This document shows, in pieces, positions 1-42,297 of a stretch of DNA of 42,297 nt. Origin of the DNA: Lachnospiraceae bacterium (GTDB lineage: Bacteria > Bacillota > Clostridia > Lachnospirales > Lachnospiraceae). Position numbers and translations under genes: made by a program. Each line of letters begins with the position of its first letter. Position 1 is the stretch's first letter. The stretch lies in NCBI GenBank assembly GCA_017532145.1, contig JAFXJR010000124.1:1-42297 (forward strand), read 5' to 3'. The notes beneath the pieces are model-generated. The model made no database searches, was not told the origin of the DNA, and was given only the letters and a program-made list of their open reading frames with translations.

Positions 1-180
1 ATCACATTCAATAGCGATAATTTCTATTTTTAACTCCTTACATTTTAATTCGACCAGTTCCTTAAATCGTTGCTCTACTTTAGGTATCAAAAAAATTTTT
101 CGTCTGTATCTTGGACAAAACACAAAATGATAATTTATCAAAGATACCGTTGTGTTTGTATGTCTATAATTATTTTCCAT
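1..180 (-). CDS. tnpA: IS200/IS605-type transposase TnpA, N-terminal part (cut by window edge)
   Basis: Reading back from an ATG at 178-180 gives 60 residues with no stop before the window edge. The visible part contains NYHFVFCPRYRRKIF, the typical N-terminal strand of single-stranded-DNA Y1 (HUH) transposases of the IS200/IS605 family, followed by a helix ending IIAIECD, just before the expected metal-binding HxH motif. The HUH motif and catalytic tyrosine would lie beyond position 1 and cannot be checked. It lies downstream of arsR on the same strand, so the element may have inserted behind that gene. Family assignment is from the N-terminal pattern and is fairly sure; completeness is unknown. 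Confidence 0.85.
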   Translation of the reverse strand, partial: MENNYRHTNTTVSLINYHFVFCPRYRRKIFLIPKVEQRFKELVELKCKELKIEIIAIECD

Positions 181-291
181 ACATATACTATACTATAATA
201 TATGTATAAAATCAATAATAACATACACATCAAATTTATAAAATAAATGTGCTATCCATCCCCAATATTTGGTTTTGGATAAAATCCCAAA

Positions 292-585
292 TCATAAACA
301 ACATCCTCCTTCTTTGACACAGAAAAGCGATTCAATAAATTGCTTAAAATCACCTAATGTTTCGCCGTTTAAAGAATAGTGATGCCTTTTCCCTTCTTTT
401 CTATTATTTACAAGCCCACATTCACATAATATTTTCATATGGTGAGACAATGTAGGTTGTGTAATCTGAAATGCTTCTAATAATTTACAACCACACTTCT
501 CACCATCTGAAAGCATCTGCACAATTTGCAATCGATTACTGTCTCCAAGTGCTTTACATATAACTGCCACGTCTATCGTATTCAT
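292..585 (-). CDS. arsR: ArsR/SmtB-family metalloregulator, arsenic type
   Basis: A 97-residue winged-helix repressor. The segment EKCGCKLLEAF carries a Cys-x-Cys pair at the place where ArsR proteins bind As(III)/Sb(III), followed by the recognition helix TQPTLSHHMKIL and a basic wing (RKEGKRHHYSLN). The C-terminus ends in a further Cys cluster (CVKEGGCCL). Such proteins repress their own operon and leave DNA when metalloid binds. ATG at 585 is chosen because GAGG sits 8 nt upstream; a GTG at 594 would overlap it. Two palindromes upstream (598-653) are likely operators. No arsenite permease or reductase follows; the next gene is an IS200-type transposase, so this may be an orphaned regulator. 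Confidence 0.92.
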   Translation of the reverse strand: MNTIDVAVICKALGDSNRLQIVQMLSDGEKCGCKLLEAFQITQPTLSHHMKILCECGLVNNRKEGKRHHYSLNGETLGDFKQFIESLFCVKEGGCCL

Positions 586-597
586 ATAACTCACCTC

Positions 598-653
598 ACA
601 TAGATATTTGTCTATGTGTTTAAAATGTCATATACATAGATGATTGTCAATGT
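598..653 (-). promoter_or_regulatory. arsR promoter with two ArsR-type operator palindromes
   Basis: Positions 598-617 form a palindrome with perfect 7-bp arms ACATAGA/TCTATGT, and 634-653 a related imperfect one (ACATAGA on one side, CAATGT on the other). A TTGACA -35 box (minus strand, 645-650) lies inside the distal palindrome; the -10 is poor (CATTTT near 622-627). Two sites overlapping and following the promoter fit autorepression by ArsR. The operators are seen directly; their use by this ArsR is inferred. Confidence 0.65.
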
Positions 654-661
654 GTACTTCG

Positions 662-698
662 TAAAAAAACACATCCTCTATACTAAAAGATGTGTTTT
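662..698 (-). terminator. Rho-independent terminator behind the transposase remnant
   Basis: A 10-bp perfect stem (AAAACACATC, 666-675, with GATGTGTTTT, 689-698) is followed on the minus strand by a run of T (complement of the seven A at 663-669). It ends transcription of the transposase remnant before the arsR promoter. Confidence 0.75.
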
Positions 699-704
699 CA
701 TAAA

Positions 705-2425
705 TTATTTAGTGTATATGTCAACTTCATCTACCTTTGCCAGTTTGTCAGAAATAAATAATGCCTTTTTTGGAATGGATTTTGCATCAATACCAAAAGC
801 TTTTAAAATATTTTTCTGTATAGCTGTCACAGCATGATCAAGACGATATATTCCATCTGACTGGCGAATCATTTCTATCTTTTCAAGTTCTTTAATCGCC
901 GCAGATATGGTCATGTAATTCGGTTTATTTTCACCTTCTTCGATAGCTTCATCTAATCCTGTATAAATCCTGTTACGTATAATTAATGCAATAAATCCTA
1001 TTAGTGTTTTTGCCTGGAATGCCTCGTCTGTCTCAACCCGCATTGCACTGTTTCCCAAATAAGATTTATCCGCTCTGAAAAGTTTCTCTGATTCATCTCT
1101 GCTCTTGTATAAATATAATGCATCCTTTGCTGTCATTCTTTTTGATGTCACAATGACAAAGTATCCGCACATTTTCTTTGCCTTTGAGATTTCACTATAT
1201 TTTGGTGCAATAGCTGCTATTATTCCTTCTTTATCCCTTTCGAACCGGAAGTATTTCTCCGCCTCTTTTACTTTCTTATCTGTTCCGATTAGTTTCTTTC
1301 CATTCGTTCTATCTTTGCTTCCAGATTTTCTCTTTCAACAGCAGCTTGCAACTCATTAAAGAAAACATGAATATACCTGTTTTTGTCATCAGTCGGAAAC
1401 AGATTTGTTCGTCAAGTTGTTCCATATACTTTATATTTACCCATTCTTTTCTTTCGGTCATCTTCAAATGTGCCCTACACTTCCTTTACCAATCCATTTA
1501 TGAAGTTTGCATTTCCTTTTGCCATGATTACAAAAGGCATTCTGTTTTCATCCAGATAATTAAGATTTTCTCTGCTGAAATATCCCCTGTCCAACACAAA
1601 TCCAACCTTTCTATACCCATACCCCACGGCCTTATCCACCATATATTTTAACAGCGAAACATCTACGATACTTCTAGGATATTCTTCATAAAATAATGGC
1701 TCTCGGTTATCATGATCATACCCAACACTGATATTGACTATCGGTTTTGCTGAATCATCTTTCGCATGCCCAAACTCTGCTATTTCTATTTCACCCGCCT
1801 GAATATTTTTATTTGTAGAATCATATGAAATGTAAATATTTTTATCATGTTCTCTTCCTTCATTCCACTTGTCTAAAAATCCAAGCCTCTGATCATCTGT
1901 AATATTTTTTAAAAATGATGAAATTTTTGTCTCGCTATATATTTTATAATCCGGCGTAAATAGCGGGTGGTTATACGCGTAATCAGGATAGTATTGTGCT
2001 GCATTATTTTCCATAATTATGGAATAGGCAACCATATCAGAAAGCAAACCACAATCCAACGGAAACCATTCCTCTATCATGTCTTTTACTCCCGAATCCA
2101 TCAGTAGCTTCTTGATAACCAGAAACCTTCCAATCCGAATACAACTGCTCCTTTTCGGCCGATTGTCTGATTCCGGCATCTGTACATCCGGAAAATACGT
2201 ATTAAATTTTTCATTTGGATACATTTTTCCTTCCTCGTTTTCACAAATTTTCCCAATAGTAACACGGTCAGGTACATTATATTTTTTCTCTGGATGATAT
2301 GTACGTCCTGTTTCATACATCACATAAATACCTTTTTGGATTGTTATTTTCCCCTGCACTTTTGGAATTTCAACTACTGATTTGTCATACAAAAAAATCG
2401 CTCCTTTTATCAGTGTATTATCCAC
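705..2425 (-). pseudogene. Decayed DDE transposase, IS4/IS1634-like
   Basis: Two frames together make one transposase. The upstream piece (1475-2425, 316 residues) has the N-terminal domain and a catalytic core with YISYDST (first Asp) and FVLDRGYFSRENL (second Asp). The downstream piece (705-1172, 155 residues) has YKSRDESEKLFRADK, matching the Y-(2)-R-(3)-E-(6)-K signature of the IS4 superfamily with the last acidic residue. About 300 bp between them (1173-1474) is related sequence interrupted by stops and frame changes, so no intact enzyme is made. Terminal inverted repeats could not be picked out by eye. The element and its flanks are clearly AT-rich, as is the rest of the first 3.6 kb. 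Confidence 0.85.
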
Positions 2426-2668
2426 TCAATAATTATAGTATTATTTTACGCTAATTACAAACAACAATAGGGCAAAAATACTTGATTTGCAATATTTTTC
2501 TGCACTCTATCTTGCTTACGGCATATTAGAAAATAAAAATAGGGTAAGAAACAAATTCCTGTATTTATCTAAAAAAATAATAAGATAATCTATCCATCAT
2601 AGAAGTTTTGTTATATAATAACTTTGATAATATCATACCCCAAGAACTATATATATTAGGAGTTTTTT

Positions 2669-3562
2669 ATAATAGAAAAAGTATATATCCCCCCAATTAA
2701 AATACAGGGAATCAAAACTAAACTGGTAAAATTAATCTCTGATAATGTTTACATGAATGAAAATTCCGTTTGGTATGAACCATTTATGGGTTCTGGGGTT
2801 GTAGGAATTAACTTATCCCCAAAACAAGCTGTTTTTTCAGATACAAACCCTCACACAATTGCGTTATATAATGCAATAAAAGCTGGTGAAATCACCTCTC
2901 AAAGAGTTCGTGAATACCTTGAATATGAAGGAACGCAGTTAGCCCAGAAAGACGACGAACACTATTACTATATCCGTGACCGATTTAATGAAACACATAA
3001 TCCATTAGACTTTTTGTTCTTAAACAGAAGTTGCTTTAATGGAATGATTCGTTTTAATCGCTACTATAAATTCAATGTTCCCTATGAACATAAACCCAAG
3101 CGTTTTACTAAAGCTTATATTACTAAAATTGTCAACCAAGTAAAGCATTTAGAGACTATTCTTCCAGAAAATAATTGGAAATTTATTTGTTGCTCATTTG
3201 AAGAAACTATTGCCCATGCCGCTCCAAATGACTTTATTTATTGTGACCCTCCATACATCGGTAGACATGTTGATTACTATGACAGTTGGGATGAAGAACA
3301 TGAAATTGCATTAAGAGATGCGCTTTTTGCTTCCAAAGCTAAATTTATGCTTTCAACCTGGGATGAAAATAGATATCGAAAGAACGAATATATTGATACA
3401 ATCTGGCAAGGATGCCATAAAATTATCAAAGAGCATTTTTACCATATTGGTGCAAAAGAGTCCAATCGTAATTCTATGATGGAAGCGCTATTAACCAACT
3501 ATGACCCATCTATGGTACTCACTCGCCCACTGTGTTCCAGTGAGAAACTAATCATTCTCTAA
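2669..3562 (+). CDS. DNA adenine-N6 methyltransferase, D12 class (Dam/DpnII-like), non-ATG start
   Basis: It transfers methyl from S-adenosylmethionine to adenine N6 in DNA. Motif IV DPPY is clear (FIYCDPPYIG), motif I is WYEPFMGSGVVGINL, and RFNRYYKFNVPYEHKPKRF matches the Dam-type central signature. The first ATG (2753) lacks a ribosome site and would remove PIKIQGIKTKL, which is motif X of this class. The frame stays open upstream to a TAG at 2657, and TTAGGAG (2656-2662) stands 6 nt before an ATA at 2669 and 9 nt before an ATA at 2672. I therefore place the start at 2669, perhaps an ATG mutated to ATA; output may be poor. Full length would be 297 residues, normal for Dam. No restriction enzyme is adjacent. 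Sequence specificity (GATC is likely for the group) is not shown. It is the only clear plus-strand gene, in AT-rich DNA. Confidence 0.85.
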   Translation: MIEKVYIPPIKIQGIKTKLVKLISDNVYMNENSVWYEPFMGSGVVGINLSPKQAVFSDTNPHTIALYNAIKAGEITSQRVREYLEYEGTQLAQKDDEHYYYIRDRFNETHNPLDFLFLNRSCFNGMIRFNRYYKFNVPYEHKPKRFTKAYITKIVNQVKHLETILPENNWKFICCSFEETIAHAAPNDFIYCDPPYIGRHVDYYDSWDEEHEIALRDALFASKAKFMLSTWDENRYRKNEYIDTIWQGCHKIIKEHFYHIGAKESNRNSMMEALLTNYDPSMVLTRPLCSSEKLIIL

Positions 3563-3568
3563 AACAAA

Positions 3569-3615
3569 AAAACGGATGAACAAACTCTTCAACTCTGATT
3601 TGTTTATCCGTTTTT
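3569..3615. terminator. Bidirectional terminator between methylase and glycan operon
   Basis: A stem of about 14 bp (arms near 3569-3583 and 3599-3613, core AACGGATGAACAA with TTGTTTATCCGTT) is flanked by T runs on both strands: five T at 3611-3615 on the plus strand and a run of A at 3566-3572 read as T on the minus strand. It can stop both the methylase transcript and the long minus-strand glycan operon that converges on it. Confidence 0.85.
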
Positions 3616-3654
3616 CATTTTCGTATTTCTATATTTACCAAAGCTTTGATTTCC

Positions 3655-4437
3655 CTACCTCCTAAACCGTTCCGCACTCTTTTCCCCATGGAGGATTCGA
3701 TTCTTATCCGACCCATTCAGTTGGACAATCTTCCCTCTTCGGTCATAATAGGTAAGTAAATCTGAGTTTCTCACATATTTTACCTGATCCACATTGTCTA
3801 AATAATCCTGTATCTCGTCTATCCGCTCTAGCTCCGCCTTACGATAGGCTGACAATACCGGTACCATTTTTCCTGTAGCTTCATCGGAAATAATAGCATC
3901 CTCTGTAACGTCAGCTACTACTCCATCCGGCTCTGCCGCTTCCTCATCCATCTTCCCAGCTTCTGCTATTTCTTCATCTGTAACAATTTCTGCCTCCACC
4001 GATTCTTCTGTCGACTCATTGGTTGCTTCCTGAAGCTCTGCTTCACTTTCTGCAGATGCACTGTCAGAATTCCAAAAATCCGAAACTGCCTGTTTAATCC
4101 CTGAAAAGAAGCCGGAAATCCACTTTGTCAGGTTAGAAAACAGATGACCAATCCCAGACAGTATCTGATTAACATCCTGACTGTCAGAAGCTTCCTTTTC
4201 TGTCGTTTTGGCATCCTTACTTTTCGTGTAAGCTCCACCGGACTGCCCGGAAAGCTCTACCACTACTCCCTCTGCCTCTCCTACCTTTTTGTCTTTTTTC
4301 TTCTGACTACCCTCTTTTTCCATGCCATCCTGATTCAGGGCAAACTTCTCCCCATTGTCAGTGGATGTCCCCATCTGAGTATTAATTTTTCCGTATTCAT
4401 ATTCATAATAGCCTCTATTGCTTACCGGATCTATCAT
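3655..4437 (-). CDS. Hypothetical acidic protein, last gene of the glycan operon
   Basis: I do not recognise a named domain. The 260-residue product starts MIDPVSNRGYYEYEYGK; this ATG (4437) has AAAGGAGTGG 8 nt upstream, whereas an in-frame ATG at 4500 does not and lies almost on the preceding gene. A lysine- and serine-rich middle leads to a single hydrophobic stretch (HLFSNLTKWISGFFSGIKQAVSDFW), then about 60 strongly acidic residues (runs of E, D and A), then a compact basic end (YDRRGKIVQLNGSDKNRILHGEK). No signal peptide is visible. The acidic segment is probably disordered. Being the promoter-distal member of a surface glycan operon suggests a link to it, but no function can be assigned. 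Confidence 0.75.
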   Translation of the reverse strand: MIDPVSNRGYYEYEYGKINTQMGTSTDNGEKFALNQDGMEKEGSQKKKDKKVGEAEGVVVELSGQSGGAYTKSKDAKTTEKEASDSQDVNQILSGIGHLFSNLTKWISGFFSGIKQAVSDFWNSDSASAESEAELQEATNESTEESVEAEIVTDEEIAEAGKMDEEAAEPDGVVADVTEDAIISDEATGKMVPVLSAYRKAELERIDEIQDYLDNVDQVKYVRNSDLLTYYDRRGKIVQLNGSDKNRILHGEKSAERFRR

Positions 4438-4503
4438 CTTATCCACTCCTTTCTCTGCCAGTGTATTGACGATTGATACTTGTGTACGGATGGCCGACAA
4501 ACC

Positions 4504-5940
4504 TTATCGTCTCTTTATATAGCCCCTCCATACCTCACGCAGCAGAAGGTAACCGCCTGCATAAAAGGTGGTAAAGCCATACACCATATATCTGGACAGA
4601 CACATAATGGTCAGAGACACTGCTGCCACATTGGCTACAACAGCTACCAAAGCAATAGCCATCACAGGTACGGCAGGATTCCTCCTATCCTGCCGCCAAA
4701 CCAGATAGGACAGGATAGCTACCATGAAATAAACCAAAACGGCTGCCCAGCTTAACCAGGGATGTACCACAGCAACACTGCGAATCAGACCATAGGCTGC
4801 CACTCCCAGATAATTGGTAAACCATTGCCAAAAGCAGCCAGGAAAAATACCTGCCATAATCTTTGCGGAAACTGCGTCTGCTCTTAGATTCTGTTCAATA
4901 TAATCTTTGGTTACTTTTTCATCATAGTACTGATAAAAGACGTCTTCAATCATCTCATATTTAATTGTATCATGCCACTGCTCCAGATGCTCCACCTTTT
5001 CCGTCCAACTTTTTCCGGCATACTGGTAATTGGCCTGTCTTTCCTCTGTTAAATCGTACATCTGATAAAAAAATTCCCTGGCCTCCTTATCCCGGATTCC
5101 TTCCCCATCTGACCGGTCTGCCGCATAAAGCATATTGGTCAGGGTATTTACCATGCCGTATGTATTGTTGATAAAACGGCCATTATAAACCAGATTATAG
5201 GTTTTTACTGCCACAGACCGCAGAGAAAATACCACAACTACTGTCAGGGCTACTGCTAATAAAGACAACAACAGCTGACTTCTGTCTCTCTTTTTCTTTT
5301 TGCCTCGTCCCCTTCCTCCCTTTTTGGGAGTCTCCAACAGGATTCTTCCTGCTACTACCAGCATCCATAAAGGCAGGGTCAACATCATCTGGCTTCGGGT
5401 CAGAGAGAGGATAAAGGCCAGAAACAGAGAAAAACCCGTCATTCCCCATCTGGCTTTCCCCTTTTCCAGTACCATACCAAAGCAGGCTGTCATAAACAGT
5501 AAAAATAAGGGAAGACAGAGAGCCTCACTCATGACTGAATTGGTTAAGAACAGATGCAGAGAGGAAAACAACATCGTCATCATATGGGGAGCAATTCCCA
5601 GCACTACCAAAATTCCTTCCTCCAGCCAGTTTAATCTAAATCGCCATGAAAGATAGGCAGAAAATATCCATATACTCACTGCTGCCAGCCCATTTTGTAA
5701 AATTCCCATCACCGTCAGCCAGTCTTCTCCCGCTATTCTCCGTAGAGCTGCTAAAAACAGAGGATACAGGGGTTCTCTGTGAATATGCATTTTTATATAC
5801 TGATCGGAATCATTATAAATTCCGGAACCTAAAAGGGCAAACATGCCCCAAAATATGGCTAACAACAGCCCCAAAAAGATTCCTGAACAAACTGCTTTTC
5901 TCTTTTTTGCAGGCTTTTCATTCCGTCCATTCGTTTTCAA
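4504..5940 (-). CDS. Polytopic membrane protein, probable GT-C-type glycosyltransferase
   Basis: A 478-residue protein with about ten hydrophobic segments. After the first membrane helix (residues about 18-38) comes an outside loop with YNDSDQYIKMHIHREPLYPLF, an acidic motif in the first loop as in GT-C enzymes that use polyprenyl-phosphate sugars. It would add a sugar to a glycan on the outer face of the membrane; donor and acceptor are unknown. The start is a TTG at 5940 directly after the TAA of the upstream dehydrogenase gene, with GGAG 7 nt before it inside that gene's last codons, so the two are translationally coupled. A basic stretch GRGRGKKKKRDR lies in a cytoplasmic loop. Membrane nature is sure, enzyme class is inference. 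Confidence 0.75.
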   Translation of the reverse strand: MKTNGRNEKPAKKRKAVCSGIFLGLLLAIFWGMFALLGSGIYNDSDQYIKMHIHREPLYPLFLAALRRIAGEDWLTVMGILQNGLAAVSIWIFSAYLSWRFRLNWLEEGILVVLGIAPHMMTMLFSSLHLFLTNSVMSEALCLPLFLLFMTACFGMVLEKGKARWGMTGFSLFLAFILSLTRSQMMLTLPLWMLVVAGRILLETPKKGGRGRGKKKKRDRSQLLLSLLAVALTVVVVFSLRSVAVKTYNLVYNGRFINNTYGMVNTLTNMLYAADRSDGEGIRDKEAREFFYQMYDLTEERQANYQYAGKSWTEKVEHLEQWHDTIKYEMIEDVFYQYYDEKVTKDYIEQNLRADAVSAKIMAGIFPGCFWQWFTNYLGVAAYGLIRSVAVVHPWLSWAAVLVYFMVAILSYLVWRQDRRNPAVPVMAIALVAVVANVAAVSLTIMCLSRYMVYGFTTFYAGGYLLLREVWRGYIKRR

Positions 5941-7260
5941 TTATAGTCTCCAATATAAATAGTCCGTCTGATATTCCTGCCGGTTAAACAATCCCTTCAA
6001 ATCCATCAATACCTTTACCTTATGGTCAGGATGGAAAAAACCAGCTATCTGCTCTTTGGAAAGCTCCAGAAAGCAGGAATGGGCTACTGCTATAATGATG
6101 GCATCCATATCCTTCACTTCTTCCATCTGATGAAAAGAAATTCCATAAAGCTGCTCTGCCTCCCGGGCATCTGCTGCCGGATCTACTACCATTGGAGTAA
6201 TCCCATATTCACCCAGCTCCTTATAGATGTCGATTACCTTAGTATTTCTGGTATCAGGACAATTTTCCTTAAAAGTAAAGCCCAGAATAGCTACCCTTGC
6301 ACCACTTACAGCCATTCCTGTCTTAATCAGATTCTTTACCAGACTTTCTGCCACATATTTTCCCATATCATCGTTAATCCGTCGTCCTGAAAGGATAATC
6401 TGAGAATGATAGCCCAACTGCTCTGCCTTATATGTTAAGTAATAGGGATCTACACCAATACAATGGCCTCCCACCAGTCCGGGAGCAAAAGGTAAAAAAT
6501 TCCACTTGGTACCTGCTGCCGCCAGTACCTCCTTGGTATCAATACCCATTTTATGAAAAATAATGGATAACTCATTCATAAAGGCAATATTAATGTCTCT
6601 CTGGCTGTTCTCAATAACCTTAGCTGCCTCTGCTACCCGGATGGACTCTGCCCGGTACACTCCTGCATCTACTACCAGCTCGTATACCTTAGCTACCATA
6701 TCTAATGTTTCTTCATCCATACCGGATACAATTTTTATAATCGTTTCCAAACGATGTACCTTGTCACCGGGATTGATTCTCTCCGGAGAATAGCCTACCT
6801 TAAAGTCTACTCCACAGGTTAATCCGGATTCCTGCTCCAGAATCGGCACACAGATATCCTCTGTTACTCCCGGATATACGGTTGACTCAAAGACCACCAC
6901 TGAGCCTTTGGTAAGATTCTGTCCCAATAGACGACTGGCTCCCTCCACCGGAGACAAATCCGGAGTATGATCCTCATTCACCGGAGTGGGTACTGCCACT
7001 ATATGAAATTTTGCTTCCTTCAATCGGGAGGCATCTGCGGTAAAGTCTACAGTTGTATTTTTAATTACCTCATTGCCCACTTCATTCGTAGGGTCTATAC
7101 CAGAACGGTAAAGGTCAATCTTGTTCTTATTCAAATCAAAACCAATTACCTTAATTTTTTTTGCAAATGCTACTGCAATAGGCATTCCCACATATCCCAG
7201 TCCTACCAGCGACAGCTTTTCTTCACCACTCACCAGCTTTTCATATAGATTCCATTCCAT
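5941..7260 (-). CDS. UDP-N-acetylhexosamine 6-dehydrogenase (TviB/WbpO-like)
   Basis: It oxidises C6 of a UDP-sugar twice with NAD+ to give the uronic acid. The 439 residues show the Rossmann motif GLGYVG (20-25), the ESTVYPGVTED segment, and the catalytic Cys267 in GGHCIGVDPYYL, followed by the C-terminal UDP-binding domain with GFTFKENCPDTRN. The SPERINPGDK signature and the length fit the TviB/WbpO branch acting on UDP-GlcNAc or UDP-GalNAc better than UDP-glucose dehydrogenases. ATG at 7260 has GGGAGGAAG a short distance upstream; in-frame upstream codons run into repeat remnant A. The uronic acid may be a substrate for the ATP-grasp ligase two genes upstream. Exact sugar is not provable from sequence. 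Confidence 0.9.
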   Translation of the reverse strand: MEWNLYEKLVSGEEKLSLVGLGYVGMPIAVAFAKKIKVIGFDLNKNKIDLYRSGIDPTNEVGNEVIKNTTVDFTADASRLKEAKFHIVAVPTPVNEDHTPDLSPVEGASRLLGQNLTKGSVVVFESTVYPGVTEDICVPILEQESGLTCGVDFKVGYSPERINPGDKVHRLETIIKIVSGMDEETLDMVAKVYELVVDAGVYRAESIRVAEAAKVIENSQRDINIAFMNELSIIFHKMGIDTKEVLAAAGTKWNFLPFAPGLVGGHCIGVDPYYLTYKAEQLGYHSQIILSGRRINDDMGKYVAESLVKNLIKTGMAVSGARVAILGFTFKENCPDTRNTKVIDIYKELGEYGITPMVVDPAADAREAEQLYGISFHQMEEVKDMDAIIIAVAHSCFLELSKEQIAGFFHPDHKVKVLMDLKGLFNRQEYQTDYLYWRL

Positions 7261-7285
7261 AATATTCTTCCTCCCTTTGCTACTT

Positions 7286-7337
7286 TTACTGTTCAGTACC
7301 CTCACTGTCACCATGTTACCACTATCAGCACAGTAAC
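7286..7337. repeat. Dispersed 90-bp repeat, shortened copy A
   Basis: CTGTTCAGTACCCTCAC is shared exactly with full copy E, then TTACCACTA and CAGCACAG match interior parts, but about 35 bp of the consensus are missing. The remaining ends TTACTG and CAGTAA can pair. It sits between the GT4 gene and the dehydrogenase gene in the glycan operon, in the same orientation as the other copies. Confidence 0.75.
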
Positions 7338-7377
7338 TTATCTGATTCACTATTTTTCGTGTGTCCCACTTACACAG

Positions 7378-8466
7378 CTACCGGCTATAGATAGCCTCCC
7401 GAACCTCACTAACATAGCTTCCGGTTACTATACATCTGTCAAACTCCCGTTCCATCTTAGCCCTAGCCTCCCTCCCCATTAGAGCCTGCTGCTCTTTGGA
7501 CAATTCCAGAAATTTTTCTATAGCTTCTATTAAAGAATCTGCATTTCCCGGGGTAAAACCAAAACCGGTAATGCCCTCCTCAAAGGCTTCCTTACAGCCA
7601 CTGATACGGGAAGCAATCACCGGTCGTCCGGTGGAGGCTGCCTCAATTAAAGCATTAGACATCCCCTCATGAAAGGATGCCACCACCACTGCTGAAGCTC
7701 TGGTCAAATAAGGATGTACCTCGGTATGGAAGCCCCACTGGCTAATTACTCCTTTTTCCTCATACTCATCCAGCATGGCCTGATAATCCTCATCACAGTA
7801 GCCCAGAATGGCAAACTCTACCTCCTCCTGATGCAATCGCACTGCTGCCTCTAAAAATTCCAAAATTCCTCTTTCTTTCATTACCCTACCCACAAAAAGC
7901 AGAGTAGTCTTCCCTTCTTTGGGATAGTCTTCAAAGGTATGCCGATCCAGATTCACACCGGAACCATTGACCAGACGGGATTTTTTTCCCTGAATCTGAT
8001 ACTGTTCAAAGATACTCTGGTTTTCTCTGTTTTGAAAAAATACACAGGAAGCTCCCTTCAGCCCCATCCGATATAGAAAAACAATCAGCTTAAGAAAAAG
8101 TCCCCTTTTATCAAAGCCCCCTCCTAGTCCTGTAACCGTAGACAGATAAGGAACGTTAAACATTCTGCAGGCGATTCCTCCATACACATTAGGTTTAATG
8201 GTATAGGTCAATACCAAATCCGGTTTAAGCTCCTGCAGCAGTCTGCGATAGGAAAGTAACAGCTTAAAATCCTCCCTGGGATTGACTCCCCTGCGGTTAA
8301 TCGGAGTAGCTACAATCTGGCAGCCCTCCTGCTCCAGCTCCTTCTTTTTTACCTCGTCAGGCATACTGACGATTACCGTATGCTCCTTTAACAGCTCCAC
8401 CAGCAGCTCATTTCTGAAATCATACAGGCCACCGGAAGAATTTGTCAATACTAATATCTTACCCAT
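7378..8466 (-). CDS. GT4-family glycosyltransferase (PglA-like)
   Basis: A 362-residue GT-B fold retaining glycosyltransferase of the inner membrane face. The N-terminal domain has a glycine-rich acceptor loop (TNSSGGLYDFRNELL), and the C-terminal domain has FVGRVMKERG and the E-x7-E donor signature (E267 and E275 in FHEGMSNALIEAA). It resembles enzymes adding HexNAc to undecaprenyl-diphosphate bacillosamine-type lipids (PglA group); with the PglC-like gene two places upstream it probably adds the second sugar. Its ATG follows the TAA of the ATP-grasp gene with no gap (TAAATG), a sign of coupling. Donor sugar is unknown. Confidence 0.9.
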   Translation of the reverse strand: MGKILVLTNSSGGLYDFRNELLVELLKEHTVIVSMPDEVKKKELEQEGCQIVATPINRRGVNPREDFKLLLSYRRLLQELKPDLVLTYTIKPNVYGGIACRMFNVPYLSTVTGLGGGFDKRGLFLKLIVFLYRMGLKGASCVFFQNRENQSIFEQYQIQGKKSRLVNGSGVNLDRHTFEDYPKEGKTTLLFVGRVMKERGILEFLEAAVRLHQEEVEFAILGYCDEDYQAMLDEYEEKGVISQWGFHTEVHPYLTRASAVVVASFHEGMSNALIEAASTGRPVIASRISGCKEAFEEGITGFGFTPGNADSLIEAIEKFLELSKEQQALMGREARAKMEREFDRCIVTGSYVSEVREAIYSR

Positions 8467-9450
8467 TTATCTGACAATCTCCGTATTTTCCATATCTACC
8501 ACCGCTACCTCATTGTACTTCATCATACAGATCCCTTCCTTATAGCAGCCGATATCAGGCTGATTAATTTCTCCCTTTAGATTCCGAAGCACCTGGGACG
8601 GTATATTCACTCCACACTCATAGGCATGAGGATATCCTCCCCCAAACCGGGGATTTATCTCCGACAAATACCACCGTTCTCCTATACGAAAGATATCGAT
8701 ATCTATCATACCACAGAAGCCACAGGTTTCCACAAATTTTTGGATAAGCGAAAACAACTCCTCATCCTTTACGGATACCGACTTATCCGTTTCTCCGGCT
8801 CTCATCTTAATTTTTTCTTTTACAAACAAGGAGGTGCATTTTCCGCTTATCATATCAACATAGACGTCTGCCCCATACTCTGTTCCCTCCATATATTCCT
8901 GTATCATCAAATCCGGATGCAGCGTAAAAAGCACTTCGATTTCCTCCCTGCTTTTTACCATGTTGATATGGATACTGGCACTTCCACAAACCGGCTTGAC
9001 AAAGACAGGATAGTGGATTTCTCCCCGCTTTACTGCCTGATAAAATTCCTCCTTATCTATATAGCATTTCCCTGTAGGAATCCCCATTTTGGTCAAAAGC
9101 TGATAGGTTTGATATTTATCGAAGCAGGTCTCCACCAGCTCATAGGAAGAAATAATAGGAGTAGCTCCTATGGCTAAAAAACGTTCTTTTTCCCTGGCCA
9201 GCAGACTGAGTTCCGGGTCAATCAGGGAAAAGACTCCATCCACCTTTTCCTTTTGGCAAATCTCAAGAATCCTGTCCAGATAGTCCGGAGCAGAAATTCT
9301 GGGAACCAGATAGAACTGATCTGCCTCATAGACTGCTGGTGCCAGATTGGAACAATCTGTCGCAATAACTCTGCCGCTCTCTCCCAGTTCTCTCTTAAAA
9401 TACTGCACAATTTTGTTTCTCGTTCCCGCACTTAAGATTAATAAATTCAT
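8467..9450 (-). CDS. ATP-grasp carboxylate ligase-like protein
   Basis: The 327-residue protein has the three-domain ATP-grasp layout: an N-terminal Rossmann-like domain (MNLLILSAGTRNKIVQYF), then the ATP-binding core with FVKPVCGSASI (about 150-160) and the metal and phosphate residues E264, N266 and R268 in LSEINPRFGGGYPHA. Such enzymes activate a carboxylate as acyl phosphate and join it to an amine. The substrate cannot be read, but the operon also encodes a UDP-uronic acid-forming dehydrogenase and two aminotransferases, so amidation of a sugar carboxylate, or attaching an amino acid to an amino sugar, are plausible. It lies between the PglC-like and GT4 genes, tightly spaced. Confidence 0.88.
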   Translation of the reverse strand: MNLLILSAGTRNKIVQYFKRELGESGRVIATDCSNLAPAVYEADQFYLVPRISAPDYLDRILEICQKEKVDGVFSLIDPELSLLAREKERFLAIGATPIISSYELVETCFDKYQTYQLLTKMGIPTGKCYIDKEEFYQAVKRGEIHYPVFVKPVCGSASIHINMVKSREEIEVLFTLHPDLMIQEYMEGTEYGADVYVDMISGKCTSLFVKEKIKMRAGETDKSVSVKDEELFSLIQKFVETCGFCGMIDIDIFRIGERWYLSEINPRFGGGYPHAYECGVNIPSQVLRNLKGEINQPDIGCYKEGICMMKYNEVAVVDMENTEIVR

Positions 9451-9470
9451 CTGCTTATTTCCCTCCTATC

Positions 9471-10124
9471 TTAGCTTTTCAACTTCAAGCTTCCTGTTTC
9501 CTCCAGACGCTGCTTTCTGATTTGTGCAAAATTTCCTTCCACTGCATGGGTATCCTCTGCTACCTCATCCCTGTGTCCCAATACTGTTTTCACCGTCAGC
9601 CACAGTACCCTGATATCCATTCCCAGAGACAGCCCCTTAACATACTCCACATCCTTTTCCAATCGTCTGTCCCAATCAATAAAGTTTCTGCCGCTCACCT
9701 GAGCCAGACCGGTAAGTCCCGGTCTTACTGTATGGCGCAGTCTCTCCTCCTGTGTATAATAGGGGAGATAGGAAACCAGAAGGGGTCTGGGACCGATGAT
9801 ACTCATATCTCCCTTCAAAATATTAAAAAGCTCTGGAAGCTCATCCAGACTGGTAGCCCTGAGTAGCTTTCCAAAACCGGTCAATCTCTCACTATCCGGC
9901 AAAAGCTTTCCCTCTTTATCCTTTTTATCGGTCATCGTTCTGAATTTACACAGAGTAAAAATTTTTTCATCCTTCCCTGGTCTTTCCTGCCGAAATAGAA
10001 TAGGACTGCCCAGCTTGCATCGAACTAAAACCGCCAATACCAACAGCAGGGGACTAAGAATGATTATCCCCATCAAAGACAAAAGAATATCCAGTAATCT
10101 TTTTATATACTTTCCATATATCAT
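9471..10124 (-). CDS. Polyprenyl-phosphate phosphosugar transferase (PglC-like)
   Basis: This monotopic phosphoglycosyltransferase moves a sugar-1-phosphate from a UDP-sugar to undecaprenyl phosphate, the first membrane step of a lipid-linked glycan. The 217 residues show an N-terminal reentrant hydrophobic helix (KRLLDILLSLMGIIILSPLLL), the CKFRTM motif, the catalytic Asp-Glu pair in SLDELPELFN, and IGPRPLL and RPGLTGLAQVSGR. It is of the small PglC size rather than the long WbaP type. ATG at 10124 is preceded by GGAGG at 7 nt. The dehydratase and aminotransferase genes just upstream suggest that its substrate is a diamino- or amino-dideoxy sugar. Confidence 0.93.
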   Translation of the reverse strand: MIYGKYIKRLLDILLSLMGIIILSPLLLVLAVLVRCKLGSPILFRQERPGKDEKIFTLCKFRTMTDKKDKEGKLLPDSERLTGFGKLLRATSLDELPELFNILKGDMSIIGPRPLLVSYLPYYTQEERLRHTVRPGLTGLAQVSGRNFIDWDRRLEKDVEYVKGLSLGMDIRVLWLTVKTVLGHRDEVAEDTHAVEGNFAQIRKQRLEETGSLKLKS

Positions 10125-10144
10125 ACACAAACCTCCGATACCGG

Positions 10145-11269
10145 TTATCCAAACAGGGAGGTTACGGTTTGGATAATCAGCTCCATATCCTCTGAAGTAT
10201 TTTTAATGTCGCTGGGCAGACATAATCCTCTCTGGAAAATATCCTCCGATACGATTTCTTCTCCGGCTGTTATTAAGTCATACTCTGCAAATACCGGTTG
10301 TAAATGCATGGGCTTCCAGATAGGACGACTTTCTGCATTTTCCTTTTCCAGTGCATCCATCACCATACTCGGTGTTACCCGACAGCCTTCCTGAATCGTT
10401 ATACAGGAGAGCCAGCAGTTAGCTTCTCCTTCCTGATTCATCGGATTCATCGTAATTTCAGGTATCTTAGCAAAGGCTTCCTGATAAGTTTGATAGATTT
10501 CCTGTTTTCTTTGCTTATGTTCCTCTAAAGCCAATAGCTGTCCCCTACCAATTCCTGCCAAAATATTGCTCATCCGATAGTTAAAGCCTATCTGAGAATG
10601 CTGGTAATGTCTGGCCGGGTCTCTGGCCTGGGTAGCCAGAAACCTAGCTTTTTTAATTTCCTCTTCATCATCAGAAACCAACATACCACCTCCCGAGGTG
10701 GTAATAATCTTATTGCCATTAAAGGAATAGATACCAAACCGTCCAAAGGTACCGGTATGTCTGCCCTTATAAGTACTGCCTAAAGACTCTGCCGCATCCT
10801 CAATAAGTACTGTTTGATGCTCTCTGCAAATCTCCATAATTTCATCCAGCTTAGCTGGTGTGCCGTATAGATGTACCAAAATCACAGCCTTGGGATTAGG
10901 ATATTTTTCATAGGCTTTTCTTAGTGCCTTCGGACACATATTCCAGGTATCCTTTTCTGAGTCGATAAAAACGGGAGTGGCCTTCTCATAGACAATAGGA
11001 TTACAGGAGGCAGAAAAAGTAAGGGAGGACACGAATACCACGTCCCCTTCCTTTACCCCTGATAATCGCAGTGCCAGATGGATAGCTGCCGTTCCTGCAC
11101 TAAGGGCTGCCCCATAGCCTGCATGAGTATAGGCTACCAGTTCCCTTTCAAAGGCATCCACATGGGGACCTAACGGTGCCACCCAATTGGTAGTAAAAGC
11201 CTCATTTACAAACTCCTGCTCCCTGCCATGCATAGTAGGAGAGGAAAGATAGATTCGTTTTTTTGTCAT
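10145..11269 (-). CDS. DegT/DnrJ/EryC1-type sugar aminotransferase (PglE-like)
   Basis: A 374-residue PLP enzyme that transfers an amino group from glutamate to a 4-keto sugar nucleotide. The PLP lysine is K187 in YSFNGNKIITTSGGG and the cofactor-ring Asp is D158 in LIEDAAESLGS. The opening (IYLSSPTMHGREQEFVNEAF) and TNWVAPLGPHVDAFE fit the PglE/PseC/DesI group. It follows the PglF-like dehydratase gene by 26 nt, so the pair should yield UDP-4-amino-4,6-dideoxy-GlcNAc. No separate PglD-type hexapeptide acetyltransferase is present in the operon; see the GNAT-GT2 fusion. Confidence 0.92.
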   Translation of the reverse strand: MTKKRIYLSSPTMHGREQEFVNEAFTTNWVAPLGPHVDAFERELVAYTHAGYGAALSAGTAAIHLALRLSGVKEGDVVFVSSLTFSASCNPIVYEKATPVFIDSEKDTWNMCPKALRKAYEKYPNPKAVILVHLYGTPAKLDEIMEICREHQTVLIEDAAESLGSTYKGRHTGTFGRFGIYSFNGNKIITTSGGGMLVSDDEEEIKKARFLATQARDPARHYQHSQIGFNYRMSNILAGIGRGQLLALEEHKQRKQEIYQTYQEAFAKIPEITMNPMNQEGEANCWLSCITIQEGCRVTPSMVMDALEKENAESRPIWKPMHLQPVFAEYDLITAGEEIVSEDIFQRGLCLPSDIKNTSEDMELIIQTVTSLFG

Positions 11270-11295
11270 GATAAAGGTCCTCCCTTTTGGTTTGA

Positions 11296-13170
11296 TTATT
11301 CCCCCAGCTTATAATGATAAGTAGGCACAATTTCCTGAATCATCGGACGAATATCCTGGCTTTCATTTTTGGAAGCCTCCTTCAGCTTCTTTAGCTGAAC
11401 AAAAAATTTTGTTTCATCAATCTCAATTGGCTTTCCAATATGAATCAGCTTGTTGGCTGTTTCCTTCATTCCTTCCTCATCCAGCAGCAGTTCCTCATAG
11501 AGCTTCTCTCCCGGCCGGAGACCGGTAAACTCAATTTTAATATCCTCTCCCACCCGATAGCCGGAAAGACGAATCAGGTTTTGAGCTAAATCCAGGATTT
11601 TCACCGGCTCTCCCATATCCAACACAAAGATTTCGCCTCCCTTTGCATAGGCTCCTGCCTGCAGCACCAGGGAAACTGCCTCCGGTATCGTCATAAAATA
11701 ACGAATAATATCCGGGTGAGTCACTGTTACAGGTCCTCCTGCTAAAATCTGCTTTCTGAACAGGGGGATTACACTGCCATTACTGCCCAGCACATTTCCA
11801 AAACGAACTGCCACAAATTCTGTTTCATAGTGATTATTAAAGGTCTGGATAATCATTTCACAGATTCGCTTGCTGGCTCCCATAATATTTGTGGGATTTA
11901 CTGCCTTGTCTGTAGAAATCAGAACGAATCGCTTTACCCCATAAAAGGCAGAAGCCTGAGCAGTCTTCCAGGTTCCAAATACATTGTTTTTTATTGCCTC
12001 ATTGGGACTGTCCTCCATCAGCGGTACATGCTTATGTGCCGCCGCATGGTAAACGATATCCGGCTGGTAGGTCTGAAAAATCCAGTTCATTCGATTGGTA
12101 TTTCTTACCGAAGCAATCAGAACCAATAGCTTTAACTCCGGATACTTTCGTTTTAATTCCTGCTGCATATCGTAGACGTTATTTTCATAAATATCCAAAA
12201 TAATCAGCTGCTTTGGTCGATGACTGGCAATCTGCCGGCAAAGCTCACTACCGATGGAGCCACCACCACCTGTCACCAATACCACCTTATTCTGCACATA
12301 ACCCAGAATGGAATCCATGTCTACAGAAATAGGGTCTCTGCCCAGTAAATCCTCTACCTCCACATCCCTGAGCTTACTAACATTAACCTCTCCATTTACC
12401 AGCTGATACATTCCCGGCAGGGAACGAAGCTTGCAGTTGGTTTCCTTACAGATTTCCAGAATTTTTCTCAGCTCTGAACGGGAGATAGAGGGCATAGCTA
12501 CGATAATTTCATCAATTTCATAGATATCGGCACATTCAATAATCTTGTCTCTGCCTCCCAGTACCTTGATTCCCTGAATATAGCTTCCCCATTTTCCCTG
12601 GTCATCATCAATAATACAGCGGATTACCATAGTACTGAAATTACTGTTGGCAATTTCCTTAATAATTACATTTGCTGCTTCACCTGCACCAATCACCATC
12701 ACCGATATGGTATTTTTCTTATTCTGCTGCTTATGCTTTCTGCTGCGCAGGAAACGATACGAAAAACGACTGGCAAAAATCATAGTAATCAGTACAAAAA
12801 GATATTGAATATAATAACTTTTCGGTACCGGCTGCTGGGTAATTTTCACAAACTCCAGCCCGACCAGATTGACCGCGGCAGAACTGACACAGGCCATAAC
12901 CAGATTTTGCAGCTCTGTCTCTCCGGCAAAAGCCCACAGACTGTGATAGAGCCTGAACAGATAGAAAATCAACAGAGTCAGCAGGATATTCACCGGTAAA
13001 AACCGGGTAACCGGATCCATAAAATGATCCGGTATATGATCCAGACGAAATTCATAACGGATAATCAATGCCATATAGCTTGCAAAAATGATACTGATAA
13101 TATCATAAATAATCAAGCATGTCCTTCGATAAAACAGCTTTGCATTAAACGTTTTTTTCTTGTTTTCCAT
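11296..13170 (-). CDS. UDP-GlcNAc 4,6-dehydratase, membrane type (PglF/CapD-like)
   Basis: The 624-residue protein has four N-terminal membrane helices (to about residue 140), a first Rossmann domain (VMVIGAGEAANVI) and a C-terminal SDR dehydratase domain with the NAD motif TGGGGSIGSEL (about 300-310). As in PglF, the usual SDR tyrosine is replaced: the active site reads STDKAVNPTNIMGASKR, with Thr-Asp-Lys and a later Lys. It forms UDP-4-keto-6-deoxy-GlcNAc for the PglE-like enzyme. ATG at 13170 with AAGGA upstream is preferred; it overlaps the end of the ligase-like gene by 26 nt, and the longer in-frame extension would start with an unrelated basic stretch. Confidence 0.93.
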   Translation of the reverse strand: MENKKKTFNAKLFYRRTCLIIYDIISIIFASYMALIIRYEFRLDHIPDHFMDPVTRFLPVNILLTLLIFYLFRLYHSLWAFAGETELQNLVMACVSSAAVNLVGLEFVKITQQPVPKSYYIQYLFVLITMIFASRFSYRFLRSRKHKQQNKKNTISVMVIGAGEAANVIIKEIANSNFSTMVIRCIIDDDQGKWGSYIQGIKVLGGRDKIIECADIYEIDEIIVAMPSISRSELRKILEICKETNCKLRSLPGMYQLVNGEVNVSKLRDVEVEDLLGRDPISVDMDSILGYVQNKVVLVTGGGGSIGSELCRQIASHRPKQLIILDIYENNVYDMQQELKRKYPELKLLVLIASVRNTNRMNWIFQTYQPDIVYHAAAHKHVPLMEDSPNEAIKNNVFGTWKTAQASAFYGVKRFVLISTDKAVNPTNIMGASKRICEMIIQTFNNHYETEFVAVRFGNVLGSNGSVIPLFRKQILAGGPVTVTHPDIIRYFMTIPEAVSLVLQAGAYAKGGEIFVLDMGEPVKILDLAQNLIRLSGYRVGEDIKIEFTGLRPGEKLYEELLLDEEGMKETANKLIHIGKPIEIDETKFFVQLKKLKEASKNESQDIRPMIQEIVPTYHYKLGE

Positions 13171-15952
13171 TTGATTTTTTTTCCTTTTTGCCCATGTCAA
13201 ACAGCAGGGGTGCCATTACCAGAAGCAGCAGACAGCCTGCCGGATTACACAGATGGAAGATCCATTCTACTAAACCTGCTGTAGCAAAAGCCACCACTAC
13301 TGCCGCAGGAAAAGCAGCACAGGGAATCGTCTCTTTTCTTCTTTGATAAAAGATACAAGCCTGGATAAAGCCTGCTGTTCCTACCAGAATAAACAAAACT
13401 CCTACTAAAATTCCATGGTCATACGCCACTTGAAGGTAGATATTATGTGCATGCACTGCAGTAGTACCGTCCGGTAATACTGCTCCCATTTCCTTATGCC
13501 CCTTCATATCCAGCTGTTCAAGGTAGGATCTGAAAATATCCATTCGACCATTGGCATAGTCTTCTGCTGTTTCATAGACGTTGGTTTCTTCTTCCTCTTC
13601 CACCTCAGTCTCCTCTTCTACAGTAGAAAGCTCAGCCCTGGCGGCCGCATCCGCCATCGCTGCTGCCGCCTGCTCATCCTCCGTTCTGGTACTGATAATA
13701 TCCAGCTGACTGGCATCCACTCCACTGCCATTGTCCTGACTTCCGGTAGTCTCTGCAGCTGTCGTCTGATTACTGCCCTTTCCTTCAGCTTCTGCAGCAG
13801 TATCTGCCGACGGATTCTCCTCCTCATACATATCCGCTACACTGCCTTCCCAAACCACGTCTCCTTCATGATTAAACCTTTTGGCACGATATCTTTGGTA
13901 TTCCTCACTTCTTTCATAGGAAGTACTGCCTCCCTCTGGTATACCGAAAATCTTATTATTAAAGACCTCTGCAAATCGTTCTACCGTAATATAATACATA
14001 GAATCCCACTCATTTCCTCTGGTAATCGGATCCGGATAGGTTTCTATCTCATACTGAAAAACATCATTATAGACGGCAGGCAGAATCCTCTGTGCGGTAA
14101 AAATAACAGGGAAGCATACTGCTACTGCAGCTACCATAGCAACCACCAGTCTGCCGAAGGCTTTCAGCCCTCCTTTTCCCATACTAAGCACCGTCATTAC
14201 TGCTACGGTAATCATCAAAGCTGCCACTGCCAAAAATCCCGTTCTGGAACAGGTAAACAGCATATAGGTGCTGGCAGCCCCCAAGAAAAACAGTTCCTTC
14301 CACAGCAGGGTAAATATGGTCTTCAGGTTTTGCTTTTTCCCCTTCTCCGTCAGCTCAAGGCTTCGGTATTTTTCCACCAGCTTAATCACTGCTGCACACA
14401 GTACAAAGGTCATATAGACTGCTGTTACCGTTACCGTATGGAAGATAAACGGATACCGGGGATAAATCCAGGACAGGAAGGGTCTGCGGGCAAAACAAAA
14501 TATCATACAGCAGATAAAATGCAGCAGCATTCCATTACTTATATTTTGCAGCAAATGTGCCTTTTTATCCCAAAGGGCATAACGAAGATAAAACAGGGTG
14601 TAGGCAATCACTAAAACCACCGGCCACTGTCTGGTATTCCGATACAGAATTAAAAGCAGAAAGAAAATCCCTAAAAGTACACCAAACCAGGGAGAAATCC
14701 GCATATCCCACTGCTTTTTACGGATTCTGTTCACTGCCTGAAGTACCAGATTCAATATAAAGAAGCCTGCCAGTACCACTGCTGCCATTCCCCATCGAAG
14801 GATTTTGATATCCCATTCATCCATAGCAATATAGTCCACAAAATAGAGATGATACCATATCAGCACAGCCCCGGCCACCACTGCATACACAGGCAGTAAA
14901 GGATTCAACAGCTCCTTTTTCCTGCTCATACACAGAGCTGCCAGAATAAAATATACCATAAACTGCCGCTCTGCCAGCCTGTGATGAATGTCATACAGTC
15001 CATTCATATAGCTGCAGCAGGCCCAGATAGCCGCTGCAAAAAACAGTATCTGCAGCCAATCCTGCCCCTGCTCCTTTATCCTTTGTATCAAAGGCTTATA
15101 GGCATCCTTGTCCCTTTTTTGATTTACCCAGTACAACAGGAAAAGGCTGCACAGTAAAGCTCCCAGGGTATAAAAAAGATTGTCCAAAAGCTGTCCACTG
15201 AAAAACTTTCTAATGGTAATCGTCCAGAGAGCTGCCAAAGTTCCCACACCAATCAGCGTATTGGCAGTAAACCGAAAGGCACCTTCCACTGTTACCAGCC
15301 TGTCCTTTTTGGTCTTTCTGAAATACAGCTCCACAGCCCCCACTACTGCTGCCGCAAACACCAGCAGTATGGCATCCAGCATAAATACCTTATGCTTTCT
15401 TAAGGGAACAGAATAATTATATTCTCCGATAATATTGTATCCTTCCAGCTGGTCATAGTTAAAAACCAGCCGGCTTACATAGGGAGTACCTGCGGATTCT
15501 GTTTCCTCTAAACCAAACCGAATCCGACTGCCCTTATTTCCCTGTAAAAAGAAGTAATAATCCTTTCCCACCTCCATATCTTCATTGACATAGACGGTGC
15601 AGAAGCCGGGAAGATTGGCAAAACGGGTATCCACCTCTGTATCAAACAGAATCTCCATATTGGAATCCAGCATACGGAAGATAAAGTTTTCTACCTTCTG
15701 ATCCCTATCCCATCCATTTTCAAATTCGGTAATATAGAGGTTTACTGTCCCCAGATGATTGTACTGGGCAATAAAACGCTGCAGCATATAGTCCTCGTCC
15801 ACATAGTCGGAAGCCCCTGCCAGAATCTGATTACTGACAGAAGGGATGGTTTCCTTCCACATTCGTATGGGATAGATGGTAATCATGATAAATAAAATTA
15901 AAATCAGGACGACGTACTGTATAGCACGACTTAATTTTACTGTTTTATACAT
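13145..15952 (-). CDS. O-antigen ligase/polymerase-like membrane protein (Wzy_C)
   Basis: A 935-residue protein with about 14 membrane helices. After one helix it has a folded external domain (about residues 45-185), then a long membrane region, and near the C-terminus the Wzy_C-type loop with GRMDIFRSYLEQLDMKGH and VHAHNIYLQVAYDHG (His834 and His836). Such proteins polymerise or transfer lipid-linked glycans at the outer membrane face, including O-oligosaccharyltransferases that glycosylate protein. An extra, strongly acidic and Ala/Ser-rich stretch of about 95 residues (705-800, with EEETEVEEEEET) sits inside the catalytic loop. ATG at 15952 has GGAGAAAATAAG before it. Whether it is a polymerase, ligase or protein glycosyltransferase is open; no PglB-type enzyme is in the operon. 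Confidence 0.82.
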   Translation of the reverse strand: MYKTVKLSRAIQYVVLILILFIMITIYPIRMWKETIPSVSNQILAGASDYVDEDYMLQRFIAQYNHLGTVNLYITEFENGWDRDQKVENFIFRMLDSNMEILFDTEVDTRFANLPGFCTVYVNEDMEVGKDYYFFLQGNKGSRIRFGLEETESAGTPYVSRLVFNYDQLEGYNIIGEYNYSVPLRKHKVFMLDAILLVFAAAVVGAVELYFRKTKKDRLVTVEGAFRFTANTLIGVGTLAALWTITIRKFFSGQLLDNLFYTLGALLCSLFLLYWVNQKRDKDAYKPLIQRIKEQGQDWLQILFFAAAIWACCSYMNGLYDIHHRLAERQFMVYFILAALCMSRKKELLNPLLPVYAVVAGAVLIWYHLYFVDYIAMDEWDIKILRWGMAAVVLAGFFILNLVLQAVNRIRKKQWDMRISPWFGVLLGIFFLLLILYRNTRQWPVVLVIAYTLFYLRYALWDKKAHLLQNISNGMLLHFICCMIFCFARRPFLSWIYPRYPFIFHTVTVTAVYMTFVLCAAVIKLVEKYRSLELTEKGKKQNLKTIFTLLWKELFFLGAASTYMLFTCSRTGFLAVAALMITVAVMTVLSMGKGGLKAFGRLVVAMVAAVAVCFPVIFTAQRILPAVYNDVFQYEIETYPDPITRGNEWDSMYYITVERFAEVFNNKIFGIPEGGSTSYERSEEYQRYRAKRFNHEGDVVWEGSVADMYEEENPSADTAAEAEGKGSNQTTAAETTGSQDNGSGVDASQLDIISTRTEDEQAAAAMADAAARAELSTVEEETEVEEEEETNVYETAEDYANGRMDIFRSYLEQLDMKGHKEMGAVLPDGTTAVHAHNIYLQVAYDHGILVGVLFILVGTAGFIQACIFYQRRKETIPCAAFPAAVVVAFATAGLVEWIFHLCNPAGCLLLLVMAPLLFDMGKKEKKSNGKQEKNV

Positions 15953-16010
15953 CTTATTTTCTCCTAAATCATGGGTAGTATAGCATAGTTACTCACGCTT
16001 TACAAGGTGG

Positions 16011-17906
16011 CTATGGAATTGGGGAAGACTTAGCCTCCCAAAGCAAAAAACACCATAATGGCAGGGCAAACCAGAGAATCAACACATATCTGGGCAAACA
16101 GGTAGGACCTAAAAGGACAGTCAGCCAGATGAACAGCAGCAGCACAAAGGGCAGCAACAGGTGATAGTGCTTTCGATGGCAGATATAACCGGCAGAAAAG
16201 GCATAAGCCCAAAAGAGAAAGCCGGGAGAAAACAACAGAGAAAGCACGGGAAGCTTCTGCTGGGTAATTTCCAGGGACAGACTCCGATAGATTTCATCCA
16301 GCCAGGGCAGCAGGCTCTGTCTCTCACCAGGTCTTTCCACCTCATAGCCAAAAAACGAGCTGTCCTCATAGGTATAAGTGAAAGCCTGATTGCCCCGATA
16401 CACATCGATTACTGTATCCGGATACCAGAAACCATAGGAGGTCATTAACCAGGCGTCCAGATAGAGAGAGGAATATGTCCACCCCAATTCCCACCAAAGC
16501 TTTATATATTTGGCAGGATTTTGCTGAAATACATGGGACTGAAAGTCTACTTTTACTCCATCAGAAAGCTTGGGCGAATACCTGGATAAAGCCTCCTCAG
16601 GAAGAATTTCATAAAGAATCCCACATTGTTCTTCTGTCAGGCTGTCTTTTTCATTCTGATATACTCGGGACAGCTGCTGAATGGGTACGGTGAGCATTTC
16701 TCCACTTCCTGGGTCTCTGGCAGACAAAGCTGCTTCCAGCCCCTTATTTAAGCATAGCCAGGCTGCCACAACCGATACCAGCAAAACCAGCATTTTTTTT
16801 CGATAACCCTTCATCACTACTACCAGAACAGGCATAAATACAAAAAGGGCATACCAGCCATTGTGTCGAAAGCTTCCCATGACCAAAGCAGTAACACCAA
16901 AAAATAAAAGTTGCTTCCAGCTGCTGAAAAACCTCCCCCTTTGCTTGCCCATATTCAGCAAGACCACTAAAAGCAACAGGCAGGCTCCGCTGAAAATTCC
17001 ATCTTTGGCAGAACAAAGAACAAACATGGGAATCACGGGGAAAAAGGCAAAATAGACTATGCTTCCTCCTGTTATCCAGCGTGAGCAACCCTCTTTTTTC
17101 ATATAAGAAACTACTGTGCTAAACACACCTGACATCAGTAGCATTTGCAACAGGGTATAGGATGCAATTCCTAAATTATAAGAGCCTGTCACCTTATGGA
17201 CTGCCAGAATAATTCCTCCTAACAAGACTACATGAGGCAGGGGATGGTGGGTAGTAAAGTTTCTGGTCTGTATCTGGTTTAGCTCATCCTGAGCATCATA
17301 GACAAAAAAGCCCGGATAGACAGCTAAAAATACAGGAAGCCAAGCCAGCAGGAAAACAATCGCTGTCATGATCAGCTGTTTTTTTTCTGACAGGTTCTCC
17401 CACCACTCCATCGCCTTGTTCAACCCACATAATATTTTCTGCTTGATAGCTGTACAGCCTCTTTCTGCTGATTGAACAGAAAATGTATCTATAGAAGCTT
17501 TTTCTATATCAACTGTATCCAACCAAATCCAGGCTGCCTTTATCAATAGTGCAAACACTCCTGTCCATACCAGGATAGAAATCCACATCCATCCATTCCC
17601 AAGCTCTACACTACCTGCTGCCTCCAGCTGCACGCCCAGAGACAGACACAGGCTAAAGCCAAAGGCTAAAAGCCCTGCTGCCAAACTGCTCCATGCTGCT
17701 ACTTTTTTCTTCCCAGCTTCTTTAATCTGTCCACAAAGGCTGATTGCCTTTCCTAACATCCCCCAAAGAGCCAGCCAGATAAGAAGGGTAAGCCAGCTAT
17801 TACTGATAGCCAGCCCATTTCCCTTCAGATTCAGCATCTGCGGCAGGCAAAGCACTGCTGCCAGAGAAAGACCAAAAGCCTCTACTTTCTTATCTTTCTT
17901 CCCCAT
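16011..17906 (-). CDS. DUF6020-like membrane protein, probable GT-C enzyme
   Basis: A 631-residue polytopic protein with about 13 hydrophobic segments. The loop VYPGFFVYDAQDELNQIQTRNFTTHHPLPHVVLLGG after the fifth or sixth helix is the hallmark I associate with DUF6020 proteins, which resemble GT-C enzymes of the outer membrane face. A long external segment near the C-terminus (about 425-545) may bind acceptor. Its first codons overlap the end of the GNAT-GT2 gene by 17 nt, which suggests that it uses the polyprenyl-phosphate sugar made by that enzyme. Substrate is unknown. Confidence 0.8.
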   Translation of the reverse strand: MGKKDKKVEAFGLSLAAVLCLPQMLNLKGNGLAISNSWLTLLIWLALWGMLGKAISLCGQIKEAGKKKVAAWSSLAAGLLAFGFSLCLSLGVQLEAAGSVELGNGWMWISILVWTGVFALLIKAAWIWLDTVDIEKASIDTFSVQSAERGCTAIKQKILCGLNKAMEWWENLSEKKQLIMTAIVFLLAWLPVFLAVYPGFFVYDAQDELNQIQTRNFTTHHPLPHVVLLGGIILAVHKVTGSYNLGIASYTLLQMLLMSGVFSTVVSYMKKEGCSRWITGGSIVYFAFFPVIPMFVLCSAKDGIFSGACLLLLVVLLNMGKQRGRFFSSWKQLLFFGVTALVMGSFRHNGWYALFVFMPVLVVVMKGYRKKMLVLLVSVVAAWLCLNKGLEAALSARDPGSGEMLTVPIQQLSRVYQNEKDSLTEEQCGILYEILPEEALSRYSPKLSDGVKVDFQSHVFQQNPAKYIKLWWELGWTYSSLYLDAWLMTSYGFWYPDTVIDVYRGNQAFTYTYEDSSFFGYEVERPGERQSLLPWLDEIYRSLSLEITQQKLPVLSLLFSPGFLFWAYAFSAGYICHRKHYHLLLPFVLLLFIWLTVLLGPTCLPRYVLILWFALPLWCFLLWEAKSSPIP

Positions 17907-19413
17907 TCACCGTCTCCCTAATCACATATTGGGGAGAATTATTCATGGAAATATACATCCTTCCCACATACTCCCCTACCAGTCCCAGCATAATCATGGT
18001 CATTCCTCCCATAAATACAATAGCTGCCATCAAAGAACTAAAGCCCAGAGGCACATTGGGGTTGACCAGCTTCTTCACTATGGTATAAATCCCATAAAGG
18101 AATCCAATCGCTGAACAGGTACAGCCTATGGCAGTGGCAATCCGCAGAGGCTTCACGCTAAATGCAGTAAAGCCGTTAAACCACAATCCTAACAGCTTAC
18201 GAAAGGTATAGCCTGATACTCCCACCTCCCGCTCTCTGTGTGCCACAGTTACATTGCTAATCTTATGGGTCGTCCTTAGTACCAAACCAATTACATAGGG
18301 GTAAGCATTGGTATACTTTTTCATATCCTCTATCACAAATCGACGGGCAGCAAAATAACTGGATACATACAAATCCTTGGGCTTTCCCAGCATAACCTTT
18401 GCCATTTCCTCATTCATATACGTCCCAAAATTCCGAAAGAGAGAATGCTTTTTATGCTCATATTTTGCATATACCACATCCTGTCCCTCTTCAATAGCTG
18501 CCAGCAGCTTTCCTACCTCATCAGCCGGTGTCTGTCCATCGTCATCCAGACAGACCACAATATCTCCTCTAACGAAACGAAAGCCTGCCATCAGTGCTGC
18601 ATGCTGACCAAAATTTTTTGCCAGATTGATTCCTCTGATTTTCTCATCCTCTCTACAGAGTCCGCGAATCACGGCAAAGGTATCATCCGGTGAACTGTCA
18701 TTGACTAAAATCACTTCATAGCTATAGAGCTTACCTTCCTTCTGCAACAGCTCCATACTGCCCTTAATTTCTGCCACCACTCCTGTCAAAGTAGATGCAG
18801 AGCGATAGCAGGGAATGACAAAGCTGATTAGCTTCTCCTTTTCCCGTTCCACAGACATGAAAAACATATCCTTTCTCTCTCCGTCAGAACACTCCACCGC
18901 CTTTAATATGCCCTCTTTGACAAATCCTGCCTTCTCATAGCTTTTTATGGCAGGAATATTGTCCGTAAACACACGTAAAACCACTTTTTCCAATCCCAAC
19001 TGTTTAAAAGCGTACTCCACTGCCAATCTGGCTGCCTCGGAACCATATCCTCTGCCTGCAGCAGACTCCTCTCCGATAAAGATTCCATATTCTGCCTCCT
19101 GCTTCTTATCGTCAATATCCCGGAAATAGACGCTACCTACAGGCCGCCTGCTCTCCTTTTCACACAGGATAAACTGTATCGCCCGTCCTGTATGTATCAT
19201 GGTATCCGTCCATTTCTGATGGCTCTCCGGGGTGAAATCCTCCCGATAGATAAAACAGCAGCGTACCCGGGAGCTGTTTCTCCATCGGACAATATTTCCT
19301 GTGTCCTGTTCCTCCATTGGACGCAGGAAGACTTTTTCCCCTTCTATCCTGACAGCAGCCTCCTGCTGCCTGTCTCTCTCTTCCCTCTGCCCTGTCCCCA
19401 TTTCCTGCTGCAT
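17890..19413 (-). CDS. GNAT acetyltransferase fused to polyprenyl-phosphate glycosyltransferase (GT2)
   Basis: One uninterrupted 507-residue frame with two enzymes. Residues about 22-190 form a GNAT domain: IEGEKVFLRPMEEQD at the start, the acetyl-CoA loop GRGYGSEA (120-127) and DNIPAIKSYEKAGF. Residues 195-430 form a GT2 domain of the DPM1/GtrB/ArnC kind: SFVIPCYRSAS, VNDSSPDDT (237-245), the donor-binding DDD at 290-292 in CLDDDGQTPADE, and then two membrane helices (about 422-447 and 457-485) typical of enzymes that make undecaprenyl-phosphate sugars. GGAGG lies 7 nt before the ATG at 19413, so the GNAT part is a real start and not an annotation artefact. WecE lies two genes upstream, and WecD, the partner of WecE in enterobacteria, is also a GNAT. 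I infer acetylation of a 4-amino sugar followed by lipid loading. Confidence 0.92.
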   Translation of the reverse strand: MQQEMGTGQREERDRQQEAAVRIEGEKVFLRPMEEQDTGNIVRWRNSSRVRCCFIYREDFTPESHQKWTDTMIHTGRAIQFILCEKESRRPVGSVYFRDIDDKKQEAEYGIFIGEESAAGRGYGSEAARLAVEYAFKQLGLEKVVLRVFTDNIPAIKSYEKAGFVKEGILKAVECSDGERKDMFFMSVEREKEKLISFVIPCYRSASTLTGVVAEIKGSMELLQKEGKLYSYEVILVNDSSPDDTFAVIRGLCREDEKIRGINLAKNFGQHAALMAGFRFVRGDIVVCLDDDGQTPADEVGKLLAAIEEGQDVVYAKYEHKKHSLFRNFGTYMNEEMAKVMLGKPKDLYVSSYFAARRFVIEDMKKYTNAYPYVIGLVLRTTHKISNVTVAHREREVGVSGYTFRKLLGLWFNGFTAFSVKPLRIATAIGCTCSAIGFLYGIYTIVKKLVNPNVPLGFSSLMAAIVFMGGMTMIMLGLVGEYVGRMYISMNNSPQYVIRETVNGEER

Positions 19414-19473
19414 CCTTTTCCCTCCAACTCCTGTTCTGCTTTATCTTTTCGCCTATACTTACCTTACGTTTAC

Positions 19474-19500
19474 TGTAGCTGTTCAGTACCCTCACCATTC
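19474..19500. repeat. Dispersed 90-bp repeat, remnant B (one end only)
   Basis: AGCTGTTCAGTACCCTCACCATT matches the left 25 or so bases of full copies C, E and F; the rest is absent or too changed to see. It lies in the 151-bp gap between the GNAT-GT2 gene and the upstream membrane-protein gene, in the same orientation as all other copies. Confidence 0.7.
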
Positions 19501-19524
19501 ATCAAGTATTCCTTCACTGCCCCT

Positions 19525-19560
19525 TTGGCTAGTCTGTGCTTTCCCTGCCACAGACCCAAA
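19525..19560. other. Hairpin in the gap upstream of the GNAT-GT2 gene
   Basis: A perfect 7-bp stem GTCTGTG (19532-19538) with CACAGAC (19549-19555), extended by TTTGG and CCAAA outside it. No T run follows on the minus strand, so it is not a standard terminator; it could stabilise the 3' end of the upstream message or cause partial attenuation. Confidence 0.4.
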
Positions 19561-19564
19561 AGCC

Positions 19565-21490
19565 TCAGCGCAGCACTGACTTCCCTTCCTTTTCCAGTCT
19601 CTCTACCTGATACACACCCAGCAAACCACAGATTTCATCGGTCAATGTAAATCTTACCTCTATATTCTGATCGGCAAAATAGCGGCCAAGCTCCTCTGTT
19701 CCCTTTTCCAGCTCCACCATAAGATAGACCTGCTCCATATCCAACAGCCCCTCCTCCATGGAAGGAATACCAAACTGCTCCAGCTTCTGCCGATACAGAG
19801 GACTCTTTACCAGCCATCCCCCCATTAAATCATAGTTTCCCACTCTCTGGGGAGTCCCTGCAAACAGCTTCTCGGAATAAGGAGTAGAAGCATACGGCTC
19901 CATCGGATAAGAAACGGAAGAATAGACATCCATAAAATAAAAATTCTCCGGATGTCTGCCACAGTACTCCTTCCATTCTCTATCCACTGCAGCAGCGGCC
20001 TCTCTGGCAATAAAAGCTCTGTCTGTCTCCTGTATACGTTGAGGCAAAGTTACCAAAAGTAAAAGGATTAAAGCCAATGGAACCACAGAGGAAACTATCC
20101 TTCTGCCTGTTGTCGAGCCTGCAATTAAACGGGTTATCCTGGCTAATCCTCCCTTTCGGGTTTCTGATTTGGTCGGACACTCATCCATCCACCATCCACA
20201 GCACTCCATCTGAAGCATTCCTGCCAAAATACAAAATTCCATCAAATACAGAGAGTGAGTAATTCGCACTGGGTCTCGTCCCTTTACCAGAATAAACAGC
20301 CACAGTGCCATCCTTACTCCATAAAGCAGTACCAGCTTCCACAATCGCTTCCATAGTCCCCATACTGAATTTTCTTTCCAGACAGTCAAAATCATCACCA
20401 CTGCCACTCCCAGATATCCCAATACCACTGCCAGATTCCAGGGATAGTCGTCGGCAGTCTTATGGAAGGTTCGATAGAGGGAAAGCCTTATTTTTTCCAC
20501 CAGCAACGGAATAAATGCTGTATTTTCCTGCTTTTTTTGTGCCTGATATGTGGCAATCTCATCCAACAGCTCTGCATCCACAGCCTCCTGTAAGCCAAAA
20601 TTATACTGACTCAGCAGCTGATTCTGTTCACTTTCCGTTATCTCTAAGCGATGATATAACTCCTCATTTCCCTCATAGGAAGGAATCCCCTGAAAGTCAT
20701 ACACCTCTGTCCGACGTTCAAAAAAATGCAGAAACTCCTTCCACTCCGCACTGCTGTAGGCTGCTGTATCTGCAAGGGAAAAAATTAACATTCCTGCCAG
20801 AATACCGCCTATTATAGAAAAATATTTGCTTACATTAGTTCTGGTAAATATTTTTTCCTCTAAAGACCAGCGATATAAGCCTGCCACTGCAAAAAAGGGA
20901 AGCATCAAAAGCAGCAGCTCCGTTCTAAAAAGGTAGGAAAGCCAGGCCAGTAGAACCGAAACCAGATTATTTTTCAAAAAAGAAGCGATTCCTCCTGTTT
21001 TCTGCCCACCCTCCTCTAAACCATCAATAGTCCTTATCTGGGTAATAAACAAAAAAGCAGCGGCGGCTGCCAGCATGGCGGCCGTAAAGGTATACTGGAC
21101 AAAAATCAACTGCTGAGACAGCAGTGACAGAATGAGAATCCCTTCCCCTCCCAACAGCAGCAGCTTCCCCCTTCTGCTTCTTATTCCCTGCAGACTTCTG
21201 TGTACGACCAGTCCAATACAGCCATACTGGCACAGCCAAAGCACTATACCATAGACAGGCAGCCCGGGAAAAGCCCTGTATGCCAGAGCGATAACCGCTC
21301 CTAATGGATAGAGCATCTGCAGGCTTCTTCCTTCCGGACTGCCGGTATAGATACCGGAGACAATATCCTTCATGGTTACATCATCATTTAAGTCATAATA
21401 ATAGTCATACCTTAGCCCTATCACAACAGCAAGCAGTAACAGAAAGCCTCCTGTCCATATCAGGTTTTCATCCTTTTTTATCCTATGCAT
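19565..21490 (-). CDS. Large membrane protein, probable GT-C glycosyltransferase
   Basis: A 641-residue protein with about 11 membrane segments. The first external loop has YDYYYDLNDDVTMKDIVSG, an acidic Asp-Asp motif right after helix one, as in GT-C enzymes that take a sugar from polyprenyl phosphate. A long hydrophilic external stretch (about residues 255-330) and a C-terminal extracellular domain of roughly 130 residues (from about 510) follow. The ATG overlaps the end of the wecE-like gene by 8 nt. I do not recognise a named family with certainty; glycan transfer is inferred from topology and context. Confidence 0.72.
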   Translation of the reverse strand: MHRIKKDENLIWTGGFLLLLAVVIGLRYDYYYDLNDDVTMKDIVSGIYTGSPEGRSLQMLYPLGAVIALAYRAFPGLPVYGIVLWLCQYGCIGLVVHRSLQGIRSRRGKLLLLGGEGILILSLLSQQLIFVQYTFTAAMLAAAAAFLFITQIRTIDGLEEGGQKTGGIASFLKNNLVSVLLAWLSYLFRTELLLLMLPFFAVAGLYRWSLEEKIFTRTNVSKYFSIIGGILAGMLIFSLADTAAYSSAEWKEFLHFFERRTEVYDFQGIPSYEGNEELYHRLEITESEQNQLLSQYNFGLQEAVDAELLDEIATYQAQKKQENTAFIPLLVEKIRLSLYRTFHKTADDYPWNLAVVLGYLGVAVVMILTVWKENSVWGLWKRLWKLVLLYGVRMALWLFILVKGRDPVRITHSLYLMEFCILAGMLQMECCGWWMDECPTKSETRKGGLARITRLIAGSTTGRRIVSSVVPLALILLLLVTLPQRIQETDRAFIAREAAAAVDREWKEYCGRHPENFYFMDVYSSVSYPMEPYASTPYSEKLFAGTPQRVGNYDLMGGWLVKSPLYRQKLEQFGIPSMEEGLLDMEQVYLMVELEKGTEELGRYFADQNIEVRFTLTDEICGLLGVYQVERLEKEGKSVLR

Positions 21491-22610
21491 AAAATTCCTT
21501 CACCTTATCAGCAATCCTATCCACTTCCTCCTCCGTCAGCCTGTAGTACAGAGGCAGTCTCAACAGACGTTCGCTTTCCTTTGTGGTATATCTGTCCTCC
21601 CCATGAAAGCGTCCAAACCGCAGACCTGCCGGAGCAGAATGTAAGGGAACATAGTGGAACACCGCTAAAATACCATTTTCCTTTAAAAAATACAGCAATG
21701 CCGTTCTTTCCTCCACATCTGCAGCCTTTAGATAAAACATATGACCATTATGGACACAGCCCTTGGGAATTACCGGAAGTTGCGTTTTTCCTCTCTCCTC
21801 CAGAATCTGCAGTTGCTGATAATACCTGTTCCACAACCTGATCCTGGTCTCATTGATTTCCTCTGCCAGCTCCAGCTGAGCATAGAGATAGGCCGCATTC
21901 ATATCACTGGGCAGGTAGGATGATCCAAAATTGACCCAACGGTATTTATCCACCTGTCCCCGAAAATATTTACTTCTGTCCGTTCCCTTTTCACGAAAAA
22001 TCTCTGCATCCTCAATATATTTCTTATCCTGAATCAGCAAGGCTCCTCCCTCGCCCATACTGTAATTCTTTGTTTCATGAAAGCTAAAGCAGCCAAAGTC
22101 CCCCAGAGTTCCCAAAGCTCTTCCCTGATAGGAGGCCATCATTCCCTGGGCGGCATCCTCTACCACAACCAGACCATATTTTTCTGCAATCTCCATAATC
22201 CTATTCATTTCACAGCTCACTCCTGCATAGTGAACTACCGCAATCGCTTTCGTTTTCTCTGTGATAGCAGCTTCAATCAGATTTTCATCAATATTCATCG
22301 TATCCGGGCGGATATCCACAAATACCGCTTTTGCTCCTCTCAGCACAAATGCGTCTGCTGTGGAAACAAAGGTATAGGAGGGCATAATCACCTCATCCCC
22401 TTCCCGGATATCTGCCAATAATGCCGCCATCTCCAGTGCATGGGTACAGGAGGTGGTCAGCAGACATTTTTGGGTTTTTGTCCTTTCCTCAATCCACTGG
22501 CTGCATCTGGCAGTAAACTCACCATCTCCACAAATTTTCTGGTTTTCCACTGCCTGACGCATATATTCCATTTCCTTCCCCGTAAAGGGAGGTACATTAA
22601 AATTAATCAT
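21483..22610 (-). CDS. wecE: dTDP-4-amino-4,6-dideoxygalactose transaminase-like (WecE/RffA)
   Basis: A 375-residue DegT/DnrJ-type PLP aminotransferase. The opening INFNVPPFTGKEMEYM, IYGDGEF-like KICGDGEFT, VVVEDAAQGMMASYQGRALGT with D152 and CFSFHETKNYSMGEGG with PLP lysine K181 are the marks of WecE, which aminates dTDP-4-keto-6-deoxyglucose to dTDP-Fuc4N in enterobacterial common antigen synthesis. It differs in sequence and branch from the PglE-like enzyme of the same operon, so the operon should make two distinct 4-amino sugars. No rmlA or rmlB is in the window, so the dTDP-sugar must come from elsewhere. A GNAT partner like WecD appears only as the N-terminal half of the fusion at 17890-19413. 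Confidence 0.9.
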   Translation of the reverse strand: MINFNVPPFTGKEMEYMRQAVENQKICGDGEFTARCSQWIEERTKTQKCLLTTSCTHALEMAALLADIREGDEVIMPSYTFVSTADAFVLRGAKAVFVDIRPDTMNIDENLIEAAITEKTKAIAVVHYAGVSCEMNRIMEIAEKYGLVVVEDAAQGMMASYQGRALGTLGDFGCFSFHETKNYSMGEGGALLIQDKKYIEDAEIFREKGTDRSKYFRGQVDKYRWVNFGSSYLPSDMNAAYLYAQLELAEEINETRIRLWNRYYQQLQILEERGKTQLPVIPKGCVHNGHMFYLKAADVEERTALLYFLKENGILAVFHYVPLHSAPAGLRFGRFHGEDRYTTKESERLLRLPLYYRLTEEEVDRIADKVKEFYA

Positions 22611-22715
22611 GAATCAACCTGCTCCTTTCCTTGACAAGAATAGCCTTGCCTACTATTTATATGCCAAAGCGGATATTCCCCATCTTCTTCGCTGCTTTAT
22701 CACCTGATTACCACT

Positions 22716-24494
22716 TTACCTTTTACTTACTTGATTCGTTTGTCCTGCAGCCCGATATACCTTATAATTCCTATTTTCAAAGATACAACCATAGTCTCCA
22801 TCCTTTAAAAAATCCAAAATCAGTTCAGACTTTTTGCCTTCTTCCAACGATTTTCCGGTTTCATAGTGTAAAATCACATCCGGCTTCCACGCCAGTTCTT
22901 CCAAAGCCTGAGCCAATGCCTCTGTGGTATTGCTGGGAATCTCCGGCCAGGTGGTAAAGATAGCAGAGGGAGTATCCAGAATATAGCTTAATCCAGGAGC
23001 ATTTCCCCATAGAAGCACCGGTTGTTCGCCCACGTTTTCCTCCTGACAAAAGGCAAGCAGCTCCGAAAGTCCCTGGGCATTTTCCCGGTTGGTGTACATT
23101 CCCTCCAAAACAGAGCTGTTTTCCACCTGGGTATCCCTTGCTTCTCCATGGATTCCGTCCCGAAATACATAGCGGCAGCCAAATCCAAGTCCCTGCGCAA
23201 AGGTCATCAAAAGAATCAGTACCAAAAAGGACTGCCAGGGAAAATGCAGACTGTACCCTCTGGTTTTGTTCAAAATACGCAGACCGCTCCATAGCGTATA
23301 GGGAGCCACCAGAAACAGATTGTTCATATTCTGGTAGGTATAGTTGTTGCTGCCTAAAGGAGTCAGAAGCACAATCATCAGCACCAACACAGCCAATATT
23401 CTTTCCTGTTGGTCTTTTTGAGGACTTTTCCCCTCTTCTGTCCTGCCAAAAATCCCATAGATACAACAGATAATGGTAAGAATCAGAAAGAGCATCATCC
23501 ATTGGAAAATACAGCCTTCATTATAGTAACGGAAGGAAAACATCCCCCTGGCCCAATAAAAACGCAGCAATACCGGGATTCCCAAACAATAGAGCAGCTT
23601 TTTCATTCCTTCATACCGGCCTTTTTTCCACCAAAACAGAAACAGTCCTGCACCCACGCAGGGAATCATCCAGGCCATCCACTTTATTCCTACCCAATAG
23701 GCATCGGCTGTAGCCATCAGCATTCCTGCCAGAGTATAGTCCGAGGCCTCCTTTGTCATACCAAACAGGCTCTGTACCATTTGGGGAAAGGCTTCTCTTC
23801 CATATTTTACTCCGATTATCCATAAAATACTACCCATTCCTGCCAGATATCCTACCAGACACAGCCCTGTCTTTTTTCCTATCTCCAAAAGCTTCTCCCG
23901 CTTTAGCCAGCCGGCATACCATACCACCACAATCAGACCAGCTTCTGCCAGATTAGAAAAACGTACCCATACATTCACTCCCAGACAGAGACCTGCAGCC
24001 ACAAAGTACCGCTTGTCTTCCTCGCAGACAGCCCGATACAACAGTAAGCCTCCCAAAGCAAACAGCAGATAGGTCAGATAATTATACAGAATGGTGGTAG
24101 GACACCAACACAGGCTAAGTGCAATCACTTCTCCCAGAAAAACCAGCCATCGGGACAGCCACCGGGACAGTCCATAATAGGTCAGCAATGCAATTCCTGC
24201 CAGAATAAGGCTGGTATACAGGTTCATCCCCAGCAGGGTATCTCCCATGGGCAGCTTTCTTAAGGCAGCCCCTGCTACATTGGCCAGCCAGGTAGCCAGC
24301 ACCCAGGTAAGATCCATTTCCTCCATAAACCGATAATAGCCCAGAGAATAGGTAGTATCCGTAATATCCACACCCTGATGAATCAAAAGCAAGGGATAGA
24401 CCAAAAGCAATAGAGGATAGAGATACTTTTCTGCTCCCCTGGAAGTCAACAGTCTTTGAATAACCTCCCTCCCCTGTTCGCTCTTAGCCGGCAT
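22716..24494 (-). CDS. Large membrane protein, probable GT-C glycosyltransferase
   Basis: Start is set to the ATG at 24494 (MPAKSEQG), where GAGG stands 9 nt upstream and the ATG overlaps the stop of the lipoprotein gene; the longer frame reads through that gene in another phase. The 592-residue product has about 12 membrane segments. The first loop reads GVDITDTTYSLGYYRFMEEMDLTW with acidic residues placed as in GT-C enzymes, and NYTYQNMNNLF is in a later loop. The last 130 or so residues are hydrophilic and probably outside. It most likely transfers a sugar at the outer membrane face; exact role unknown. Confidence 0.72.
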   Translation of the reverse strand: MPAKSEQGREVIQRLLTSRGAEKYLYPLLLLVYPLLLIHQGVDITDTTYSLGYYRFMEEMDLTWVLATWLANVAGAALRKLPMGDTLLGMNLYTSLILAGIALLTYYGLSRWLSRWLVFLGEVIALSLCWCPTTILYNYLTYLLFALGGLLLYRAVCEEDKRYFVAAGLCLGVNVWVRFSNLAEAGLIVVVWYAGWLKREKLLEIGKKTGLCLVGYLAGMGSILWIIGVKYGREAFPQMVQSLFGMTKEASDYTLAGMLMATADAYWVGIKWMAWMIPCVGAGLFLFWWKKGRYEGMKKLLYCLGIPVLLRFYWARGMFSFRYYNEGCIFQWMMLFLILTIICCIYGIFGRTEEGKSPQKDQQERILAVLVLMIVLLTPLGSNNYTYQNMNNLFLVAPYTLWSGLRILNKTRGYSLHFPWQSFLVLILLMTFAQGLGFGCRYVFRDGIHGEARDTQVENSSVLEGMYTNRENAQGLSELLAFCQEENVGEQPVLLWGNAPGLSYILDTPSAIFTTWPEIPSNTTEALAQALEELAWKPDVILHYETGKSLEEGKKSELILDFLKDGDYGCIFENRNYKVYRAAGQTNQVSKR

Positions 24495-26253
24495 AGGGCA
24501 AATCCTCAAAATATTCCGTTTCCTGTACACCGTCAATATACACAGACCATCCATCCTCTTCCCGTGTAAAGGCAATCTCTCCCTCTTCCACAGAATCAAT
24601 CCGCTGATACCGAACCAATCCCTTGCCATCTGTTGCTGTCAGCCGTATCTTGCTGCCTGCAGGAAGAACCGTCTTTTGCCCATTTACTGTTACCGGAAGC
24701 TCCCGGATATTGGTGAGAATATGTGTCTCATAGGTACTTCCAATGGAATACCATTCTCCTTCCTGATGTAACGTTCCATCTTCTGCCAGAATATAATTAC
24801 TATAAGCCGTATAAGTACCCAATACATCTATACGCGTTCCCAGTTCCATCCGCTCAACCGTTACCGTTCCTTCTTTAATGGCAGTCCCGGATAGAGGTTC
24901 CTGAGTCTGGCGAATCTGACCGTCGGTTATCTCATACACATAGGTAACATAGTCATCTGAAGCCATATCTCCATAAAAAAGCAGAAAGCTTCTTCCATCC
25001 TCTCTTTGCAGAAGATACTGTTCACACAAACGATCCAGTTCTGCCACCATCTCTGTCTGATTGCCTATCTCCAGCATATATTGACGAAATCCCATGTTTA
25101 AATTATCCGTAAAAAGACGCAGCTTCTTTCTCTCTCCTGATTCTCTGCCCAGACTGACTTCTGTTACAACTCCTTCCGGAAGCACGGCCATACCTGCACT
25201 GCTTCCCATCTGATATTCCGGACGAAGCAGTGAAGCTAATTCGGGATAAGGCAGTGTGACGCAGACCTCTCCTCTGGCATAGGTACCAATTTCATAAGGT
25301 TGAAAAATAATAGTAATTCCTGCTGCATCCAGATACCAGTTAGGCTCATTTTCCCAGACTGTTCGTATGGTATCTTCATAGTCTGCAAACAGTCCCTCTG
25401 CCTCTTCTCCTACCTGTCTTAAGGTTTCCTCCAATGTCCATTGGGAAAACGCTTCCCGATTCTCTGCTAAGTCCCAGAAGCTAAGCTGTTGTCCGCTATG
25501 GGAATCAAAGGTAACTCCCTCCGAGCCATAATTTCCATGAGCACCACCGGAATACAGGTAATACAGACAACGCAGGCTGATTACCCCGCTGTCTGCCCGG
25601 GTAGGGCTACAGGATAAAGAGTGGGAATATCCCCTAAAATCAGGTGCATTTACTGTCTGCTCTAAGGCAGACTCCTCATGGGCATCTACCGTCTCTACAA
25701 AGCCATCCTCTCTCTGAAGAAACCAGTCTTTTATTGCTTCTCCCACTACTTCATAACCTGTACCTGATACCTCTACTGTTTCAAATAATCCTTCTACCAG
25801 TAAAATTCCCGCATCTGTATAACGATTATCCACCCACTGAGTCTGGGACAGTGTGGGAGCCGACTTCCATTGGATAGGCTTTCCCGGCTGTATAGTTTCT
25901 GCAGACTGAGTATCTGCCGATGACTCTGCTTGAGCTGCGGAAGAAGTACCTTCACCAGATAGATTATCTTCCGTCTGCTTTTCCCCTTCTGCTATGGATG
26001 TGCCTGCTGTCGTCTGACTATCTTCTATCTGCTCTGTCCCTTCTGTCACAGAGGTACTTGCTGCAGCCTGACTGTCTTCTTCCTGCTCTGTCCCTTCTAC
26101 CTGCTGGTCGGGAATCTTCTCCCAACCCTGTGTTTCCTGCTCAGCTTGCCCGGTATGCTCCTCCCCCTTGCTGCAGCCTATGGAAAACAGTAAGCCCACC
26201 AGCAACAACATTCTCCAGTATCTCTTTTTTTTCTTGATTATGTTCCCTTTCAT
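24484..26253 (-). CDS. Lipoprotein with DUF3298/RsiV-like domain
   Basis: A 589-residue secreted protein. A basic N-terminus and hydrophobic helix end in the lipobox LLFSIGC, so Cys27 should be lipidated. A Ser/Thr/Glu/Gln-rich linker (about 28-130) holds three imperfect copies of a unit of roughly 20 residues (EGTEQxEDSQxxAGTS). Residues about 140-350 contain PdaC/RsiV-type sequence with LYYLYSGGAHGNYGSEGVTFD and LSFWDLAEN, the DUF4163-DUF3298 signature. The C-terminal part is unassigned and includes SH3-like short strands (ELPVTVNGQKTVLPAGSKIRL). RsiV proteins bind lysozyme, and DUF3298 is also in peptidoglycan deacetylase PdaC; a role in sensing or holding wall sugars is possible but not shown. 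It lies between acyltransferase and GT-C genes. Confidence 0.82.
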   Translation of the reverse strand: MKGNIIKKKKRYWRMLLLVGLLFSIGCSKGEEHTGQAEQETQGWEKIPDQQVEGTEQEEDSQAAASTSVTEGTEQIEDSQTTAGTSIAEGEKQTEDNLSGEGTSSAAQAESSADTQSAETIQPGKPIQWKSAPTLSQTQWVDNRYTDAGILLVEGLFETVEVSGTGYEVVGEAIKDWFLQREDGFVETVDAHEESALEQTVNAPDFRGYSHSLSCSPTRADSGVISLRCLYYLYSGGAHGNYGSEGVTFDSHSGQQLSFWDLAENREAFSQWTLEETLRQVGEEAEGLFADYEDTIRTVWENEPNWYLDAAGITIIFQPYEIGTYARGEVCVTLPYPELASLLRPEYQMGSSAGMAVLPEGVVTEVSLGRESGERKKLRLFTDNLNMGFRQYMLEIGNQTEMVAELDRLCEQYLLQREDGRSFLLFYGDMASDDYVTYVYEITDGQIRQTQEPLSGTAIKEGTVTVERMELGTRIDVLGTYTAYSNYILAEDGTLHQEGEWYSIGSTYETHILTNIRELPVTVNGQKTVLPAGSKIRLTATDGKGLVRYQRIDSVEEGEIAFTREEDGWSVYIDGVQETEYFEDLPYAG

Positions 26254-26309
26254 TTCTTATCCTCTCTTTCCTGTCTTCAACATTATCTATCCTTCTAATA
26301 CGCCTAGCA

Positions 26310-27476
26310 TTAGATATCACAAAATCCTCTCTCCAGCTTTTTTAAGCCCTTTGCCAATCTTGTTTTTTCTGTATATTTTCCCACAAAACAAAAAATCTTT
26401 CTCCGCAGAGCATCCGTCAGACTTCCCATTCCATAAATCAGCAGAACTGAACAGAACCAGTGGAGAAGAAACCCGAAAACAGACAGCTCTGTTACCTTTC
26501 CTGTATATCTTTCCAAATACTCTGTCCATTGGCTGCGAATCAGAATATGCTCATGAAAAAGATAGACCCCGAAGGTAAGAGGAGAAATACTGCACAAAAA
26601 TCCGCTTAATCTTCCTTCCGGCAGTCTTATCCGGGAAAATGCCAGAAAAAGAGCGATTGCCCCCGTCAAACAGGGAAGGAAATTATAATGGAAGGGCAAA
26701 GCCATCAGATAGGCCATACTGCCTGTTTTGCGGTAAACCCAAAGGGCTGCCAGTACCCATCCGAAAATCAACAGACAGGAGGCAGTATAGATGAAAAGCC
26801 AAAATCCCTTTTTCCTGCATTTTTCCATTCCTTTTTGTCTATTCCCTTCCTTCTGCTCATTCCTTTCCGTTTGCTCACCCCGAATATATGCTCCCACCAG
26901 ATAGACACAGATAAACCAGCCAAAATCATAGCCAAAGCTATCCGTAACCAGCTGTAGAGGAATCAGACTTTTGATTCCCCCAAAATACAAGAGAAGTCCT
27001 GCTATCGTCAGCTGAAGCTGCCGACGGCTCAGGCTGCGTACCGCTGCATTCAAAATGGGAGTAAGCAGATACAGCACTACATAGGAGGTAGCAAACCAAT
27101 AATGCTCCGATTGAATGGGAAAAACATAGGGCAGCAGACCATATACCCCTTCTGCCAGCCAGCCTGTCTCTATCCCCAGAATAGTCATAGCCAACGGAAT
27201 CAGCAGCACATAAAACCAAATCTGACAAAGCAGCTCCACCAGTCTAAGCAGACGAAAACCGGAGCGACACAAAAAGTAACCGCTAATCAGTACATACAGA
27301 TTGACTGCCACAATACAGAAGGCTTCCAGTAAAAGAGCCACTATCCTGCTACCGTTCAGCTGTTCTTCCCCATCAGGCAGCATCCCTGTATGATTCAGAT
27401 AGTGGAGCGTTACCACCATCCACATGGCTATGATTCTTAACAACTCATAGTTGCTCTGTCGTTTTCCCTTTTGCAT
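26310..27476 (-). CDS. Membrane O-acyltransferase, acyltransferase family 3
   Basis: A 388-residue protein with about ten membrane helices. The N-terminal motif NYELLRIIAMWMVVTLHYLNH, with the catalytic-type His in helix one, is typical of the OafA/WcjE-type family (PF01757) that moves acetyl or succinyl groups to cell-surface sugars. HEHILIRSQW in the penultimate loop also fits. Its place in the operon suggests O-acetylation of the exported glycan. Donor and target are unknown. Confidence 0.9.
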   Translation of the reverse strand: MQKGKRQSNYELLRIIAMWMVVTLHYLNHTGMLPDGEEQLNGSRIVALLLEAFCIVAVNLYVLISGYFLCRSGFRLLRLVELLCQIWFYVLLIPLAMTILGIETGWLAEGVYGLLPYVFPIQSEHYWFATSYVVLYLLTPILNAAVRSLSRRQLQLTIAGLLLYFGGIKSLIPLQLVTDSFGYDFGWFICVYLVGAYIRGEQTERNEQKEGNRQKGMEKCRKKGFWLFIYTASCLLIFGWVLAALWVYRKTGSMAYLMALPFHYNFLPCLTGAIALFLAFSRIRLPEGRLSGFLCSISPLTFGVYLFHEHILIRSQWTEYLERYTGKVTELSVFGFLLHWFCSVLLIYGMGSLTDALRRKIFCFVGKYTEKTRLAKGLKKLERGFCDI

Positions 27477-27565
27477 AACCTGCCCCCAGTATCTCTTTCT
27501 ATGTTTTCACCTGCCTGCTGCTGTCTTTCCCATATGAAAAACAGACAGCAGACTTCCTTTGGTCA

Positions 27566-27997
27566 CTATTTTTTAAAAACCCAAAGCTTGCTGAAAACAT
27601 AATTAGTCGCAATCACTACAATATTACAGATAAACTTAGAAAAAGTGTCATCCACATCTCCCATATCTACTAACACATACATCAGCAGCATCTCCATCAA
27701 TCCAGTAATTATCCTGGCACTGACAAAGGTGGTAAATTCCTTCCCTACCGCCAGCCTGCCCTCTGTCTTGCTTTTAAAAACAAAGGTACGGTTTGTCCAG
27801 TAAGCAAAAAGCACTGCGGTAATCCAGGCAAACAGGGTGGCCAACAGTACCAGTAACACCTTGTCGTTGTCTGCTCCCAATACAGTAGCAGCCAGCTGAT
27901 AGGCTCCCATATTGACTAAAAATGCCAGCACTCCAAAAAAAAGATAGTTTATTGTTTCCTCAAAACGGATATATAAATCCTTCATCCACTTTATCAT
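27566..27997 (-). CDS. gtrA: GtrA-family membrane protein, probable polyprenyl-phosphate sugar flippase
   Basis: 143 residues with four membrane helices and the GtrA signature: INYLFFGVLAFLVNMGAYQLA at the start, YWTNRTFVFKSK in the middle loop and ATNYVFSKLWVFKK at the end. GtrA proteins are thought to turn undecaprenyl-phosphate sugars to the outer face for GT-C enzymes. The ATG at 27997 shares a base with the TGA of the ABC-transporter gene (TGATG), so translation is coupled. Together with the GT2 domain at 17890-19413 and the GT-C-like proteins it forms a Gtr-type set. Confidence 0.92.
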   Translation of the reverse strand: MIKWMKDLYIRFEETINYLFFGVLAFLVNMGAYQLAATVLGADNDKVLLVLLATLFAWITAVLFAYWTNRTFVFKSKTEGRLAVGKEFTTFVSARIITGLMEMLLMYVLVDMGDVDDTFSKFICNIVVIATNYVFSKLWVFKK

Positions 27998-29757
27998 CAA
28001 TCTTCCCCTCGCTCCTTCACCACCTGTCCCTGCTCCACACGGTAGACAATATCACAGTTTTCTATTGTCTGAAGCCTATGGGCAATAATAATCAGCGTCT
28101 TCCGTCCATGAAGCCGATTAATAGAATCCATAATGGCAGCCTCTGTCTCATTATCCAAAGCGGAAGTAGCCTCATCCAATACCAGTACCTCCGGATCCTC
28201 AAACAAGGCTCTGGCAATACCAATCCTCTGCCTCTGTCCTCCTGACAGACGGATTCCTCTTTCCCCAATACCAGTATCCAACCCCTCCGGCAGACCTCTT
28301 ACAAATTCATCCAGCTGTGCTTCCTTTAATGCCTGCCACACCTTTTCCTCCTCTATCTCCTCATCTGCATAGCCAAAGGCCACATTTTTTCGGATGGTAG
28401 AATCCAGCATAAAGATAGTCTGTGGAATATAACCAATATTTTTCAGCCAGGACTCATAGTGCTGTCTTACCTCTACACCGTCTGCCAGAATTTCTCCCGA
28501 CTGCAGCTGCAGCAAGCCTAAGAGGATGTCCACCACGGTCGTCTTGCCTGAACCGGAAGAACCTACAATACCTACCGACCTGCCCACCGGTATAGACATG
28601 GTAGCATGGTTAAAAATCAGAACCTCTGAATTAGGATAGTGATAGGTAATATCCTTTAAGACAATTTCTTTTTTCACTGACAGCTTTTCCACCTGAGGTT
28701 TCTCCCGATAGACAGCCTCGTCATAATTCACATTTTTATCCCGGATTTCCTCCTGTAAACTATCGGTCACTCCCATAAAAAATGGCTCAAAGTAGGAAAT
28801 AGAGGTAAGATAGTTATTGATTCGGTTAGCACTGGGAATCAAACGCATAGCTGCCACAGCCAGAGTCAGCAGCTGAGGCATAATCTCTGTTACCTGTGTT
28901 CCCTCCCCAATCCGCATCATCATATACAGCAGCATACCCGCAATAGCCACCGTTTCAATAAGCAGCCTGGGGGTTGCATTATAAAGGTTGTACCTTTGTA
29001 CTGCACTAACGTAACCTGCCCCACATTTACAGTATTCATTGATAAAATAGCTTTCCTTATTGGCCACCTTAATTTCCTTAATCCCCATCACTGACTGGTC
29101 AATCCATTTATAGAGTCCACTGTAATAGTCCTGATTTTCCTCCCCTGCCTTACGCATAATCGGCTTTAATATCCACTTAATCACTACCAGTACCACAATC
29201 AGCAGGGCGGCTACTGTAGCCGTCATGATAACATCCGTCATCAGACAATAAAAAGTTAGACAGGCAAAAACGATGATTTCGCTGGCCAACTGAAGTAAAT
29301 TTAGAATCAGTCCATACATATTGTTGACATCGGAGGTAATATTCCGCTGAATCACCGAAGTATCCGCATTGAGATAATACTCATAGGGCCTTTTCATAAA
29401 GTTAATCATCATCCGACGGGAGGTGGCAAACTGGTTGCTGTAAACAAACCGGAACTGAAGCTTGCTCTGGAAAAACAGATAGGCATTTTTGGTGGCAAAA
29501 ACCAGAATCAAACAGGCCATAATCACAACAGAAAACTGCTCCATGCTTTTCATTCCCAAACTCTGATATAGACTGGCCATAAGAGCATTCTTTTCCAAGA
29601 CATTTGGATCGGTAATCACGGTTGCTACCTGGTAAATCAGTCCCACACCCAACAGCTCCAAAGCTGCTCCCACAAGCATCACAAATACCAGAAACACCAT
29701 AATCTTCTTTTGTCTTCTATCCAATAATATATTCAGCTTCTTTAATATTTTTTTCAC
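27997..29757 (-). CDS. ABC transporter, fused permease-ATPase (PglK/MsbA-like glycolipid flippase)
   Basis: A 586-residue half transporter. Six membrane helices fill residues 15-320; the ATPase has Walker A GSSGSGKTT (399-407), Q-loop YIPQ, signature LSGGQRQ (504-510), Walker B VLVLDEA (524-530) and the switch His560. The N-terminal half, with ELLGVGLIYQVATVITDP and FVYSNQFATSRRMMINFMKRPYEYYL, resembles PglK, which flips the undecaprenyl-diphosphate heptasaccharide in Campylobacter. Being the first gene after the promoter at 29853-29882 it is probably the flippase for the PglC/GT4-built lipid glycan. Likely forms a homodimer. Confidence 0.93.
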   Translation of the reverse strand: MKKILKKLNILLDRRQKKIMVFLVFVMLVGAALELLGVGLIYQVATVITDPNVLEKNALMASLYQSLGMKSMEQFSVVIMACLILVFATKNAYLFFQSKLQFRFVYSNQFATSRRMMINFMKRPYEYYLNADTSVIQRNITSDVNNMYGLILNLLQLASEIIVFACLTFYCLMTDVIMTATVAALLIVVLVVIKWILKPIMRKAGEENQDYYSGLYKWIDQSVMGIKEIKVANKESYFINEYCKCGAGYVSAVQRYNLYNATPRLLIETVAIAGMLLYMMMRIGEGTQVTEIMPQLLTLAVAAMRLIPSANRINNYLTSISYFEPFFMGVTDSLQEEIRDKNVNYDEAVYREKPQVEKLSVKKEIVLKDITYHYPNSEVLIFNHATMSIPVGRSVGIVGSSGSGKTTVVDILLGLLQLQSGEILADGVEVRQHYESWLKNIGYIPQTIFMLDSTIRKNVAFGYADEEIEEEKVWQALKEAQLDEFVRGLPEGLDTGIGERGIRLSGGQRQRIGIARALFEDPEVLVLDEATSALDNETEAAIMDSINRLHGRKTLIIIAHRLQTIENCDIVYRVEQGQVVKERGED

Positions 29758-29852
29758 TGCTTCATTCCTTCTATTTTTATTTCTCCTATCTCTATTTCTG
29801 CCAATACTAAACCTAACAGAAAAACTTCACCCAATTAGCAAAATGTCATTAT

Positions 29853-29882
29853 ATTCTAGCACATTCTCTGGAGAATTGGCAA
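29853..29882 (-). promoter_or_regulatory. Putative sigma-A promoter of the glycan operon
   Basis: On the minus strand TTGCCA (29877-29882), an 18-bp spacer and TAGAAT (29853-29858) preceded by TG one base away give an extended -10 promoter. A start near 29846 would leave a leader of about 90 nt before the ABC-transporter ATG. A TATAAT at 29848-29853 is an overlapping alternative. No strong promoter was noticed between the operon genes. Confidence 0.6.
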
Positions 29883-29894
29883 TCCCTGGCTTTT

Positions 29895-29938
29895 ATGATA
29901 AATCCACCCTGGATATTTATCCGAGATGGATTTATCAT
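29895..29938. repeat. Perfect 12-bp inverted repeat upstream of the glycan promoter
   Basis: ATGATAAATCCA (29895-29906) and TGGATTTATCAT (29927-29938) are perfect arms around a 20-bp loop that itself holds GGATATTTATCC (29911-29922). It lies directly upstream of the -35 box and next to repeat copy C. There is no T run on the minus strand, so a terminator for the traX-like gene is unlikely; a regulator-binding site or cruciform is possible. Confidence 0.6.
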
Positions 29939-29944
29939 TCTTTC

Positions 29945-30035
29945 GTAACCGTTCAGTCCCCTCACCATTACGATTGCTACCACTACGTTTTCCTACAGTC
30001 AATACAGCAAGTGTGCAGACCTACTGAATAGTTAC
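29945..30035. repeat. Dispersed 90-bp repeat, full copy C
   Basis: 91 bp beginning GTAACCGTTCAGT and ending ACTGAATAGTTAC, so the two ends can pair over about 13 bp with some G-T pairs. The interior ACTACGTTTTCCTACAGTC and AGCAAGTGTGCAGACC is nearly the same as in copies D, E and F. Lies between the traX-like gene and the glycan promoter. Confidence 0.88.
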
Positions 30036-30098
30036 ATTCTTTCTAAACTTCCTCATCCGGGCAGAACTGATTAGAATGGCATGAATAATACAGAATCT

Positions 30099-30809
30099 CT
30101 ACAACACCAATCCTAACAGATAGATGACGAAAAGATGCAGCGGATAATAGAAATAAAAAAAGTTCTTCATCCTCCACCTCCCCCTCTCCCCATTATAAAA
30201 CCACAATAAAGGCAGGGATGCCAGTCCATACCACTGAATCCCTTGCATACTGATGCCTAATGAAACCAAGGCTATTCCTGCCAGCAAAGCCTTTTGTTCC
30301 CTGCTTTTTCCCAGATACACCAGCACTGGGAAAAGTACGCCCCAGATACCATAATCTATAGCAAAATCTGTCCCTGGCAAGACCTTATCCAAAAGACTGG
30401 GCAATATCACACATATCCACCAGCTTCCTGCACAAACACTGACGAAAACTATCCAGGCTGACAGACTCCTTTTTTTCTGTGCATTATCCATACAGTAAAT
30501 CAATAAAATAGACAGGGAAAAAGTGACCAAAATACATTGATACAAAGAATCCATCGCCAGAAAATAGACTATCTGGCAAAAGCCGGCTATTTTCACCATA
30601 GAAAACAGATAGCTTCTACGGTTGTGCGTATATCTACAGCCCTCTGCCACCATAAATGCAAAAATCGGAAAGGCCAGCCTTCCGATTATCTGCAGCAGTA
30701 TCCATTCCGGGTACAGCTGTTTTCCCATATGGTCACAAGTCATTGCCACCAATGCCAGAATTTTTAACTGATTGCCACTAAGCCCGGATTTTCTTCTTAT
30801 TATATCCAT
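30099..30809 (-). CDS. TraX-family membrane protein
   Basis: A 236-residue polytopic protein starting MDIIRRKSGLSGNQLKILALVAMTCDHMGKQLYP, with GRLAFPIFAFMVAEGCRYTHNRRSYL, the marks of TraX proteins. F-plasmid TraX acetylates pilin; chromosomal relatives in Firmicutes have no settled role, but the fold is that of membrane acyltransferases. Start at 30809 is preferred since the longer frame would overlap the end of lrgB; a weak purine-rich site (AGGGATGGAAAGAG) stands before it. It follows lrgB by 13 nt, so it may share that transcript. No conjugation genes are near. Confidence 0.85.
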   Translation of the reverse strand: MDIIRRKSGLSGNQLKILALVAMTCDHMGKQLYPEWILLQIIGRLAFPIFAFMVAEGCRYTHNRRSYLFSMVKIAGFCQIVYFLAMDSLYQCILVTFSLSILLIYCMDNAQKKRSLSAWIVFVSVCAGSWWICVILPSLLDKVLPGTDFAIDYGIWGVLFPVLVYLGKSREQKALLAGIALVSLGISMQGIQWYGLASLPLLWFYNGERGRWRMKNFFYFYYPLHLFVIYLLGLVL

Positions 30810-30822
30810 TCTCTTTCCATCC

Positions 30823-31515
30823 CTACAATAATTGGGCAAAAAAGGAAGCAGCAATCACCGTTAAAATACCAGAAACAACGATAGAAAGGCTACTCATGGC
30901 ACCTTCTATCTGCCCCAGCTCCATCGCCTTGGCTGTCCCAATGGCGTGGGAGGCGGTTCCTAATGCCAAACCTCTGGCAATTGGCTCCTTAATACCAAAA
31001 ATCTTAAATACTGTTTCTGCAATTACATTTCCTAAAATTCCTGTAATAATAATTAAAATCACCGTAACGGTTACGATTCCATCCAGCTTCTCTGATACAC
31101 CGATTCCGATAGCTGTCGTAATCGACTTAGGCAGCAGAGTTACATACTGCTGGTGGGTAAAACCAAACAGCTTAGATAGCAAAAGTACAGAAGCCAGGCT
31201 GGAAATAACACCGGAAAAAATGGAAAGGAATACGGCCCTCCAATTCTTTTTCAGCAGCTCCAGCTGCTGATATAATGGCACTGCAAGACACACAGTAGCA
31301 GGAGTCAGAAGATAGCTTAAATATTTTCCGCCTGCCTGATAGGAGGCATAGTCTATCTTTAACACCAGCAGTACAACGATAACAAATACAATAGAAATCA
31401 ACAGTGGATTGCATAAGGCACTTTTCAGCTTCTTTTTCAGATATAATCCGATTTCATATCCTATCAGACTGATAACCACTCCAAAAAACAGGGAATCCTT
31501 AAAAAACTCATTCAT
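30823..31515 (-). CDS. lrgB: LrgB/CidB-family membrane protein
   Basis: 230 residues with about seven membrane helices. YLSYLLTPATVCLAVPLYQQLELLKKNW, LPKSITTAIGIGVSE and GTASHAIGTAKAMELGQIEGAMSSL are the family's conserved segments. LrgB pairs with LrgA; the pair has been linked to holin-like control of lysis and, in several bacteria, to uptake or release of small metabolites such as pyruvate. The ATG overlaps the end of lrgA by 8 nt. No LytTR- or LysR-type regulator is next to it. Confidence 0.93.
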   Translation of the reverse strand: MNEFFKDSLFFGVVISLIGYEIGLYLKKKLKSALCNPLLISIVFVIVVLLVLKIDYASYQAGGKYLSYLLTPATVCLAVPLYQQLELLKKNWRAVFLSIFSGVISSLASVLLLSKLFGFTHQQYVTLLPKSITTAIGIGVSEKLDGIVTVTVILIIITGILGNVIAETVFKIFGIKEPIARGLALGTASHAIGTAKAMELGQIEGAMSSLSIVVSGILTVIAASFFAQLL

Positions 31516-31873
31516 TCTTGTTCTGTTCTCCTTTTCTTCTCAGGATAGCCTGAGCAATTCTTCCCGTGACTGCCATAACCACTACGGTAGTCACCACCAC
31601 TGCTACCAGCATAGGCAACAAAATCCCCTCCAGCTCCACATAGGACTCCATCAGTCCCACTGCTGCCGGAATAAACATCAGGGGCATAATTTCTACCAAA
31701 AATCCAGCTGCATCCTTTACTGACTCCACCTTCAGCCATCCGGAAAGCAACAGAAGCAGCATAAGAGTAAGCCCATAGATACTGGCTGGAACAGGCAACG
31801 GTACCACTGCCTCCAAAAGCTCCGCCACCAGAGATATACACAGAATAATCATAAATTGCTTGATATACTTCAT
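31508..31873 (-). CDS. lrgA: LrgA/CidA-family membrane protein
   Basis: 121 residues with four membrane helices and the family pattern VPLPVPASIYGLTLMLLLL and LPLMFIPAAVGLM. Start at the ATG 31873 is set by AAAGGA about 8 nt upstream; a further in-frame ATG ten codons before has no ribosome site. Forms a two-gene unit with lrgB, possibly with the traX-like gene behind. Its upstream region (31874-31990) holds a small AGGCA/TGCCT hairpin and no clear promoter; repeat copy D follows. Confidence 0.92.
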   Translation of the reverse strand: MKYIKQFMIILCISLVAELLEAVVPLPVPASIYGLTLMLLLLLSGWLKVESVKDAAGFLVEIMPLMFIPAAVGLMESYVELEGILLPMLVAVVVTTVVVMAVTGRIAQAILRRKGEQNKNE

Positions 31874-31990
31874 AAATAAAATCCTTTCGTTTGTCATAGG
31901 CACAAACCTACTGCCTGTAACAAATCTCCTTTTCTTTCACCGAAGCAAAGAACTCCCCTTGCAAACATGCCAAATACTATTACACCAAAT

Positions 31991-32080
31991 ATAACTGTTC
32001 AATCCCCTCACCATCACAATATTACTACTACTTTTTCATCCAGTCAGTACAGGAAGTGTGAAAGCCTACTGAAGAGTTAT
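31991..32080. repeat. Dispersed 90-bp repeat, full copy D, overlapping the end of larC
   Basis: 90 bp from ATAACTGTTCAAT to ACTGAAGAGTTAT. Compared with the other copies the first base is A instead of G and the last is T instead of C, a paired change that keeps the end stem. Its right-hand 53 bases are in frame with larC and supply the stop codon and last 17 codons of that gene. Confidence 0.85.
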
Positions 32081-33326
32081 CTTCCAACAAAGCTGCCGCC
32101 TCCCTCAGACTCAAATTTCTTTCTCGGGCAATAGCCGCTAAATCCTCATATTCATACTTGGTTTTAGATACTCCGTAGCCTGTAGATATTTTACGCCTTA
32201 CGCTGCCATAGGGAGTCTCCCATTCCTCTATATTTCTCTTTAATATATATCGGCTGACTTCTTTTTCCCGGATTCCTATCGTAGTAGTATGTCTAAAAAG
32301 CAGCTTCATTATTGTATCTTTTTTTTCATCCTGACAAAGTACACTGAGAAGAATACCCGGACGGGATTTTTTCATTCCTATAGGCAGGGTATAGACCTCC
32401 AAGGCACCTCCCTCTAAGAGTCGTTCCATGGCAAATCCAATTTCTTCTGCTGTCATATCATCCAGGTTACAAGAAAGCTCCACTACTTTGTCTTCCAAGC
32501 CACCAGATGCTTCTGCTTTCCCCCACAATGCCCGAACGCAGTTTGCTGCCGGAAAATCCTTTTTTCCCATTCCATAGCCGATGGCTTCCACAGACATCAA
32601 GGGCAGGGATTGAAAACTGCTGGCAAAGTATTTCAGCAAAGCAGCACCAGTAGGAGTACACAGCTCTCCCTGAATCTCCCCTCCATACACAGGCACTCCC
32701 TGTAAAAGGTCTGCTGTAGCCGGAGCCGGAACAGGAAGAATCCCATGAGCACACCTCACCTGACCACTGCCTACATGGATAGGGGATACTACCACCCTAT
32801 CAGGAGCCAGCCTGTGCATCAACAAACAAACTGTTGTAATATCGGCTACTGCATCCATAGTACCCACCTCATGAAAGTGGATATCCGTGACCGGTACATT
32901 ATGCGCCCGACTTTCTGCTTGTGCCAGCATCTCATACACTGCCATTATATCCTTTTTCACCTTGTCCGGCAGCTTGAGATGATCACAGACTAAATGCTCA
33001 ATCTGATGTAGGGTACTGTGATGATGGGAATGTTGATGAATGTGTTGGTGGGTATGTTGATGAGTATGCCAGTGGGTAGATTGATGTATATGACCTTCAC
33101 AGTCTTCCTCCTCTCCCTTTACCAGAACGGAAAAATGAATACCTGTAATCCCACACTTTATGCTTTTTTCACTTTGTACCCTTATGCCAGGTATGCCCAG
33201 ACCATTGATTTCCTGAAGAAACTCCTCCTGATTGGGAAGCAGATCCAGTAAGGCTGCTGCCAGCATATCCCCTGCAGCACCCATACTGCAGTCCAAATAT
33301 AATATTTCCATCGTCTTTTTATCCAT
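32028..33326 (-). CDS. larC: Nickel-pincer cofactor protein LarC, single-frame form
   Basis: LarC puts nickel into the pyridinium dithiocarboxylate cofactor in a CTP-dependent reaction. The 432 residues run through the N-terminal part (YLDCSMGAAGDMLAAALLDLL, then DIHFHEVGTMDAVADI and TPTGAALLKYF) and the C-terminal part (ELSCNLDDMTAEEIGFAMERL, FRHTTTIGIREKEVSRYIL) without the frameshift that splits LarC1/LarC2 in Lactiplantibacillus. A His-rich loop (15 His in 34 residues, about 79-112) suits nickel storage. ATG at 33326 has GAGG 8 nt before it. The last 17 residues (DNSSVGFHTSCTDWMKK) are encoded by repeat copy D and probably replaced the ancestral end. Confidence 0.93.
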   Translation of the reverse strand: MDKKTMEILYLDCSMGAAGDMLAAALLDLLPNQEEFLQEINGLGIPGIRVQSEKSIKCGITGIHFSVLVKGEEEDCEGHIHQSTHWHTHQHTHQHIHQHSHHHSTLHQIEHLVCDHLKLPDKVKKDIMAVYEMLAQAESRAHNVPVTDIHFHEVGTMDAVADITTVCLLMHRLAPDRVVVSPIHVGSGQVRCAHGILPVPAPATADLLQGVPVYGGEIQGELCTPTGAALLKYFASSFQSLPLMSVEAIGYGMGKKDFPAANCVRALWGKAEASGGLEDKVVELSCNLDDMTAEEIGFAMERLLEGGALEVYTLPIGMKKSRPGILLSVLCQDEKKDTIMKLLFRHTTTIGIREKEVSRYILKRNIEEWETPYGSVRRKISTGYGVSKTKYEYEDLAAIARERNLSLREAAALLEDNSSVGFHTSCTDWMKK

Positions 33327-33336
33327 AGTATCCACC

Positions 33337-34095
33337 TCAACTCTTCGTCAAAAGAATATGATTAATCATACTGGCCATATAGCCTGCTCCAAAACCGTTG
33401 TCAATATTTACCACTGCCACCCCACTGGCGCAGGAATTTAACATAGAGAGCAGGGCAGACAGTCCTCCAAAAGAAGCTCCATACCCCACACTGGTAGGCA
33501 CTGCAATCACCGGACAGCTTGCTAATCCTCCAATCACACTGGCTAATGCCCCCTCCATTCCTGCAATCGCAATAATCACACTGGCTCCCATAATATGCTC
33601 CAGATTGGCCAACGTTCTATGCAACCCTGCCACTCCCACATCGTAGAGACGAAAAACCTCATTTCCCAACACCTGAGCTGTCAACGCTGCCTCCTCTGCC
33701 ACTGGAATATCACTGGTTCCCCCTGTAGCGATTACGATACGACCGATACCATCCGGTACAGGCAGCTCCCCGATTACAGCAGCTTTTGCCTCCTTGTGGT
33801 AGCTTAGTCTATGGCTTTTTCCCACCTCCTGTGCTACCTCTGTTGACAAGCGGGTAATCAATATAGTGTTTTGCCCATTCTGCTTCATGGTATCCACAAT
33901 ACCTACTATCTGACTGCTGGTTTTACCCGCTCCGTAGATTACCTCCGCTGCTCCCTGACGTACCTTCCGGTGTAAATCCACCTTGGCATAGTCGATGTCG
34001 GCAAAGGGCTTCATTCTTATTTTTAATAAAGCCTCCTCTACTGAAAGGCTTCCCTCCTGCACAGCTTCCAACACCTGCTTAATTTCACTACTCAC
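33337..34095 (-). CDS. larB: Nickel-pincer cofactor protein LarB (carboxylase/hydrolase), GTG start
   Basis: LarB carboxylates nicotinic acid adenine dinucleotide and removes AMP, the first step of nickel-pincer nucleotide synthesis. The 252 residues show the N-terminal helix pair (IKQVLEAVQEGSLSVEEALLKIR), DLHRKVRQGAAEVIYGAGKT and a PurE-like C-terminal domain with IATGGTSDIPVAEEAA, GMEGALASVIGGLA and VPTSVGYGASFGGLSALLSMLNSCA. The start is a GTG at 34095 with GGAGG 6 nt upstream, overlapping the larE stop; the in-frame ATG further up lies inside larE and has no ribosome site. Confidence 0.94.
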   Translation of the reverse strand: MSSEIKQVLEAVQEGSLSVEEALLKIRMKPFADIDYAKVDLHRKVRQGAAEVIYGAGKTSSQIVGIVDTMKQNGQNTILITRLSTEVAQEVGKSHRLSYHKEAKAAVIGELPVPDGIGRIVIATGGTSDIPVAEEAALTAQVLGNEVFRLYDVGVAGLHRTLANLEHIMGASVIIAIAGMEGALASVIGGLASCPVIAVPTSVGYGASFGGLSALLSMLNSCASGVAVVNIDNGFGAGYMASMINHILLTKS

Positions 34096-34837
34096 TTCGT
34101 ACCTCCAAATCCAGCAGTACTCCACTGTAATATTTTTTTAATTCCTCTAACAGCTTCTGCCGATGTTCCATAACGAGAGACAGCTGACTTTCCTGCACCT
34201 GCAGCCTGGCAGTCTCCCCCAGCATCCTTACTCGAAAATCCTGAAAACCCATGGAGAACAGCAGCTTTTCTGCCTTCTCTGTTTTCCTCAGCTTTTCAGC
34301 AGTAATCTGACTGCCTGTAGGAATCCTAGTAGCCAGGCAGGCATAGGCCGGCTTATTCCAGGTAAACAGCCCTGCCTCCCTGGAAAGCTTTCTGATTTCT
34401 TCCTTTTCCAGCCCACATTCCCTAAGAGGAGAACGGACAGCCATCTCCTGTAAGGCTTTCATCCCCGGCCGGTCTCCTGCATCGTCAGAGGCATTGGTGC
34501 CATCTATCACCAGAGAAAATCCATCTTCTGCTGCCGCTCTCTGTATTTCTCCAAAAATTCTGCCTTTACAATAATAGCAGCGATTATCCGGATTTGCAGT
34601 TACTTCCGAATACATCAGTATATCCAATTCAAGAATTTTTAAGTCTGCTCCCAGTTCTTTTGCCAGACGACAGGCATCCTCCCACTCAAACTCAGGCTGA
34701 AAGGCTGATTTTACATAATAGGCTCTTACTCTGGTTCCATACTTCATCGCTGCATATAATAGCCATGAGGAATCCACACCTCCGGAATAAGCCAGTGCCA
34801 CCTTTGGATAAGCCTTAAAAAATTCTTTTAATGTCAT
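34088..34837 (-). CDS. larE: Nickel-pincer cofactor sulfur transferase LarE, three-cysteine type
   Basis: LarE adenylates the carboxyl groups of the LarB product and inserts sulfur. The 249 residues have the PP-loop SGGVDSS (18-24), NPDNRCYYCK with Cys87 and Cys90, DGTNASDDAGDRPG, and KPAYACLATRIPTG with Cys167. In some LarE proteins a single Cys at the third place is sacrificed as sulfur source, while forms with all three Cys are thought to hold an iron-sulfur cluster instead; this one belongs to the latter pattern. ATG at 34837 has GGAG 9 nt upstream. It is the first gene of larE-larB-larC; no larA racemase is in the window. Confidence 0.93.
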   Translation of the reverse strand: MTLKEFFKAYPKVALAYSGGVDSSWLLYAAMKYGTRVRAYYVKSAFQPEFEWEDACRLAKELGADLKILELDILMYSEVTANPDNRCYYCKGRIFGEIQRAAAEDGFSLVIDGTNASDDAGDRPGMKALQEMAVRSPLRECGLEKEEIRKLSREAGLFTWNKPAYACLATRIPTGSQITAEKLRKTEKAEKLLFSMGFQDFRVRMLGETARLQVQESQLSLVMEHRQKLLEELKKYYSGVLLDLEVRSE

Positions 34838-34949
34838 GGGATTTTTCTCCTTCCCTATTTGATGATTGTCTAAGCAATGAAGCCACGTTTTAATGCAAGT
34901 CCTCTGCCACCATGAAATGCTGTTCAACACTTAGCTCAGAATAATCATT

Positions 34950-34977
34950 ATTATATATAATGAACGGAACTTTTAAC
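34950..34977 (-). promoter_or_regulatory. Possible promoter of the larEBC operon
   Basis: Minus strand TATAAT (34950-34955) within the palindrome ATTATATATAAT, with a weak -35 GTTAAA (34972-34977) at 16 bp. It would give a leader of about 110 nt before larE. No nickel riboswitch or NikR-type palindrome was recognised. Confidence 0.4.
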
Positions 34978-35040
34978 GTTTACCAAACTATTTTGCTTGA
35001 TTTTTTCAAAGGAATAAACTAACTTCATATGGCAACTGTG

Positions 35041-35598
35041 CTACCTTCTCTTATACCAAACATCACAATTCTCTTTCAATTCCTCAAAGGTAACTGGCTG
35101 AAAATGATTCACATCCACCCCTGCATTCAATGCATAGGGCAGATACTTTTGAATATATCTATACACCTCCGAGTCTGTAATGGCATGAATATGTCCATGA
35201 ATCAGACAGGAAGTCCCCGTTTTATCCGACCGACTGCCTGCCCATTCCAACATGGGATAGTGACACAGGGTAATCTGCCTGTTTTCCAGCTCCAGGGTCT
35301 TTAGATGGTTTACCGTCTCAAAATACAGTGATAATTCCTCCCCTTCCATCCAATCCTGGTCATGATTTCCTACAATCAGACGCTTCCTTCCCCTCATCCG
35401 ACACAGGTAGCTGGAAATATGTTGGGAAGCCCTAAAGCTTAAGTCACCCAAAATATATACCTCATCCTGGTCTTTTACTTTGGCATTCCATCGCTCCAAT
35501 AAATACTCGTCATGCTCTTGAATATTTTTAAATTTTGTACGAGTATTCAATATCTTTTTATGCCCTAAGTGCAAATCCGCTGTAAATAGTATAGCCAT
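35041..35598 (-). CDS. Calcineurin-like metallophosphoesterase
   Basis: 185 residues with the complete metal-site pattern: D8 and H10 in TADLHLGH, D52 in LGDLS, N78-H79 in VGNHDQDW, H113 in LCHYP, and H134, H136 and H138 in IHGHIH. This compact form occurs in many Firmicutes and phages and cleaves phosphodiesters; its substrate is unknown. It follows the DUF3842 gene by 7 nt and so is probably co-transcribed with it. Confidence 0.9.
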   Translation of the reverse strand: MAILFTADLHLGHKKILNTRTKFKNIQEHDEYLLERWNAKVKDQDEVYILGDLSFRASQHISSYLCRMRGRKRLIVGNHDQDWMEGEELSLYFETVNHLKTLELENRQITLCHYPMLEWAGSRSDKTGTSCLIHGHIHAITDSEVYRYIQKYLPYALNAGVDVNHFQPVTFEELKENCDVWYKRR

Positions 35599-35605
35599 CT
35601 CTGAC

Positions 35606-36025
35606 TTAGTCTCCTTTTTCTATTCTGTACATCCCAATCTCCTCTATCACCCTCTGCACCAATCGGGAAAGATTTAAATCCCCTACTCCCACCACAATAT
35701 TGTCACAATGGTTCATGGGAAGCAACAGTCGTCTGGCACTGCTCTGCCCTACCGCTACTGCCATAGCTGGTGTAATTTCTCCCAGTAAAGAATCAGCAAT
35801 CACAATACCAATGGGACCTACGATTATATCCGCCTTTCGACAGCCTACTACTACAGCGTTTTCTCCTGTAGCCACTGCGTCAGCTCCTGCCTTTCGCATA
35901 GCTGTCGTAGCAGCACTATTAGTTCCCACTGCTGTTACTATCATTTCCGGAAAAGCTTCCTTAATAGCAGACACTAACTGCCTGCCCACTCCCCCTCCCT
36001 GGGCATCTATCACAAGAATATTCAA
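35606..36025 (-). CDS. DUF3842 family protein, TTG start
   Basis: A 139-residue protein starting NILVIDAQGGGVGRQLVSAIKEAFPEM, which resembles a nucleotide-binding fold with a Gly-rich loop, followed by AVGTNSAATTAMRKAGAD, GCRKADIIVGPIGIVIADSLLGEITPAMAVAVGQSSA and LLPMNHC. The pattern is that of DUF3842, common in Clostridia and of unknown function. The start is a TTG at 36025 with AGGAGG 7 nt upstream; no ATG is near. It is the first gene of a two-gene unit with the metallophosphoesterase. Confidence 0.88.
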   Translation of the reverse strand: MNILVIDAQGGGVGRQLVSAIKEAFPEMIVTAVGTNSAATTAMRKAGADAVATGENAVVVGCRKADIIVGPIGIVIADSLLGEITPAMAVAVGQSSARRLLLPMNHCDNIVVGVGDLNLSRLVQRVIEEIGMYRIEKGD

Positions 36026-36271
36026 ACCTGTTCCTCCTTAAACAGCCTATACAGACTCATTATTGCCAACACCAACTCTATAACTCCAAATGGCAAAGGT
36101 TAATCCCTTCCTTCCCTGATAATCTTCCCATCTGCACATAGGCTGCCAGGATGGATGCAGATAAAGGGTTTCCCCTTTTTATGTATAATAGGTTGACACT
36201 CCCCCAGCTAAAGACTTAACTTGACCCACAATTTATGAAATAATTTGATAAAAAACAACAACAGGGAAACA
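36026..36271. other. Intergenic stretch between ptsI terminator and DUF3842 gene
   Basis: About 250 bp without a gene. It carries the ribosome site for DUF3842, a short hairpin AAAGGG/CCCTTT at 36158-36175, and a TATTAT (minus strand, 36185-36190) that could be a -10 box but has no convincing -35. A segment near 36191-36215 (GTTGACACTCCCCCAGCTAAAG) recalls the right end of IS605-type elements without its hairpin; too little is left to call. Confidence 0.4.
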
Positions 36272-36313
36272 GAAAAACCCCCGCTTCCATCACATAAAGT
36301 ACTCAGCGGGGGT
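36272..36313 (-). terminator. Rho-independent terminator of ptsI
   Basis: A 9-bp GC-rich stem ACCCCCGCT (36277-36285) with AGCGGGGGT (36305-36313), followed on the minus strand by a T run (complement of A 36273-36277). It ends ptsI, whose stop codon is about 60 bp upstream. Confidence 0.9.
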
Positions 36314-36375
36314 AAAAGAATCTCCTTCTATGGATTTCCTTCCATGATTATGCATGAAAATCCTGCAAATCTTTT

Positions 36376-37986
36376 CTACATTTCACGCACTATCTTTCTC
36401 ACCGGCAGTACAAATCCCGGTGTAACAGAAAGTTCATCCACTCCCATATTGACAAACTCCTCTGTCAGCGTAGTATCTGCTCCCAGTTCTCCACAGATTC
36501 CTGCCCAGATGCCCTCTTTGTGTGCATTTTCCACTACCATCCTAATCATTCGCAGGACAGCCTCATGGTGAGAATCATAAATGTCATCCAACTTGGCATT
36601 CTGCCTGTCAATAGCCAGTGTATATTGAGTCAGGTCGTTGGTTCCAATACTGAAAAAGTCCACTTCCTTTGCTAACAAATCACTAATCATCACTGCTGCC
36701 GGTGTCTCTATCATAATCCCCTGCTCTACCTCACCAAAGGGGATACCCTCTGCAGTCAGTTCCTTCTTTACTTCCTCCACAATAGCCTTAATCTGCCTTA
36801 CCTCATTCACCGAGATAATCATCGGATACATAATGGAAATAGTTCCATAAATGCTGGCACGGAATAAGGCACGCAGCTGGGTCTTAAAAATATCCGGCTG
36901 CTTTAAGCAGATTCGGATAGCACGATATCCCATGGCCGGATTTTCCTCTTTGTCCAGACCAAAATAGTCTACCTGCTTATCTGCACCGATATCCAGCGTT
37001 CGGATAATCACCTTTTTACCTGCCATATTTTCAGCCACAGTCTTATATACCTGGAACTGCTCCTCCTCTGTAGGGAATGTCTCCTTTTCCAGATAGATAA
37101 ATTCACTTCGGAACAATCCAATTCCTCCGGCATCATTTTGGAGTACAGAGGCCACATCAGACACGTTTCCAATATTGGCATAGATGTTAATTCTTCTGCC
37201 GTCTGTGGTTACATTTTCTTTTCCCTTCAGCTCCTGCAACAGACTGCGCTTTTCTTCCTCCTGACGGCGTTTTTCCTCATACTCCTTCAAAACAGCTTCC
37301 TCCGGCTCCACAATCAGCTTCCCGGCAAAGCCGTCTACAATCGCCATCTTTCCATTGATTTCCTCCTGATAGTCCACACTAATCAGTGCAGGAATATTCA
37401 TGGTTCTGGCCAGAATCGCTGTATGAGAATTAGATGAGCCAAACCGGGTAACAAAGGCCAATACCTTACTCTTGTCCAGCTGTACTGTTTCACTGGGTGC
37501 CAAATCCTCTGCTACTACAATTGTAGCCTCATCCCCTACTCCAGCAGAGGTATCTCTTCCCTGTAGGACACTAATCAGTCGCTCAGAAATATCCTTTACG
37601 TCTGCTGCTCTTTCTTTTAGATAGTCATCATCCATGGCTGCAAACATCTGTGCAAAATTGTCTCCTGTAGCGGCCACTGCATACTCTGCATTAATGTGCT
37701 GAGAAGATATCATATTGGTAATGGAATCCAGATAATCCTGATCCTCTAGCATCATCTGATGTACCTCGAAAATCATCGCACCGGATTCTCCCACCTCCTG
37801 TAACGCCTTCTGATACAATGCCTGCAGTTGGGTAGCTGCCTCTTTTCTGGCTACATCCACCCGCTTTAACTCGTCCTCCACATTCTCCACATGGGTCCTT
37901 TTTACACTCTGGTTATCCTTTTTCAGAATCGCAATTTTTCCAATGGCAATTCCTGAAAAAACTGATTTTCCTTCATAGACCATCAT
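36376..37986 (-). CDS. ptsI: Phosphoenolpyruvate-protein phosphotransferase, PTS enzyme I
   Basis: Enzyme I takes phosphate from phosphoenolpyruvate and passes it to HPr for sugar uptake. The 536 residues include the HPr-binding helical part (to about 145), the phosphohistidine site GSSNSHTAILARTM with H188, the PEP-binding barrel with GIGLFRSEFIYL and FFSIGTNDLTQYTLAIDR, and the active-site Cys498 in WAGICGELGAD. Length and order are normal for the family. GGAGGG stands shortly before two adjacent ATG codons (37986 and 37983). It has its own promoter (38015-38044) and terminator; ptsH is not adjacent. Confidence 0.97.
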   Translation of the reverse strand: MMVYEGKSVFSGIAIGKIAILKKDNQSVKRTHVENVEDELKRVDVARKEAATQLQALYQKALQEVGESGAMIFEVHQMMLEDQDYLDSITNMISSQHINAEYAVAATGDNFAQMFAAMDDDYLKERAADVKDISERLISVLQGRDTSAGVGDEATIVVAEDLAPSETVQLDKSKVLAFVTRFGSSNSHTAILARTMNIPALISVDYQEEINGKMAIVDGFAGKLIVEPEEAVLKEYEEKRRQEEEKRSLLQELKGKENVTTDGRRINIYANIGNVSDVASVLQNDAGGIGLFRSEFIYLEKETFPTEEEQFQVYKTVAENMAGKKVIIRTLDIGADKQVDYFGLDKEENPAMGYRAIRICLKQPDIFKTQLRALFRASIYGTISIMYPMIISVNEVRQIKAIVEEVKKELTAEGIPFGEVEQGIMIETPAAVMISDLLAKEVDFFSIGTNDLTQYTLAIDRQNAKLDDIYDSHHEAVLRMIRMVVENAHKEGIWAGICGELGADTTLTEEFVNMGVDELSVTPGFVLPVRKIVREM

Positions 37987-38014
37987 GCATACCCTCCTTC
38001 ATAATATTGTTATG

Positions 38015-38044
38015 ATTTTATCACTATCCAAAAAATACTGCCAA
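38015..38044 (-). promoter_or_regulatory. Promoter of ptsI
   Basis: Minus strand TTGGCA (38039-38044), 18-bp spacer, and TAAAAT (38015-38020) with TG one base before it (extended -10). It starts right behind the stop codon of the Rrf2 gene and leaves a short leader of about 20 nt before ptsI. Confidence 0.65.
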
Positions 38045-38046
38045 AA

Positions 38047-38487
38047 TTAAATATAATAATTCATCGAATCCTGTCGTGCCATCTGTCGCTCTGCTAAATC
38101 GGCAATTGTTACATTATCGACTACCTTATTAATTGCCTCATTCAACTCCTTCCATACATCCAAAGTCTCACAAGTGTCACAACGGTCACACTCATTCACC
38201 TTGGAATCCAGACAAGCTACAGGACAAAGACTGCCCTCTGTCAGTCTCAGCACCATTCCTACCGTATATTCTGCCGGATCTCCACTCATTTTATAACCAC
38301 CCTGAGCGCCTCTTGCACTTTTTACATAGCCTGCTTTATTTAAAACAGAAATAATCTGCTCCAGATATTTTTCAGAAATCTCCTGCCTCTGTGCTATATG
38401 CTTCACTTTAATATACTCTCCTGTATTATGCACAGCCAAATCCAGCATTACTCTCACTGCATAGCGCCCTTTTGTCGAAATTTTCAT
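38047..38487 (-). CDS. Rrf2-family transcription regulator (IscR/CymR-like)
   Basis: 146 residues with the Rrf2 winged helix: MKISTKGRYAVRVMLDLA, EISEKYLEQIISVLNKAGYVKSARGAQGGY. The effector region has five Cys (C88, C92, C100, C103, C106 in CPVACLDSKVNECDRCDTC), suggesting a bound iron-sulfur cluster as in IscR. CymR, the cysteine-metabolism repressor of Bacillus that works together with CysK, is in the same family, and cysK is the next gene upstream here; both readings are possible, with Fe-S binding favoured by the Cys set. Control of cysK is inferred from position only. Two promoters lie upstream (38553-38558 and 38762-38790). Confidence 0.9.
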   Translation of the reverse strand: MKISTKGRYAVRVMLDLAVHNTGEYIKVKHIAQRQEISEKYLEQIISVLNKAGYVKSARGAQGGYKMSGDPAEYTVGMVLRLTEGSLCPVACLDSKVNECDRCDTCETLDVWKELNEAINKVVDNVTIADLAERQMARQDSMNYYI

Positions 38488-38520
38488 CCTGTTGTCCTGC
38501 CTTCCTTTATTCTTATTTGT

Positions 38521-38581
38521 GTTTACGGTTTACCGCGTTTACATCTTACCAAATTATACCATATTTATATCCAAAAATCTA
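38521..38581 (-). promoter_or_regulatory. Proximal promoter and repeat motif upstream of the Rrf2 gene
   Basis: TGGTATAAT on the minus strand (TATAAT at 38553-38558) is a good extended -10; the -35 (TAGATT, 38576-38581) is weak. Between it and the gene, GTTTAC occurs three times in GTTTACGGTTTACCGCGTTTAC's span (38521-38542), with CGGTTTACCG-like dyad symmetry, a candidate autoregulator site. Confidence 0.5.
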
Positions 38582-38715
38582 GTAACTGTTCAGTACCCTC
38601 ACCGTTATCATGCAAAAATCTATGAAAATCGCCTATGACAATGGGATTTTTGTTCGTTGCAACTACGTTTTCCTATGGTCAGCACAGCAAGGATGCAGAC
38701 CTACTGAATAGCTAC
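38582..38715. repeat. Dispersed 90-bp repeat, copy E with internal hairpin insertion
   Basis: Ends GTAACTGTTCAGTA and TACTGAATAGCTAC pair over 14 bp with one or two G-T pairs. Compared with copies C and F, about 45 extra bases sit between GTTATC and TTCGTTGC; they are bounded by CAAAAATC (38613-38620) and GATTTTTG (38645-38652), a perfect 8-bp inverted repeat. The copy lies between the distal promoter and the Rrf2 gene and would be transcribed. Confidence 0.88.
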
Positions 38716-38761
38716 AAAATCTATTCATATCTTTTTCATTATGCTCTTTTCCACTTTTTTT

Positions 38762-38790
38762 ATTATAACATAGCCAAATACCCCTATCAA
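38762..38790 (-). promoter_or_regulatory. Strong distal promoter upstream of repeat E and the Rrf2 gene
   Basis: Minus strand TTGATA (38785-38790), 17-bp spacer, TATAAT (38762-38767) with TG one base upstream. It points through repeat E to the Rrf2 gene and would give a leader of about 265 nt. Confidence 0.7.
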
Positions 38791-38804
38791 GGGGATACGC
38801 AGAC

Positions 38805-38832
38805 AGGGCAGCGTCTGCAACGACCCTGCCTT
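38805..38832 (-). terminator. Hairpin behind cysK, possible terminator
   Basis: Arms AGGGCAGCGTC (38805-38815) and GACCCTGCCTT (38822-38832) pair with two mismatches around a 6-nt loop, some 30 bp after the cysK stop. There is no T run next to it on the minus strand, so termination is uncertain. Confidence 0.4.
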
Positions 38833-38862
38833 GCCTTTTCCTTATGGCTTATTTTTTACTGC

Positions 38863-39806
38863 CTACATCTCCTCTAATACAAACATAGGGGTAGACAGAT
38901 AACGGTCTCCTGAATCCGGTAAAAGAACCACAATTGTTTTTCCTGAATTTTCTGGTCTTTTCGCCAGCTCAGTAGCTGCAAACAAAGCAGCACCAGAAGA
39001 AATGCCAACCAAAATTCCCTCACTGGTAGCTATCTTTCTTCCTGTAGCAAAAGCATCCTCATTGCTTACGGGAAGAATTTCATCATAAATATTCGTATCC
39101 AGAATAGAAGGAACAAAGCCCGCACCAATTCCCTGAATCTTATGAGCCCCTGGATTTTCTCCTGACAGTACCGCTGAACTCTTTGGCTCCACTGCCACAA
39201 TCTTTACGGCCGGATTCTTTTCCTTCAGATAACTACCCACACCAGTAATTGTACCACCTGTACCCACACCTGCTACAAAAATATCTACCTTACCCTCTGT
39301 AGCTTCCCAAATCTCCGGGCCGGTAGTGGCTTTATGGATAGCAGGATTTGCTGCATTGTCAAACTGTCCCAGAATCACTGCCCGGGAATACTCTCCTTCA
39401 GCTCCTCCGCCTTGGCAATTGCTCCTTTCATTCCTTTAGTACCATCGGTAAGGATTAACTCTGCACCATAAGCCTTTAACAGATTCCTTCTTTCTATACT
39501 CATTGTATCAGGCAGAGTAAGGATTGCCCGGTAGCCTCTGGCTGCTGCCACCGCTGCCAGACCAATTCCTGTATTCCCTGATGTAGGTTCAATAATCGTA
39601 GCTCCCTCTTTCAGTAATCCTTTCTTTTCGGCATCTTCTATCATGGCCAGAGCAATTCTGTCCTTTACGCTTCCTGCCGGATTTAAGTATTCCAGTTTCG
39701 CTAAAATTACTGCCTTTGTCACTCCCTCAGCAGCAGAATAATTTCCCATTTCCAGTATTGGTGTGTTACCAATCAATTCTGTTGCACTCTTTTTAATCAC
39801 AGCCAT
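38863..39806 (-). pseudogene. cysK: Cysteine synthase gene with a one-base frameshift
   Basis: CysK makes cysteine from O-acetylserine and sulfide. The N-terminal frame (39375-39806) has [11 protein letters not shown], the PLP lysine in [15 protein letters not shown] and [12 protein letters not shown], and ends KESIPGQ with TGA. The C-terminal frame (38863-39378) continues [35 protein letters not shown] and GISSGAAL to the end. Restoring one G in the GGG after CCC at about 39387-39392 rejoins them as IPGAVILGQF, the usual family sequence. The second frame begins with GTG overlapping the first stop (GTGA), so a split protein by coupling is conceivable but would be unusual. ATG at 39806 has TGGAGG 8 nt before it. 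Either a real mutation, a slippery site, or a sequencing error. Confidence 0.9.
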
Positions 39807-39871
39807 TTCTTTGTCCTCCATATCATTTGGTTAGCTTATAACGGAAAACCCCTTATGTTGAATAAATTTGT

Positions 39872-39945
39872 AAGATGCCAGGGTCAAGAAGTCATCTATT
39901 TTCTTGCTTGTATGAAAATAGATGACTTTGGATCCCAACATCTTT
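39872..39945. repeat. Small inverted-repeat (MITE-like) hairpin element in the cysK leader
   Basis: A 74-bp near-perfect inverted repeat: the arms of about 31 bp run from AAGATGCCAGGGTCAAGAAG to the loop TTGCTTGTAT and back to GGATCCCAACATCTTT, with GTCATCTATTTTC/GAAAATAGATGAC perfectly paired at the loop end. The outer arm is nearly the same as the start of the element at 42153. It directly abuts repeat copy F and would be transcribed from the promoter at 40099-40127. Confidence 0.8.
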
Positions 39946-40035
39946 GTAACTGTTCAGTATCCTCACAGTTGTGTCATTACCACTATGTTTTCCCACAGTC
40001 AGTACAGCAAGTGTGCAGACCTACTGAATCATTAC
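39946..40035. repeat. Dispersed 90-bp repeat, full copy F
   Basis: 90 bp with ends GTAACTGTTCAGTA and TACTGAATCATTAC; the interior ACTATGTTTTCCCACAGTCAG and ACAGCAAGTGTGCAGACC differs by only a few bases from copy C. It is in the 5' leader of cysK, immediately upstream of the hairpin element at 39872-39945. Confidence 0.88.
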
Positions 40036-40098
40036 ATAAATTTTACAAGATAATAATTACTATTTTTCATAGTTAAATAGTAGGTTTATTATGGAGTG

Positions 40099-40127
40099 AC
40101 TATATCATGATATGGTCTGGCTGTCAA
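40099..40127 (-). promoter_or_regulatory. Strong cysK promoter with palindrome between -35 and -10
   Basis: Minus strand TTGACA (40122-40127), exactly 17 bp, TATAGT (40099-40104) with an extended TG. The spacer holds the perfect 12-bp palindrome ATATCATGATAT (40102-40113), a good candidate operator. Transcription would begin near 40092 and leave a leader of about 285 nt containing repeat F and the 39872-39945 hairpin. The remaining bases of this long gap, 40128-40248, show nothing I can name. Confidence 0.78.
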
Positions 40128-40248
40128 GTTTTTTATCATCCTTTATCACCTGATACCAACAGGTTTTTTCACTTCCCTTTAGCAGTCAAAGTGAATATTC
40201 GCAATCCGAAAATTCAACTTTATTGAATTTTTCTACTTGCTCATCACC

Positions 40249-40728
40249 TTAAGTCAGAGTGCTTTCTTTGTCCGAACAATCAAACAAATAGCTGGCTACT
40301 GCCACCAGCATAGCTCCAATAATAATCCCAAAGTCAGAAAGATTAAATACAATATCCGAAATTTTCTTTCCTCCTCCAAAACTGAAATAATCCATCACAT
40401 ACTTTTTTTTCAGTCTGTCATAGGTATTGCTAAAGGCTCCCCCCAGGAGAAGGGACAGTCCTGTTTTCAGCAGTCTGTTCCCTTTCGTTCCCAAAGTAAT
40501 AACAAAGGCTGTCGCCACTGCCAGGGTAAGCAGCACAGAAAGTGCCACCACCACTGATGCCTTCTTTTCTCCCACATTTAAAAAAGCTCCTCTGTTATGA
40601 TACTTTCGCAGCCACAGAATACCTCCCAGCTTCTTTCTGATTTCCCCTTCCTTCAGTTTTTTTTCCATATTATTTTTTATCAGAAAATCTCCTGCAAAAA
40701 TAATCCCCACAATAACAATATACAGCAT
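40249..40728 (-). CDS. Signal peptidase II-like (LspA-family) membrane protein
   Basis: 159 residues with four membrane helices. The LspA catalytic pattern is present: GGAFSNTYDRL with D104, YVMDYF, and VFNLSDFGIIIGA with D132; YHNRGAFLNV matches the family's YNxGAxF block. LspA cleaves signal peptides of lipoproteins. The protein is somewhat more divergent than usual LspA (charged insert KEKKLKEGEIRKK-like after helix one), so it may be a second copy with a narrower role. It follows the subtilase gene by 19 nt with AAGGAAGG before its ATG, so the two are probably co-transcribed. Confidence 0.82.
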   Translation of the reverse strand: MLYIVIVGIIFAGDFLIKNNMEKKLKEGEIRKKLGGILWLRKYHNRGAFLNVGEKKASVVVALSVLLTLAVATAFVITLGTKGNRLLKTGLSLLLGGAFSNTYDRLKKKYVMDYFSFGGGKKISDIVFNLSDFGIIIGAMLVAVASYLFDCSDKESTLT

Positions 40729-40747
40729 ACCTTCCTCCTTCCGATGA

Positions 40748-42118
40748 CTAACTTTGAATTGTACCTGCTAATATTTCAAAGGCTCTGGCCACATCCAGTC
40801 TGCCATATCCCCAGGAACGATTCGGATAGGTCAAATCGGGATTTCTCACTGCACCACGAATAAAATAAGCCTTTACTTCAATACTGTTAGCCAGAATATC
40901 GTTTTTCTCCAGTACTGCCCACTGCATAAACTGGGCTGCTGCTCCTGCCGTAACAGCAGCTGCCATACAAGAGCCATCCTCAGCTCCCAGCACCGTAGAA
41001 ACTCCTATTCCCGGTGCTGCAAAAGCCGGTTCAATCCGCCCATCCCTGGCAAAGCCCCTGCCGGATTCTATGGCAAAGCTATTATTTGAAACATCATAAA
41101 AGGATGGGGTGATTACTCCATTAGCTAAAGAAGGCTCCGTTAGTGTCATATAGGGAGTAGAGCGGAGAAAATAGGTTTCTGACTGCAAAAATTCCGTAAT
41201 GGGAAGCCACATAAAAAGAGAGCCATACCCATTGTCTCCTCTTACCGCCATCTGGAATGTCCATACCCCAGGTGTAGGATCTGCAAACCGAAATACCACC
41301 AATTCATCCCCTGAACCCTGCTCCACCAAGATATGATCAATCGCTATTCGGGTACGCTCATAGATAAAGGAATAATTTCTCGTTTCTCCACTTCTAAAGT
41401 CACCTACAGGAATCGTCTCTCCTCCCGGAGAACGAATAGATACGGCTACCCTATTTGGTGTATTCACCCATAGTTCCATGACAAATCCCTGCTCTCCTTC
41501 TCCCACCCGCACCTCTGCCGTCTGCCTCACTGTCTCCTCCGGTATTTCAAAAGAGGCACTGAAATGATGGGCTGCATTTCCCTCATTTCCTCCAGCCACT
41601 ATCAGTACCCGATTGCGCTTACCTGCTACCCGACTTAAATATCTGGCCAAAATAGAACTTCCTGTATGAGTTCCCCAGTTCGTCCCCATTCCCAGACAGA
41701 TAACCACCGGTCTCTGTCCCACTCTGGCTAAACCCTCCAGATACTTGACTGCTCGCCCAATATCTGCATCTGTATAGGCTGGTACATCTCCCGGTACTAA
41801 ATAATAGTCTCTCAAATATTGCTTCGCCTGCTTACATTTTACCATAACAATATCTGCATCCGGGGCCGCTCCCAAAAAATTCAGTGCATAACCCAAATCA
41901 CTTCCTGCTGCCACACTGGCTACTGCTGTACCATGTCCAAGCTCATCTGTGGAAGGTACCAGAGAAAGGGGATTTTCTCTTTGGAGAGCCTGGTTAATCA
42001 TTTCATTGGTATATTCTGTTCCATAGGAAAAACCCTCCGGAGGATTTCCCTCCTGTATGGTCTGATCCCAAATAGACAGGATACGGGAGGTTCCATCCGG
42101 TCTTTTGAAAACGTCCAA
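40748..42118 (-). CDS. S8 subtilase-like protein, N-terminus lost, catalytic Ser replaced by Cys
   Basis: The visible 456 residues are the main part of a subtilisin-like protease of the clostridial (Csp-like) kind. The His motif DELGHGTAVASVAAG (H62) and the oxyanion Asn in VAGGNEGN (N178) are present. The Ser motif reads DGSCMAAAVTAG; aligned with GTSMAAPHVAG, the catalytic Ser position is Cys384. No Asp motif (DTG/DSG) is visible. The frame begins with TTG at 42118 without a ribosome site; it stays open only to a TGA at 42167-42169, inside the inverted-repeat element. So the true start lies beyond the element or is lost, and this is probably a truncated gene. A jelly-roll-like insert (about 200-300) is as in Csp proteases. 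Confidence 0.85.
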   Translation of the reverse strand: MDVFKRPDGTSRILSIWDQTIQEGNPPEGFSYGTEYTNEMINQALQRENPLSLVPSTDELGHGTAVASVAAGSDLGYALNFLGAAPDADIVMVKCKQAKQYLRDYYLVPGDVPAYTDADIGRAVKYLEGLARVGQRPVVICLGMGTNWGTHTGSSILARYLSRVAGKRNRVLIVAGGNEGNAAHHFSASFEIPEETVRQTAEVRVGEGEQGFVMELWVNTPNRVAVSIRSPGGETIPVGDFRSGETRNYSFIYERTRIAIDHILVEQGSGDELVVFRFADPTPGVWTFQMAVRGDNGYGSLFMWLPITEFLQSETYFLRSTPYMTLTEPSLANGVITPSFYDVSNNSFAIESGRGFARDGRIEPAFAAPGIGVSTVLGAEDGSCMAAAVTAGAAAQFMQWAVLEKNDILANSIEVKAYFIRGAVRNPDLTYPNRSWGYGRLDVARAFEILAGTIQS

Positions 42119-42152
42119 GTCATAACGTATCCCCTCTGGTGTTATATCAATG

Positions 42153-42297
42153 CAAAGATGTTGGGGTCAAAAGCATTTGACCCCTTGATGCTTACGGATT
42201 TCTTCGCGTTTCACGCTCACGAAATCCTAAAAACATTCAAAATCCGCACATTTTTCTGCGAAAAATGGCTACTTTCTCATGTTTTGTGGATCCCAAA
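42153..42297. mobile_element. MITE-like inverted-repeat element at the window edge
   Basis: Begins CAAAGATGTTGGGGTCAAAAG, nearly the same as the arm of the element at 39872-39945, and the last bases of the window (TGTTTTGTGGATCCCAAA) look like the matching inverted end. Inside are three stem-loops in a row: GGGGTCAAA/TTTGACCCC, GGATTTC/GAAATCC and CATTTTTC/GAAAAATG. No coding frame is visible. It interrupts the subtilase frame. The element runs to or just beyond the window end. Confidence 0.7.

What the first reader, a model, noticed from the sequence alone, without database searches (positions are those of the whole stretch)
17890..19413. Natural fusion of a GNAT acetyltransferase and a polyprenyl-phosphate glycosyltransferase
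Seen: one frame with a full GNAT domain (GRGYGSEA loop) joined by a very short linker to a GtrB/DPM1-like GT2 with two C-terminal membrane helices, and a good ribosome site at the GNAT start. Known: WecE and the GNAT WecD work in succession to make dTDP-Fuc4NAc, and GtrB-type GT2 enzymes load sugars on undecaprenyl phosphate. Inferred: here the acetyltransferase that finishes the WecE product is tied to the enzyme that uses it, giving Und-P-Fuc4NAc or similar by channelling. I know of no named family with this order.
Basis: partly seen in the sequence, partly recalled or inferred. Interest (0 to 1): 0.78.

Follow-up and report, generated by a model that had tools for sequence, protein, structure and literature searches.

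The report
Fused sugar-acetylating and lipid-loading enzyme
A gut bacterium has joined two neighbouring genes into one protein that probably first adds an acetyl group to a rare amino sugar and then hangs that sugar on a membrane lipid for export, and related bacteria keep the two steps side by side or seem to swap the first one for a different chemistry.

Summary
The fusion is real. One 507-aa frame (17890-19413, minus strand) joins an intact GNAT to an ArnC-like GT2 with two C-terminal membrane helices. It is natural: nine distinct Lachnospiraceae loci share it, as one clade (SH-aLRT 99). In 44 other loci the halves are adjacent genes, GNAT first in 43; in five distinct loci a single in-frame stop parts them.
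The wecE link is strong. wecE lies 2.4-2.6 kb from the GT2 half in 9 of 9 fused loci, and 110 of 118 genomes with the GT2 carry wecE, against 24 of 279 without it. The gene between wecE and the fusion is predicted to be a GT-C enzyme (best Foldseek match ArnT), and a GtrA-family gene lies in the same gene run.
In relatives the GNAT is absent and an ATP-grasp ligase lies near the GT2 (24 of 99 loci); one more distant locus has a formyltransferase. This suggests an exchangeable N-acyl step.
But the GNAT is PseH-like, not WecD; channelling is unsupported; some relatives lie beside PseB/PseC; mimivirus L142 is a precedent. Best guess: it makes polyprenyl-phosphate-linked Fuc4NAc.

The parts
17890..19413 (-). 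GNAT-GT2 fusion protein, 507 aa (the finding)
18919..19332 (-). GNAT acetyltransferase domain (residues 28-165), PseH-like; intact GRGYG acetyl-CoA loop and Tyr159
18835..18846 (-). linker, about residues 190-193, between the last GNAT strand and the first GT2 strand
   Evidence: secondary structure; junctions
18325..18825 (-). GT-A fold GT2 catalytic domain (residues 197-363), DDD motif about residues 290-292, ArnC/GtrB-like
17944..18153 (-). two C-terminal membrane helices (residues 421-450 and 457-490)
21483..22610 (-). wecE: dTDP-4-amino-4,6-dideoxygalactose transaminase (641 bits, cut-off 375)
19565..21490 (-). 641-aa membrane protein between wecE and the fusion; predicted GT-C fold (best Foldseek match ArnT), the likely enzyme that uses the lipid-linked sugar outside
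16011..17906 (-). DUF6020 polytopic membrane protein, overlaps the fusion's stop by 17 nt; possible second GT-C enzyme (not tested)
27566..28000 (-). GtrA-family small membrane protein, candidate flippase for the polyprenyl-phosphate sugar
   Evidence: PF04138, 75 bits; the narrower NCBIfam gtrA_1 model gives 18.3 bits, cut-off 50
27997..29757 (-). PglK-like ABC transporter, likely flippase of a lipid-PP-linked repeat; flanks the module
10145..13200 (-). second amino-sugar module: CapD-type dehydratase plus LegC/PseC-like aminotransferase; alternative source of a 4-amino sugar

Best explanation
The protein carries out two successive cytoplasmic steps of an Arn-like route that exports a 4-amino sugar on a lipid. 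RmlA and RmlB make dTDP-4-keto-6-deoxyglucose and WecE aminates it to dTDP-Fuc4N. The GNAT half acetylates the 4-amino group with acetyl-CoA. The ArnC-like GT2 half moves the acetylated sugar to undecaprenyl phosphate, giving Und-P-Fuc4NAc. GtrA flips it, and the ArnT-like GT-C protein (and perhaps DUF6020) adds it to a cell-surface glycan. Shown here: the fusion, the intact motifs, the gene order, the WecE coupling, and the fold matches of both halves and of the GT-C protein. Inferred: the reactions, the exact sugar, the order acetylate-then-transfer, the flippase role and the acceptor. The fusion most likely arose once from two adjacent genes by losing the stop between them.
For: wecE is 2.4-2.6 kb from the GT2 half in 9 of 9 fused loci. 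110 of 118 genomes with the GT2 at E<=1e-65 carry wecE, against 24 of 279 without it, of 397 genomes. RmlA and RmlB over cut-off are present in the genome. The GT2's nearest solved structures are entries of ArnC, named as a transferase of N-formylated 4-amino-arabinose to undecaprenyl phosphate (145 bits; Foldseek top). The gene between wecE and the fusion models as GT-C, with ArnT first in Foldseek, and ranks 1-48 by VIA-align appear to be GT-C enzymes or subunits (judged from entry titles). In relatives lacking this GNAT an ATP-grasp ligase lies near the GT2 in 24 of 99 loci, a different GNAT in L112, L127 and L148, a formyltransferase in L147. All are enzyme types that can acylate an amine.
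Confidence: 0.66

Rival explanations
1. The pair uses a UDP-linked 4-amino sugar from a PseB/PseC- or CapD/DegT-type pathway (for example UDP-6-deoxy-AltNAc4N), not the WecE product; the GNAT is a PseH-type enzyme in function.
For: GNAT is PseH-like, 86 bits; 10 relatives score 72-93. PseB and/or PseC over cut-off lie near GNAT-GT2 in L091, L051, L049, L085 and L059; homologues of these also in L050, L052, L053, L075, L079 and, beside a GT2 without GNAT, L088. The window holds a CapD-type dehydratase and LegC-like aminotransferase downstream, and the genome has PseC over cut-off elsewhere.
Against: In 9 of 9 fused loci wecE is close. L054 and L070 have wecE-GNAT-GT2 contiguous with no CapD/DegT2 homologue listed in flanks of 9.5-10.5 kb. 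L049, L050, L051-L053, L059, L085 and L091 all fall in a 14-row GT2 subclade separate from the window's; L075, L079 and L088 do not. Six of the eight GNAT-GT2 loci with long flanks and no wecE found within 10 kb are from genomes searched for wecE, and all six have it.
Confidence: 0.15
2. Right pathway, different sugar isomer: the transaminase makes dTDP-Qui4N and the product is Und-P-Qui4NAc. (A variant of the best explanation, so the odds overlap.)
For: The TIGR02379 family name is dTDP-4-amino-4,6-dideoxy-D-glucose transaminase, so the label alone does not fix C4.
Against: The equivalog model named for the galacto isomer (NF008687) also scores far over cut-off (641 against 375).
Confidence: 0.12
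3. The GNAT acts on something unrelated (a polyamine, protein or antibiotic) and was fused only because the genes were neighbours; the fusion is neutral.
For: The nearest solved relatives of the GNAT by sequence are spermidine acetyltransferases and aminoglycoside acetyltransferases. The linker varies, and in relatives the halves are separate genes.
Against: In the 60-row GT2 clade, 53 rows have this GNAT fused or within 300 bp; other amine-acylating enzyme types lie near the GT2 in relatives that lack it; the best family model is a sugar-nucleotide 4-N-acetyltransferase, PseH.
Confidence: 0.05
4. The GNAT acetylates the lipid-linked sugar after transfer (Und-P-Fuc4N to Und-P-Fuc4NAc). (A variant of the best explanation, so the odds overlap.)
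For: Fusion to the membrane-bound GT2 would place it near the lipid product; nothing here orders the two steps.
Against: Characterised routes acylate the nucleotide sugar first: WecD (PMC7439462 passages), and ArnC's name as a formamido-arabinose transferase.
Confidence: 0.1

Closest known systems
ArnA-ArnC-ArnT (L-Ara4N transfer to lipid A)
   Same: A 4-amino sugar is N-acylated, loaded on Und-P by a GT2 of the same fold, and used outside by a GT-C enzyme (pathway recalled); the GT2 and the GT-C protein here have ArnC and ArnT as top fold matches.
   Different: Acetyl from a GNAT instead of formyl from ArnA; dTDP-WecE sugar instead of UDP-Ara4N; acyl enzyme fused to the GT2 (ArnA's fusion is to a dehydrogenase: PMC12650200 abstract); no ArnD-like deformylase among the 20 window proteins scanned with Pfam, though I did not search for one specifically; Lachnospiraceae, not Gram-negatives.
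WecE-WecD-WecF (enterobacterial common antigen)
   Same: WecE and a GNAT-fold acetyltransferase in series give dTDP-Fuc4NAc (PMC7439462 passages).
   Different: The GNAT is not WecD by model score. WecF moves Fuc4NAc straight from dTDP to a growing lipid-PP chain; here a polyprenyl-phosphate sugar is the likely intermediate.
Multi-component transmembrane glycosylation (CsbB-GtcA-YfhO type)
   Same: Membrane GT-A enzyme, GtrA-type flippase and GT-C enzyme (PMC8035078 passages).
   Different: Sugars named in the passages I saw are Gal, Glc and GlcNAc; no built-in acetyltransferase is mentioned there.
Mimivirus L142
   Same: One protein with an N-terminal sugar 4-N-acetyltransferase and a predicted C-terminal GT, in a cluster with a 4-aminotransferase (PMC9614988 passages; its table lists the domains in the other order than its text).
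   Different: Its acetyltransferase is modelled on PglB and predicted to be a trimer, not a GNAT; UDP-viosamine is the tested substrate; no polyprenyl-phosphate loading is claimed in the passages.
PseH
   Same: GNAT that acetylates the 4-amino group of a UDP-amino sugar; best family model for the GNAT half (86 bits).
   Different: Below the family cut-off of 93.1; neither aminotransferase in the window passes the PseC cut-off; fused to a GT2.

Membership tests
WecD (TIGR02382) | score over the curated cut-off of 195.1 bits | tested here: not met
   22.3 bits
PseH (TIGR03585) | score over the curated cut-off of 93.1 bits | tested here: not met
   86.1 bits for the GNAT half alone; 71.9-92.7 for ten relatives, including those beside PseB/PseC
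GNAT superfamily | GNAT domain with intact acetyl-CoA loop | tested here: met
   PF13302 86.6 bits; G120, G122 and G124 conserved in at least 96% of 53; fold matches to SpeG and other GNATs
ArnC (NF007986) | score over the curated cut-off of 529 bits | tested here: not met
   172.4 bits
Polyprenyl-phosphate GT2 (ArnC/GtrB/DPMS type) | GT-A domain plus C-terminal membrane helices with the ArnC/GtrB fold | tested here: met
   Foldseek's top 25 rows are ArnC, GtrB and dolichyl phosphate mannose synthase; TM-score by target 0.76-0.84 for the ArnC rows; two membrane helices
Polyprenyl-phosphate GT2 (ArnC/GtrB/DPMS type) | transfer of sugar to undecaprenyl phosphate | not testable with these tools
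   no assay
Multi-component transmembrane glycosylation system | GT-A enzyme, GtrA-type flippase and GT-C enzyme encoded together | tested here: met
   fusion, GtrA and predicted GT-C in one gene run; same order in the window and 7 other fused loci as far as the fetched stretch reaches, and in L041 up to its contig end after DUF6020
Multi-component transmembrane glycosylation system | the three proteins act together on one lipid-linked sugar | not testable with these tools
   gene proximity only
WecE (TIGR02379 / NF008687) | scores over curated cut-offs | tested here: met
   631.6 against 434.9 and 641 against 375 bits

The most novel reading that the evidence does not exclude
The fusion is one endpoint of an unrecognised exchangeable-acyl pathway. 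A WecE sugar is capped on its 4-amine by one of several interchangeable enzymes (GNAT acetyl, ATP-grasp aminoacyl, formyltransferase) and then loaded by a co-evolving ArnC-like GT2 onto undecaprenyl phosphate. This would give previously undescribed Und-P-linked N-acyl-Fuc4N donors that diversify the surface glycans of gut Lachnospiraceae.
Probability: 0.5. Interest if true: 0.68.

Novelty: new variant of a known kind. Interest (0 to 1): 0.55.

Why it matters
If right, it extends the Arn logic (acylate a 4-amino sugar, load it on a lipid, flip it, transfer it) to common gut Firmicutes and to a second sugar, and it names the lipid-linked donor to look for. The apparent swap of acetylating, aminoacylating and formylating enzymes near the same kind of GT2 makes GT2 acyl specificity directly testable. 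The fusion ties the first two steps in a single polypeptide that can be expressed as one unit.

Tried and rejected
Assembly artefact: rejected, 9 distinct fused loci. GNAT as WecD: rejected by score. Hexapeptide acetyltransferase as replacement in 47 GNAT-less loci: a crude pattern scan hit the GT2 itself in seven loci and other frames in three (L110, L123, L130); these three were not followed. Formyltransferase or WbqC near the 99 loci: none within 6 kb by phmmer with the single L147 sequences. Open-frame lengths in the genome search output looked like longer fusions (for example G590, 516 aa), but in that locus (L148) the GT2 is a separate frame, with another GNAT before it parted by one in-frame stop. 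Fusion outside Lachnospiraceae: 6 of 398 phylum genomes matched at E<=1e-60, including the window's own genome and one other of its family; none of the other four is a fusion by its open frames. Literature: searches listed nothing that, from titles and starts of abstracts, describes a GNAT-GT2 fusion or Und-P-Fuc4NAc; the library holds only open-licence papers, and I saw passages of three papers and the abstract of a fourth, so this is weak evidence of absence. Absence of WecD or PseH structures among the listed PDB matches is not evidence against them. Rows dropped before the count of 99: the short copies L009-L037 (most were fetched again with longer flanks; L009, the same-genus fused copy, was not), L001, the truncated L057 and L058, L060 and L002-L008 (no close GT2), and duplicates L063 and L076.
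Full report
Observation. The frame 17890-19413 on the minus strand starts with ATG and runs 507 codons without a stop. Pfam finds a GNAT (PF13302, residues 28-165) and a GT2 (PF00535, 197-363), both well above cut-off. GGAGGG lies six bases before the ATG (read by eye). The AlphaFold2 model is confident (pLDDT 89.7, pTM 0.80) and shows the last GNAT strand at 180-189 and the first GT2 strand at 194-202, so the linker is about four residues; two long helices lie near the C-terminus.

Is the fusion real? Among the loci fetched by then, one open frame covers both halves in L001 (the window), L009, L038-L044 and L055; L009 may be the same genome as L039. Counting distinct loci gives 9 fused. Three come from records titled as strains: 28-4, 526-35 and IMSAGC_002. 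On a GT2 tree of 99 rows the nine form one clade (SH-aLRT 99), nested in a 60-row clade (SH-aLRT 96) with 44 GNAT-adjacent rows, 7 rows with no acyl enzyme found and no ATP-grasp row (quick method, no bootstrap). In the 44 GNAT-adjacent loci the GNAT is upstream in 43 and downstream in one, L097. In five distinct unfused loci (L010, L011, L012, L013, L045) the halves lie in one frame with a single stop between them, which is the likely route to the fusion. The stretch from the last GNAT methionine to the SFVIP strand of the GT2 is 10 residues in the window, 8 in the shortest and 30 in the longest fused locus, L044 (counted by eye). Internal starting at Met183 or Met186 cannot be excluded, because an AAAGGA stretch precedes these ATGs in the window (sequence).

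What the halves are. The GT2 half has ArnC as its closest solved relative by sequence (145 bits), then GtrB (124 bits) and dolichol-phosphate mannose synthase (49 bits); Foldseek ranks the same three kinds first. It misses the ArnC family cut-off (172 against 529 bits). The GNAT half is best matched by PseH (86 bits, cut-off 93.1) and only weakly by WecD (22 bits, cut-off 195). Ten relatives give the same picture, 72-93 bits for PseH. Loop glycines, Arg147 and Asn152 are conserved in at least 96% of 53 GNATs and Tyr159 in 89%; that a Tyr here serves as general acid is recalled, not tested.

Coupling to WecE. Over 397 Lachnospiraceae genomes (the window's family), 318 match the query at E<=1e-30. 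At E<=1e-65 there are 118; WecE over cut-off is in 134; 110 have both, 8 only the GT2, 24 only WecE, 255 neither (lists typed by hand). The 1e-65 line was set after seeing the table, and Fisher's test (3e-63) ignores relatedness, though the set spans 334 genera. Six of the 24 WecE-only genomes have a match at 1e-50 to 1e-54 (G026, G102, G136, G201, G388, G394). Locally, wecE of at least 55% identity lies within the fetched stretch (up to about 10 kb) in 9 of 9 fused, 33 of 44 GNAT-adjacent, 20 of 24 ATP-grasp and 9 of 22 other loci. Of the 11 GNAT-adjacent loci without it, three are on short contigs (L056, L065, L066). Of the other eight, six come from genomes searched (L068, L048/L076, L085, L089, L090 and L091) and all six hold wecE: in G290 (L090) about 9 kb away, partly outside the fetched stretch, in G198 and G344 about 12 and 20 kb away on the same contig, in the other three on other contigs. 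L049 and L059 were not checked.

Exchange of the acyl enzyme. In loci with a more distant GT2 (about 42-57% identity) this GNAT is absent. Of 20 neighbour genes scanned in such loci, 9 are ATP-grasp ligases (four with an L-amino-acid-ligase C-terminal domain), one is a GNAT of another Pfam family (L127) and 10 are other things. A profile of those nine finds ATP-grasp ligases at E<1e-60 within 4.2 kb of the GT2 in 24 of 99 loci, 13 of the 27 such hits within 250 bp, and in none of the 53 loci where this GNAT is fused or within 300 bp. Weaker ATP-grasp hits (E 1e-6 to 1e-25) do occur 5-9.5 kb downstream in 8 of the 9 fused and in several GNAT loci; in the window this is the PylC-like gene of the second amino-sugar module. 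Limits: other GNATs occur, alone (L112) or together with an ATP-grasp (L127, L148), and 9 of 71 wecE-linked loci show no acyl enzyme. One locus outside the family has formyltransferase, WbqC, GT2 and wecE in a row (L147). On the tree the labels cluster (14 changes against 47.5 in shuffles). The simplest reading is that the 4-amine of the WecE sugar is capped before loading, with different caps; that these ATP-grasp enzymes aminoacylate the sugar is inferred from their family alone.

Results against the WecE reading. In L091, L051, L049, L085 and L059 PseB and/or PseC over cut-off lie near the same GNAT-GT2 pair; L091 and L051 have both directly upstream. Homologues of these also lie near L050, L052, L053, L075, L079 and the GNAT-less L088. 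All but L075, L079 and L088 sit in a 14-row GT2 subclade apart from the window's, so the pair may have switched sugar there. In L051-L053 wecE lies further on, next to a different GT2. The window also contains a CapD/DegT pair, and the genome has a PseC over cut-off on another contig. The sugar in the window is therefore inferred as Fuc4NAc, not shown.

Comparison with the known. In enterobacterial common antigen WecD makes dTDP-Fuc4NAc and WecF uses it directly (PMC7439462, passages). Multi-component systems of Gram-positives use a GT-A enzyme, a GtrA flippase and a GT-C enzyme (PMC8035078, passages). ArnA shows that fusion of steps in 4-amino sugar export occurs (PMC12650200, abstract). Mimivirus L142 already joins an N-terminal sugar 4-N-acetyltransferase to a predicted GT (PMC9614988, passages), so the principle has a precedent with another acetyltransferase type. 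Ten searches of an open-licence library listed nothing that by title or abstract start describes the GNAT-GT2 order or Und-P-Fuc4NAc.

Verdict. Real, conserved within one clade, new as a domain architecture as far as searched, and functionally readable as an acetylate-then-load enzyme of an Arn-like pathway. Channelling is possible but unsupported.

Noticed in passing
window 8467-13200 (-): A second 4-amino-sugar module (CapD-type UDP-GlcNAc 4,6-dehydratase, LegC-like aminotransferase, PglC-like Bac_transf) carries a PylC-like ATP-grasp where a PglD-type acetyltransferase might be expected, again suggesting an aminoacyl cap.
   Followed up: partly
L119, L132, L135, L138, L140, L120, L128, L131, L104: ATP-grasp ligases (four with LAL_C2) near wecE and an ArnC-like GT2: a possible aminoacylated lipid-linked sugar pathway.
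   Followed up: partly
L147 (whole locus): Formyltransferase, WbqC-like protein, ArnC-like GT2 and WecE in a row: a possible Arn-like formyl version outside Lachnospiraceae.
   Followed up: partly
window 19565-21490 (-): 641-aa membrane protein with no Pfam family, predicted GT-C fold, with an invariant Asn-Asp-Asp after the first helix in 31 sequences.
   Followed up: yes
L091, L051-L053, L049: PseB and/or PseC followed by PseH-like GNAT and ArnC-like GT2: a possible polyprenyl-phosphate-linked 6-deoxy-AltdiNAc.
   Followed up: partly
L051-L053, L054, L070: A second ArnC-like GT2 (about 28-29% identical to the one in the window) lies in the same locus, in L051-L053 directly before wecE.
   Followed up: no
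L148 (whole locus): Outside the family, another GNAT and the GT2 lie in one frame with a single stop between them, after wecE: a parallel to the state before the window's fusion.
   Followed up: partly
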